64,000 bases of DNA from Hypomesus transpacificus (lineage: Eukaryota > Chordata > Actinopteri > Osmeriformes > Osmeridae). Below the pieces are notes generated by a model. That model searched no databases, was not told the DNA's origin, and was given only the letters and a program-made list of their open reading frames with translations. The stretch's first letter is position 1. Each line of letters starts with the position of its first letter. Location of the stretch: the NCBI RefSeq assembly GCF_021917145.1, contig NC_061074.1, positions 13,125,772 to 13,189,771 of the forward strand. Direction: 5' to 3'. Positions 1 through 64,000 of the stretch are shown here, in pieces. The position numbers and the translations under genes were made by a program.

Positions 1-1442
1 TGGAAATCTGGAAAAATGAAAAACAAGTCAAAGCTATGGATTTTTCTTTTTTTTTTATCAAGCCTACCTGAAAACGTCTTCTCTAGACAGTGTTTGGACT
101 TGATGTAGATTTTATACATTCATGACTGCATATTGCTCCTATTCGGTTCTTTAATTTTCCTACCCTCCCTCCAATATGACAGTCTCTTGATTTCTCCCGG
201 GACAGATTAATTTCATGCCATTGTCATTGTGAATCAAGTTTGTAATTAAAGCTGAACTTCCTTAGCAGATAAAGTGCTCAATGAAGGATGACAAAATACA
301 TATCAAGGATTTAATTAACCAATTTCAACGTTGATTTAGTAAAGATTGATACATTGAATGACCCATTTGACAAAGTAAAAAAGCAATAGTTAATGTCTAT
401 TATTTTGCTGTTTGATTAACTACTATTGTAATTGTCTTCACTTTTGCTTGCAGACCTTTACCTGTCCACATACAGAAGGCCTACATCAATAGTTTACCTT
501 AAAACATTTTTATCTGTTCAATGGCATCCATGCTTTGAAGTGAATAACGTATTATTAATCAAATAATATAGATGATTTATTATCTAATTGTTTTATAGTT
601 TTATTTTTTTATTCCCAAAAGGGTTAATATACAGAAGGCCCTAAAAATTAGAGGCCAACCCCCTGAACTGGGACTGTTTTTGTTGTTGTAGAGAGCATGA
701 TGAAACCTTATGTCACCACAGTTTGTTTACTCTTGATGGGGATGGATTGTATTGGATGAGGAGAAAGGAGTCTCAGGATGTCCCCAGTGGACAGTTAGGG
801 AGCTGGCCCCATGTTCCCTGATTAGGAATTAACCAGACTAGTAGATAATTACCAGAGAGCTCCAGAGTCTAGTCTAATTGTGCAACCTTATGTTTTGTTT
901 GACAAACAGTTTGACTCTGTGGACAGCAGCACGTTGGAGCCTTCTTTATGCGTCAGTAATGAAGTCAGCTGGGGCTAGACCAAGGCTTGACGAGAGGAAT
1001 ATTTTTCAATGGGGTAATTTCAAACCTTACACTTGTTGACCCCCCCACCCCCCCACCCCCCCATGAACATCAGCAAAACCTTTTTTGCAATTTATTCTAC
1101 TAAGAATTCAGCTTTTTAACTGTTGATCACAATTACATATTAACAATATACATAGTAACTAATGTATCATGGAAGAGTACAAGCAATTGATTTACTAATT
1201 TATTCATGAATGTGAAGAGAAGAGATACATATAAAATATATATACAGTAAAATTATTGTTTTATGTATTCCCTTAAGCTATCACATTAAACTGACTTAGA
1301 AAGATAAATATTGTAATTCATAATGATTAGGTAAATACAGTGGGCCACATAGAAATAAGCAGTAGTCATCCACTACAGTTTTTCTAGTACCATCCTTGTG
1401 AGAACAGCTCAATTCTGCTAATGCTGATGAAAATATTAAGAT
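1..1442. other. AT-rich intergenic sequence, 3' side of the odorant receptor array
   Basis: I see no gene here. The sequence is AT-rich with short homopolymers. It contains a C-rich tract at about 1039-1063 made of runs of seven C separated by A. TTTATT at about 1199-1204 is an AATAAA on the minus strand and could serve as the polyadenylation signal of the receptor gene ending at 1443, but many such hexamers occur by chance in AT-rich DNA. Confidence 0.5.
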
Positions 1443-2393
1443 TTATGGATCAAACTTAGGGTTCATTTTCTTGTTCAGGTCACAAAATAATACATATCTC
1501 AGTGCACGGTAAAACCTTTCATCCCTTAGACCATAAACAAGTGAACTCAGACACCTTGGAGCCAGGAAAAAAACAATATAATCAAAGTAAGTGACATGAC
1601 GATACCATGTCAAATCAAGTTGCCGAATAGCAGTTTCGACAAAGGGGCACCAGAACTGAATCAGACAGAGGATCAGCTGTACACCATGTAGGATCACAGT
1701 TCTAAGACCTTTGGAGGTGGATGTCTTATTCTCTACCGACGCTTCTTTGGCAACAGACATGATTTTAACATAGGTGAACACAATCGTTAAAGACATTACA
1801 AGGAAATAAAGCTGGTTTATAGCAGACCTGATGTGACTTTGCCAGGTGTAGAGGATAATGAGCATCTCCACAGAACACAACCTGTATTGTATATAGAAGC
1901 CAGGAGGAACAGAGGCAATAAAGATAGAAGTGATTATGATGGCCTGTATGGAGCTGAGGCTGTGGATGATGAAGATACAGTGTATAGCTCTGCGAGGAGT
2001 AGAAAGCTGTCCATGTCGCAGTGGCATGCAGATAGCCACGTAGCGCTCCAGACTCATGGCTGTCAGGGTTAGTGGAGTGAGAAAGTTCAACATAGACACT
2101 GGAAAACAAATAACTAGACACAACCAAACTGGCATAGTGATTGTGAATATGTATAAGAGAAGAAGGATGTTAGTCATAATCAGAAACAGACTGTCAACCA
2201 TCAGTATGTGAGCAAATAAGATATAACGTGCAGTTCTGTGAAAGATGCCTCTTTTGAAGAACGTGAAGATGAGCAGGAAGTTGACAGACAGGAAGATTCC
2301 AATCAACATCTGCACTACTACGACGCTGTCACTCATAAATTGTCGTGAGTTTGTGGCAGTACCACCTGCCACTGTTGTGTTGTTTTTAACCAT
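1443..2393 (-). CDS. Odorant receptor, fish 131-2-like, intact
   Basis: This is an intronless seven-transmembrane receptor of 316 residues, the usual size for an olfactory receptor. It should sit in the ciliary membrane of olfactory sensory neurons and signal through a G protein. The N-terminus carries an NNTT glycosylation site (residues 4-7). The end of the third membrane segment reads MSLERYVAI with Arg117, the ERY variant of the class A GPCR DRY motif. The sixth segment contains HGVQLILC, and the seventh ends in VYGLRDERFYRAL in place of the mammalian NPxIY-type motif; this pattern is that of teleost receptors annotated as odorant receptor 131-2-like. It is the most divergent of the three copies in the array. 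The start at 2393 was chosen because NNTT follows it at once, as in the other copies. The ligand cannot be read from the sequence. Family assignment is from recognition of the motifs, without a search. Confidence 0.93.
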   Translation of the reverse strand: MVKNNTTVAGGTATNSRQFMSDSVVVVQMLIGIFLSVNFLLIFTFFKRGIFHRTARYILFAHILMVDSLFLIMTNILLLLYIFTITMPVWLCLVICFPVSMLNFLTPLTLTAMSLERYVAICMPLRHGQLSTPRRAIHCIFIIHSLSSIQAIIITSIFIASVPPGFYIQYRLCSVEMLIILYTWQSHIRSAINQLYFLVMSLTIVFTYVKIMSVAKEASVENKTSTSKGLRTVILHGVQLILCLIQFWCPFVETAIRQLDLTWYRHVTYFDYIVFFLAPRCLSSLVYGLRDERFYRALRYVLFCDLNKKMNPKFDP

Positions 2394-2796
2394 GTCTCTA
2401 GCTGTTAAAACCTCTCAATCTAAGCTGCCAGAACCTGTGTTTCATAACATTTTTACAATTACAAGAACTATCAATCTAAAGTGATACAATAAGAAACAAC
2501 AAACATCTCCTAGAGGGTAAAAAAGTTCAGTGAGTAAATTTAAATGCTCTGCTCTTTAGCAATGAGATGAGGTATAAGTTGAGCTTTTCTACAACAAAAA
2601 GACTCATCCCGTGGCAGCAATCCAGTTGTAAGAAATTAACGACACAGTTTGCCCTCATCTGAATCCAAAGGCAATTTCCCTCTGAGATCCGCTCTGCTCA
2701 ACCATTTTTATGCAAAACTGAAGTATCTCTCACATCAAGGCAGCGATGTGTCATTGTCTCCAAGGGATTTGACTCACACCGTTAACAGTGGTTACT

Positions 2797-2850
2797 ACAT
2801 TTAGTCATTTAGCAGCATTTATCCAGAGCGACTTACAGTAATTACAGAGA
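2797..2850 (+). repeat. Dispersed teleost SINE/LINE-tail-like motif
   Basis: The stretch contains TTTAGTCATTTAGCAG followed by TTTATCCAGAGCGACTTACA, a motif that recurs in thousands of copies across fish genomes as part of short interspersed or LINE-tail repeats. Only the conserved core is present. I cannot name the exact family without a repeat library. Confidence 0.55.
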
Positions 2851-2899
2851 CATTCCCCCGTACTACCACAACAAGAAAAAGCATTTACTGATTACGCAA

Positions 2900-2960
2900 T
2901 GTGACACACGTGTGCATTGATGTGACTCACGTGTGCATTGATGTGACACACGTGTGCATT
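2900..2960. repeat. 21-bp tandem repeat, about 2.9 copies
   Basis: Three consecutive copies of a 21-bp unit built around CACACGTGTGCATTGATG; the middle copy differs by one base (CTCACG for CACACG). Each unit contains a palindromic CACGTG E-box-type hexamer. It lies directly before a LINE fragment. Confidence 0.85.
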
Positions 2961-2976
2961 CATTATCGGCAGGAAG

Positions 2977-3525
2977 CTCCCTGCCCTACAGGACACCTAT
3001 CAAACACGATGGCTCAGGAAAGCTGGCAGGATCCTAAAAAACTGTTGCCACCCATCCTCCAGTCTTCTTAACCCGTTGCCTTCTGGCAGGCGATACCGAA
3101 GTATTCGGTCACGCACACGTAGACAGTTTCTTTCCAAGGGCCATCATGCTTCTGAATGAACATTTATATGTATATTGATACACTGTCGACACACTCAAAC
3201 TAGTCACTTTACAAACAGTCACTTTAGCTACTGGTTGCACAATCAGCAATATTGCACTAAGTGGACCCTACTTGTCTCTAGGTTAGTATAGGATATTATG
3301 TGTATTATAGGTTTAGAATACTCTATTGCTTATTATTTTGTATATTTAGGAGGTTTATTGTATTATATGTTGGCTTATCATAGGTTTAAACTTGTTCTGA
3401 GTACATATGTCATGTTATACCAGGTTACTTTGTGTTGTCTTGTCCTAAGACTTTCAGTGCCCAGTCTGACTCTGTGTTGGTCTGTGTACCTGACAAAATA
3501 ATACTTGATTTTGAACTTGAACTCT
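2977..3525 (+). mobile_element. Decayed non-LTR retrotransposon (Rex/L2-type LINE) 3' end
   Basis: Translation from 2977 gives a short C-terminal reverse-transcriptase segment with LQDTYQTRWLRKAGRIL and LLNPLPSGRRYRSI, ending at a stop near 3160. The LPSGRRYR block close to the C-terminus is typical of Rex1/L2-type LINE ORF2 proteins in fish. The following non-coding part ends in a TTTTGAACTTGAACT tail near 3509-3523, as in these elements. The upstream body is missing, which fits 5' truncation during insertion. Confidence 0.72.
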
Positions 3526-4235
3526 ATGTCTTGCAGGCCATTTGGTTAATATTTTTTTTTCTACAACCACAGAGTCACTTTAGGTGTGTCAATGGATGTA
3601 ATAAGAAACCAGTACAGAATAATGGGTTTAGCATGAAGTGAGGCTTTATTCAAAACTGTTTAACAAAAAAATACAACAGTTTAATACTTCTTCCGTTGAG
3701 AGGAAACGCTTCGGCTGTCGAGTACAACTCTCGACGGACTCTCTGTATTTGCTCAGCAGAGCACAAAAGCCAAGTATTGCAGGGCCAGAAACCATAACTC
3801 ATACTTTCTTCTCCTATCATGAACTCCCTCTCTTTGGTGAGTTGTCCCCTTTTAACAGGGGAGTTGTGTCTGATTAGCTGACAGTGTACAGCAGTGTGCC
3901 CCACCAGGTGACTGTAGTGGAGGGAATGGAATGAAAACACCTGTCTGTGAAGCAGACTGTGCCAGAATTCTGGTCTTTGAATGTTTGGTTATAGAAACAT
4001 GATTTAGAAACAAGAATTTAGAATTGCATTAAACACATTCAACAGAAGTTCTATATGTTGACGCCAAAACCATCTGCTTCCACACATGTTGTGTGTTGCC
4101 CCTCCCTCTGTGTGCACTTGTTTGTTATTTAAGTTTTGTACTTTTATTTCCACTGTATTTCTTTCTATTTATGTTGAGTACACACCTTCAATGTGTGTCT
4201 ACAAATATTGCAAAACCTCTACTTTTCCATCTTCT
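3526..4235. other. Spacer between odorant receptor copies, no gene seen
   Basis: Short open frames on both strands (for example around 3640-3940) lack start context, splice sites or recognisable domains. I see nothing to support a gene here. Confidence 0.5.
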
Positions 4236-4500
4236 ACCATGATTATCATGAATACATGAATGGAATGGATACAATAATGTCATACATGCAAATCATATGT
4301 AATGTTTAGTAGTAGTTTATTTGTACCAATAAAACAAATACAAATCATTAAAGCAGATTAAAATGTTATTTGCTATGTCATAGCCTACACTGTTGAAGAT
4401 CCCACTGCCCCAGCCAGACTACAGTGCATGTAAACATGTTCAGTGTGTCTTATTAATAACTGTGAGAAAGTATGTTGTGAATATGTGAACATGTTTTCTA

Positions 4501-5439
4501 TTATACAAATACTTTTTTTCTTCTGAACCCACACAATATAATCTCTTTCAGTGCATGGTAAAACGTTTCATCCCTCAGGCCATAAACCAGTGGACTGAGA
4601 CACCTTGGGGCCAGAATAAAAGCAATGTAATTAAAGTACCTGACATCAATATACAATCTCAAATCTATCTGTATTATAGCAGTCTCAACGAAGGGGCACC
4701 ATAACTGTATCAGACAGAGGATCAGCTGTACACCATGTAGGATCACAGTTCTGAGACCTTTGGAGGTGGATGTCTTATTCTCTACCGACGCTTCTTTGGC
4801 AACAGACATGATTTTAACATAAATGAAAACAATTGTGACAGACATGACTAGGAAGTAGAACTGGCTTATAGCAGATGTGAGGTGACCCTGCCACGGATGG
4901 ATCACAAGCATCTCCAAAGTACACAACTTGTATTGCACGTAGAAGGCAAGAGGAACAGAGGCAAAGAACATAGAATCTGTTATGATGGCCTGTATGGAGC
5001 TGAGGCTGTGGATGATAAAGATACAGTGTATAGCTCTGCGAGGAGTAGAAAGCTCTCCATATCGCAGGGGCATGCAGATAGCCACGTAGTGCTCCAGACT
5101 CATGGCTGTCAGGGTTAGAGGAGTGACAAAGGTCAACACAATCAATACAGTACAAATGATTAGACACAACCAAGCTGGCATAGTGATTCTGAAATAGATC
5201 AGGTTCAGAAGGATGTCAGTCAGAATCAGGAAAAGACTGTCAGCCAGCAGTGTATGAGCGAATAAGATATAGCGTGCATTTGTGTAAAATATTTCTCTTC
5301 TGAAGAAAGTTAAGATGAGCAGGAAATTGATAGACAGGAATATTCCAATTAGCACCTGCACTACCATGACATTCACATTGATTGCTTTCTGTAAGGATGT
5401 GCTAGCATTTCTTGCAGCAGTTGTGTTGTTTTCAACCAT
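4501..5439 (-). CDS. Odorant receptor, 131-2-like, open but with ERY arginine changed to histidine
   Basis: An intronless 312-residue seven-transmembrane receptor, very close to the pseudogene copy at 6357-7295 and more distant from the copy at 1443-2393. It keeps the N-terminal NNTT glycosylation site, the long TM6 block with HGVQLILCLIQ and the C-terminal VYGLRDETFYHAL. The end of TM3 reads MSLEHYVAI: position 117 is His (CAC) where both sister copies have Arg (CGC). That arginine (R3.50) holds the inactive state and contacts the G protein in class A GPCRs, so coupling may be impaired. The change is a CpG transition. The gene is otherwise open and could be expressed; whether it works is inference. 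Confidence 0.92.
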   Translation of the reverse strand: MVENNTTAARNASTSLQKAINVNVMVVQVLIGIFLSINFLLILTFFRREIFYTNARYILFAHTLLADSLFLILTDILLNLIYFRITMPAWLCLIICTVLIVLTFVTPLTLTAMSLEHYVAICMPLRYGELSTPRRAIHCIFIIHSLSSIQAIITDSMFFASVPLAFYVQYKLCTLEMLVIHPWQGHLTSAISQFYFLVMSVTIVFIYVKIMSVAKEASVENKTSTSKGLRTVILHGVQLILCLIQLWCPFVETAIIQIDLRLYIDVRYFNYIAFILAPRCLSPLVYGLRDETFYHALKEIILCGFRRKKVFV

Positions 5440-5782
5440 ATCTCTTTGCTATAATCCAGTATAACGCATTCAAACGCTATGTTACAAGATAAAAGGATCC
5501 TTTAGTCTTCCTGTAACCTAAAGACTCATCCCATGGCAACAACACAACTGCAAGAAAAAAGTGCTCAAGTCCATCCTCTACTGAGCCCAGAGACAATTTC
5601 CTTCTGAGATCTGCTCTGTTCAATTATATTTATAGGACACTGACACATCTTTCAAAGCAAAGGGAGGCAAGGATGTCTTATAATCACCAAGGGGTTTCTT
5701 TCATATTGCTAACAGTGAATGCCCATTACTGGGCTGAACCACAAACTATGCCTGTCTGAAAGACAATTCAACAGTGTGATTT

Positions 5783-5796
5783 GGGGGGGGGGGGGG
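5783..5796. repeat. G homopolymer, 14 bp (short allele of the duplicated tract)
   Basis: A run of 14 G on the plus strand in the 5' flank of the second receptor copy. The matching site in the next tandem copy (7636-7657) has 22 G, so the tract has changed length since the duplication. Confidence 0.9.
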
Positions 5797-6356
5797 AATT
5801 GTCACCTAGGGTTAGCCTCTAGTGTAGCTCTATTTGATCATATCCAAAAGGTGGACAATGGAGGTGTTTGATAAAATTCGAAGTCAAGTGTGATCAAATT
5901 AGTGGGCTGCTATCTGTCTCATTAGAACATGATTCACAACATAATACTACTGACTGGCCTCACATTTGTGAACCTCCTTACTATATGTTTCCACAATGTT
6001 TGCAAGTACCATGATCATCATGAAAACAGAAACTGAAGGGAGTCTATTATGATTCAGAAATGCAAGACATTCATATTTTATGTTTATCCAAATGCAGGCA
6101 AATAAATGCAAATCATATGCAATGTCTAGTAGTAGTTTAGTAGTTTCTTTATATTAATAACAAAGTACAGATCATAAAAGCAGAATTGTCTGTTAAAACG
6201 TGACATTAAATCACAAATGTTTGTTGTTTGCAATGTTATAGCCTACACTTTTGAGGATGCCACTGCCCCAGCCAGAATACAGTGCATGTAAACATGTTCA
6301 GTGTGTCTTCTCAATAACTGAGAAAATATGATGTGAATATGTGCAAATGGCTTCTA

Positions 6357-7295
6357 TCATACAAATAAAGGTATTCTTCTGAACCCACAAAATATAATCT
6401 CTTTCAGTGCATGGTAAAACGTTTCATCCCTCAGGCCATAAACCAGTGGACTGAGACACCTTGGGGCCAGAATAAAAGCAATGTAATTAAAGTACCTGAC
6501 ATCAATATACAATCTCAAATCTATCTGTATTATAGCAGTCTCAACAAAGGGGCACCATAACTGTATCAGACAGAGGATCAGCTGTACACCATGTAGGATC
6601 ACAGTTCTGAGACCTTTGGAGGTGGATGTCTTATTCTCTACCGACGCTTCTTTGGCAACAGACATGATTTTAACATAAATGAACACAATTGTGACAGACA
6701 TGACTAGGAAGTAGAACTGGCTGATGGCAGACGTGAGGTGACTCTGCCATGGATGGATCACAAGCATCTCCACAGAACACGACTTGAATTGCACATAGAA
6801 GGCAAGAGGAACAGAGGCAAAGAACATAGAATCTGTTATGATGGCCTGTATGGAGCTGAGGCTGTGGATGATAAAGATACAGTGTATAGCTCTGCGAGGA
6901 GTAGAAAGCTCTCCATGTCACAGGGGCATGCAGATAGCCACGTAGCGCTCCAGACTCATGGCTGTCAGGGTTAGAGGAGTGACAAAGGTCAACAGAAGTA
7001 ATACAGTACAAATTATTAGACACAACCAAGCTGGCATAGTGATTCTGAAATAGATCAGGTTCAGAAGGATGTCAGTCAGAATCAGGTACAGACTGTCAGC
7101 CAGCAGTGTATGAGCAAATAAGATATAGCGTGCATTTGTGTAAAATATTTCTCTTCTGAAGAAAGTTAAGATGAGCAGGAAATTGATAGACAGGAATATT
7201 CCAATTAGCACCTGCACTACCATGACATTCACATTGATTGCTTTCTGTAAGGATGTGCTAGCATTGCTTGCAGCAGTTGTGTTGTTTTCAATCAT
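6357..7295 (-). pseudogene. Odorant receptor 131-2-like pseudogene, single premature stop
   Basis: The reading frame is colinear with the 312-residue copy at 4501-5439 and needs no frameshift. Codon 126 is TGA (plus-strand TCA at 6918-6920) where the sister copy has CGA arginine in the MPLRYG motif just after TM3. This one CpG transition truncates the protein after the third membrane segment. The rest of the frame, including TM6 HGVQLILC and the C-terminal VYGLRDETFYHAL, is intact, so inactivation must be very recent. Unlike its open sister, it retains the ERY arginine. The aligned start is Met at 7295; the frame stays open to an upstream ATG at 7319, which is not shared by the sister. A sequencing error or segregating polymorphism at 6919 is possible. 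Confidence 0.9.
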
Positions 7296-7635
7296 ATCTC
7301 TTGTTGCTAAAATACACAATAATGCATTAAAACACTATGTTGAAAGATAAAGGGATCCTTTAGCTTCCCTGTAACCTAAAGACTCATCCCATAGCAACAA
7401 CACAACTGCAAAAAATAAGCGCTAAAGTCAATTCTCTAATAAGCCTAGTGACAATTTCCTTCTGAGATCTGCTCTGCTCAATGATATTTATAGGACACTG
7501 ACACATCTTTCAAAGTGAGGCAAGGATGTCTTATAATCACCAAGGGGTTTCTCTCGTATTTCTAACAGTGAATGCCCATTACTGGGCTGAACCACAAACT
7601 ATGCTTGTCTGAAAGACAATTCAACAGTGTGATTT

Positions 7636-7657
7636 GGGGGGGGGGGGGGGGGGGGGG
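7636..7657. repeat. G homopolymer, 22 bp
   Basis: A run of 22 G on the plus strand, the expanded counterpart of the 14-G run at 5783-5796 in the tandem copy. Confidence 0.9.
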
Positions 7658-8218
7658 ATTGTCACCTAGGGTTAGCCTCTAGTGTGGCTCTATTTGATCA
7701 TATCCAAAAGGTGGACAATGAAGGTGTTTGATAAAATTCGAAGTCAAATGTGATCAAATTAGTGGGCTGCTATCTGTCTCATTAGAACATGATTCACAAC
7801 ATAATACTACTGACTGGCCTCACATTTGTGAACCTCCTTACTATATGTTTCCACAATGTTTGCAAGTACCATGATCATCATGAAGACAGAAACTGAAGGG
7901 AGTCTATTATGATTCAGAAAAGCAAGACATATTTATATTTTATGTTTATCCAAATGCAGGGAAATAAATGCAAATCATATGCAATGTCTAGTAGTAGTTT
8001 AGTAGTTTCTTTATATTAATAACAAAGTACAGATCATAAAAGCAGAATTGTCTGTTGAAACGTGACATTAAATCACAAATGTTTGTTGTTTGCAATGTTA
8101 TAGCCTACACTTTTGAGGATGCCACTGCCCCAGCCAGAATACAGTGCATATAAACATGTTCAGTGTGTCTTCTCAATAACTGAGAAAATATGATGTGAAT
8201 AAGTGAAAATTGCTTCTA

Positions 8219-8273
8219 TCATACAAATAAATGTATTCTTCTGAACCCACAAAATATAATCTCTTTCAGTGCA
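8219..8273 (-). pseudogene. 3' stump of a fourth odorant receptor copy
   Basis: These 55 bp match the last 18 codons of the pseudogene at 6357-7295, including the stop, the CCCACAAAATATAATCTC block and the CTTTCAGTGCA end. The 3' flank before it (from about 7983) also matches. The match ends abruptly at 8273, which marks the breakpoint of the tandem array. Only the receptor C-terminus remains, so it cannot encode a receptor. Confidence 0.88.
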
Positions 8274-8984
8274 GTCTTTAGTCTAGGGTCACTTTATCAT
8301 ATCTGAAAGGTGGACAGTAGATGTTCACCAAAAAGATTATATGTGAGTAAAAAAAATGTATATTGTATTTTTACTTGAGGTTGCAGCTTGAGCATTCCTG
8401 ACAATGTTATGAGTGACATGCGTTATGTAATAAAATAAAAAACAGGCATTTTAGGCTATTGAACTTTTCATTTTGATCTTTGTGCCCTACAGTCTTGATG
8501 TGTTTTTCTTAATGGAGACCCCTGATAATAATAATGTTTATGAGTCATTAGCTCGAACTCATGAAGCTTATTTTCTTCTCAATATCATTAAAAGCTCATT
8601 AATTATTAAAAGCGTGTCATGTTGGTTAACTAATGAGGAACCGCTCTTGTTTTTGGAGAAAGCTGGGGCTCGTTCTTTGTTTTTCTAATGTTGTTTCTAA
8701 TTAGGATTATGGTACGAGAGGGACCGAATATATCCTAATGAGGCCTTAGAGTCTGTTTGAGCTATCTTGTGGAAACAAATCCTTATATTTATTATTATTT
8801 TCATTTGTGTTCCAAAAATATTGATGTTTTAATTGGTAAACAGGGGACATGAAGAAAAATAAAAAACTGATCATATCACCACCGGTGATTGACATGGAGG
8901 GGTTAATTAACACATGAACTTTATCTGGTAATACCTAATGAGGAATTTCATCATGATCGGGACAAACATGCCATTGAACAATGA
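8274..8984. other. Unique AT-rich sequence beyond the array breakpoint
   Basis: I find no gene. A 71-residue open frame at 8473-8688 has no recognisable domain and no splice-site support. The sequence is AT-rich. Confidence 0.45.
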
Positions 8985-9272
8985 TGTCAAATCAGGGGAG
9001 GATCTAGAGATTTTCATTCGGGGTGGCAGTGGGGTGGCAGAAGTAAGTTATTGGGTGGCCTCATGAAGGCCAATCAAAACCTAAAGGGGAGTACAGTACT
9101 CCCTATGGTAAATGATTAGGCTATAACATTGTAGTTAAATTAAACACTAATATTTATATTATTTATTTAATTGTTCTGTAATGTACAAATTATGTTTTTC
9201 CATGGGAAGATTGGGGTGGCACAGATTTTTTATTGGCCCTTGCCACCCCTTAGATCCGCCACTGCGTCAAAT
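8985..9272. mobile_element. hAT-type MITE with target-site duplication
   Basis: The element runs from 8993 to 9264 (272 bp) and starts CAGGGGAGGATCTAGAG. Its end reads TTAGATCCGCCACTG, the imperfect reverse complement, which gives CAG...CTG termini typical of hAT elements. It is flanked by TGTCAAAT (8985-8992) and CGTCAAAT (9265-9272), an 8-bp target-site duplication matching at 7 of 8 positions, also a hAT hallmark. There is no transposase frame, so it is a non-autonomous element. The GGTGGC motif recurs inside it. Confidence 0.85.
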
Positions 9273-9408
9273 AGAGTTTTGTTTGTTTTTTACCACAAAA
9301 GAGAGCTCTTCAAGTTAGATTTACTAAGAGGGAAGAGAGTGACACATTTTCATACCCCCCCCCCCCCAACTATAGCTCTATATTATCTGAAGACCCACAA
9401 GTCACCCT

Positions 9409-9412
9409 CCCC

Positions 9413-9443
<31 letters not shown>

Positions 9444-9468
9444 ACACACTCACACACACATACACACT
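9409..9468. repeat. C homopolymer (21 bp) followed by a (CA)n microsatellite
   Basis: A run of C at 9409-9429 passes directly into CA repeats to about 9468. A shorter C run lies at about 9355-9368. Open frames crossing this tract are low-complexity artefacts. Confidence 0.85.
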
Positions 9469-9638
9469 ATTATTGGCAGTGGCACTGACATTTACATAAC
9501 CTGACCTCTAGTGCAAGACTGACGTTTCATGTGCGTAATGGATGTCTTTCTGGACTCAGATGCCAGTGGGCAGTTTTACAGGGACAGTAAATGGATCAAT
9601 ATGTTTGTGTACCGTTGTAGGAGGCTATTAAGGCAGCC

Positions 9639-9707
9639 GTATAAATAGTCCGGAGACCTTACGGACTCAGCAGGCCAGAAGAGAGCAAGTTGGAGTAAAG
9701 GAATAAA
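9639..9707 (+). promoter_or_regulatory. TATA box and close AATAAA: possible diablo promoter or solo-LTR core
   Basis: TATAAATAG starts at about 9640. An AATAAA follows at 9702-9707, and GGTGGCGACAGATAGGG lies just beyond at about 9744. The TATA box is about 350 bp upstream of the diablo start codon and could be its core promoter. The tight pairing of TATA, AATAAA and a tRNA-primer-like TGGCGAC also resembles the R-U5 end of an LTR. I cannot decide between the two from the sequence. Confidence 0.3.
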
Positions 9708-9991
9708 CTTTCAGAGTAGCTTTTTGTTATATATTTCCCCAGCAGGTGGCGACAGATAGGGCCTACTTATTTGTGTTGAAAATATATTCAGTGAAATGTT
9801 TAAATAATACTTTTTGGTAAAGACCATTTATAAAGGAAGTTGCACTTAATTATTTACGTTACAATTACATTGACTCAGTTAAAAAGGGGTCACCAGATCT
9901 AAGAGAAATGCAAGCTTTTCGTCATTGCTCGATTTGTGCTAATGGGGGAGTTCTTCATAGTCGGACGGACTTCTTATTGCAACGGACTAAC

Positions 9992-11798
9992 ATGGCTACT
10001 CTCAAGAGGGCAGTCGTATGTGTCAATTTGTTCAGGTAAATACCGTTTCTTTGTGTGCTTTTGAGTGTATTGACAGTTTCAAGTCAATTTACAGAATTGT
10101 TTAACAACATCTAAACATATCTTCCGGTCTGACTTCAATTTCTGTCACTGTTTAGGAACACAGCCAGCGTTCTTAGCAGTAGAAAACCTTCGCGGCATGG
10201 ATTGGTTCGACTCACAGATGTCACCCGCACGAGTATGGTGTCCCTGAGCGTTGGGAGTGGACTGTGCGCAGTTCCCTTCACGCAGGTAGGACTTTCTTCA
10301 ATGAATCTTAAGAGAAATGACCGGAGTAAATAGCCTAAACAGCTAATGTCGTTGTATACCCATACTACCCCATGTTCATCAAACACCACCCACACCAAAC
10401 CTCATGTTCTATTATCTTTCTCTCCAGCAGGTTGAAAACCTGTCTAATGAATCTCTTGTCCGGAAAGCGTCTTTGGTGGTTTTTGACAGTGCGAACACCT
10501 ACCTTTCCCAGACCACTCTGGCCCTTGTTGACTCCTTAACACAATATGCTAAAGTAAGCCACTTTGACGAATCGCATCACTCGGAGACTATCAAGCTTAT
10601 GGCATCATTTCATCTACACACTATTTATAATTTTTTTCTGATGGACTGTTTGTTCCGTTTTTATTGTCTTTACAGGCTCTACATACACTTATTGCCCTTC
10701 AGAAACGGTACTTGGCCTCTTTGGGAAAACTGAATGCAGGACAGGAGGATTCAATTTGGCAAGTTATCATTGGCCAGCGTGGGGAGGTATGTGTACTTTT
10801 GTTAAAGACATTGACTGAAATTGTGGCAAAGCAAATGTCATTTTCAAGACATTCTCCTAAACTGCCATCTCAAGTCATTTGTGGTGTACTGTAATTAAGT
10901 GTTTCAGTCATGTAATAGAACCGGAAAGTGAAAAATAAGCATTATTGACCACTCTTCTAGTCCTAAATAAACATTTACTAAGTTGTGATGGATCTCTCTG
11001 GCAGGTTTCTGACAGACTAGAAGAATGCAACCGTTTCGAGTCGAACTGGATGAATGCCGTCAACCTGTGTAAAATGGCTGCAGAGGCAGCATACAGCACA
11101 GGTGTGTATACATTTTAAACAAGCTGTCAGGTTGCTTCCATTATACCACCTGAGCCACAATATCTAACTAGTATTCAGACGTGATACCCAGTCTGGTTGT
11201 GTGGAGTCTTATTCCTACTTGTTTCCCACGGGAAGCAGTCTTCTGTCAGTGCTGTGTCCCTAACACAGACGTTAACTTGTCATTGAAGCAATAAGCTGAA
11301 ATGCCTCATTAGAAAGACCCACACCTGACATGTTTGTTGTCATCTTCTCACTGCTTTGTAGTTTACTTAGTATGCTGCTCCGTCTTTGTAGGGCTGTCAG
11401 AGCATTGTGTGGATCAGTAGGTGTTAGCCCTAAAGATGTCTCCATTTCCCATTTGATGGATGAGAGAGATGATGGACAGGAGTATCTGTCTGTAGGCTTT
11501 TCTCTTCATGGATGTAGATTGTGTCAACTCTCACCCCTGTCCTTGGGACGGTGCAGTAAGACTAGAGGAGTTATTGTGCTTATCTTCATCACCAGGAGCT
11601 GAACATGCGTCCATCACGGCTAAGACCAACCTGCAGATAGCACAGTCCCAGGTGGAGGACATACGGAAGCTGTCGCAGCACGCTGAAAAGAAGCTGGCTG
11701 AGACCAAGGCCGATGAGATCCAGAGGATGGCAGAGTATGCTTCCTACTTGGAAAGGGGATATGAAGAGGTGCCAGAGGCTTACCTGAGAGAGGACTGA
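9992..11798 (+). CDS. diablo: DIABLO/Smac, mitochondrial pro-apoptotic IAP antagonist (6 exons)
   Basis: Coding exons are 9992-10035, 10156-10285, 10431-10553, 10676-10786, 11005-11101 and 11596-11798, all with GT-AG borders and a continuous frame. They encode 235 residues (human DIABLO: 239). Residues 1-52 form a basic, Ser/Arg-rich mitochondrial presequence. Cleavage after Cys52 would expose AVPF (53-56), the motif that binds BIR domains of inhibitor-of-apoptosis proteins and frees caspases after release from the intermembrane space. The rest is helical: LSQTTLALVDSL in exon 3, WQVIIGQRGE in exon 4, MAAEAAYSTG across exons 5-6, and a C-terminus EEVPEAYLRED that matches the family closely. 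The start ATG has A at -3 and G at +4. Teleosts may have two diablo paralogues; I cannot say which this is. Confidence 0.95.
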
Positions 11799-12240
11799 GC
11801 GAAGGCCCAGCTGATGTGAACATTCACTTTATAGAGTTTCAGGGGAGTGAGTCAGTTGTTTCACCTCAGTAAGAGGTGATACTCTGCAGACTGCAGTACA
11901 GCATCTGTGCAGTATTTCACACCCACAACAAGTGTGCTTTACGTGTGTGTAAGTGTGAAACAGGAATGCTCGACTTACTCAAGAATTAAACTATGCTGTA
12001 GCTGTTATACGTATCATGGAGTTGATTCATAAAGGATATAGTTGGTATTGTATTTACATCTGCTTATACAAATATGTTAAAGGATTGTAATAGTGAAAGC
12101 TGGTTTTAATGAGTATTAATTCCCTGTATGCAAAGCTCTCAACGTTTTTTTAAACTTACCTGTTTCATGTTGTCTGATTAGTTAAATTCCTTGTTTCAAC
12201 TATTTATTTAATTGCATTTGAAATAAAATTCAAACTGTAA
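11799..12240 (+). promoter_or_regulatory. diablo: diablo 3' UTR with polyadenylation signal
   Basis: The sequence after the stop codon is AT-rich and non-coding. AATAAA at about 12222-12227 is the best polyadenylation signal for diablo; a second, AATAAAA, lies near 12302. Confidence 0.6.
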
Positions 12241-12725
12241 ACTGAATTCTAAATTACTTATGTATTTTGTTTCATCAATTGATGACACCTGTGTGCACTT
12301 ATAATAAAAACATTTTTTTATATATACTTTTTAAATGGTTCATAATTGTCAAGCACTTTTCATAGATTTAGTTTTATTTACCTAATATGGTGATCTGTCA
12401 AGAAGAGCAAACTCAGCAAAAGCACATGGGCAAAGATTCAATAATGAAAATGTTGAGAGTGCATTTTAATCTGTCTTTTATGGAAAGCCTGAGAGTGGGT
12501 TCAGCGAAAATCTGGCATTTGGCAAGTTTTTTATTGAGGACTTGAGTCTCTGCCAACTAGGAGAACAAAATACCACTGTGGTTCTCTTGGGAAACATTCT
12601 GTTTGCAAAAGTAGATAGCATTTTGTTTGTCCCTATGTAAACTCAGCATTAAAACCTGTGACGCACCTCTTGCGTCTTTTGGGCTATTCATTGGTCAATC
12701 AAAAGGAGGTGCCAGGTTGTTAGAG
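12241..12725. other. Intergenic sequence, no gene seen
   Basis: AT-rich, no open frame with a recognisable domain. Confidence 0.4.
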
Positions 12726-13113
12726 CAGCCATTCCTCACTTTTCCACTTTGCGGCCCAATTGCATAACGAAAAAAAAAAAGGATCCCCAACAACACATTT
12801 TTCATCTGAATGTAAAGACATTGTTTCATCCTTTCAAAACTTTTGTTTCCAAAAATTACTTTTTCAAAATTATGTTTTCAACCTTTGGAATCTTTTCACA
12901 TAGGCTACACAATGAAAGTAGAGGAGAGAGGAGCGTAACTATTGACGTTTCGGTCATGATGAATTAAAGGCAAAATATCATTGATACCACCAGTATTCAA
13001 AATAATTTACCAACATATTTATTTTTCATGTTTTAGTTTTCGTTGGTTGGCGGCCTACTTGCATTACCCTACTGGACCACTAGCGAGCGCGGCCAACAGG
13101 TTGGGAATCGCTG
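12726..13113 (-). mobile_element. hAT-like non-autonomous element, copy 1 (388 bp)
   Basis: The left end is CAGCCATTCCTCAC and the right end is CAACAGGTTGGGAATCGCTG, so the termini are CAG...CTG and imperfectly inverted (CAGCGATTCCCAAC against CAGCCATTCCTCAC). The ends and several internal blocks match, in opposite orientation, the element at 48017-48656. Shared internal blocks include GGCGGCC next to TTACCCTA, TCGGTCATGATGAATT, and CTTTGCGGCCCAATTGCAT. The flanks share only a TAG core (TGTTAGAG against CTCTAGTA), so any 8-bp target-site duplication has decayed. No transposase frame is seen. Confidence 0.72.
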
Positions 13114-15703
13114 CTCTAGTATTATTGTAGGATACTGTTTAGAAAGTAATTTGATTCAAAGAGTTTCAGTGTTAGTAAATAATTCACTACCTTGTAGAAG
13201 AATATGTTGCACAATGTCTGATTATGTGTCTCTGCACTTTTTATTCTTGGCAATAATCCAAACAACACTCTTTCTCTTTTCTCACCTCTCGTCAACACAT
13301 AGATCATTGTCCCCTAAGCCAGGGTTCTTCTGAGATAGAGTACAAAACAAATCGTTAATGACTTTGGTAAAGTTTATTTTTCAGTCCTTAAATTGACCTT
13401 TAGATTACATTATTAGTTATTAGCTTTAAATAATGCTATTAGTTATTTTACAGTAATGTGGGACATAGGACAGAATGAAATCAGGAAAACAGACTACATT
13501 GGGTTGGGTTTTTATCTGTGCTTATTTACTAAATTTAAATTTAAAAGAAAAACAAATTGAAACCCATTAGGGTTTATGGAAATGTTAATCTCCACTGTAC
13601 CTGCAGATGGCGATCTAAATCCATTACAAAAAGGCAAGTCTGTGCATTGATGCAGTCTGCATTCATATCAATCGAACAAACAAGCAAACACCAAATAATA
13701 CACACACTGAACTGTTAGATCATGTAACAATGTGCACACGACATGAGATTATATGACATGTTGTGGTACTGGAGTGTTTTGTTTTTTCATTTCCTTCATA
13801 TTTTGGTTTCACAAACTGTATGTCCTCTAATGTCAAGTCAGTCATGCATAGGGACGGTTGAGAGAGAGTTCAATAAGGAAACACTATTCAAGCTGTAAAC
13901 AAAAGTGTGTAGCGTCAGCAAAGGGATGACCTCCTCCTGCTCGTAGATTGACCAACCCTTGGCAGGGATAAGAGACCACAGGGGGTGGGATGTAGAGGGA
14001 TGAGGTGTACCGAGTTGGTTCACCAATGGTGGGGGTGGGGGGGAGGAATGTTGAGATTAACAAAAGACTGTTTTCACAGTCTGTAAAACCAAATGCTCCA
14101 GACAGGCTGTGTGGATGTTCACCTTCTAGTCACAGGAGAGGTGGTGCCAACATTTTCCCCCCTGACAGGCAAGAATTGTAGTAACGCAATCAGAAGAACA
14201 TTCCACTGAGTAATATTCCAGTGAGGTTGTCACACAACAACCAAGGTTATATACCATAAAAACGTCGAAACATTTATACTATTAAAGCTATAATTGGACT
14301 CTGAAGTCACATTTTAGCATTTTGCTACTCACAAGCCCATGGTATTTTAAATAATTTGTAAGTATTTAAATAAACTACTGACTACAATGCATTAAATTAA
14401 CAAATGTGATTGATCATCTCATTAACGTATCCCCCTGAGGCTGTCAACTGCACTGAGACCACATAACATCATATGAATTGAACACAAACAAAGTGGTCCA
14501 GGGCAGGTGATTGATCGTAGAAAATGGCACCTCTTTTACTTAGAGATTGAAGATATAAATAACACCTATGAGGTGTAGGGAGACAGGGAGGGATGGGGCA
14601 GAGTGGCAACACAGTATGGGTCATGCTTTAATCACAGCAAGGCTGAGTTGTGGCCCTATGGTGGAGAGAGGAGTGTGACAGGGTTAAATATTGCAGGAGG
14701 GATTCCTACAGTTAATGCTTCCCTAAGGAGACACAGGGAACTGGAACTAGCACAGGCAATGGATGAAGATATCAACACAGGCCACAGCTGAGTGATAGCT
14801 GTAAATGAAGAAGACAGTATTACTTTGCTGTGCACAGATTTGTTCTCATACAATCCATTTATTATAGCTTTTTTACATCAATGTGAGGAATGCCCTTTTT
14901 GACATCATGTGACTACTCTGCTTTTTTGCTTGAAACACCATACCCATTTACAGCTCTAATTGCACTTTGGCAACTGTAGTAGGTTGGAAATCTCAAATCA
15001 ACTATCTCACTTTAAGTGCAAACTTCGTTCCATGTAGCCTTTTTTTTCATCTTCATTATTTAGTTGTAATCCAATATTCTTCCATGAAACTGTTTTTAGA
15101 TGTAAATGTTACAGTAAATGTTTTCATACATTATACAATGGAACAGTATTTGTACCGTGATATTCTTTTACCATATTAAAATATCCTGTTGAGTATGGGC
15201 CGCGTGTGGATTACTCAAATCCAAACGTGACCCATTGCACATTTTGTGTTTACTTGACCATTACAACCTTGGTGTTTAGACTTCATAACATTTAAAACGT
15301 TTGACTTCTGGGTGGATCTAAAACTCTCTTCTGTAGGTGATAGATCCCTTTGTATCTCTAGTAAAACAAAAAAACGATCACTTCTCCGCACCAAATACCT
15401 GTTAAATGCGACTTTTTGACTTATGGTTGAATGCAGACATAGAAAACATTTATGGCGATTATAAGTGCTCAATTGTATTTTAAAATATGAAAGGAATCAA
15501 ATTGTTTGGTGGAATTTGCAACTGAAATCACGGCAGGTGCATGTATGATTGTGAAAAATCTCAACACTCAAAACTGAGTATTGGTACTGCCCACGCGCAG
15601 ACTGGTCGCTATGGTGAGCAAAGGATTCCCGAGCAGCAGCATTTGAACAGAGGAGAAATCGCACCGAGTGAAAAGACAGGGAGCGAAAGTGCAGGGAGAA
15701 ATC
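13114..15703. other. Diablo-nectin3 intergenic region and nectin3 5' UTR/promoter area
   Basis: No gene was recognised. Open frames of 60-96 residues on both strands have no domain, codon pattern or splice support. The last 150 bp before 15704 are probably 5' UTR; they contain GCCCACGCGCAGACTGG near 15588 and a short upstream open frame ATGGTGAGC...TGA at about 15612-15647, which would lie in the leader if transcription starts upstream of it. No TATA box is evident close to the nectin3 start. Confidence 0.4.
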
Positions 15704-18700
15704 ATGGCGAAAAGATTGCTACTCCCCAAGAGTACTCTGCCATTTAATGGACTGCGAGCTGCATTGTTATTTATTGTCATGCATGGATTAATCTGTAAGT
15801 AACTTTTTTATTTAAACAACTTCAATGGTGGTATTTTCTAAGTTGATGAAATACAAAGTTGATTGCTAGCGAGCTTGCTAATTAGCTGCACTGTAGCTAG
15901 CAAGGTAGCTAGCCAGCAAGACAAGTACTGGATAGACGTGCGTCTGTGCTCACTGCGACTGAGCTAACGGTTTCTTATGAATAGTCTAAAAGGTTTTGTA
16001 TATTTTAGTAACTTCAACTTAGTCAGATAACTCTCCCTGAAATATGACAAGTTAACAAGATCAGGTTCACTGACAACAAGTTTCAGTGAAGTTTACCTTG
16101 TCCATGCCTGGCAACTTAAGAATGTCATACCGCTGTTAGAGTACGTATTTTCCTCGGAATTCAACCAACAAGTTAACCAAACAATACGTCTACTGTATGG
16201 GTTAACTAGGTAACTACTGTCCCAATATTTAATGCCTCGCTGCTCGAACTGTGGGTGTCTATTCATCGTTAACTGGGGTTTGCGCTCTGCCTGGAATCAT
16301 AGCATTTGTTAAAGGTAGACAATTGCCCCTTTTTGGTAAATAGCAGAACATCGGAAGGAAGGCTTCCTAGTGGCATTTTCCCTGGTCGAACAGTGACAAT
16401 GGACTTTTTTGTAGTAGACAGACCTGGATTTGTTGCAACCTGTTCGAAACCTGACTTTTCCCTCACAATTTTAAGATGCTCTTCTACCTTTTTTCTTCCT
16501 TAGAGTTTGAAATGAAGCCGTCACTTCTAAGGAAGAAAAAATAAATATTCTGCAAGGTTTTGTAACGCTCTGGTGAGCAGTGGGAATTTGCCAAGAGAAA
16601 GCTTGTAGCTATATTAAAGTCTAATTGAGTAAGTATTGGTGAATACGATATGGGAGAAAAGTTGAACGTGTCAGGTGAGAACAGTATAGGTGAAATGCCG
16701 CGAGCCTGAAAGGGCTGGGTGTGTGGCAAGGGAAATGAAGACATATTTCAGTGACTGAGAGGAAAGCACAGTAGCCGCAGAGTCTGGAAGTATTGACCTG
16801 CAGTTAGGCTCCATGCCAAAGCACCTTCCAGTCTTGCTGTCACATACGGTACAGCTGGGAAGGTTTGCTTTACCACACAGCTATCGGAGGACACAGCAGA
16901 GGACACAGTTGTTAAGGATTGACTGTCAAGGATAGACTGTGTTGCAAATAATAACACAGTCCCTTATTTAAGTATTGTTGTTGTGATAGTTGGAAGCTCT
17001 CTTACCCCTCTTCCCTTTGATTAATTATTGATCTATTTCATTAATAAACAGACGAAAAGCATTGCTTCCACCTAGTTGCTGAAACTCAACAAGGGGAACA
17101 CTTTGAATGAGGAGAGTGTACATTTTCGCCAAGCTTTTTTTATGGAGATTGTGTAATTTTCTTGACTGTCATTTTCAGCATAGCATGAGTGTAGATCAGA
17201 CAGCCGAGTGAGGAAGGGATAGTTTTAGGCGTGGTAACTGGCTGCAAGGTCTGTAATTGAAGAACATAGTTTTGTGGTTTCTTCTCTTGGGGCTGTGTGA
17301 TTCCCAATATATATAAATAACATAATGGAACCACCTAAATTACAGACTCAATTCAAAAATACATTTGAACAAGCAAAACAGTTCTATATAAATTACTATA
17401 TAAAGGTTTTGTATAAAACCCAGAGCATTAATAAGCTATCTTGGCTTCTTTGACCTACAGTATAAGTGGCTGCCTAGTGGTAATCTTTTATGATCATAAT
17501 GATCATCATCATTTAGTTTCCAAAGTAATCCACCCATACTAAAGTCATTTAAATTTGAAAATGGCTTTAACATCTATGAGGAACTTTAACATCTATGAGG
17601 AGTCACAGCTGGTGTATTATTCTGATCTTCTTAATTGATCTTCCTATTGGTTGAGGCAGCAGTCTGAATGCTGCCAATCACATTAAAAGGCTCTTTTGAT
17701 GGAGAGCCATGAGCAGATGAGTGCTTTATTGTGGGAAGTGGTGAATGTGTGGAGAGAGACTGTGGCCACCGTCACTAGCTTAGTGTTTTCAATGCATCCC
17801 TCCTCCTCCTCCTCTGACAGATGTAGAGGCAGCAGGATACCCCTCAGTAGTCCATTAGTGGATGTAAAGGACAAGGAGTGACCTCCTGGCCTGGGATAGA
17901 GCCTGGGAACATGCCTTTAACTAGGATTAAATTAAGATGGGCTACCTGGGATGCAGCCCTTCCACATCTATGTTGTGTACAAGGTCTTCTTTTATGGAAC
18001 TAGCCCGCACCTAATACTAATTTAATGCAAATGTCATATATTTTCAGTTGCTGTAATTTGTTGGCCATCTAGCCCACAGTGGAAGCTTGAGCCTTAATTT
18101 TCAGTGTCCTAGTGTTTCTTATATATAGCCGACTTGTGAACTTGAGTTTTTCAGAGCTACAACTGGGTGGTAAATATCTTCAAGATATCATCATGGTTAA
18201 TGACCAACTGTGAATGGATAGAGGCAGCCTTTTAAACCTCCTTTTACCTACTGTTGTCAGGAATTTCAGTTTTTCCACTGGGAGAGCAGATCTCAGCATG
18301 CACCCTATGCAAGGGGGCATTGTGGTTTAACAGTGCAGTATTTAAGAGTGGCACAGAGCAGGATGTGCATTGTCAGCAGTGTGTTCCCCTTAAGAGACAA
18401 GCTCCAGGGTTATGGGAAACAGGTGCAGCTACTTTTCAGTTTTCCAGCTCTCAGTCATACTATCAGGTACACACACACACTTGTGTTTGTAAATGGTCTT
18501 AATCGAAAGCTGTAATTATTTGAAACATGCTGTCACACAGGTACTGCTAGAAATGTGACATGACTAGTGAGATACTGGATGTCATACAGTGCACTGCACA
18601 AAGAGCCGGTCTGCTGTCAGTGGTGCTCCATCTTGGTCTAATTGTAGTTGTTAGCTGCTCTGTAAGTTTTTAACGAGGGTTTTTTCATGTGCACAAAGAA

Positions 18701-21700
18701 CAATTGTAAGACAGAGCTCTTTCAGACTAGGTCCACAGTGCAATCTGACTTGTTCCTCATGAGTCATGTCTAACAGTGCAGTATGCACTGTCATTCTCAG
18801 TCTGGCATCAACTACGATACCGACCGGACTTTAACCTTCAAGACTGAATCTTTATCCCCCTTTCTGCCATGGACTGTCTGAATGAGAGTTTTTGGGGCAT
18901 GCTCTTTCTGAGGCAATTGCTCCTTTTGACGTCTCGATCTCTGATTACAGTTAACCAATATAGATTATTTTTAGGGAATGTTTTGTGCTATATTGGTCCT
19001 GAACCTACTACCTTAGGCGCACTACTTTGATACAGATCTTCTACACTTTATAGAAAGTCCTGGTACTCCTGGCTGCAGTAAACAAAACTTTTTCCATTGC
19101 ATTACTAGCAGGGAAGAATTTTTTCAACTGAGTGCCTTTCAAGTGGCCTTGACTCGGTGTCATCGACTAGTATGACAAGAAAGGAGATCAGAAGAATAGC
19201 ACGTGGCTTAAGTCCTCCTCCACCCCCCAAGCCATAGTCCTTTCAAATAAAGCTATGCCAGACTCACAAACCTACAGCCAGACCTGTCCCCAAACAGGGA
19301 GAACTTGATTTGGCTAGCAGAGAAAACCAGTCACTTGTTTTAGTGTAGCAGCTATGACTCCTGGATTTCAGACCAGGATTTAACTAGCCAAACCCTTCCT
19401 ACTTCCAACAGCTTAGCCTTTGCCTCCCAGACCCACCATGGCCATCACCTCCCTCTTCTCTTATTCTGATTGGACAAACGGGTAAGGTTTATGCTAGGGA
19501 AGGGGGTTTGTACTGAGGGTTTGGACAGGCAGGATGTCTTCCAGTGTAGTCTTGCTTCTTCAGACAGACCTGATTTCTTTTTTATGATTCCCAAAAGATG
19601 GTTTAATCTTGACAGAAGTTAGCCTATACCCTAGCCCACTGTTCAAAGTGGGTGGTACGATGCATTGAGACAGGATTAGGGCGCTAATCTTCCAAAGGGA
19701 GAGGGCAAGTGAGTAAGAGAGGGAGAAGGTGAAAGAGGGAGAAAGGGAGATTAGAGACATAGAAAGAGAGGGTGAGAGAGTGAGAAAGGGACATTCGAGA
19801 CAGAGACAGAGAGGGAGAGGGTGAGAGAGGAAGAAAGGGAGAAGGTTAGAGACAGAGAGGGAAGGGGGAGTGGCGGGAAAGTATTCTCCCTCTGACCAGT
19901 GAAATTCCTCACTGACCAAACTACTGCTTTTATTGACAACTAAAGTCCGCACAGTACAGAACTGTGTTTTTGTTTTGCTGCCTTCCCTTTCTGCTAGATT
20001 GTTTGCAGTGGTACGCAATGACACAAGCAGCGAGGCAGGCTGGAGAGAATGCCCAAAGCATCTGACTCAACTCCAGCCAGCTGACAGTTGAACCTGCCTG
20101 TAGTTCCTGAAATGTTGAAAGTTGATGAGACCATCAATAAAGTAAACCCTAGTTAACCGTAATGTTTCACTTCATAGTTTTACTTCCCTGTGTTAAACAA
20201 AATGAGGATTTCTCTCAAAGTTCACAACTGGTATCTTCTTCAATGAACGAAGGCTGATCAGAGTGACTCCATCGTGACTTGGAACACCTTACCTTGAATA
20301 CCCAAAGTAGTTGAGACACAAATTAGGCTGTTTGTTTGCCTGCTCAACAACCTGTCTCTTGCCAAACAGAAAAGGCAGGCATGGGAACAGTTGCACATTT
20401 CGCTTGCTCATCCATCCTCTCCATCGCCAAGATTCCTTAATACCATTTTCTAATTATAGCACGTTACAAGGACAGATGAGATGCGCCTGGGAGGGATAGG
20501 GAAGCTCGCTTAACGGCAATCCTTTTAGTTTTCCAAGTTCCCTCCTTTGCAGTGGTAGGTTAAGTTACAATTTGTATATTGCATATAGCATATGACCTAC
20601 TCTACAAGGCTAAATATAGAAGGTAGATACAGGGTTTAGTAGCTTAACACTTGAAAACAAGTATCCAGCAGGTTTGTTCAACACTGTACTGAGGAGTCAC
20701 ACAGTGCTTGTCCATGGAAATCTCCAGGCTCACACATTTTTGAAAGAAAATCAGTATTCACAGCGTCACAGGAAACGGCTCTCTCAAATACAAATGCCAC
20801 TCTCATTAGCGTAACGCTAGCTTCCTCCAAGATTGAGTCATCATTTTTTCCATCTGATACCCCAGCCCCCTCCACTCCAGTCTCTTCCTCACGACTATTG
20901 TTGTTTAGTGACAGCCTCCATCACCATGCTGCATTCCCCTTGGACAGCTTAGACCTAGTTGTCGAAAGAGTTTGCTATGAATTACCACTGTAAGCAATGA
21001 CTGTTTTAGAAATATATAAATGGAGAACAAAACCATGGGAATCATTTTGAAGCCTGGACCACAACGATCCCATGTCCTCCAGGGTCTTTGTGACATGTTG
21101 TAACCATGTGACACATTATGGATCTACAGTAGGTCATTTAGCAAGGGTCAGTCTGGTCAGTAATCTGCAGGGGCCTGCTCCCCCGAGGTCTGATGGTATG
21201 TCGCTGTATTTCTGTGTCAATGCACAGTATGGGAATATGTTACAAGTCTGCCTTTAGTGAGGTTGTCAAAGCTGAGAATACAGTCGTCTTTCAAGGAGAT
21301 TGTAGCCGTCGGCCTGTAGGAAGGATGTCGAAGGGCCCAACCAACAAGGTTCACATAGTATACAGGCCCTCAGAGTCTCCTCACTCCATGGCAGGGCGTT
21401 TTCTTTAGGCATGGTCCACTGCTGGATTTACACATGAATTTTGTCAGACTGCTGTGAGGAATAGCATACTTCTCCGCTCTCCTTCTCCAGCCGCCTGTTT
21501 AGACAGGGCCCAGCAGGGTGGCAGATGCGCGGTATAGGATCCACCCTCTGGCTGCTGACGACCCGACGATGCTGTGCTGGAAATGATATTCTTTCCACAC
21601 TTTGTACGATCCTGTGGGGGTACAATGAATGCATGATAGTTTGAACTGAGATAATACAGCATAAAGCACTGGCTTCCAAAGACAATTTTTGAAATAGTTG

Positions 21701-24700
21701 TCAGATAGATGTTACAAAGTATCCCAATTCCCATATTTTATATTAGATACAATGTTGAATGTTCTTTCGTCATACTTTATAGTTGCATGAGACAGAACAA
21801 AGTGTCCTGTCTACCAATACACTAGCTTTTTTGTGTTCGGCCAACCTTCTTAGTGTAAGTGCACCTGTTTGTTAGTAAGACAGAGGAGCGATAACATTAA
21901 CAGTAGGGATTGCTGTCTTGTTGTCACCAGCATGTCAAGTGTCATACACTTGTGCTCTAATAGAGCTTGGGTCTGGTCCTGGCTTGACCCCTAACCAAAC
22001 GCCTCCTAAATTAGCCCATCTCATTCACACTGCCGGTTAAGAAACACTCGAGTGTTACAGTCGCCTCCGAGATCCTACTCTCTTATACTGCCCCCACTCA
22101 GCTTTGAAGCCTGGCCTTTCAATACACCACAAAACTGTGCACATTTCTGTATGTAATTAGGTTAACTTTCCAAAACTAGGCCTAGATTTAAAGCAAAGGC
22201 ATCAAAGTCCTGAATGTGTGTGCTGCTAAAGCAAGTCCTGCAACTGTCCTGCAGCCAGTGTGTCGGCATGGCCATGCAGTCCATCCTGTTGCTCTGTAGG
22301 CTAAAACTATTGATTTCGTCTTTTCCCTGTTACGGGTGGGTCTTCAATCAAGTGTGAAGGGATGGGTAGGGCACAGCCCTGTGTGTGTGAGTGTGTGTGT
22401 GTGTGTGTGTACAGCCATGGTGCTGTGTGGGGGACAGAAGGGGTCTTGAAGAGGTCTGAAAAGGCAACAGCCTGCCCCTCTGAAAGGCCCCTGTCAGTGT
22501 GTGTTTGTCATATATTATCCAGCTGAAACACCCTCACAAGTCACAATGCTAGGAAGGGCGGGGGTAGGCTAGATTACAGTCGGTGTGGGCACTAATGGCT
22601 TTTTCACACTGCACAAATATTCCTTGCGATAAAGGACCTGCGGTAAACCAACAGTTCAACACCCCTAGGCCCTTCTCTGATTAAGCACCATAAAACCAGC
22701 CCCTACAATGGGTATTGTCTGTGCTTTTTCTATCTCTCCTTATTCATTTAAAGAGGACTCCTAAAAGGATGATAGAGGCAGACAAATGGCTCTCAAATGC
22801 CTTTTGAAACCTTTAAGAGTGCAGTGTTTTAAGAGCCATGGCCAACAAAGAAAGCTGATGTCAGTAAATCACCCTTTTAAAGTAAGCAACTAGGCAATCT
22901 CTCCCTGCTTTACCTGGCTCTCATTCCATGTCAGGGGTCTATGGTTCACTTTGTGAAATAGTTTTTTTACATTCCTAATCCTTTCAGCATCCATGGCACT
23001 CTCTGCTAGATGTGTCATGTCTGCTTCCTAAAACCACAGAGAGGAGGTCTTTGGGCTGGGCTGGGCTGGACCAGGTTCTTCGGGATAGACCAGGGTCTGT
23101 CAGGCCGGGTCAGGTCTGGGTGGGCGGGAATCTTTGGCTCGTCAAGCGGCCGGTGCGGAATGTTTACACCGGTTGCTAGGCGAAGGTTCTGATTCATCAC
23201 TGCGTATTCTGAACAGCTTGTCGCAATTAGAGATGTCAGGAGGGAGAGGAACAAACACAAAGCATGCTCCCAAGACAAAGACCTACGTCTTCTTTTCATG
23301 ATTTCATTCTTGCCTCAGGTTTTTTGGGGGTTGTTTTTGCCTTTCTTGGATGGAAAGTTTCTTTACTAATCTCATGTTTGGCAAAAACTGTGTTTCCTGT
23401 GTTGAGTTAGATGGCCAAAGATGAGACTCAACATTTCCTCTGTGGGGCTCTCCCTCTTAAACATGACCCTCCCGTCATGCTGCCCATCAGATGTAACTTT
23501 TAAGTCTGGAACCCAAATCAATTTAAAATAATAACGTTTTAGGAGATCCATTGTGCTCCACACTTTGGTATTGTTTCTATGTTTTATAACATGAAAAAAT
23601 TGCAAGTTTACTATCTGTAACAGATGTCAACTCATGACTGTTTGCTTTTCATCACCACTACTAGAAGACAAGCAAATATCCAGTATGAAACAAAATTAAA
23701 GCCTGTACTATGCGCTGGGATTGTTGTGGTCTGTCTGGATGTAGGGTTCCAGCAGACAGACTGTAGCCCTGGGACAACCTGACCAGAGTTAATGTTGAAC
23801 CCCGGATCTCAACTAGTGCCTCTTACCTCCAGTACTGGGTGTGTTTTAAACAACTCTTGTTTGTTTGAATGGTAGGTCTCCAAGTGTCGCCAAGTAACCC
23901 CTTTCAATGCTCCTAGGGGTGTAGGTGTCCCACGCAGAGACCATCTGTGCCCCCTTCTCCCCCTGCAAGGTTGGGGGGGGCAGTCTCTAACACCCCACCC
24001 TCCAAAATACTGTCTGCTAAACAAACAGAGAATAGCAGTGATGGAGTCCTGTTACTAAGTGTGCTTTGACAGGCCTTAGAAGCTGACACAGAAACACGCA
24101 CTCCTCGGCAAAAGTGTGCGGGGGGGGGGGGGGGGGGGGGGGGTTGGTCGTGTGTGTGTGTGTTGTGACAGAGTATGTTGGGCATGTTGCGGAGACTTCA
24201 CTCTGAGATGTCGTGCTTGGATAGCTGGCACACATGCCTTGTGTTATGGTTGAGCACTGTTTGGAAGAGTTCGCACATTTCAGGGTTTGTTACAGTGCAG
24301 ATACAGAAATGAGTGGTTCATAGATTGCATAGAATAACAATGGTCAATGATTCCAAATATTTCTTATCTTAGCGGTGAAAGATTAGATTTGTCATTGAAT
24401 GAACACCTTGTGGACAATTTATAGGCTAATGTTGACTTTGGCAACCGTAAATGACTGATGTTTCCTTTACTACTGTACCGTGGCCTCAAGTTTCTAAAGG
24501 TATGTTTGTGTGAAGTTATTGTGGTACAGTAGGTAGGCTTGTGAACAGGGGCCAACCTCAGCTGTTGCCTCAGCTGTGGAGTAGAGCCTCTACACTTTGT
24601 GACCCTGACCCCCAGTTACACCTAAGTTCACACAGCACTAAGGCTGCACCCTGGCTCAACACAAACATACTACCACAAGGACAACAGAACAGGACTCGAT

Positions 24701-27700
24701 GCAGTGCAACATGTAGCCTATGTAACATAACTCTGTGCTATAAATGCTTCTTAAACTGTCCTGCGAAAACACAGACCTTATGATTCATGTAATAAGGAAA
24801 ACAAATGCATGAATCATACACATGGTAAAACACTCACTAAATGTTTTTGTCAGAGGAGAATTGCCTTCCCCCTGTCTCTGTGTGTGTGTGTGGTTGTGTG
24901 TGTGTTCACTAAAATTACAGGGGAGGCAGGGAGAGCCTATATACCCTTCTAGCCAAGATAACATAGCTGTGGCTTACCACTCAAATTCAAGCCAAGGGCC
25001 CAAAATACCACTCATTTGGCTACTTTTACAAACACATCCTAGGTAGGCTAAATAAAAATGTGTGTCTTCCAAATTTGTAAAAAAATAAAGTTTTAGGCCC
25101 ATCATGCCTTATGAATGTACTAAACAATTAAAACATATATTTGGCTAGTAACAATATTTGGGATATTTTTTAACAAGGATCTCTCCTAACAGTTCCATCT
25201 TGACCAAGGCATGTAAAGTTCATAGGAGCCTCTTGTTAAAGTTTTTAATGTCTATGTGGGCATCAATGACTCATTTGTGTTATTATGTTTGGACAAAAAA
25301 GCCTCAGTCTTGATAGGAATATATTTCACAAGACTGCAAGTGAAACCTGCAATTTAAGATTTATTTCAGTTTCACATTTGCCTCCTGAAGTTCCAGTGAG
25401 TTACTTATTCATATACAGCTGAGTGGGCTCTTTCTAGGCAACTGTTAAACTTCGGTTTCAAAAAGTTTGTCTAGTTAAAAACAAATCATAGTGGCTGTGA
25501 GTTAGTAGAAGGCCCAAAGATAATTTTAAGTCATTTGAATGGGCTCAGAGCATTTTATCATGCATATGACTGAGGGAGAGTTACAGTATTACTAGCCTAA
25601 GCATCTGGGTCAGGCTCATTATGCTAAACCTCACCTCCAGTGGCTCTGTGCTTCCTAACAGCATCTTACTGGCCATCAACATGAACACAAAGTTGTAGTT
25701 ACTCTGAAAATGAATCAAGCATGTTCACGTGAACCTGCAGTGGCTATATATTTTGATTAAAGGTTTATTTTATTTTACAGAGAAACCCCCTATCTCTCAT
25801 CAAATTACTTTTATGTTTAATCTTGTTCCAGAAAAGTTTGGTTGTTGTTGCTTTATATGGCAAGATGCTGAGCCAGTTAGCTGCAGGGCCAGTCTGGGCA
25901 CCCTGTGGAGAGCAGAAAAGGCTGAGTGTGTGCTGCTCATTAGGGAGGAGATGGAGGAACGCTCTCTGACAAGGGTCCCAGACAGAGACGAATCTGTCTG
26001 CTAACCCCAGACCTGGAGGAGGTCCCACCGCCGGGTGGAAAGCAGGTCCGGGGTTCATGTGGTCCCCCTTCCTCAGCCATGTGGACACAGGGACATTCTA
26101 ACGCCAGGGGGAAATAGAGCTTCCAGGTTAATCTTGTGTCTGGAACTAGGCTGCACTCTGTAGATGATGACATTAAAGAGTCAGTATTTTCTGACTTTGA
26201 AATGGATCAGGAAGGAATTACCAGGATCTGGAATGACTAAACCAGCCTCCAGGACAGCCACACACCTTGTAGCTTGTTTCCCTTTATGAGGTCAAACACA
26301 TTCCCTTACAGAGCAAAGAGAAAGCTGTGGGTTGTGTATTGTGGGTGTGTAAACCCTCCCACCTTCTCACACCTCTTTCATCCTCCTATCCTGTATCACC
26401 TCTCCCCATCCTCACTTCCCTTCCTTTCTCTAGACTGTATGTAGATGTTGCCATTCAACATCATGTTTTGGTTTGTGTGGAAAGGGTTTCAATGCAATTT
26501 TAAATTCAGTGGGCAGAGTCTGTTAGCACCTAAGTTTCAGTTCCCACCTTTCTGCTAATCCCTGAGGGGGATGGTGTTGTCTTTTAGTCCTGGTTCATGT
26601 TGTCAGAATGTCATGTTTGTGATCTCCTACCAGCAGCATGGACCTTCCTTGTGATTGTCTATCTGACTGCCTCTCCTCTCCTTCCCTGTGCAGGTGTGAG
26701 CAGTAACCAGGTGGTGGTCCCTGAAAAGGTGAGTGCGGTACTGGGGAAGAACATCACCCTGGGCTGCCGGATAGAGGTGGGCTCCAACCTCAGCCTGACC
26801 CAGAGCTCCTGGGAGCGCCGCCTGCCCTCTGGCACCATCACCCTGGCGGTGTTTAACCCCGAGTTCGGCATCTCCATCTCTCCAGAGTACGCCCGCCGCG
26901 TCTCCTTCCTGTCCCCCTCCATCCAGGACGCCACGATTGTCCTGGAGGGGGTGGGCTTCGCAGACGTCGGCTCGTACACCTGTAAAGTGGCCACCTTCCC
27001 TCTGGGCAACACACAAGCATCAACCACCGTCAACATATTAGGTATGTAGGACAGTCTGACTAGTCCACTGTCGTCTCTGTGTTATATGGTGCCTGTAAGT
27101 CTCCCCCTTACATGGCTGGTTGTGATGAGGTGCTTCTCGGGTCAACAGTAGGTAAGTGTTTGACCCGGAAGGATCAGTTACTCTCTGAAGGACCTCACCC
27201 TAGTGGCCCAATGGCTCTAAATCACCACCTGGATGGCAGCCATTCACATTGAGATCCCAGCTTCCAGTCACAGGGCACAGCTGTGCTGCCCTTTCTGTGC
27301 TGCGAGTGTGCCCGGGCTCACCTCTCTCTCATTCCCAACCCAGCCTCAGGAACCCCTTGATAAATATTCAAACATCTAATTTACTAAGTGCTCATTGACA
27401 TTTCGGTATTCATTTGAACTGAAGCGGCAAACACGTGTTGACATTATGTACACGATTCCATCCACTTGAGCAGGACCTGTACTGTAGAACGCGAAGTGAA
27501 GAGTTGTACATTTGCCAAGAAAAAGGGTACATTTAACTGCAGATTACCCATAATAAGTGGTGCAGGGGGATTCTAAGAGGGTGAACAGCACTTCCATGTA
27601 ATGGGATCCCCTTTCAGTACTCGTCTTCCTTGTTCAGTCCTGAGCTCTCACAAAAGGCCCAGACTGTTACAGCACCAGTAGTGTGGTGGGGGGGGGGGGG

Positions 27701-30700
27701 GGGGGGGGGGGAACGCCCAGCCTGGAAACAATAAAACTTGAGGTAGAGGAACACTCCTCCGGTACTGAGAAGGAGAATGACCTTTCGTTTCAAATTGCTG
27801 ATAAGATAAGTTGGAACGCTACCCCACGGCTCTGGAGTGTCCTCAGGGAAACTTAAGAATCCATGAAAGTACCCTAATGAAGACATCAGTGGGACTGACA
27901 TTGCGGCAAAGCGTCCTGCTCAGTTTAAGTTATTATATCCTCCAACCATAAACTGCTTTCTCCTCAGCCCCAGACTTGACTGCCCCACTCATAGCCGGTT
28001 TACGGCCCGTGACAAGCACTTGATGTGAGCAATAACGGCATCTCCCTCCTGTATTCAGCAGAATCCTGAAATGGAAGAGAACATCAGAACAGCAGTATAA
28101 CAAAGACCTACCTACTTGGCTTGTTGAGCATGACATTTTATGGATGTTTTATTGATTGAAGCTGTTAGATAATGCAAACCCATATTTCTCAGAGTTCTAC
28201 ATGTCCTGAATACTGAAAGCAATAATTATTATTATTAGTGGTCATATCTGTATTGTTAATGTGAGCAACTGACAGGCTGTAGTCTGTGTTTCTGCAGCAT
28301 GGCCTGCAAACATTCAGTTGGTGTTTAAATCGGCAAGGTTCCATCTGTCCAGCCAGCCAGTCTGGCTGTGTCAGTGCTCAGCTGAGCAGAGCAGAGCAGA
28401 TCATACAGTAGGTGGATCACAGACAGGCCCGACAGGGAATTGTTATCTTCTCTCCATTCATCCAGACAGATCCCACCCTCTCCCCCGCCCTGAAATGAGC
28501 ACCCTGCGTAGAGGTGGTTACCGTTGGGGGTGTAAGGAGAGAGGGGTGGTTACCAGGCAGCCGCCTAACACAACAGGGCCATGGTGGACGGTTGGAGTCC
28601 ACCATGGGGGGGGGGTTGAGGGAGGGGTCGGGAATGGCTGGAAAAGTCTGTGGAGGGGGCTGTAGAGAGGCTGTGGTCTGAGGGGTGGGGAGCGTGTGCC
28701 GGGCTGCAGAAGGTATTGGAGCTATTTTTGGAAGCGGAGGTCTCGGGGGGGTTACTAAGAGGTTGTCGTTCCACCGAGGCCCCCACGGGTGGGGAGGGGG
28801 GCGGCAGATGTCTGGGGGTGGTGGCCTCGTCTTTCAGATTAGGGGTATGCATGTGCCCCACATGCTGTGACCATCACTGTGACAGGAAGTGGAGCAGCTG
28901 GTAATGCCCACCACAGAGAGGGAGAGAGAGAGAGAGAGAGACAGGAGGAGATGGGGGAGGAGAGATGGAGTCTCTACCGTGGAGGAGGGAGAGGAGAGAC
29001 TGGGAAAGACCTGAGAGTAGGAGATGGGGGAGGGTTAGATAGAGCACCAGAGACACTGGGGATGAGAAATGGACCTGGGAAAGAGAGCAGGGCAGGGGGA
29101 AACCCAGAGAGGAGAGGTAGCGATGGAAAATCAAGATCGCTCCCTCCCTGGATCATGAATGTAAGCCTTGTTGCCAAGTTGCTTTCCATCCTCATCTACA
29201 TAAAAGCCCTTTCTTCCCCTCTGTGTCCCACCTGATCTGAACGGGTGGACATCCTGCCTGTGTGCTCATGACTAATGAAACAGTTTCCGTCTGGGTTTAC
29301 GTCACCGTAGCAGAACACTGACCCTCCTGCTTCATTGTCTGCTAGGGCAAGTAGAGGACTCTATTACCCCAGTCACCTCCCTCACATAGATCTGTTTTAC
29401 ATCCCTATTGAGGAAATCTGTGTCACGTCTCAAGCCCCAGTTATTCACAGGAAGCCAATGTAACATAAACCTGGCTCCGAAGTACTGAACGACATACAGC
29501 AACCCTACTCCACTGTTGGGATCTCCTTGAAATCAAACACAGAAACACAACTGCACTGAGTGTTGCAACTGACACCGGACTAATAACAGGTCCACAGATC
29601 ATTAGCTCTAACTTTCCAGAGAACCATTACTAGTGAGACATTTGAAATGTAGGTCAAACTCACGTTACCTAACACACGCTGTAAGGGTTGAGCAGAAAGA
29701 GAGCAGAACTGAAACCTTTTATGGAATGTTTCATGGAAATGCTTTGTAAGTATTCGAAAACTGGGACGGTCGATATAGCACAATATCAACCTCTCACAAA
29801 CACACAAACATATTTACGTCTCCGGTACAACAGTGGAGAGCTTGTTTACCTCGAGAAGTGCTCCTCTTATCAAATTGCTCAGCTCATCAATTTATTTTAT
29901 AGATATCTGTGAAATGCAAGACATCAATCCTGTCTGCATCTCTGTGTGCTGTGGCCACTTCCTGCTGCCCATATCCCTTGTTTTATGATGCCCATTATTT
30001 ATTAATCTTCATATATAAAAAAAGATCAATATTCATTTTGTAATTTATTTTCCGTCTGTCTCCCCTCCCCCCCCCTCCCTCCCCTCCCTCCCGTCTCCTT
30101 CCTCCCCCCCCCTCCCTCCTCCTCTCCTCCCTCCCTCCCTTGTCCTTTCCCCCCTCTCTCCCCCTCCCCTCCCTAGTGGAGCCCAAGGTGTACGTGTCAG
30201 CCGGCTCTGCCCCCCTGCTGGACGGGGGGAACCACACGGTGGTGGCCACCTGCATCGCGGAGCGCGGCCGCCCCGCCGCCGAGGTCCTCTGGGAAACGGG
30301 GCTGCACGGCAGCCTGGAGACGCGCTCCCAGGACGAGCCCAACGGCACCACCACCACCCAGGTGGGCTACATCTGGAGGCCCAGCAGTGCGGACCAGGGC
30401 CAGACCCTCACCTGCGTGGTGCGCCACCCGGCCCTGCAGACAGATTTCCGCATCCCCTACACGCTCAACGTGCAGTGTAAGTGTGCAGGGACCAGGCAAC
30501 CAGGGGTTAGCTTGCTGGGAACTTGGGCTTAAGAGCTTAGTAAGCACCAGAGTGGAGCCTAGAGTCCAAGTCATTCAAAGTTCTGCAGTTTTTCTTTTTG
30601 CGTACTGTACAGCACTTGATGTCAATCACCGGTCTGTCAAAGACAGCTGGCGTGTTTTTCTGTCTGGGTGCTCTCCTTTCCGATTCCAGTTACCGTGTTT

Positions 30701-33297
30701 ATCAGAAGCTGGCAATTACTGACCTTTAACTTGCGTTAATGGGTTAGAGTATGAGTACACAGAGACCACCATGCTACCTGACTCTCTTCTTTCACCCATA
30801 AAAGGACCATTAAGAGATTCATCTTAATGTTACAGTCGTTGATGCCTGCTTCCTTGGCAAGCTGGGCTGTTGGCTAGTATCTCATTTAGACTGCATGAGA
30901 GCAGGCTAATGAAGCCATTTTATGAAATATTGATCAGGCCCCCAGCATCATCAGCAGCAGTGGAGGAGGGGGGTCGTGGTTAATACAGGAAATAAGCAGC
31001 TTCAAGGCTCAATACATCGTGTCTAATGCAGAGACGGGGGATTTCTAAGTTGCGAAAGAATCACAATTTCGACACTGACCTGTGTGCTGAGGTCAAGGGA
31101 CACAGTCACGCGCTCCCCCCGTAATCATGTGCTTCCAGCTCCTAAGGGAAATCAAACAGGGGAATATTGGAGACAGGAGTCATTGTTTGTTTACAACATG
31201 TACAGCGGCTTTGCTTCTGTTGGGATGAAATTGTGTTATCTCTGACTGGTATTGGACCAGAGAGTGTGTTCGAGCCTTCCTCCCCCAGCAATGTGATGCA
31301 TCTCCCTCCCCCCCCCCCCCCCCCCCCCCCCCCCCCATGCCTCGCCATTTTAGTTGTCTTGCCTTTATTTCGGCAACAGTACCTGTGCGCTCCCAGAGTA
31401 ATTTGTGGCTCTCTTTTTCATTTCTAGTATCACTTTTCTGCTTATATTGCTTGCTTTGTTCCCTCTGGAAACCCCCATTTGTCATGTTGCAGATTGTTAG
31501 GGGTCACTTCGTGTAACGCACATGCTCACTGCTCCGTCCATTTGAAATTAATTGAAATTAGTTGAAGTGAATTTGAAGTAGATGCTGTTCTGGCAGTTAT
31601 TGCATAAGATCATAGCTTAACAGATTTATTAAATAGAACAAGGTAACCTTTTGCTTTCATATTTTAACTGTTGACCTGGCTGTGTGTGTGTGTGTGTGTG
31701 GTGTGTGTGTGTGTGTGTGTTGTCATGTGTCTGTGCTGCAGTCGCTCCAGAGGTGTCTGTGGAGGGGAGGGACAGGAGCTGGTTCGTGGGCCAGGCTGAC
31801 GTGACGCTGGACTGCTCTGCCAGAGCTAACCCTCCAGCCCACCACTTCTCCTGGACTAGGTGAGTCTCCTCAAGTCTGCACCGAGCTCGACCTCTGCAGC
31901 CCATGGACACGTTCAGCCCAACTGCCTGCTTCTTGGCTCACAAAGCCACGTGTTTCTCCCCCCCTCCTCCAGGATGGATGCCCCCATGCCTGACGGTGTG
32001 GCTGTGGCAAACAGCACCTTCAGCTTCACCCGTCCCCTGGAGAGGAATGACTCCGGCGTGTACCGCTGCGAGGTGATGAACGACATCGGGCTCGGGAGTC
32101 AAGACGTTCACTTCTGGGTACAGGGTGAGCTGCCTGCCCCTCATCACTCATCTGCCTCCATCACCAGCTTTAGTTTTGGAACTTTGTGGTGTAGTTTTAG
32201 GGTACAGTAGCTATCTATTTCTTCATACGAGCTGACAGCGCCCAGTTCGACTTGCTCCACATTTCCAGAAACAAGAGGAGCACAGAAACAGACAGTGTCA
32301 ATAACAAAGGACACTGTTGTGGTTTTGGCTGCGGCACATTTATTTTGCTAGGTGGATTGTTTTTCAGTTTTTTACTGGGAGCACAGCGTGCTACAATGGG
32401 ACCCTTTTAGTTTCGTTTTTTTATTCAAGGTCGGGCGTCTGGGTTGGAAACAATGAATTACATTTAAAACACAATAATCACAGACAAATGTGTTTCACAT
32501 AACAAACGCATATCTGACCCTAATGTATTCATCTCGACTCAGAAGAGGTACTTATAAAGATTAGAATTGATCACTCGTGTTTAGAATTGAGACAAGCTAA
32601 ATAGAGGGAAACCTTCCTCTGAGGTCTGTTACCAGGTTTTTGCTACAGTTGGCCTGAGGCCTGCTGCACAGTACCTGATGGGGCCCACGCCCTCCCTCTT
32701 TCTCTCGCTCTCGCTCTCTCTCTCTTTCTCGCTCTCTCGTGTCTAAACATCTTTGGCCGCCCTATTCTTCTGTAGCTAGAAGTGAAGCATGAGAACTCGT
32801 TCTCTTTTCCTTCCCCTCTTTCTTTTAATCCACATCCAAACATAATGACTGCTGTTTTTGGACCCAGCTTTCCCCCGGCGCACTATTTCTCTCCTCGCTC
32901 CCTGAGAGGAGAAGTCTGGAGCGGGCCCAGCGCTGCCTGTCATGCTCCATCTGTGCTGAGGCCAAGTTTTGGAGGAGGCCCCTCTAAAAACTACACCATG
33001 GTTGACATCCTGTCCAGGAAGGACAATTATCGGGCTTCTATCAGGCCAGCACGAGGAGGCGGGCATATGCTGCCTCTCAGCCGCGCCCCCTGTGGAGATG
33101 TTCAGGAGCCGAGGCTACGCGAGCCAGCATGGGTGCACCGTCCACCCCCGTCCACCCCCCTCATGTGGATGCTTGACATGCCCAGTGGTCTCTTTGCCCT
33201 TGTGGACCTTCCTCCTGACCAGCTGTAGCAGCTCAGCTTAGCCCCCTTGTGTGGTGTCCTTCTGCCCCTCCCTAGCAAGACACCAGGGTTGGGTTCA

Positions 33298-33349
<52 letters not shown>

Positions 33350-34855
33350 GAGGGTTGATGGGTGACAGGACAGTGTTTTTTATCTCTTCACTGACCTTGA
33401 GCTGCCCCCTCCTCGCTTTACATTATCTCCATCCCCAGGGCCACTGGCATGCAGGTTAGTTGGATTCTCTCTCAGGTAAATCACAGGAAGTCATTAGAAG
33501 CTGTACTGGGACTGGGCTGTGTTTAATCAGTTGTATTGTCAACCCTCATGTCCACTGGAGGCCTCCAAGCCTGTGCTGTTGCAGGTCATATTGCTTTGTA
33601 GTTAGGCTCTTTGATGTCTGTCTCCAGAGACTCTTGTGTCAGACTGTTTTCTTAGTCCCGAAAGGCTGGGCTACAATAGGGAGACAATGCTTCTGACCTT
33701 TGGCTGTGTGGAGATGGAACAATGCTGCTGACCTTGGGCTGTATAGAGCTGGAGGATGCTATTGCTGACATCACTGCTGGTCAATGCTGATGGACCAGTC
33801 AGATTCATCTCCTCACATGACCTCCAGTGGCTTTGGAAGAGAGAGAAGGGACGAACTAAGCAAATGCACGCTCTCACTCTGCCCCTCTCGCTCGCTCTCT
33901 CTCTCATACTCACTCTCTCTCACTCTCACACACGCAATAGCTAAATTGCTTCCGACGTTTAACCTATACTTTGTTCAGTCTCACTTATAAAGGCTCTTCA
34001 ACAGAGCAACCTCTTAAATTCTTTATTTTTTTCTAGAGATGCTATGATGTTCTGCCTCACTTGGACTGGTTGAGATTTGTAGACAGGGTTTGGTAGGGAG
34101 GTTTCTGAGGTAGGATTGTACTATTTAATAAAATGTGATTTATTTTTTATGGCTTGTAATAATTTTTCCTCTTGACTCTCCTCCCTCCCTTCTCCACACC
34201 CCCAGACCCTCCGCCAACGACAGCCGCCCCCCTCACCTCGGCCTCCACCGTCATGGAGACCCGTGAAACCAGCACGGCCCCCGACAGGCACAGCTCCCTC
34301 TTCACCTCGCCCACGCTGGCGTCCCTGCCCGACAGCAGCCTGGGCACAATAGTGGGCGGAGCGGTGGGCGGGGTCCTCTTCCTGGTGCTGCTGCTGATTC
34401 TGGGCGGAGCCTGCTTCATGCGCCAGAGGAGGACCTTCAGAGGGGACTACTACACCAAGCAGTACCTGGGCCCGTCCGACATGCAGAAGGAGTCCCAGCT
34501 GGACGTGCTCCAGCCCCACGAGCTGCAGGAGGTGTCCGGGGACGGCTCGGGCAAGGGCAGTCAGGACCTGAAACCCAAGCCCGGGGGAGAACTCATTTAC
34601 CCCGACTACACCGACGACCGCAAGGACACGGAGGACTGGGGCAACGGGCCAAGAGCCCTCAGGGAGGGGGGGTACTATCCTGAGTATCACAACAACACCA
34701 ACAACATGCACCACGGTGGGCTTCCTGTTCACAGCCCCCCGGTATCCAACGGCTCCCCCTACATCCCGGAGGACTGCTATGACAACGGCACAGACGGCGA
34801 CTATGTGTCCCATATGGACGGATCTGTGATCTCTCGCAGGGAGTGGTACGTCTGA
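15704..34855 (+). CDS. nectin3: Nectin-3, Ig-superfamily adherens-junction adhesion molecule (6 exons)
   Basis: Coding exons are 15704-15794, 26694-27041, 30177-30476, 31742-31859, 31973-32124 and 34206-34855. All junctions are GT-AG, with phases 1,1,1,2,1, giving 552 residues (human nectin-3: 549). Exon 1 encodes a signal peptide. Exon 2 is the V-type Ig domain (Cys in TLGCRIEV, Cys in SYTCKV) that mediates trans-adhesion. Exon 3 is a C-type Ig domain, and exons 4-5 make a split third Ig domain. Exon 6 holds a Thr/Ser-rich stalk, a membrane helix (about 384-408) and a 145-residue tail. The tail begins [20 protein letters not shown] and continues with [11 protein letters not shown], distinctive of nectin-3 rather than nectin-1, -2 or -4. 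It ends [10 protein letters not shown], the afadin PDZ ligand. The neighbour downstream is a CD96-like gene, as in mammals. Teleosts may carry 3a and 3b copies; which one is not determined. Confidence 0.94.
19686..19870. repeat. Purine-rich (GAGAGG-type) imperfect tandem repeat
   Basis: About three degenerate repeats of roughly 55-60 bp built from GAGA, GAAAGGGA and AGAGACAGAGAGGG blocks, with almost all purines on the plus strand. The 154-residue open frame on the minus strand here is a low-complexity Ser/Leu/Pro artefact. Confidence 0.7.
22380..22410. repeat. (GT)n microsatellite
   Basis: Uninterrupted or once-interrupted GT repeats of about 30 bp in nectin3 intron 1. Confidence 0.85.
24120..24143. 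repeat. G homopolymer, 24 bp, followed by a short (GT)n
   Basis: A pure 24-G run on the plus strand, followed by TTGGTCG and (GT)6-7, in nectin3 intron 1. Confidence 0.9.
27688..27711. repeat. G homopolymer, 24 bp
   Basis: A pure G run on the plus strand in nectin3 intron 2. Confidence 0.9.
30056..30176 (+). promoter_or_regulatory. nectin3: 120-bp polypyrimidine tract before nectin3 exon 3
   Basis: From about 30056 to the splice acceptor CTAG at 30173-30176 the plus strand is almost entirely C and T. It includes several runs of seven or eight C and repeated CCCTCCCT blocks. It must serve as the pyrimidine tract for exon 3 splicing and is many times the usual length. Such mirror-like homopyrimidine DNA can form triplex structures. 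Confidence 0.75.
31308..31336. repeat. C homopolymer, 29 bp
   Basis: A pure C run on the plus strand in nectin3 intron 3. Proline- or glycine-rich frames that cross it are artefacts. Confidence 0.9.
31681..31720. repeat. (GT)n microsatellite, once interrupted
   Basis: About 40 bp of GT repeats, starting some 60 bp upstream of nectin3 exon 4. Confidence 0.85.
32125..34205 (+). other. nectin3: nectin3 intron 5
   Basis: No exon was recognised. A 148-residue open frame at 32782-33228 has no Ig or other domain and is not needed for the model. The intron includes a (CT)n-like stretch at about 32700-32745 and a 48-G run at 33301-33348. A second CT-rich stretch lies at about 33885-33920. Confidence 0.65.
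33301..33348. repeat. G homopolymer, 48 bp
   Basis: The longest homopolymer in the window: 48 consecutive G on the plus strand, in nectin3 intron 5. Confidence 0.92.
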
Positions 34856-37390
34856 GAGGAGGAGCAGGGAAAACAGAGACACAGACTGTAACGGCTGAGA
34901 CATCAGAACACGTTCATCATGCTCAATTAAAGGACTGTTGTGGACAGTGGGGAGAGTTCCAGCCTCTGCTTGTATCGGCCCGTTTGGGAGTCATCTCTGC
35001 TTTGATTGTAACCTCTGATCTTAAAGACTCGTAGGACGTGTTACAAAGAGTGTTGCAATTTTTTTTCTATAAACATGATCAGTGTTCTTGAAATTGCCTT
35101 TGCTTCACGTTGGAGGATCTCCAGTGTATGAGTTTGAAGGGATGTTATGGTTTCATGGAGTGTCTTGTCTGTAAACACCTTTCTTACATCATGGCTCCAG
35201 CTCTACAGCCCTCATTTGGAAAACACTGTATCCCTTTAACCAGGTGGCCAATATGTTGTGTCATTTTCCACCCCTCTAATAATCCATGGTATTTTGTAAA
35301 TACACACTTAATTGCTTGCATGCCATCAAATTACTTTTTCCACAAAGGACAGGCTACATTCTGATTGCTTTCTCTAAGAGCATCTGAATCAAATTACGCT
35401 GAAACAAATTTTCGAACTGACATTCAGAAAGGGAAATGAAGCAAAATGATTATACTAAAGGGAGATATCTGTCAATACCACTGCCACGTGAAGTCAATTC
35501 GCACGAGTCTGTCAGTGATCCTAAGCTGTAGGTCTACTGAGTTCAAATGTATTGAGCTAAATTATTCTCCAGCTTTCTGAATCCCATGTATAACTACTTC
35601 TAAAGTATCCGTGGGATACGTTTGTTTTTATTAGCCACGAAGAACAAGTTTATTGCCGGCCATGATGGATAATGGTTCCTTTGGGTGGTTATGTAGCTGA
35701 AGATACCATGAGACAATGTGGTTGTGGTTGACAACCACATTGGTTGACTTGTGACATCAACCACCTGTCCTTTGTTTGACCTGGCACTTCCTGCTCTGTC
35801 TAGTCACCCTTGCCCCTGGACCGTTACTGTACCTGAGGAGCGGGTGAAGGATCAAAGAGGCCTGGGCTAAAGCTAATCCATGAAACCTGATCCCTGCTCC
35901 CAGTCAGTGAAGAGCCTATAACCCCACGCTGGCTGGGGGAGGGGGGGGGGGGCTGGATCTCCCTGTGGTAGATCAAGATGGTGGCTACAGCCTGAGGTTT
36001 CTTTGTATCTGATAGGAGGGGGGGGGGCCACACTCCTTTTATTTCATACGGTTTCCCTCTCAGCTATGACACTCCCAGCTATTTGGTAGAGGCTTCAGAT
36101 GTCTTAGAATAAACCACTTTCATATCACACACGGACACACACACGCCACATCTGCAGGCTAGGTCACTCCAACCCACACTCAAAGCACAGGCCTCACCTC
36201 AAAGCTGAAGCTTTTTAATTAACTTGATTTTGCTGGATGGACTTGGCGTGTGTTTAACCTCAGTGATATGTTGAGCGTCTGTGTCTGCATGCACACGCAT
36301 GTTTCTTATTTGGTGGATTCATAGCTGTCAGACTAGTCCTGTCACAACAAAGATACCCCGTGAAAACGGCTTTTCTTAGCTACTGTTAAAAACACTGGCA
36401 CAAAGAGGCCAAATGTTGTCCAGGGATAATATATGATAGTTTTTCTCTGACTACTGCTCTGTCTTAGTCATACTTCCTGTTTTAAGTGGCTGGTCTTTGG
36501 CATTTGGCTTGATTTGGAGCGGAGGTGATGGGATGCTTCTGACTGTTTTGTGTTGTCATCTGTCCCCTGTTTGAGTTATTCTCATGTCTTCTCTCTGGAA
36601 GCATCCGTAGTCTGTTTTTGTACATTATGTTAAGTTTACTGTGATGGCAGACTGTCAGCTTACATTCTCATGGTTTAAGCCCCGGGGATGCCTTAGATGG
36701 GCTCATCAGCTGATTCAGACTCGTACATGTGGAAGGTTGTGGCTTTCATCACTGTTGACAAGACTGACTGCTCCTCCTGATGTCTTCCTTTTGGATGTTT
36801 ACTATTAGTTCTTGGTTTTCAACCAGTGCAGTTGACTGAAGGTAAATGTTTATGCCTTAAACCAGTGAAGACTCCTGTAGCAACTCAGTTACAAAGTATG
36901 TACCGAAAAAGTGTAATTATTAATATTTCACTGGAAATTTAGATAAAAATTGCAAAGCAGGCAAGAGCCATAGAAAATATTACTGTTCTGTAAATATTCT
37001 GGTTGCTTCTTTTTGTATTATTATTGTTTATTAAAAAAAACATATTTTTTGTATAAGGTTTTGTGCCCATAACGGGTACAGAGCATTAGTTGATGAAAAG
37101 CATTAAAGAGCACCTGCCTGATGAGAGCTTGAAGTTGTTCTCTTCAGCTGCATATTTTGAGTTCTCGAGGTTTATTTTATACATTGCCATTTTGCAAATG
37201 ATCGATTGCTCATGAATGACTTTGGAAAGAATAGAGACAGATTTCCGTTTGTCTTGGTTTGTAATAAAACAGCATCATTTACTCTGTCTAGCAGGTCTGT
37301 GTTCTGTACGCCCAGCAAACTTTGTCAGCTTCCAGTTAGATGATGTCTTCTCTTGCTAATATATATTTGAATAAAAAAACTAATTTTATA
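34856..37390 (+). promoter_or_regulatory. nectin3: Probable nectin3 3' UTR with polyadenylation signals
   Basis: The AT-rich sequence after the nectin3 stop contains AATAAA at about 37263-37268 and again at 37370-37375. Either could end a 2.4-2.5-kb 3' UTR. The true transcript end is not shown by the sequence. An 11-bp perfect stem lies inside at 35714-35742, and two G-rich tracts occur at about 35936-35952 and 36017-36028. Confidence 0.45.
35714..35742 (+). other. Perfect 11-bp stem-loop in the presumed nectin3 3' UTR
   Basis: CAATGTGGTTG is followed by a 7-base loop and then CAACCACATTG, its exact reverse complement. It would form a hairpin in a nectin3 transcript if the long 3' UTR is used. 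No function is known to me. Confidence 0.6.
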
Positions 37391-38876
37391 TAATATACCA
37401 AATTCCACCCCCCAAAAAGAATAATTTTCCAGAGTATCTTTAGGGCTCATGCGATCCCTCTGAAGATCCGCCCTGGCAGAGAGGTCCGCCCCAGAAGGTC
37501 AGGTCCTGCCCGTTAACCCATCACTCACTGCCACAGACACAGTCTCCACTGTCCACACCTGTGTTCTGGACTAACTGACCCGTCTAACCCCTACACCACT
37601 TTATCCCAGTCACCACCCTCTCTGTCACTGGCCCCAAGGAACCAAGGAAGAGAAGCCCTTTGTGGGGGGCAGGGGGACCATCACACCTGTGCTGGGGTGG
37701 GTCTGAAGGTTGACCACCCACCAGCCTCCAGGACATTTCTTATCTTTCAGCCCTTTGACACCAGCCCCATTAGCAAGGCATTAATGAGGTATTGAGTGAT
37801 CGTCTAGAGTGGTGTTCTTTCATCCAATCAGTTACACTTTGAGTATGAAAATGAACTCATCTGAAACTTTCTAAGCTCAGTTAATACTGAATGACATAAT
37901 GCATTTGTAATTCTCACATCCCATGCCTCTAGCCATCCTCTAAGTGCTGATGTTTAGTCCTTGGTGTTAACCTGCTTGTTGAGTTGGCATGACCAGTAAC
38001 ATTGTCTACTTCTCAGAGACTGACTGTTCCCCTTCAGGCCAGCTTAAAAGTGAATGCAGAAACCAGATCTGTAATCTCCTCTGGCATGTCAACCAGAAAC
38101 CTCCTTTCTCTCAGTTTGCTTTCATCACTTCAGCAGCCACTGTGGCCCGAGCCCAAACACTGTCTGTGTATCAGCAGCCTGTTGTCTGACTGGGCCCAGC
38201 CTAATCCATCACAGTTCCCATCTGCATGTTTGTGCAGGCTGTGTGGGTAAATAACTGTTGGTGGGCTCAATCTGCTCCTTCACCCCCGTACTTCCTTACG
38301 CAGCTGTCTGCGAGAGGTTTGTTCTTGTTGGGATTTTTTCACACTTAATGAGTCTGTCAGCAAATGTGTTTCGCTTTGTTACCTTGTGAAACAGCAGCAG
38401 GCGCTTTTCAACATTCTTCGGCCACCCCACCCAAGATAGGGTACTGCATCTGGGTATGGCCTTAAACAAATATGCTTGTAAAACGGGAGGTTTGCTTAGA
38501 CTTGCAAATTTGAAAATGCCATGTATATCTTGAAATTCCCCAACTGCTTTTAAAGGGGGGAGGGTTCAAAGCTCAGGTACCTGTGGACCTGTTTTCTTTT
38601 TGATTCTGCCTTGTAGTGGAGTCGAGTGAGGGAGTAAGCCACTTGCTGCCTTCACTTCCAGCCCCCCCCCCCCCAAACCTCTTCGATTGTTAGCTAATGA
38701 ACACGAACAGAGCAGTAGGGAGCTGACATCAAAGGCCACAGCTGACATAGCTGAACAGACAAATTGTTTGAGCTCACGGCTTTGGAAATAACGAAATGTT
38801 GCAGAGGGTGAGAGAGTGCAGCGCAGTTACAACAAAAACATTGTCACATGGCCACTGTTGGTTTCTCTGTGGTGTC

Positions 38877-38898
38877 GGGGGGGGGGGGGGGGGGGGGG
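38877..38898. repeat. G homopolymer, 22 bp
   Basis: A pure G run on the plus strand in the intergenic region, followed by GA-rich sequence. Confidence 0.9.
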
Positions 38899-41803
38899 AC
38901 AGTAGTGGAGTTGGGCAGGGCAGAGAGAGAGAGAGAGAGGGGACACTTGGTTGTCAGAGCTGTGTCATGGCTGCAGTCCCAACATTTGGGAGAGCGGAGC
39001 CCCTCTCCCAGATTAACTCATGGGTCAGTGCTACCCCCCTGGCCGTGGGAGAGAGACACAGGGACGGGGGAGGGAGAGAGAGACAAGGTTCCCCTTACAT
39101 CAGCAGAGGAGTAATGTCACCACGGCGATGCGGCTCAGTGCACTCCATAAAGCAGGCCAGGCAGCCCAGAGGGTTTAGACTGAGGCCAAGTTGAGTTTTT
39201 CCTCTTCTTTCCTCTGTAAAACTGCCATCGCTTCTTCTTGAAGTGGTTGGCGGGCTTCACATCATCCTGGAAACATTTTGGGACTTCTAGCCTGTAAGTT
39301 ATTGCTCTCAGTATCACACTGCCTCTTTTGAAATCAGAGATTTGGTTAAAAGTGGATGCCTTTCCTCACCTGCAACTGCTTGCATTCATTTCCCCGCAGA
39401 AAGGAACACAGCTGTTTAGTAAAGATCTGATTGGTGCATTTTAAAATTACTTAGTTAGGACGGTTTGCATCCAGATAAATGGTTTGGTTATTGAAAGGGA
39501 GATGGGGTTGGAACGCCAGGACAAAGGACTCTTTGTACCCTTTGCACCTCCCCTGAGACTGAAAGCCAACACAAGGAAGGTTTTCATTGATGAGCAACAT
39601 TGTTCCTGGAGATCTACTCCCATGGCCATTCACAGATTCTGTGCTCTGTTCCCAGCTCACAAGATAGATGAGAATCTGCCTGTGGCATAGCCTATGAGTC
39701 AGCCGCTTTGCACCAGCTGAGTCAGATAGCTGTAAAGCACGGCTATCTTGAAGCGGCCCTTAATGCACAGTGTGAAAGTCAACTGCATGACAACTATAAC
39801 GCTCTCATAACTCGGAGGTAACAACAGGCCAGATTGTAATAAAGCTGAGCTTGTGGACTTGTTCTTCTCAGTTTCCTATCAGCAAAGGGCAAACGAACAC
39901 AGACTCATATCTGAGAATCCCCAGTCCTCCCTCCCTGTCCTCTAATGAGTGACATGTTTTTCACACGAAAAAAATCCCCAAATGAAACATACACATATCC
40001 CGGAACAGAGAGGCAAGAAGCTGTATGCTAGTGCAAACGAGGGTCTAATCCATGCCTCTCTTATGGATCAGAGTCTAATTGGGTTCATGGCATGTGAGGG
40101 TCTCTCATCAGATTGGGTGGGCAGCCGTCACCAGGCCCTGACAGCAGGACCTCACCATTGTTCTCCAGTGCTGAAGCAGATATAATCCTCAATGAATTTA
40201 AATTCCACCCAAACAATGCAATGTTCCCACGGATATGCACATGAAGTGAAACATAAAAATACGCAACAACAACAACAGCACTGATAGCAATATAGCCTAG
40301 TGCAAGGTTATATGCCATATGTTGATACGCTGTATGGATGTAGAACCATATAAAGACTGCAGAGGGGGAATATCTGTCACTTGTGGATGGATTCAAGATC
40401 TGTAAAGGCACTGTTTTAGAAAATGCACAGGAAACAAATATACAATATCATGAGTTAATAATAATCATCATTATTATGTTACAGACTGTTTACCCATGCT
40501 TCTCAGGCTGTCTCACAGACACATGTTGTTATTTGAGGGGCCCTGGTATCCTTGGTGCTCAAACTGTGTTTGCTTCACCTGGCTCGTGGCTGTCATTTCT
40601 GAACAGACCCTCTGAGACAGCTGACTGAGTTGTGAAGAGCAGGGACCTCTGGACCAGACATATCCCCCTGCCCCTCTCCCACCTCACCTCACCCCCCTCC
40701 CCAAACCCTGAAGCACCACCCCCACCACCAGCAGGATCAGCCCAGCCTACCCCCCTCCCCTCCCCTGGCCCTGCTCTACGTCTCTGTGTGTTTGTGCATG
40801 TGACACAACTCCTCATATGACTGCTGCTCCAGTGTGGTTGAGGCTCAGAGCCAGGAGACCTCCACCTGAGGACACCGTCTCAGAGAACGGCTCAAGAGCC
40901 TAACGTGCAACCCGTCTCCCTTTAGTCACACTGTCTGTGTCCCACAGGGCTGTGAACTGCTGCTCGTTGTTCGAAATGATCAAGTTATTGTGTTTATGGA
41001 GTGATTATGAGATGACATATCAATGAGAGTGTAACTGTAACTGTGTGAGGACACGGATGTTTGCTGCTGTCATCCATCATCATGATTTAATCACTGATTG
41101 ATGTTCATGTACAGTTGTACCCCTTTAGGAGATGGGGCCTCGTTGACAAGCCTGTCCCTAACACCAAGTCAGCCTCAGCTGTTTGGTCTGATGATAAATC
41201 ATTGTGTCTCCTATTTCCATTGAGGACATCTGTTTCAATGTTACAACAACATTAGTGCTGCATGACTTACCAGATGACAGATTGTGACATCCTCTGGCAT
41301 CTACTGTACTCCTGTTGGACAGGGAGCACAGACTGCAGCACCGGCAGGATGTCCGATCAGCTTTTTACCTCTAGATCCTTCTATCCACATCCCTCCAAGC
41401 AAATCCATGTTATGCTCTTGAAGCACCTTTTTGGATTTTACAATAACATCCACTTGATTTAGAGGCAAGCGCAATACCTCATGGTTGCCGGGCCGTTGTA
41501 AGACGACGGAGGGCCTTTTGACTTCATTAAACACAACCATGGTCGTGTACAATAGGCAACTTCATACAAAGGAGCAGAGCAGCACCATTGTTACAAAACA
41601 TCCAGGTGTTACAGGAGAGGAGAGACGGAGGTGAAGCACAGCCGATGTCAAACCCAATAAACTGCATTAGACAGAAAGGCAGGGGATGCAGGAGGCCCGT
41701 TTAGAAGCCTTTAAAGTCGAACAGCGTGAAGTCCTAATTACAGGGACTTAACACTGGCCTGAGCTGCTGTCCCGCTGTGACGGTCAGGAGTTGGAGCCCG
41801 CTG

Positions 41804-41826
41804 CCCCCCCCCCCCCCCCCCCCCCC
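41804..41826. repeat. C homopolymer, 23 bp
   Basis: A pure C run on the plus strand in the intergenic region. The proline-rich frames around it are artefacts. Confidence 0.9.
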
Positions 41827-44800
41827 TGTTCCCCCTGTTCCCGCTGCTGGCAGGAAGGAAAGCAGACTGACCCTACCTCTGTCAGGACGGTCAGTCTGCG
41901 CTGAGCTCAGTTCTGAGAGTTTGTCTTCCACTTTGTCTACTAATGGAGGGGAAATAGAGGTGCATGCTGCAGGTAGGTTCCATTATCCAGAATTGTTTTA
42001 CGAAATCAGGTTAGGTAACGGCCTGACCTTGATGAGGGCCTGTCTCAGAGAGGAATATTCCATCCAATTGTGTCGTTCTTCACAGCAGCACTCCTGTCAG
42101 AATAATGAACACTTGAGTTTATTGGCAACAATGATCCCAATTTACTTCCTGCTGACCGATCACATGATGATGCCTGCTGTTCAGAGTTCAAAGAAAAATG
42201 ACTTGGAAGACGGCCAGCAAGGAGGAAGAGCGAGTCAAAACTTTACTTCATGCGACTAAACAATGTGAGGGTTTGAGGGTGGACAAAGTAAATCAGGTTG
42301 ACGATTTGACCTTTGACCTCTATTCCTGACCCCACAAGCCAAAGTTTTACCTCACAGCTTCAGACACATCCTCATGACCCTCTGAGGTAATTTAACATAG
42401 ACACAAACTGTTCATTCTTATGGCACCATGTACTAAAAGGGAACAGCAACATTAATATAATGTAAATCCGGAAAACAAATCATGAGTGTACAATATTCCT
42501 AAACTTATTTGAATTCATTCGTAAACATTAAAATCATTTCAAAATGTTTCCCCTCAATTAGCACAGTTTTCCAAGAACTGTCTTCTCAAGACGTAGGAAG
42601 AAATGCTTCATGGCAGTTCTCTTTGGCTATACCAGTGTCTGGACCGGAGTCTCCATTATTAAATCCCCCCCTGGCTCTGCTACCTGGGGGGGGTCATGGG
42701 TTTGTGTTCACTCCAGCATTAGGATGAGGCTTCTGGTAGCCGTGACAATGCACTTTCATTTCAGGCCACTAGTATAATCCCAGAATGCAATAAAACTGTC
42801 TGGCCCCATGTCTGGCTCCAGTCACACCGTTTTTATTGACAGAAAAAATGTAGACCCCAAAGATTATTATGGGGAGTATATGGCTGAATATAGCACTTGG
42901 GTGCCCTTTCTTTCTTTTGTTGGAAGTATTGGATGCCATTAAGCAGACTTTGGACAGGAGCGAGTTGTTAATTACATAGAAGAGAGTCCCATGTGTTTTA
43001 ATGAGGAACGCCTACTAAAACCAAGACTCCAACAGCTTCTTGCTGCAGTCTTCACAAGGGAAGGAGGTCATTTTAGTATGGTCAGTTTCAGGCCACATAC
43101 ATTAATGTTGGCAAGCAGAGGCTTTACTCTGGGTAGACTCTGAGTGTATGTTTATCCCTTTAGAGTTTGCGTAACGTTTTCCATCTACTGTTGTTTTTGA
43201 GCTACTGTCTAAGTGTAGCCTCACAGAGCCAGTTGTGGTATACTTTGTGACTAACCGAAAATTGAGGTTAAAGGAGATAGCCAGGACTCTTTCCAACGCC
43301 AATGAATGAGTCACTGAAGTCTTTCTTTCTAACCTTGTTTTTCTTAAACTTCATGTACATTTCTGTTTTAAGAACCCCTACAGACTTGTCATCATGCAGT
43401 AATCTAAATGTTACTATAAGGTGAGTAAAGATGGTCAGCTGAGGTACAGCTAACCTGACTTTCCAGGTGCAGAGATGTTTATTTATTAATGTTTTACTTT
43501 GTTTTCTTTCTCCTCATCTTTGATGATGAGTTAGGTCTGTGTAATAATGGAGTTTATGTAGGTGGTATGAATTGAGAGGGGGTGGCTGTCTGTCTCTGAT
43601 GTGGCGCCAAGCCTCCCCAGTCTCTGACATTTTACTTGACATTCAGGTGAGTCCATCCACAGGATCCAGACTACAGCTCCTTTCATTACAGGGATATGAA
43701 AAGACTTTCGACACAGTCTAACCAAGAATGTGAGCAGTTATATCATCTCTGATGCAGGTACTGTATGTCTGTATATACATACTGTACTGTACTGTAGGCT
43801 ATAATAAAAAATCTTATAAAATAAAAAAAAGTTAGTATCCCTATGAGAATGTCTGATTCTGCAAGTCAGTATTTTGGCGATGGTGCATCGTTTGTCATTT
43901 CTTGTGCCGTTGTCAGAACACAGTACACTGGTACTTGACTGTTCAAGATCAAAGCCTTGGAGATAGGAGCTATCTAAATGTCCTACAGTGGAACAGCTGA
44001 ACATGACTAATTGCTTGTAATTAACGTGGGACATCACATAAATCAATGGCGGATCTATCAACAACGATCTAGGATGGAGGGCCAATAGGCTGAGGCCTGG
44101 AGCCTGAATCAGGAAGAGAGGGGTTCATGTTCATGAACCACTGCCTTTACAACTGTTGAGCTATCATCACTAACAATGGGATCACCCTCAGGTAAACTGT
44201 GATGTATGTGACATGAAGTCTAACTCAGCATTCAGCTGGTGGAACGGAGGTTAAAGTCCGTGTCTAAGCATTTACTGTTTGGTGTTTGGGGTCAGCAAGA
44301 CATCTCATTGACTGAGTGACTGTGTGAAAACCATTGTTTTAAAGGTTGTATATTGATCAGACATGACAGTAGTGATCAGCTCTATTACCCCAGTAAGGTT
44401 AAAGGTTAATTGGAAAAAGTTGTGCGCCAGACTCAGTTGTCGTTGCGGTAATTCCTACATCAACACAGGCAGACCTACTGGAGTGTGTTTTGTAAGGAAT
44501 GTTTTGGTTGAGCGATCCGTAATTACACAGGTGCACCATGGGGGATTTCAGCCCGGCCGGGCCATCCCTACATTTTCCTGGCCCGACCTTTGGTTCATGG
44601 CCGGTCATCCTGACTAACGGGTCGGACCTCGATGACATTATCATAAGCGAGTGCTCTGACATTATTTATCCGCTTTGCATGCTAGGCTGATTCAAGGCTA
44701 ACTTTAGCTTCATTTTAATCTGATCAATAATGCTAATGACCAGGGAGCTCTGGAGCGAGGATGTGGAGAAAGTAGGGATGACACAGCACTTCAGGAAGTC

Positions 44801-47800
44801 TATCCACCCCTCCCCCCTCACACCCCTTCATCCGTGGGGCTTTCAGGGAATAGTTCGGCCATAGTCTGAATAAGACAGAGGCACACTCATAACGGGATGA
44901 GTATTTTGTGAACGTTTTATTTGCTTGGTTCATTATGTCAGAAATAACCAGCAGTGACTACTGTAAAAGCCTATAGATGGCAGGCATGAGTTGAGTTTAA
45001 CTGATTTTTGAGATGCAAAACCTTAAATCGACACAGAAATAATGATAAGCAACATGTGTCTGTCACTATTGATTTGTATAATTATACTAATGGTTGCATT
45101 TGTATAATTCTCCAACAAACAGAAACATTCAGATACATTTGCTGTCACTAGCTGAAAGAAAGATTATCTTCTGCTGTCCCATTTCATATTACCTCAGGGC
45201 TTGACCTCAGGGCTTGATATGTACCTACATATGTAGAGAGATAGATAGATAGTAGATGATAGATAGGGTGTGGTGTTTTGCTCTGGTGTCAGATCTCTCT
45301 GTACATGACCACTCAAGGCAGGTTTATGGATGATGGAAGGAACTCTAACAGCTCTCCATTACAGCAGCCTTGCAGTGGAAACCTCTTCCCCCTAGAGGGA
45401 CCAGAACAAAAATGACTCAAAGTAGCTCTGCTAAAAGGGAACGTTTATGTGTGATTCAGGCCCATAAAACTCTATTGATTTGCTGCTTGCCTCCCTCCAT
45501 GCCATATCCCCCCCGGCGGTCCAGGCCAGAGCGGGAGTAATATGTCCCCCAGGTCTAAGGGTGAGTGTGAATTTTTCTGTCGCGTCAGCTGAGCTCAATG
45601 CAGCAGCACAGTGCTCGCTCCAGATGAGTTGGAACTCTAATTACACTGGCTTTAATTAAGTTCTCTGTTGAGCAGAGCAACATCTTTAACTCCTTTCTTG
45701 CCTTTAGCAGTGGACAACCATAAATAGCAATGGGTGCATTCATCAGGAACTGCAAATCATTTTTGCTGTTGAGTTTTTAGGATCATTTCAATGACATTGA
45801 AACTTTTCAACTTTTGAAAGTTACAGTAACATTAGAACTAATTTAATCTTTGTTTGCTAACTACTTCAATTCTAGCATCCTAGCTTTTTCCTGCACATAG
45901 AATTGACTCTCTTTGCTTTTGTGTCATAGGAGACTAACCTTTTCACCTTTCAGTTCCTAAGGTGTGGTCCATCTTTTCTGTTACTTCAGCAAAGCGTGGT
46001 TCAGAAGTTCACTACTGCTACAGAGCTGTATTCAAACATCACTTTGTATGTTCAGGATATGGCAGTGGTTCTCTGACTGTGGGGAGGGACCCCAGAGTAG
46101 GCATAGACATGAGTGTAGGCATCAAGTTGTTGTAGAAGCTGTTGAGATGTCACAATCAGTTAAAAAAAACTGCATTATTTCATCATATTTATATTATAAA
46201 CCACATCTCTCTAGATTGCAAACAAAAACCCTGGCCATTTTACATCAGTTTTTGGGATGAGTGTTGGTGAGTCACCTGCCCCATGCTTAGGGGACATGTA
46301 GGGTTGGCGCAGGCAGCAGCAACCAGCCTGCTCTGGAGAGAGCCCTGCAGAGTGTGGGGGATGCCGGGAGTGGTGCCAGGCTTGGTAGGCAACACCCTGG
46401 ATCTGCCTTGCCTCACCAGGCGCCTGCTGCCTCTACCCAAATCAGAACCATCTGCCGCCCATTTCCACTGCCATACTCTCGATGCCCTGATGCCACAATG
46501 CCCTCTCTGCCAGGAGGCCACAGTATTTCACCAAGGGTGTGATCCTCTACCCATGCACCAGCCACCTGAGCCTTCGCTGAGGCCCTCCGGTATCAGCAGG
46601 GTGACATCCCCACCCAACACTCTGTCCCTGACTGACCCCTAAAAGTGTTTCTGCAACTAGTGCTTATTTGTTATTTTTGTGACATTTCTCTTCCAGTTCA
46701 AAGTAGTTTGTACATTCTTTGCTTTTTTGAACCTAGTTCTTCTCACACCCAATCCATAAGGTCTCTATTTTCACATGCATGGACCATAAAGATTACTGTC
46801 ATTTTGAATCATGTCGCTTGAATGGTCAACTGTAAATTATATTAAAAATACTGCCTGCATACCCCTGTGCCAAGTATGACTTCTGTGCAGTGCATCTGAA
46901 GCACATTGCTGCAGTAAGTACTGTATAGTATGTATTAGGAAGCCAACATTAGACAGGGCTATTTACCATCAGCACTCATCACTGCTGCATCTCCCTGTAA
47001 TGGTATATTGGTCACAGATTTAGCTACTGCACAGCGACAGAAACTACTAAACAACCATTAAGCCTTCAGCCCTTCAGTGTGCTAAGCCTGACACCCACCA
47101 AAGCAGCGCTGGACACTCATGAGAATGTTATTACTCACTATGCTTCAGACAGCTAGAAGAATATTAATCAAGTCTGAAGTCTCAGTGTGTAGTGATGTGT
47201 GGTGGGACCTGGATAAAATTAGGAACAGGGGAGGGGAGGAGAATGAAGAAGAAAATCAAGTGATTTTTGTTCCTTTCTGGAAAGAACGATGCCATACTTC
47301 ATTCCAGGTAAAGAGGTTTGACACAACCCTTGAGAGACCCATCTAAATGATCTGGCCTGTACATCCAACTGGCCTAGTCATCACCCACCCTTTTCCATGT
47401 TTTCATCCAATTTTGTGCATGTGTATGTGTGTGTATGTGTGTGTGACAGAGAGTTGTGCACCAGTCATTGCCAGCTACATGTCTGTGAAATTCATAAACC
47501 TGAGAGGTTCCCAAATGTCAATGTTTTATCACGAGTGATACAGTTAAGGTTGCAGACTGTATGCATGCCATAAAACTGAAACGGAGAGGATAAGTTTCCC
47601 TCCTGCATTCTCCATAACTATTGATCTTTAGCCCTGTTTAACTGAAATGCCAAAGGTAATCTAATTTGCTTGAAAAACAGCTTGCAGGCTTTATGCTCAT
47701 GTAATTATGCACATTTAGTCAGGGTTGTAAGATACAACAAAAGTCTATGTCAAGAGTTTAACATCGAAAGCAAATGTTCCATGTAATCTAATTAGTTATT

Positions 47801-48016
47801 TTTCTAAATATGTAATTTGGAATTTATAATGATCTATCCCTGTCGGTAAATCATGGCTGATTTAACTCAAGTAACTGTAATTACAGAATCAGATATGCTG
47901 TATCTTTAATAATCGAGTAGACAAGAAATTGTCAGGCCTGTAGGCCTATCTAGTTTGTATCAAGTAAAGCAAAAATGTTTCATAAGTGATCTGAGGGACA
48001 CTGTCAGATCATAGAG

Positions 48017-48656
48017 CAGCGATTCCCAACTTGTGGTCTGCTAGGGTAATACAGGTGGGCCGCCAAACCAATGAAAACTTAAGTATGAAAAATGAATAAA
48101 TATACAAATATGTATGTAGACTATTTGTAAATGATTATTGAAATTCTTATTTTAAAACGAAAATTCATCATGACCGAAAATTCAGATTCAAGCTCAATTC
48201 AATTGCCTTAAAGATCCTTGGTATCTCGGATGTTGAAATCAGATTTTTTTCGGCTCTAATTTTTTGGGTTCGAATATTTGGGATCTGAATTTTCCTGTTC
48301 GAATTTGAGCAACCTAAATTTACGAACTTGGATCTGATTTTTTTTTATTTTGACATTTGTAAGAGGTGATTTCAAAACCAATATATTCCGTGGTGTTTAC
48401 ATTTCAATAACAACTAGGCCTATTGAATTCAATGCCTTTTAAAATGTAAAACATTATGTCACTGATTTGCTTCCATAACACTTTGGTTTCTTTGATCTCT
48501 CAAATACATGTTGCCGTGAAAACGAACTGTTTGGCTCCCGTGGTATTGTTAAACATGCGTGATTAGCGCGAACTAAGTGAACGGATGTGTTGGGCGGCTG
48601 CTAAAATATTTGAGCGATGCAATTGGGCCGCAAAGTGGAAAGGTCAGGAATGGCTG
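48017..48656 (+). mobile_element. hAT-like non-autonomous element, copy 2 (640 bp)
   Basis: It starts CAGCGATTCCCAACTTGTGG and ends GTGGAAAGGTCAGGAATGGCTG. These are the same termini as the element at 12726-13113 but in the opposite orientation, with shared internal blocks. It is 250 bp longer, with extra sequence around 48180-48360 that contains degenerate repeats of GATCTGA and GAATTT motifs. The flanks share a TAG core (TCATAGAG against ATCTAGCG). No transposase frame is seen. Confidence 0.72.
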
Positions 48657-48775
48657 ATCTAGCGAATGTTCTGGTGCTGGGCTCTTGCTTTGTGTCAATC
48701 TTAGCGGGGGACCTGAATGACTCCATACTTGTTGTGAAGGTTTCCTGTTTATGCTAAAGATTGTGCTTTGGTCTG

Positions 48776-48823
48776 TGTGCGTGTGTGTGTGTGTGTGTGC
48801 GTGTGCGTGTGTGTGTGTGTGTG
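48776..48823. repeat. (GT)n microsatellite with GC interruptions
   Basis: About 48 bp of GTGTGT with occasional GC steps. Confidence 0.85.
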
Positions 48824-49025
48824 AGTGGTGGGTCATTTTTGCACACGCATTGAAAGGGAAGAGACAAAATGTGCTTTCATAGATACTTTTGGTATAGAAA
48901 ATCATGATGTAGCAAAAAGGGTTAGGGTTTAAGACAATATGCTGTGAAGCAACCCTGTCACTGAATGGAAAACCTCAAACTTGCAGTTATAGGGGTTTCA
49001 TATCTCATTGAATGATTTGTACCAA

Positions 49026-49080
49026 AGTGTAGTTTTAAACCACACGGCATCAAGTGTAGTTTTAAACCACACGGCATCAA
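49026..49080. repeat. Direct duplication of about 26 bp
   Basis: GTGTAGTTTTAAACCACACG followed by GCATCAA occurs twice back to back without mismatch, indicating a very recent local duplication or slippage. Confidence 0.8.
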
Positions 49081-49738
49081 ATGACTCAAGGATTACTGTC
49101 ATTGCCTTGTGACATGTCATCACCAAAAACACAAAAGTGAATCTACCTCAACCATAAATCCAAAAAGACCTAGGTCTACAGAGAACAGTAGTTATTTGTA
49201 GGACTGAAAAAATGTTTTTCCATTTGTTTTCTCCTCATCCACATTTGTTTCCTATTGTGCTGTTCCCTGCAGGGTACTGCATTGACAAATTAGTGTTAAG
49301 TAAATTGGCCAAGTCTGACCGTAAGAAAAAACACAGCCAATAAAATAAATTAGAGGGAAATACCGTGTTGTAAAACACTGCCTAAAAATGAGTAATTTCC
49401 AGACGAGAAGGGCGTGAGAAAAAGTGAGTCTGACTGGAGTCACAGAGACACCGTTTTAAATGTGATAGAGGAACTGACATCCTGCAAAGATAGCACTCAG
49501 CTGCTCATCAAAGGAACAGACATTCAAAATCTAACTCTGAAATGTCCTTTACAGAATGGCAAACAGAATGTATTTACATGTATATATAAGTTAGTGAGTG
49601 TGTTAGTGTGTGCATGTACATACATATTTGCCTGCACAAACAAAAAAATTTGCATTGAGGTTTGGGGTTAGTTGCACACACCCTCTACAGCTGATTCTGA
49701 CCACTTTTCTCTCTACCTTCACTCACTCACTCTCATTT

Positions 49739-49787
49739 ACACACACACAAACACACACACACCCATACACATCCACACACACACACT
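49739..49787. repeat. (CA)n microsatellite upstream of the CD96-like start codon
   Basis: Interrupted CA repeats of about 48 bp ending about 65 bp before ATG 49851. Confidence 0.85.
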
Positions 49788-49850
49788 GTTAAATACCCTC
49801 CCAGGTAGACATATGGTAGTGAGATTCATCTTTCTTTCAATGACACCAAG

Positions 49851-52800
49851 ATGGAAGGCTCAGGGCTGTTCATCTTGGGCTTTGTCCTATATGTTACTCA
49901 CTGCTTGGAAATGCTGGGTAAGTGTGCAGTTACAATCCATCTGTGACTGAGCAATGTTTATGTGTTTAGTTTATTACCCCTTAAAGATGTGTTTAACCTG
50001 TTACATTTATACTGAGCAGGGCCTCAACAGCTTCCCTGGCTTGTTAGTCTAATTGTGACTTGCTTTACAAGCAATAAAACAATCACATTACATGACATTT
50101 TTAGTGCATCTTGACTCGTCAAGAGACATCAACTTTGTATGAACATGAACATCCTCGATGGACCTTTTACTGACATGTTTTAAAGTGCATTGTCCAGTAG
50201 TGTCATCATGTAAACAATTTTTTTTTGTTTTATGACCATTTATAAACTGCCTTTTAGGATCCCATTAAGTTTTTTGCAATGACTCCACTGAGTACTGTTG
50301 TGTATTTCACAGAGGGAAAAACCCTGTTTTGTTGTTTTCTGAGAGAGATCCCTCGTTGTTCTGTGTTTGATCTGGAAAGAGGAACCCATGCAGATGTATC
50401 TACCCACTGAAGATGACAGTTAGACGATGCTTTGCAGCAGAAAACCCATTACTCATTCTTTCAGTTATCTAACTCTGAAGTCCTCTCTGGTTAGCAGAGT
50501 CACTGTGGAGTGCACGATCCACATAGCTGTAAGTCCCCTTGGACTGAAGCCAGAAGATGAGGCATGCAGTGAAATCAGACTGTCTTGTGAGAGACTATTT
50601 AATCAGCGTGTACAGTGTGCTGCCCCTGTATGGTAGTTAAACTAAGACATTTACAGAAATAGTTTAACTGTATGTCATTGGTGAGTTGTTGCTTTGTGTG
50701 AGACAGTGCCTTAGAGGCACATTAAATCTGTAGAGCCAAATGATTGTATGATTTCAGACGGTTGCTTGGTGATTACTTGCCATGTATCCTGTAAGTGTGC
50801 TCCAGCAACGCTTGGATGACTTTCATTTTGAGCTATTATTTGCAAGGGCAGATCCATTTGTATGGCTAATAAACTCACAAAACATGATATACGATTTACT
50901 GCTGGATATGTCCAACCCCTCCCACTGTGCTTAGGCTCTCTTGTGGTTTGGGAAATATTCATCATTTTTTCCATGTGTGGTGATGCTGTTGTCTTCATTG
51001 GCTACAAAAAAAGTTTGAATGAACAATTGTCCACTGCTGCACCTAATAAAGGCCATAAGGGTGCTAAGATGTCATAATTTACCACTTAATGTAGTTCAGA
51101 CACAGTGATGATGTTTACATTTGGTTCAATTTGCTGATCTGATAAACTGTGCCCTTAAACACATCTTAATCAAGAAAACAAAGACTGATGCGAGTGAGTT
51201 GGTATGCACTGTCCTCCTCCACGCTTTAAAAACCGTCAGGATTTATTCAATGTCCTTTCCTGTGAAACCTCCCCTGGCCGTGCTTGAGAGTCTAAGACAG
51301 CTGTAAGACAGAAGGTTAGAGGGTGTGTCTGGGCAAGCATGAGTGTTGCTTTCTGGACTGTTTTCATTTCATTAACATAATGGAATTCTCTATTAATTCA
51401 CCACTGGTGGGACAAGGCCACATTTGTCAAGTGTCACATTGTGTTTCAAGTTCATCCCCTGTCTTTAGACTGAGATTAAGACACAGTCCACCCCCTTTTG
51501 AAAACGTCTACATCATAACTCCTGTATATCAGATTACAACAATCCTTATCTGTCCCGCATCTCTAAAACTGTTAAAGATAACACAATTATGTACTTCAAC
51601 CAACAGGAGGAAGTCAATCAAAGTATTGATAGAGGAACACTCAGGCTCGCATACACTAGCTGGAAGTGGCTCATATATCACAGCTCAGCTCCACACTCCA
51701 CACACATACACACATATGCACACACATAGACGATGAGATGGACAGATAACCCAGTTTTACGTATGTCACACCAACACACACAGTCTTCACCACCCTTCCT
51801 CTTGCCGATAACGATAGCTATGTTGTCGTCGTCAAGTGAAATATGCTGTTTTGCTACTATTAGTGGTTTCAGCAGCATGCCAGAAATGACTGAACTCTTT
51901 ATATGAACATTACTGTGTTTTGTGTAACACGATCCACTCAACCAAGTTGTGTTTTGCTTTTTGTTCTGCCTCAGGAGCAACAAAGCCAGACATTGAGATG
52001 ACTCATAATGTAACCGGAGTCCTGGGAGAGGACGTGTACCTGCACTGTCGATACTTGGGGCAGAATAACATCATCTATGCCCTGTGGAAACGCCAGATTG
52101 ACTCCAAGCTGAAGCGGCTGACAGGTTATCTTAACAAGAACAAGGCCTTCACCAAAGACCCCGACTTCTCTGCCCCTGCATCGGCCACCAACCTGACTGT
52201 AAGGATGAGCGTGTCCAGCCTCGAAGCTGAGGGAGAGTACATCTGTGTGTTTGCTTCTGACGAAGAGGAGTTCACCGACACCATGATCCTCAATGTCTTA
52301 GGTAAGACTGGAGCAGGAAATTATAGCAACTGGGCAGAACAATGATAGGATAATTGAGGGAAACCCCATGCTGACCCCATGTGTTCCATGTTCCCATTTC
52401 TAAGCTCGGCCAGACATCCAAACATCAGTGACTGAAGAGACAGCCAACGGCACCCACTACCAGTCTGTCACCTGCTCTGCTGTCAACGGTAAACCCAGGC
52501 CTGAGGTCAGGTGGATGATCCGGGGGGCTCCTGTGGAGATGACAAACACCAGCCACACCAATGGCACTGTCACAGTGAGCAGTGTGCTCCGCTTCCCCAC
52601 TCACCTGCAGGACCAGGACAGGGTGACATGTGAGGTCCAACACCCTACCCTGCCAGAACCGGCCCTCGTCACTGTGAACGTGGAGACCTTCGGTATGAGA
52701 GTTCCGAGATTGATTCAATTTATCGGATTATCCAGCCGTGCAGGAACAGCTTTCTGAATGATCACTGTCTTTTGGTAGTATGCAAATACGTAAATACCTG

Positions 52801-55800
52801 GTCTAAGCTTAGTTTATAGACTAAATTAGGATCTCTTTGTTCACATGTTGAATTCTAACTGACATCGTTTTGTGGAAAATTACGCTCCTTTCATTTGCAG
52901 TGGCTCCAAATGTGACCATAGAGGCAGACTTGGTGATGGAGGAGGGTGTGGATATCTGGAAGATCACATGTAGGGTGTACGGTGGAAGACCCAAGGCTGG
53001 CATCTCCCTGGCATTGCCCATCCACCAGGAGGATGAGCGTGGACTGTGGAGGGAGGGGGGCAACATTTCCGATACCCAGGCCAGCTCATACCACCTCCCA
53101 GCAAAGCTGTACGAGGGACAGAATATAACCTGTGTGTTTGACCACCCAATGTTCAACCACAGGGAGCTACGGACTGTTACTCTGCCAGCTTTCTGTAAGA
53201 ATCATTACCTTCAGCACTGTTATCTTCAGCACTGTTATCTTCAGCACTGTTATCTTCAGCACTTTTACCTTTAGCACTGTTATCTTCAGCACTGTTATCT
53301 TTAGCACTTTTACCTTCAGCACTGTTATCTTCAGCACTTTTACCTTCAGCACTGTTATCTTCAGCACTGTTATCTTTAGCATGGTTACCTGCAGCACTGT
53401 CATCTTCAGCATTGTTACATTCAGCACTGTAACTTTCAGCTTTTACAATATACTATACTGTAAAAGCAATGCTATTCTAAAAGACAAACACAAGCTCTCG
53501 GATCTGACATATTTCTCCCTGCCACTGTGGTCAGATTTGTCAGCTGTGCAGTTGGTTAACTCAGAGTCTACAGGAAATGGCAACAAAAACCAGGCCATGA
53601 AAGCAGTGATGTTAAAGGAGGGGCATGGTAACAGCACCATCACCCTTCAGGTCATCGGAGATGTTCCACGTTACACTGTCATGTGCATCAAGTAAGATTT
53701 TAACACATATAATTGTTTCTAACAATTGTTATGAACAATTAAGGAACAATTGCTTGACTTTAAATGTGCATTAACAAATGATTCAGGTCAGAAACTCAAC
53801 TCAAAGAGTTTAAAACAAAGTCTTAAACTCCACTACAACTACTTTAACTGTTACTATTCATTTGAGTACAGAGTGGTTAACTTAACCTATTTATCACGTT
53901 GGCTGTGGTGAGAGGTTAACATGAAAACCACACTACAGACGTTTTTTTCTCTCATTCAGATAGAAGTATTAGTCATACAGAAACTTAATGGAGCCAATGG
54001 ACTACTTGAGATCAACCAAATGAACTGCTGTTTGTCCAACACAGAAGATTGTTACAATGTGTGTCCATATCTTCCCCCTCCAGAGATGACGGGCCCTTAC
54101 CAGAGGGTATGGAGGTAACTGGCAGTGTCCTCAGGGTTCAGGGCCCAGTAGAGCTGACCCATGCAGGCCTGTACGAGTGTGAGGCCTCCTACCAACACCT
54201 AAAAGCCTCTGTGAAACTGAACGTCACTGTCAGCGCACATGATAAGCAACCTGGTAGGAAGTTCTGAGTTCTAGCACAGACGGTTTAAACATATCCATAA
54301 ACACCGCATGGTTCTTTTCAGCATGCATGCATTATTCACCTTATAGCACGGCTCGAAATTAACAGCGTCCCGGGGACTATGAAAAAGTTGTCTGGGACAG
54401 TTTGGGACGACTGCGGGACGATAGACGAATATAAAAATGCATACACCAGTGGTTCAACACGTTTAAACACAAAGGCGGGTGAAACATATCACAGTTTCGC
54501 TTAAAATGCCATAAACTATGAATAATGTATTCACATTACAAGCGCTGCTATGTGTTCTGCGCTGCTCCACGGTGCGCTGCCGCACTTCGTCAGGCAGTGG
54601 CCGTCCATCATGCATAAACTAGCTAGCTACCAGCTAACAACAATTCCAAACCGCTAGCAAAAGTTAGTTTTTGGACCTCGGTATTTTTTAAACCCTGCAT
54701 ACGCCCATAACCACAGCCACTGACTGCCGACATGAAAAGACCAGTAGACCATCATGTCAATTCAAACATCACGTTAATGACAAATACCGAGCTAGCTAGC
54801 TAACCAAATGGGGAACCATTATCGACCGGTTACACTCAGAAATTTCACGAAAATGTGGATGTAGACCCAAGACAAAAAAAAAAACGTTGTCACAACATCG
54901 TACTTTAATATTTAGATACACACCTATATTAAAACATTCCGGCCTTAAAATACAATAGTGATATGTATTTTTCTCAGACATTCTCTCACAATTCAGACAT
55001 TGATTTGAGCCCCACGACTATGGAAACTGTGAGTGGATGGAATATTGATGTTGGTCTTCTCTCTGTCTCAGTGCTTGTTACTCCCAGAATAAGGATTGAT
55101 ACACAGGAAAGACTTGAAGACAGACTCATTGAGTGCCTGGCTGCCAAGGCCGTCCCTGCCGCCAACCTGTCCTGGCTTCTTCCTGAGGGTGTGTCCGGGC
55201 TCCACTGGTCCAATTTCACATCCCATAATGGAACACACTCAGTCAGGGCTGTGTTAGTCTTGCCTGTCTGCCTACAACAGGAGCTCAGTGTGGAGTGCAT
55301 GATAGATCATCCAGCCTTCGAGAAGCCTAAAAGCAGACGCATAACACTCCCTGTGTGTGGTACGTTCAACAAACCCAACACAAAGACAATCCTGTCTGAG
55401 TAATGGTCCTATAAATATTGTATTATTCATTCCACTGGCTACCCTCTGATCTGCTTCCATACAGCCCCTCCAAACATCACTATAGAGTCCAGTTCAGAAT
55501 GGGTGGACGGCACAGCATACCAACTAGTGCAGTGCAGTGTGGACAGTCCTCACCCTGTGGCCAAAGTGTCTTGGAGTGTCGGGAGCAGTGACAGTGAGAC
55601 CAGGGCCCTGCATGGGGTCCAGATCCTGCCTGAGGTGCATGCTAGTGGTCGTGTGTCTGTCCAGAGTAGGGTGAGATTCCCTACCACCATGTTCTCTGGT
55701 CAGAATGTAACTTGTGCGGTGGAGCATGCTAGTCTGGAGAGAACTGAGAGGAGACACATACTGGTGCCGGAGCTGGGTAAGGAGGGCTAATCCATGCGAC

Positions 55801-55990
55801 TGTTCTGTCAGGTCTCTCTGTGTTTCAGTGTGCTCTCTGCCTAAAAAATGACATGCTTAACTCTATCTGTCTCTTTCTGTCTCTTTCTGTCTCTCTTCCT
55901 CTGTCTCTCTCTCTCTCTCTCTCTGCCTCTCCCTCTCCCTCTCCCTCTCCCTCTCCCTCTCCCTCTCCCTCTCTCTCTCTCTTTCTCTCT

Positions 55991-56064
<74 letters not shown>

Positions 56065-56101
56065 CTCTCTCTCTCCCTCTCTCTCCCTCTCTCTCTCTCC
56101 C

Positions 56102-56186
<85 letters not shown>

Positions 56187-59100
56187 CCCCCCAGAAGGCC
56201 CAGTGATGAGTGTGTCTGTGAGAAAGCAGACACACTCCTCTCTCTGGCTAGCAGAATGTGAGTACAGGGGGGAGGGTGTTGGGGTACACCTCTCCTGGGT
56301 CCTAGCAGAGAACACCACATGCCAAACCTCTTCCTCCCTCCACTCGTACTATGAGGGCCTACAACTGCACACAAGACTGACCTATGAGTTCCCGTTGGCT
56401 CTGTGTGAGGGACAGGACCTAACCTGTCTCATTCAAAATGAACATGGGCTGAAAGCGAGAAGGACAGCACATGTTCCCATATATGGTAAATTCAATGGGT
56501 TGGTCTCAGAACTGGACTATTCATAAATTTTGCCATAGAGGCACTTATAAGAGATTCAAACATGCCCATTTACTTTGTTCTGTGTCTAAAGATTTGTTTT
56601 TGTTGATATTTTTTGTTGATGACTTTTTTCTTCATACAGACATCTCATTTATCAGAGTACTGAATCAGACCACTCCACTTAACAGACCTCACAGAAGGGA
56701 TCTCATCATACACAGACTAGCTTTGCAGGAGAATATCCACGGCCAGAGAGTCCTGTTCAGAGTCATTGGCAGTGTGCCCACCTACAACCTCACCTGTCAT
56801 AGGTAATCCACTCTCTCCGCTCTGAGATTACCCTTGCAAACATGACACAGAGGGCTGTTCAACACTGAAGTGCTTTGGGCCTCTTTGATCCCTGAAGAGT
56901 GTGTAGGTTTAACTTTGAATAAAGCACAAGGCAGAGACACATTTGATAATATTATTAACACTGTTGTAATTACTGTGGTCATTATTATGAGAACATTGTT
57001 CTGGACCAGACTGAAGCTTTCTCTTTTTATTGCTTTATGAGAGCTTTTAGCAAGATCATGAAATAAGCGTGTGACCATAAAGCTGTCTTTATGCATAATT
57101 AAGATATCATCAGGCCTGGTGTTGCTGCTGGGGGGGGGGGAGGGTTTCTGACTGGCAGGGACGAGGTGGCACTAAAGCAGCCTTTCATCAGAGAGACAGA
57201 GTGACTCATAAAGCGCTAGATCTTGAGAGGTCCTGACGCTCTCACATCCTCCCCACAGCCTCTCATAAATCATCTGCAACACTGGTTATGAAACACAATC
57301 TCCTCATTCATAGACAGATTTAGTTATCCTGTGAAATGATGATTGCTGCTACACGTTAAGTATTATTCTCTTGAAATGACAGACTGATGGGAATTGCCTC
57401 CAGCTCACTCAACGGGCGAACAAGCCAAACTAACTTGTATGATGTGTCCTGTGTTTGGCAGGAGTGATGGCTCAGTGGCCCTGGTGGAGGGCTCAGCCCT
57501 GGTGTTTCCTTCTGCGGTGACAGAGAGGGAAACAGGCCTGTACACCTGCCAGGCCTCCTTCTACCACCACAAGGCCACGACACTCATTCAGCTGGAGGTC
57601 AACAGTGAAGACCATGAGCTTAGTGAGTGTTTTTATTCGATAGTAGATCTCCTGTATGAAGACAGACAACCACAGTATTGTTGTGCCTTTTTTCTAATTG
57701 TTGTGCTTTATCAAATCTGTTGACTTTGTCTCTTGTTGCAGTGTACCTTGTCATTGTTTGCTTCTCTACGGCCATGGCGGTCACACTTCTCGTCATCGTC
57801 ACTCTCTGTGTGTTCTGGTGAGTCTAAAATCTCTGCAGGAGACAGGTAATAGCTAGGATTGTGACGTGCTGGCAGGTAATGTGGCAGAAAGATGCAGACT
57901 GTCTGCCAACAGAGGAGAGAGACAAACAGGAAGTAATGGTGGTTCAGTCTGACGGTTCTTCTGCCGCAGAACCAGGAAGTGAAGGACTCTTTTCTCTCAC
58001 CTTCATGACCAAAGTAGCTCTCTACTATTCACAAACAGGAAGTGTGGCAAGAACAGACAGGTGCCTGTGCCACCACAGCGCTGCTGGCAAGCGACCAACG
58101 GTTTTGTTGACTGTGGTGTCGGCAATTGATTTATTTTCCATCCATAAATGGTAAAAGTTTAGAGAGTAAAACCATGAGAGTTAAACAATGTAAAACTGCC
58201 ATCACCGACACTATGTGTGCATTTATGCTTTGTAAGAAGCACACTGTGAAATAAACCTTTCAAGAAAGTTCACATCTGGTGCACCGCTATACTCATCAAA
58301 CATAGGCTAACATTTTCAAATGACAAAATGCAGACACTGCAAATTTGTCTTGTTGTGATTGGAAGTGAATGTAAAGCCAAGTGTCTCATAGCAACCATGT
58401 TTTCATGACTGCTGTCATCCCAGACTGCTCCTCAGTGGTATCTCAAAGTTTTTCCACATTTCTGCAAGCATCCCATAATACCCATAACCTCCCCCATGTA
58501 TGTCAGCTCTCTTGTATGGGTAGATGGTAACAACACAGACTCGGTTTACTTCAGTATAGGTGCAGAGGCTGTTTACATAGGAGGCCTGTCTCTCTGGTCA
58601 GTGCAGCACACTTGGTCAAGGTGCCATTGGTCCAGCGAGTCCCTCTGTCCCATTATTGCTTGATCCTGTGGGAGGGTCTTGTCAGGTTAATTTGGGAAGG
58701 TCAGTCAGACAGCATACACAGAGAAAACAGGACTCCCCGAGAGGATATCTATTTTGGGGAGTGTGTCACCCGGGCAGCACTAGGAACACTTTTTGACAGG
58801 TCTTCACTGGCGTGGTAGGTGTCATGGGGGGGGGGGGGGGGGGGGGGGGGGTCATGATGAATGGGGTGAGGTTTTGTTTCTGACATGAGAGAGATCAATG
58901 ATGATGTTTGGGGTCAGTACAGCTCTCCATTGATATTCCCCTCGCAATATGCATTTGTCTCAGAATAGAGATTTAGTCATACAACACTGCCCCCATCAGG
59001 TAGATTGAGGCACTAAATGTACTTGAGTGTGATAATTCAAATTTTCAGCACCCTATTTATTATATTTCACTGCTAACTTTTTTGTGTTGCAGCAAAAGCA

Positions 59101-59429
59101 GTGAAGTACACCAGCCATCACCAAAGGTACGTATCATTTTAATATGCTCGGTGTCACATCTTAGAATTGTTACTTTACATACCCTTGTTCATCGATTGAT
59201 AACTTCAATGGATTAAACAAATCTCAACATCTCTCCTTCGGTCTTCCCTTTCTCTCTGAATCTGGTGGCCCTTCTGTAGAAGCGTGAGTCTCTGGCCGCC
59301 CTGACTAGCCTGATGCAGGGTCCCTGCTCTCCTGACCTGAGGAAGCCTGCCGTGGGCTCAGAGGAAGGCCAGGAATATGTCCAATTTTTTAGCTATAATA
59401 TCATCCTTGATGTTAAGTCAACTGTCTAA
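49851..59429 (+). CDS. CD96-like / nectin-receptor-like multi-Ig type I membrane protein (14 exons)
   Basis: Coding exons are 49851-49917, 51975-52301, 52405-52692, 52901-53194, 53535-53691, 54084-54253, 55072-55359, 55465-55776, 56195-56485, 56640-56802, 57462-57622, 57742-57817, 59093-59126 and 59280-59429. All have GT-AG borders and the sum is 925 codons plus stop. Exon 1 is a signal peptide. Exon 2 is a V-type Ig domain (LHC...LWKR...GEYICVF). Exons 3 and 4 are C-type domains; exons 5+6 form a split domain. Exons 7, 8 and 9 are C-type domains; exons 10+11 form another split domain. A membrane helix lies at about 840-864, with a 61-residue tail. Phases match those of nectin-3. Position next to nectin3 matches mammalian CD96, a T/NK-cell receptor for nectin-family ligands, but human CD96 has three Ig domains and a different tail. 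The tail has YVQF and YNII and ends in STV. Gene reality is well supported; CD96 orthology is inference at about 50%. Confidence 0.85.
49918..51974 (+). other. CD96-like gene intron 1
   Basis: I found no exon-like frame with Ig similarity. The sequence is AT-rich; short CA repeats lie at about 51692-51730. Confidence 0.6.
53207..53440. repeat. 15-bp minisatellite (TTCAGCACTGTTATC), about 15 copies
   Basis: A tandem array of a 15-bp unit with C/T and A/G variants begins 12 bp after the exon 4 splice donor (53195) of the CD96-like gene and lies wholly in its intron. Because 15 is a multiple of three, all frames stay open across it. This produces the FSTVI-type repeat frame on the plus strand and an LKITV-type frame on the minus strand; neither is real coding. 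Confidence 0.9.
54350..54815. mobile_element. Possible decayed hAT-type transposon fragment
   Basis: The stretch begins near GGCTCGAAATTAACAG, a sequence I recognise as like the terminal region of fish hAT-type elements. It continues with GGGACG-rich repeats and differs in composition from the flanking intron. It lies in the CD96-like intron between exons 6 and 7. I cannot find the other end or a target-site duplication. Confidence 0.4.
55859..56194 (+). repeat. (CT)n microsatellite forming the pyrimidine tract of exon 9
   Basis: About 330 bp of CT and CCCTCT repeats run from about 55859 to 56184, followed by ACCCCCCCAG and exon 9 of the CD96-like gene at 56195. It fills most of the 418-bp intron 8. 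Ser/Leu frames on the plus strand and Arg/Glu frames on the minus strand are artefacts. Confidence 0.93.
56803..57461 (+). other. CD96-like gene intron 10
   Basis: No exon is seen. The intron splits the second two-exon Ig domain and contains a G run at about 57130-57140. Confidence 0.6.
57818..59092 (+). other. CD96-like gene intron 12
   Basis: The intron lies between the membrane-helix exon and the first tail exon. It contains a 26-G run at 58826-58851. A 97-residue open frame at 57861-58154 lacks a domain. An extra tail exon here cannot be excluded. Confidence 0.6.
58826..58851. repeat. G homopolymer, 26 bp
   Basis: A pure G run on the plus strand in intron 12 of the CD96-like gene. Confidence 0.9.
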
Positions 59430-59647
59430 GAAAACTGCCTTGCTCAAAGACCTTTAAGCTGGCCTGGCTGTGTTGTAGTATTACTGCCTTGCTTGCTTTT
59501 TATTCAGAATTGCAATATGCACAGTACATAAAGTTGTGTACCACAATTATATACCAAGCAATATTTTTGGTTTATTAACTTGCATTAAAATGTCTTGTTG
59601 TGTAAAATTACTTTACAATTGTTTTGTTTGTTGGATGAACAACATAA

Positions 59648-59653
59648 AATAAA
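59648..59653 (+). promoter_or_regulatory. Polyadenylation signal of the CD96-like gene
   Basis: AATAAA lies 219 bp after the stop codon, in AT-rich 3' UTR; it is the best-placed signal before the next gene. Confidence 0.6.
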
Positions 59654-60346
59654 AACTATGCACACAGATACATGAAATACACGGTATTTATACGATTTTT
59701 TATCTGCAAAGTTTCTACCTTAGATGTTATTGAAAACTCTAGACATTTATTTGGTTGTGAGCTTTAATATTGTGTCCATGCGCACCCTTGTGGATTGTAC
59801 GAGTGTAGCGTCCCCATGTAACTATGGGAACTAAACACTGACTGCTGTGTACAAACGTCAGAACACATAACAGGTAGACAAGCTCCAAAAACTTTTCTTT
59901 CTTTTTTTTTTACCAACTACAGCTGTTTAAAACGTGTTTACGTTTTGGTATTTTATTACCAAATTGCCTAAATGAAAATATACAGGTAGCTAGCGTGCTA
60001 GCTAAAGTAAAAACTTTGATTTGATTTTGTAGAGATTGTAAACTACAGTAATTGGCACTACTAGTAATTAAACTCAACGTACTAGTAGAGGTGTTCCTAA
60101 ACACGCTAAAGCTAGGCTATGGGCCCCAGAAATTCTTTAACTCGAGCTAACTAGTCTAAAGTTGCTGAACTTTGTGAACTTGTCAAGTATTCTACCAGCT
60201 GTACCTAAGTATACGTTTTGGGGTTTTGAATACGGAATTACTGGGAGTTTAGCAGAGATTGACTGAACACCTGCTTCGACAAAATATGTTCTAACTGATG
60301 ACGCTGTTCCAAAATGGATTAATATTGATTAGATACGTCGTGCAAC
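59654..60346. other. Short spacer between the CD96-like gene and dnhd1
   Basis: About 690 bp without a gene. It contains the palindrome-like AGCTAGCGTGCTAGCT at 59988-60003 and should include the promoter and 5' UTR of the downstream gene, but no core promoter motif is clear. Confidence 0.45.
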
Positions 60347-63300
60347 ATGCCAGCTCCAAAAAGAGACAGTCAACAAACTAGGGCCCATGCAAAAAGCGCT
60401 AGCAGGAATAGCTCCCTCGGACACCAGGGACGTGGTGCTTCTGCACCCTCACTACCACCACTGGAGTCCCAGGAAGGTATCTCCTCAAGACTAGCCTTTA
60501 TGAAGTACCTCCCACCCGGACGTGCCCTTAGCACGGAGAACCTCAGCCCCATGCCCAGACCTCTAACTGGGATGGAGCTTCCCCGTTTAGTGGCAGAGGT
60601 GGGTCGTGAGACAGCCATGGAGGACTCATTATGGACGGACGGACCTGGTCTGATGGCCTCTGGGTTGGCTACTAATATCCTTGTCAGCCTGGCTGAGGTA
60701 GATGTTGAGGAACTAACTGTGGACATGTGAGTAGCTGTGCAGATTGAGTGTACAATGTTATCCCAGTACTGAACATGTTATTCTTACATTCCCCCCTCTA
60801 CATTATATTCTTGTCCCTCCTTAGTGCTAAAGACAATGTTGTGTCCGTGAAAAAGACCACTGATAGACAAGACAAGGGGCCAAAAAGAAGAGCTAAGAAG
60901 ATTTCCAAGCACAAGGAGCCTCTGACAGGCACAGACGTAGTGGAGATCTTTGCAAAGCAAAAACACCTGGGAAAACTTAATTTTTTTCATTTGCAGCCTG
61001 TGGACGGTGGCTGTTACAGGTAGTAAATACCACAGCAGCAGAACATCTGTACTTACCGCCCCTTAGTCCCATTTTGAGATCATGTTAATTCGACATACAT
61101 ATCTGAATGTTTTCATCTCCTGTAGGCCATACGACCTCTGTGTGGTCCCCCAGAGTAAGGCAGGTATGGAGTACTACGTCTTCTCCCCGACCTCCGTCCT
61201 ACACGTGAGGGATGGCTGCAGCGCTGGGTTGCTCTCTCTGGCCGAGTGGAACCATGAGGCCGTGCTCTGGAACGCCCTGCAAGACATACCCCTCTTCAGA
61301 GACTATCTACTGAAAAAAGCTTTCACTAGGTAGAAGCCTTACTCCTTTCAGAGATGCTGGTATTGACCACTATTAGCTTGGTAGTTAAGACGTTTCCTGC
61401 ATGTCTCCTCTATGTCTCTGTCCAGGTGGCAGAGAAACGTGAGCAAGATCGCCCTCCAGCGCAGGTGTGAGGTACTGCAGGGTCAGCTGCTGACGACCGT
61501 GCCACAGTTCAGAGAAGCTCTGTTTCATTTCTGCAGGTGGGGAGGAGAATGCTTAACGAGGTCACAATCACCATCTCAGTTTTGAAACCCAAACATCCAT
61601 TATTGATGGATTTGACTGAACACCTTGTTTGTCATTGTCAGACTTATTGAGGAATTGAAAGGGGTTCACTGGCTGCCTCAGGATGGGTCTAAAACCTACA
61701 CCCTTCTGGACTTCCAAAATACACTTCTGAAGAAGAACCAGGAGTGTCGGGGTCTGCTGGAGAGGTTCTTACAGTATCGAGCTCTCATCCTGAATATGGT
61801 ATCTCAGACTACTTCACCTCTAAACACATATTAACAAACATTCAAATGATGAACCAATGAGTGAATGAATGATGTAACTTTGTACTGATATGGTAGTATT
61901 ACTGTAACCATGTCCATCTCTTCCCAGGTTCAGGAGGACAGCTACAAAGGCCAGCAGGAGCTGCAGCTGCATGTGGAGCTTGCCCAGGTGAACAAGCACT
62001 CTCAACCCTTGCACCTGCAGCTGGCTCAGGTGCGTGACCTGAAGAAGAAGCTGCGCCGGGCTGAGGACGTCCTGCAGCAGCTGGGCAACATGGCCGCCCT
62101 GGTGGATCAGATGATAGTCCAGAGTCTGGTCACTATCACTCAACGGGAGGTCCTGTCTTTTCTGAACAACGTCTTGAAGGTAGAGAGAGAGCAGCAAGCA
62201 CTATGGTTGAAGGTTGAATGTTTATGGGGGATTTTGGTGTGAGGTTAAATGTTGTAAGAGATGTTGATCGTGTTTTGTGTCTCTGTGACACTGTGCAGCC
62301 TCAGCAGGGATGTCTTTTTGAGGCAGAGTTGATATTTGGAGCAGATGGACAACTGACCCTATTCCCCCCTATGCACTTGTTCCGGGAGGTTGTGTGTGGA
62401 GCCGTGCTGTCTGTGGCAGACTCTGCCCTCCAGGTGAGGGCAAGATTGCCACACTGGAAAAAAAAAACTTGGCATGAAGTTTCATATAACAAAAAACAAC
62501 TATAAACAGGAGTCTGGAGTTGAGTCCTTAAAGTGATATGCACTTTAGACTATGTACTGTTTACCATGAGTCACACTTTCCAGCTCTGTTTTGAACTTTA
62601 GATGGACATTTTTAAACACATGCATTTGTTGTAGTGGGATTTGTTGTTGTGATGTCTGCATTATAATTTTGTATCTTGTACCATTTTTTATGTACTGTTA
62701 AATGCTAGAAAACCTAGTTTCAGTATGAATATCGCTCTTAGTCCAGTCATTTTATGAAAAAAGGGAGGACAAATTGCAACAGAAGCAAACTCAACTGATT
62801 TGTATCCTCAATATGTCCTGGTTAGGGAAAAAAAACAAAACAAAGAATCCCATTAGGGGTAAGTTTTGGAAAGACCCAAATATAGCTTATTCATATGCCT
62901 ATTCATTCTTTTTCTCACGTGAATAGGATAGATATTTTAACCTTTAGATATCACCATGAACGTTACTGAGTTGATTGCTTACGTCATGACAAACAAGAAA
63001 TGTATTACAAGTTTTTTTTAATTGTTTGTTAACATGGGCAAACGGTGCATAATCTAATTAGGTACGTGCTAATTTGCAGAAATACAACAACAGATCTAAA
63101 TGTTGGGTATAGCCAGGGGAAAATGTCACGTTGAATCTTTTCCATTTGCCCATGTTAACAAACAATTTCAAAAAACTTGTAATAAATGTTTTCTTTGTCT
63201 TGATGTAAGTAATCAACTCAGTAATTTTCATGGTGATATTTAAAGGTAAGAATTGTTACCCTATTCACGTGAGAAAAATAATGAATAGGCGTATGAATAG

Positions 63301-63938
63301 GTTATATTTGAGTCTTTTTCAAACCTTTCCCCTAATGGGATTCTTTGGGGACATACTGACGATTCAAAACCAGTTGATTTGCTTCTGTTGCAATTTGTCC
63401 TAGGTTGACCCCCATTTTGGCTTAAAATGACTGGACTATCTGGTTGTACTCCCTGTGTCAGGTATTTGACGCATGCAGTTACTCTCCGGAGTCCAAGGAC
63501 TGTGTGACTGCATGCAAATCCCCTGTCAGGGTTGCTCCTGAGCTGAGCCCTGAGCTCAGCCTGCCCTGCTCCTTTGGCAAACCTGGTCAGACAGGTACCT
63601 GAAAGTTGGTTCTATTACAGGGCTTCTCTGCACAGTGTATCACAATCCAGCTCTGACCTGTTTCTCTTGTCTCTGATTCAGCATATTTACGTGTTTTTAA
63701 AAATGTGTCAGGGCCAAAGGACAGAGAAAAAACTGAGATCATCAGTTTGTCAACCAGACGGGAGCCTTTTGTAGAGTTAGCCCCCAGGCTGGTGCTGCCC
63801 AGGCTGAACCCCCTGAGGGTGCAGGGCAAGAGGCTGCGAGGGCAGTACTACCCCCTCTGTAAGAGGCACCTGGAGTGGCAGCTCAAGCTGCATTCTGGAG
63901 CCACAGGAGTGCAGGAAGAGCAAGACAGGATCACTCAG
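60347..63938 (+). CDS. dnhd1: Dynein-heavy-chain-tail protein, probably DNHD1, 5' part (9 exons seen)
   Basis: Coding exons are 60347-60726, 60825-61019, 61126-61329, 61426-61536, 61642-61798, 61928-62179, 62299-62433, 63462-63594 and 63712 to about 63938. The frame is continuous for 598 codons and the gene runs off the window. The first 125 residues are Ser/Pro-rich and unstructured. Exon 3 reads PYDLCVVPQSKAG, then YYVFSPTSVLHV and EWNHEAVLWNALQDIP, then FRDYLLKKAFTR; exon 4 opens with WQRNVSK. The W-E-x-x-x-L-W...F...L..KAF..W pattern is that of the dynein heavy chain N-terminal tail. The VVP and VLHV blocks fit DNHD1, a protein linked to sperm flagellar structure in mammals, better than a conventional axonemal dynein. 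Exon 6 is a predicted coiled coil rich in Leu, Gln and Lys. No motor domain lies in the window. The final donor (CAG/GTCATC) is weak, so the last border is uncertain. Confidence 0.7.
62740..63437. mobile_element. Foldback element: two arms of about 300 bp in inverted orientation
   Basis: The left arm (62740-63044) starts AGTCCAGTCATTTTA, and the right arm (63142-63437) ends AAAATGACTGGACT. Matching blocks occur in order: GACAAATTGCAACAGAAGC, AAGAATCCCATTAGGGG, TTCTCACGTGAATAGG, ATATCACCATGAA, ACTGAGTTGATT and TTGTTTGTTAACATGGGCAA. A 97-bp unmatched loop lies between the arms. The arms differ at roughly one base in ten plus small indels. It resembles a MITE or foldback transposon with very long terminal inverted repeats and no coding capacity. 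It sits in the dnhd1 intron between exons 7 and 8. Confidence 0.9.
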
Positions 63939-64000
63939 GTCATCCTGTCTCTCTCACACAATAAGCCTTTACTATTCTATATAACTATATAGCTGTAATT

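Follow-up and report, generated by a model that had tools for sequence, protein, structure and literature searches.

The gene at positions 49851-59429 (+) of the window, the whole 64,000-nucleotide stretch of Hypomesus transpacificus DNA that was analysed, quite likely encodes a nectin-derived, long type I membrane receptor whose first domain lacks the standard docking elements, and which appears to be single-copy as far as the genome was searched. The preliminary description had presented it above all as a teleost CD96 orthologue and, failing that, as a new nectin-derived receptor; its placement in the nectin/PVR family and the nectin-derived fallback stood, but the CD96 orthology did not.

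Hand splicing gave a predicted gene of 14 exons, in which 13 of 13 introns were GT-AG and the phases were consistent throughout. The coding sequence (2778 nt; 925 amino acids and a stop in this predicted model) comprises a signal peptide, eight Ig units (D1-D8), one transmembrane (TM) segment and a 61-aa tail, in that order. D1 is V-type, D2, D3, D5, D6 and D7 are single-exon domains, and D4 and D8 are each split over two exons. The eight units counted, the V-type D1 and the short tail agree with what had been described earlier. The features of the gene, and of the gene upstream of it, are the following:

26588..34855 (+), upstream nectin-3-type gene, with V at about 26696-27040 and C at about 30177-30476
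31742-31859 and 31973-32124 (+), split third domain of the upstream nectin-3-type gene, followed by TM and tail to 34855
49851..49917 (+), exon 1: start codon and signal peptide MEGSGLFILGFVLYVTHCLEML (splicing; hydrophobic leader judged by eye)
51975..52301 (+), exon 2: D1, V-type, without AX6G lock and TFP/TYP key (splicing, V-set 1.7e-14, V alignment)
52405..52692 (+), exon 3: D2, nectin/PVR C-type domain (splicing, Pfam, sequence comparison)
52901..53194 (+), exon 4: D3, C-type domain (splicing, domain comparison)
53535..53691 (+), exon 5: first half of D4, nectin third-domain type, with the B-strand Cys lost and the C-strand Trp changed to Cys
54084..54253 (+), exon 6: second half of D4 (splicing, domain comparison)
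55072..55359 (+), exon 7: D5, C-type domain (splicing, domain comparison)
55465..55776 (+), exon 8: D6, C-type domain that closely resembles D2 and D3 (splicing, domain comparison)
56195..56485 (+), exon 9: D7, divergent C-type domain (splicing, domain comparison)
56640..56802 (+), exon 10: first half of D8, a D4 copy with the same displaced Cys (splicing, domain comparison)
57462..57622 (+), exon 11: second half of D8 (splicing, domain comparison)
57742..57817 (+), exon 12: transmembrane segment (splicing; hydrophobic stretch judged by eye)
59093..59126 (+), exon 13: start of the cytoplasmic tail (splicing)
59280..59429 (+), exon 14: remaining tail with EYVQFFSYNII, C-terminal KSTV and stop (splicing, tail motif scan)
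59584..59653 (+), two candidate polyadenylation signals, ATTAAA at 59584 and AATAAA at 59648 (consensus match only)

The terminal codon is the sole stop in the coding frame, and in each of the ten Ig exons (2-11) both alternative frames are broken by stops (2 to 9 per frame, with one frame holding 1). GC content at the third codon position is 0.61 in the coding sequence versus 0.42 in the introns. The Pfam scan of the predicted protein recovered V-set (1.7e-14) and C2-set_2 (8e-21 over 4 stretches), with further matches to Ig_3, ig, Ig_2, C1-set and I-set; these Ig matches of the predicted protein lie far beyond chance. Together, the introns, phases, open frame and Pfam matches bear out the 14-exon gene of the preliminary description, as predicted from sequence. 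A minisatellite with a 15-base unit (TTATCTTCAGCACTG, 15.1 copies, window 53205-53430) begins 10 bases past the end of exon 4, and a long CT repeat (window 55861-56184) stops just short of the exon 9 acceptor at 56194; splicing at exon 9 may be influenced by the adjoining CT repeat.

The Ig domains of the gene are of nectin-type sequence. D1-D4 match nectin-1 at 8.5e-17 and PVR at 2.4e-14, and D5-D8 match PVR at 2e-8, which supports the family assignment made earlier. Both D4 and D8 copy the nectin third domain, and each is interrupted by a phase-2 intron placed at the very codon used in the neighbouring nectin-3. D4 and D8 also share a cysteine displaced from the B strand to the C strand, and the similarity of D2 to D6 and of D4 to D8 marks an internal block duplication. 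An origin by assembly of nectin exons and internal block duplication is well supported: exons of the nectin family would have come together beside nectin-3, an additional C-type domain being inserted ahead of the split third domain, and a later duplication of that four-domain block inside the gene would have produced V-C-C-C2 / C-C-C-C2.

Docking between nectins and their receptors relies on an FG-loop key (TFP or L/TYP) that enters a C'C'' lock at AX6G, as set out in PMC5966540. We aligned 15 V domains, namely the window D1 and 14 others. Each of the 14 other domains has the key tripeptide as well as the lock glycine, and 11 of them have the strict A; D1 carries ASDEEE where the key belongs, and its C'C'' region is shortened and has no glycine. 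Since D1 has lost both lock and key, the predicted receptor is probably unable to dock through the usual nectin interface. In the V-domain tree only one of 12 inner branches was well supported, and D1 and the V domain of a gene on contig C366 (see below) occupied the longest branches. This tree, of a kind that the preliminary description had also proposed as a possible refutation, weighs neither for nor against its reading. The AlphaFold model of D1, built from a two-row alignment, had a mean pLDDT of 57.

The gene resembles nectins (nectin-1, nectin-3) in having V, C and a third domain divided by a phase-2 intron, in its best sequence matches and possibly in a PDZ-type C-terminal ending (KSTV), but differs from them in having eight Ig domains instead of exactly three (definition in part of PMC7286890), a V domain with neither lock nor key, a short unrelated tail and the displaced cysteine of D4 and D8. 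PVR (CD155) is also unlike it, with three domains and an ITIM according to the same part of PMC7286890, and with the key TFPQG kept in the V alignment. All nine human nectin-family members are three-domain proteins in that source, which mentions extra fish nectins without detail in the portion concerned.

Within the EYVQFFSYNII of its 61-aa tail, the window gene has YVQF and YNII, whose tyrosines are spaced by six residues; the tail matches neither the strict ITIM nor the strict ITSM pattern, and its C-terminus is KSTV, versus EWYV in the neighbouring nectin. A KSTV-type end fits a class I PDZ ligand, and the PDZ ligand of nectins is of another class. The tail tyrosines of TIGIT are spaced by six as well, a likeness that may be taken as a lead only. 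That nectins carry a C-terminal PDZ ligand is stated in a passage of PMC7286890.

Judging from the predicted protein, the eight domains would build an extended rod, richly N-glycosylated (18 sequons in the protein), that holds the divergent V domain far out from the membrane. This V domain would probably lie outside the nectin/CD96/TIGIT binding network in its usual mode and might recognise another partner, or the same partners via another face, and the tail might signal via phosphotyrosine adaptors or a PDZ protein. We infer this function from the domain layout and motifs, and immune-type and adhesion-type uses have similar odds. We put forward only tentatively the further idea of an undescribed fish receptor class, with an eight-domain nectin ectodomain that has given up lock and key, a cysteine moved from B to C strand, a short signalling tail, a new partner in an immune or adhesion role and a single copy by nectin-3.

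The C366 gene lies at about 266.9-269.2 kb (+) (L032:2893-5221) and encodes a single V domain, then a stalk of 193 aa (46% S/T/P), a TM segment and a tail. Its tail contains PPPFKPPPPPMKY, within the tail stretch PPPFKPPPPPMKYSSV, and this motif matches the CD96 tandem RPPPFKPPPPPIK. In CD96 the proline tandem overlaps an ITIM in the tail, and there are three Ig domains (PMC5966540, in part). We read the C366 gene as the putative CD96 orthologue of H. transpacificus, although it has a single V domain and is in this unlike the three-domain CD96; D2 and D3 of mammalian CD96 would have been gained in tetrapods or lost here. A separate CD96 orthologue elsewhere in the genome, which the preliminary description had itself named as evidence against its proposal, was thus found on C366. 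Like mammalian CD96, the window gene lies beside nectin-3, starts with a V domain and ends in a short tail. Unlike CD96, it has eight domains and no stalk, proline tandem, strict ITIM, lock or key: after NSEDHEL, D8 gives way to the TM exon, the 40 aa that precede the TM segment are Ig sequence (22.5% S/T/P), and a RPPPFKPPPPPIK-type tandem is absent from its tail. With these features missing and a separate CD96-like gene on C366, the orthology claim was dropped; the window gene was rejected as the sole teleost CD96 orthologue, the C366 gene being the better candidate in the same genome.

By name, CD96 or 'T-cell surface protein tactile' figures as a salmon T-cell gene in parts of PMC7593592 and PMC8763012 and as a tilapia T-cell marker in part of PMC8818700. 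No recognised description of the window gene appeared in the literature searched for an eight-domain fish nectin or a fish CD96; the gene may well already be annotated in fish databases under a nectin-like or tactile-like name. CD96 is reportedly mentioned in further fish studies (PMC8415484, PMC4810170).

A CD226-like gene, separate from the window gene, was located at C8:3404.6 kb (-) (L033); its V domain carries FHPDYG and TFPQG, and another V-type domain comes after it. The TIGIT query identified no TIGIT gene: its two best matches in the genome, one on C23 and one on C12, have the look of V-V genes of the CD200 type. These V-type exon pairs, at C23:12172 kb (L040) and C12:7617 kb (L041), have HTYPEG and an extra cysteine and look like duplicates of each other; we take them to be CD200-like. 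TIGIT and CD226 share with the window gene a V domain of the nectin group, but the alignment shows lock and key kept in their V domains and absent in D1, and they have one or two V-type domains only. The window gene also departs from the TIGIT pattern of a single V with TYPxG and an ITT/ITIM tail. Members of the CD200 family are unlike it in having no third domain and no repeats, and the CD200-like genes sit on C12.

The gene upstream, at about 26.6-34.9 kb (+), is a nectin with V, C, a split third domain and a tail ending in EWYV, which we take to be nectin-3 from the human tail sequence. The window gene lies downstream of it on the same strand, so the position and orientation reported earlier were correct; mammalian CD96 adjoins nectin-3 in that order. 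Genome searches over 437 Mb (D1-D2 query, E up to 10; D3-D4, E up to 10; D5-D8, E up to 1) gave no second copy of the window gene among the matches listed, which come from the best candidates that the search scored. A second nectin-3-type tail was found at C5:4511047-4511514 (-), with 48% identity, probably a duplicate from the teleost genome duplication; no copy of the window gene was among the matches listed beside it, where 3.5 kb were inspected.

Different explanations of the window gene were weighed against this evidence. A teleost CD96 orthologue that had grown to eight Ig domains and bound nectins on lymphocytes would suit the mammalian position and orientation beside nectin-3, the leading V domain, the short tail and the nectin-family sequence, but the C366 gene rules out the window gene as sole orthologue and we regard this as very improbable. 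An old co-paralogue, left from an ancestral tandem array beside nectin-3 from which CD96 moved away and now serving as an immune receptor with the TIGIT-like EYVQFFSYNII, would account for the same location, the nectin-family ectodomain and the tail tyrosines placed six apart as in TIGIT; we consider it unlikely, given a D1 with neither lock nor key, a tail fitting no strict ITIM and the nectin third domains, which TIGIT, CD226 and CD96 do not have.

An ordinary long adhesion molecule, that is, a nectin duplicate at epithelial or neural junctions with a PDZ-anchored C-terminus, is possible though doubtful. The nectin-type domains and exon structure are consistent with it, as are the PDZ ligand that nectins carry (PMC7286890) and a KSTV end fitting a class I PDZ ligand. 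Against it, nectin docking uses the interface lost in D1 (interface described in PMC5966540), nectins have a PDZ ligand of another class, and nothing else of their tail is present in the window gene. Finally, the ectodomain consists of two similar blocks, as would be expected if the exon model had merged two neighbouring receptor genes, D1-D4 and D5-D8. We rejected such a fusion as hardly tenable: by eye, neither a TM exon after D4 nor a signal exon before D5 was seen in the 818-bp intron, and the phases run through the exons without a break.

In mammals, nectins and their lymphocyte receptors form a main checkpoint network. If the lost interface of the nectin-derived receptor is real, a receptor can leave the nectin network and yet keep nectin parts. 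The gene next to nectin-3 differs from CD96 and would be an elongated nectin derivative. As C366 holds the putative CD96 while the window gene sits in the mammalian CD96 position, synteny alone is insufficient to call a fish gene CD96. The C366 gene keeps the mammalian tail motif, which is thus probably older than the fish-tetrapod split.

Further partial CD96-like copies occur on C366, at L028 (C366:249801) and L032:1027-1449; an in-frame stop interrupts the V exon at 249.8 kb, so that copy may be a pseudogene. Downstream of the CD96-like gene we observed short TM protein pieces with IYGN (L032:8655-8837 and about 9434-9520), matching Pfam SIT only at E 0.015, under the cut-off; they presumably resemble TRAT1, which lies near CD96 in humans. 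Within the window, the gene downstream of 60.3 kb has only a sub-cut-off Pfam match, which gives it no name, and our first guess is a dynein-like DNHD1. Upstream of nectin-3 there are diablo/Smac exons (about 10347-11798, +; Pfam Smac_DIABLO 1.5e-52) and, at 1443-7334 (-), three tandem 7-TM receptor open frames, the third broken into two ORFs; the one scanned matched Pfam 7tm_1 at 2e-14, and we assume that these frames resemble olfactory-type receptors.
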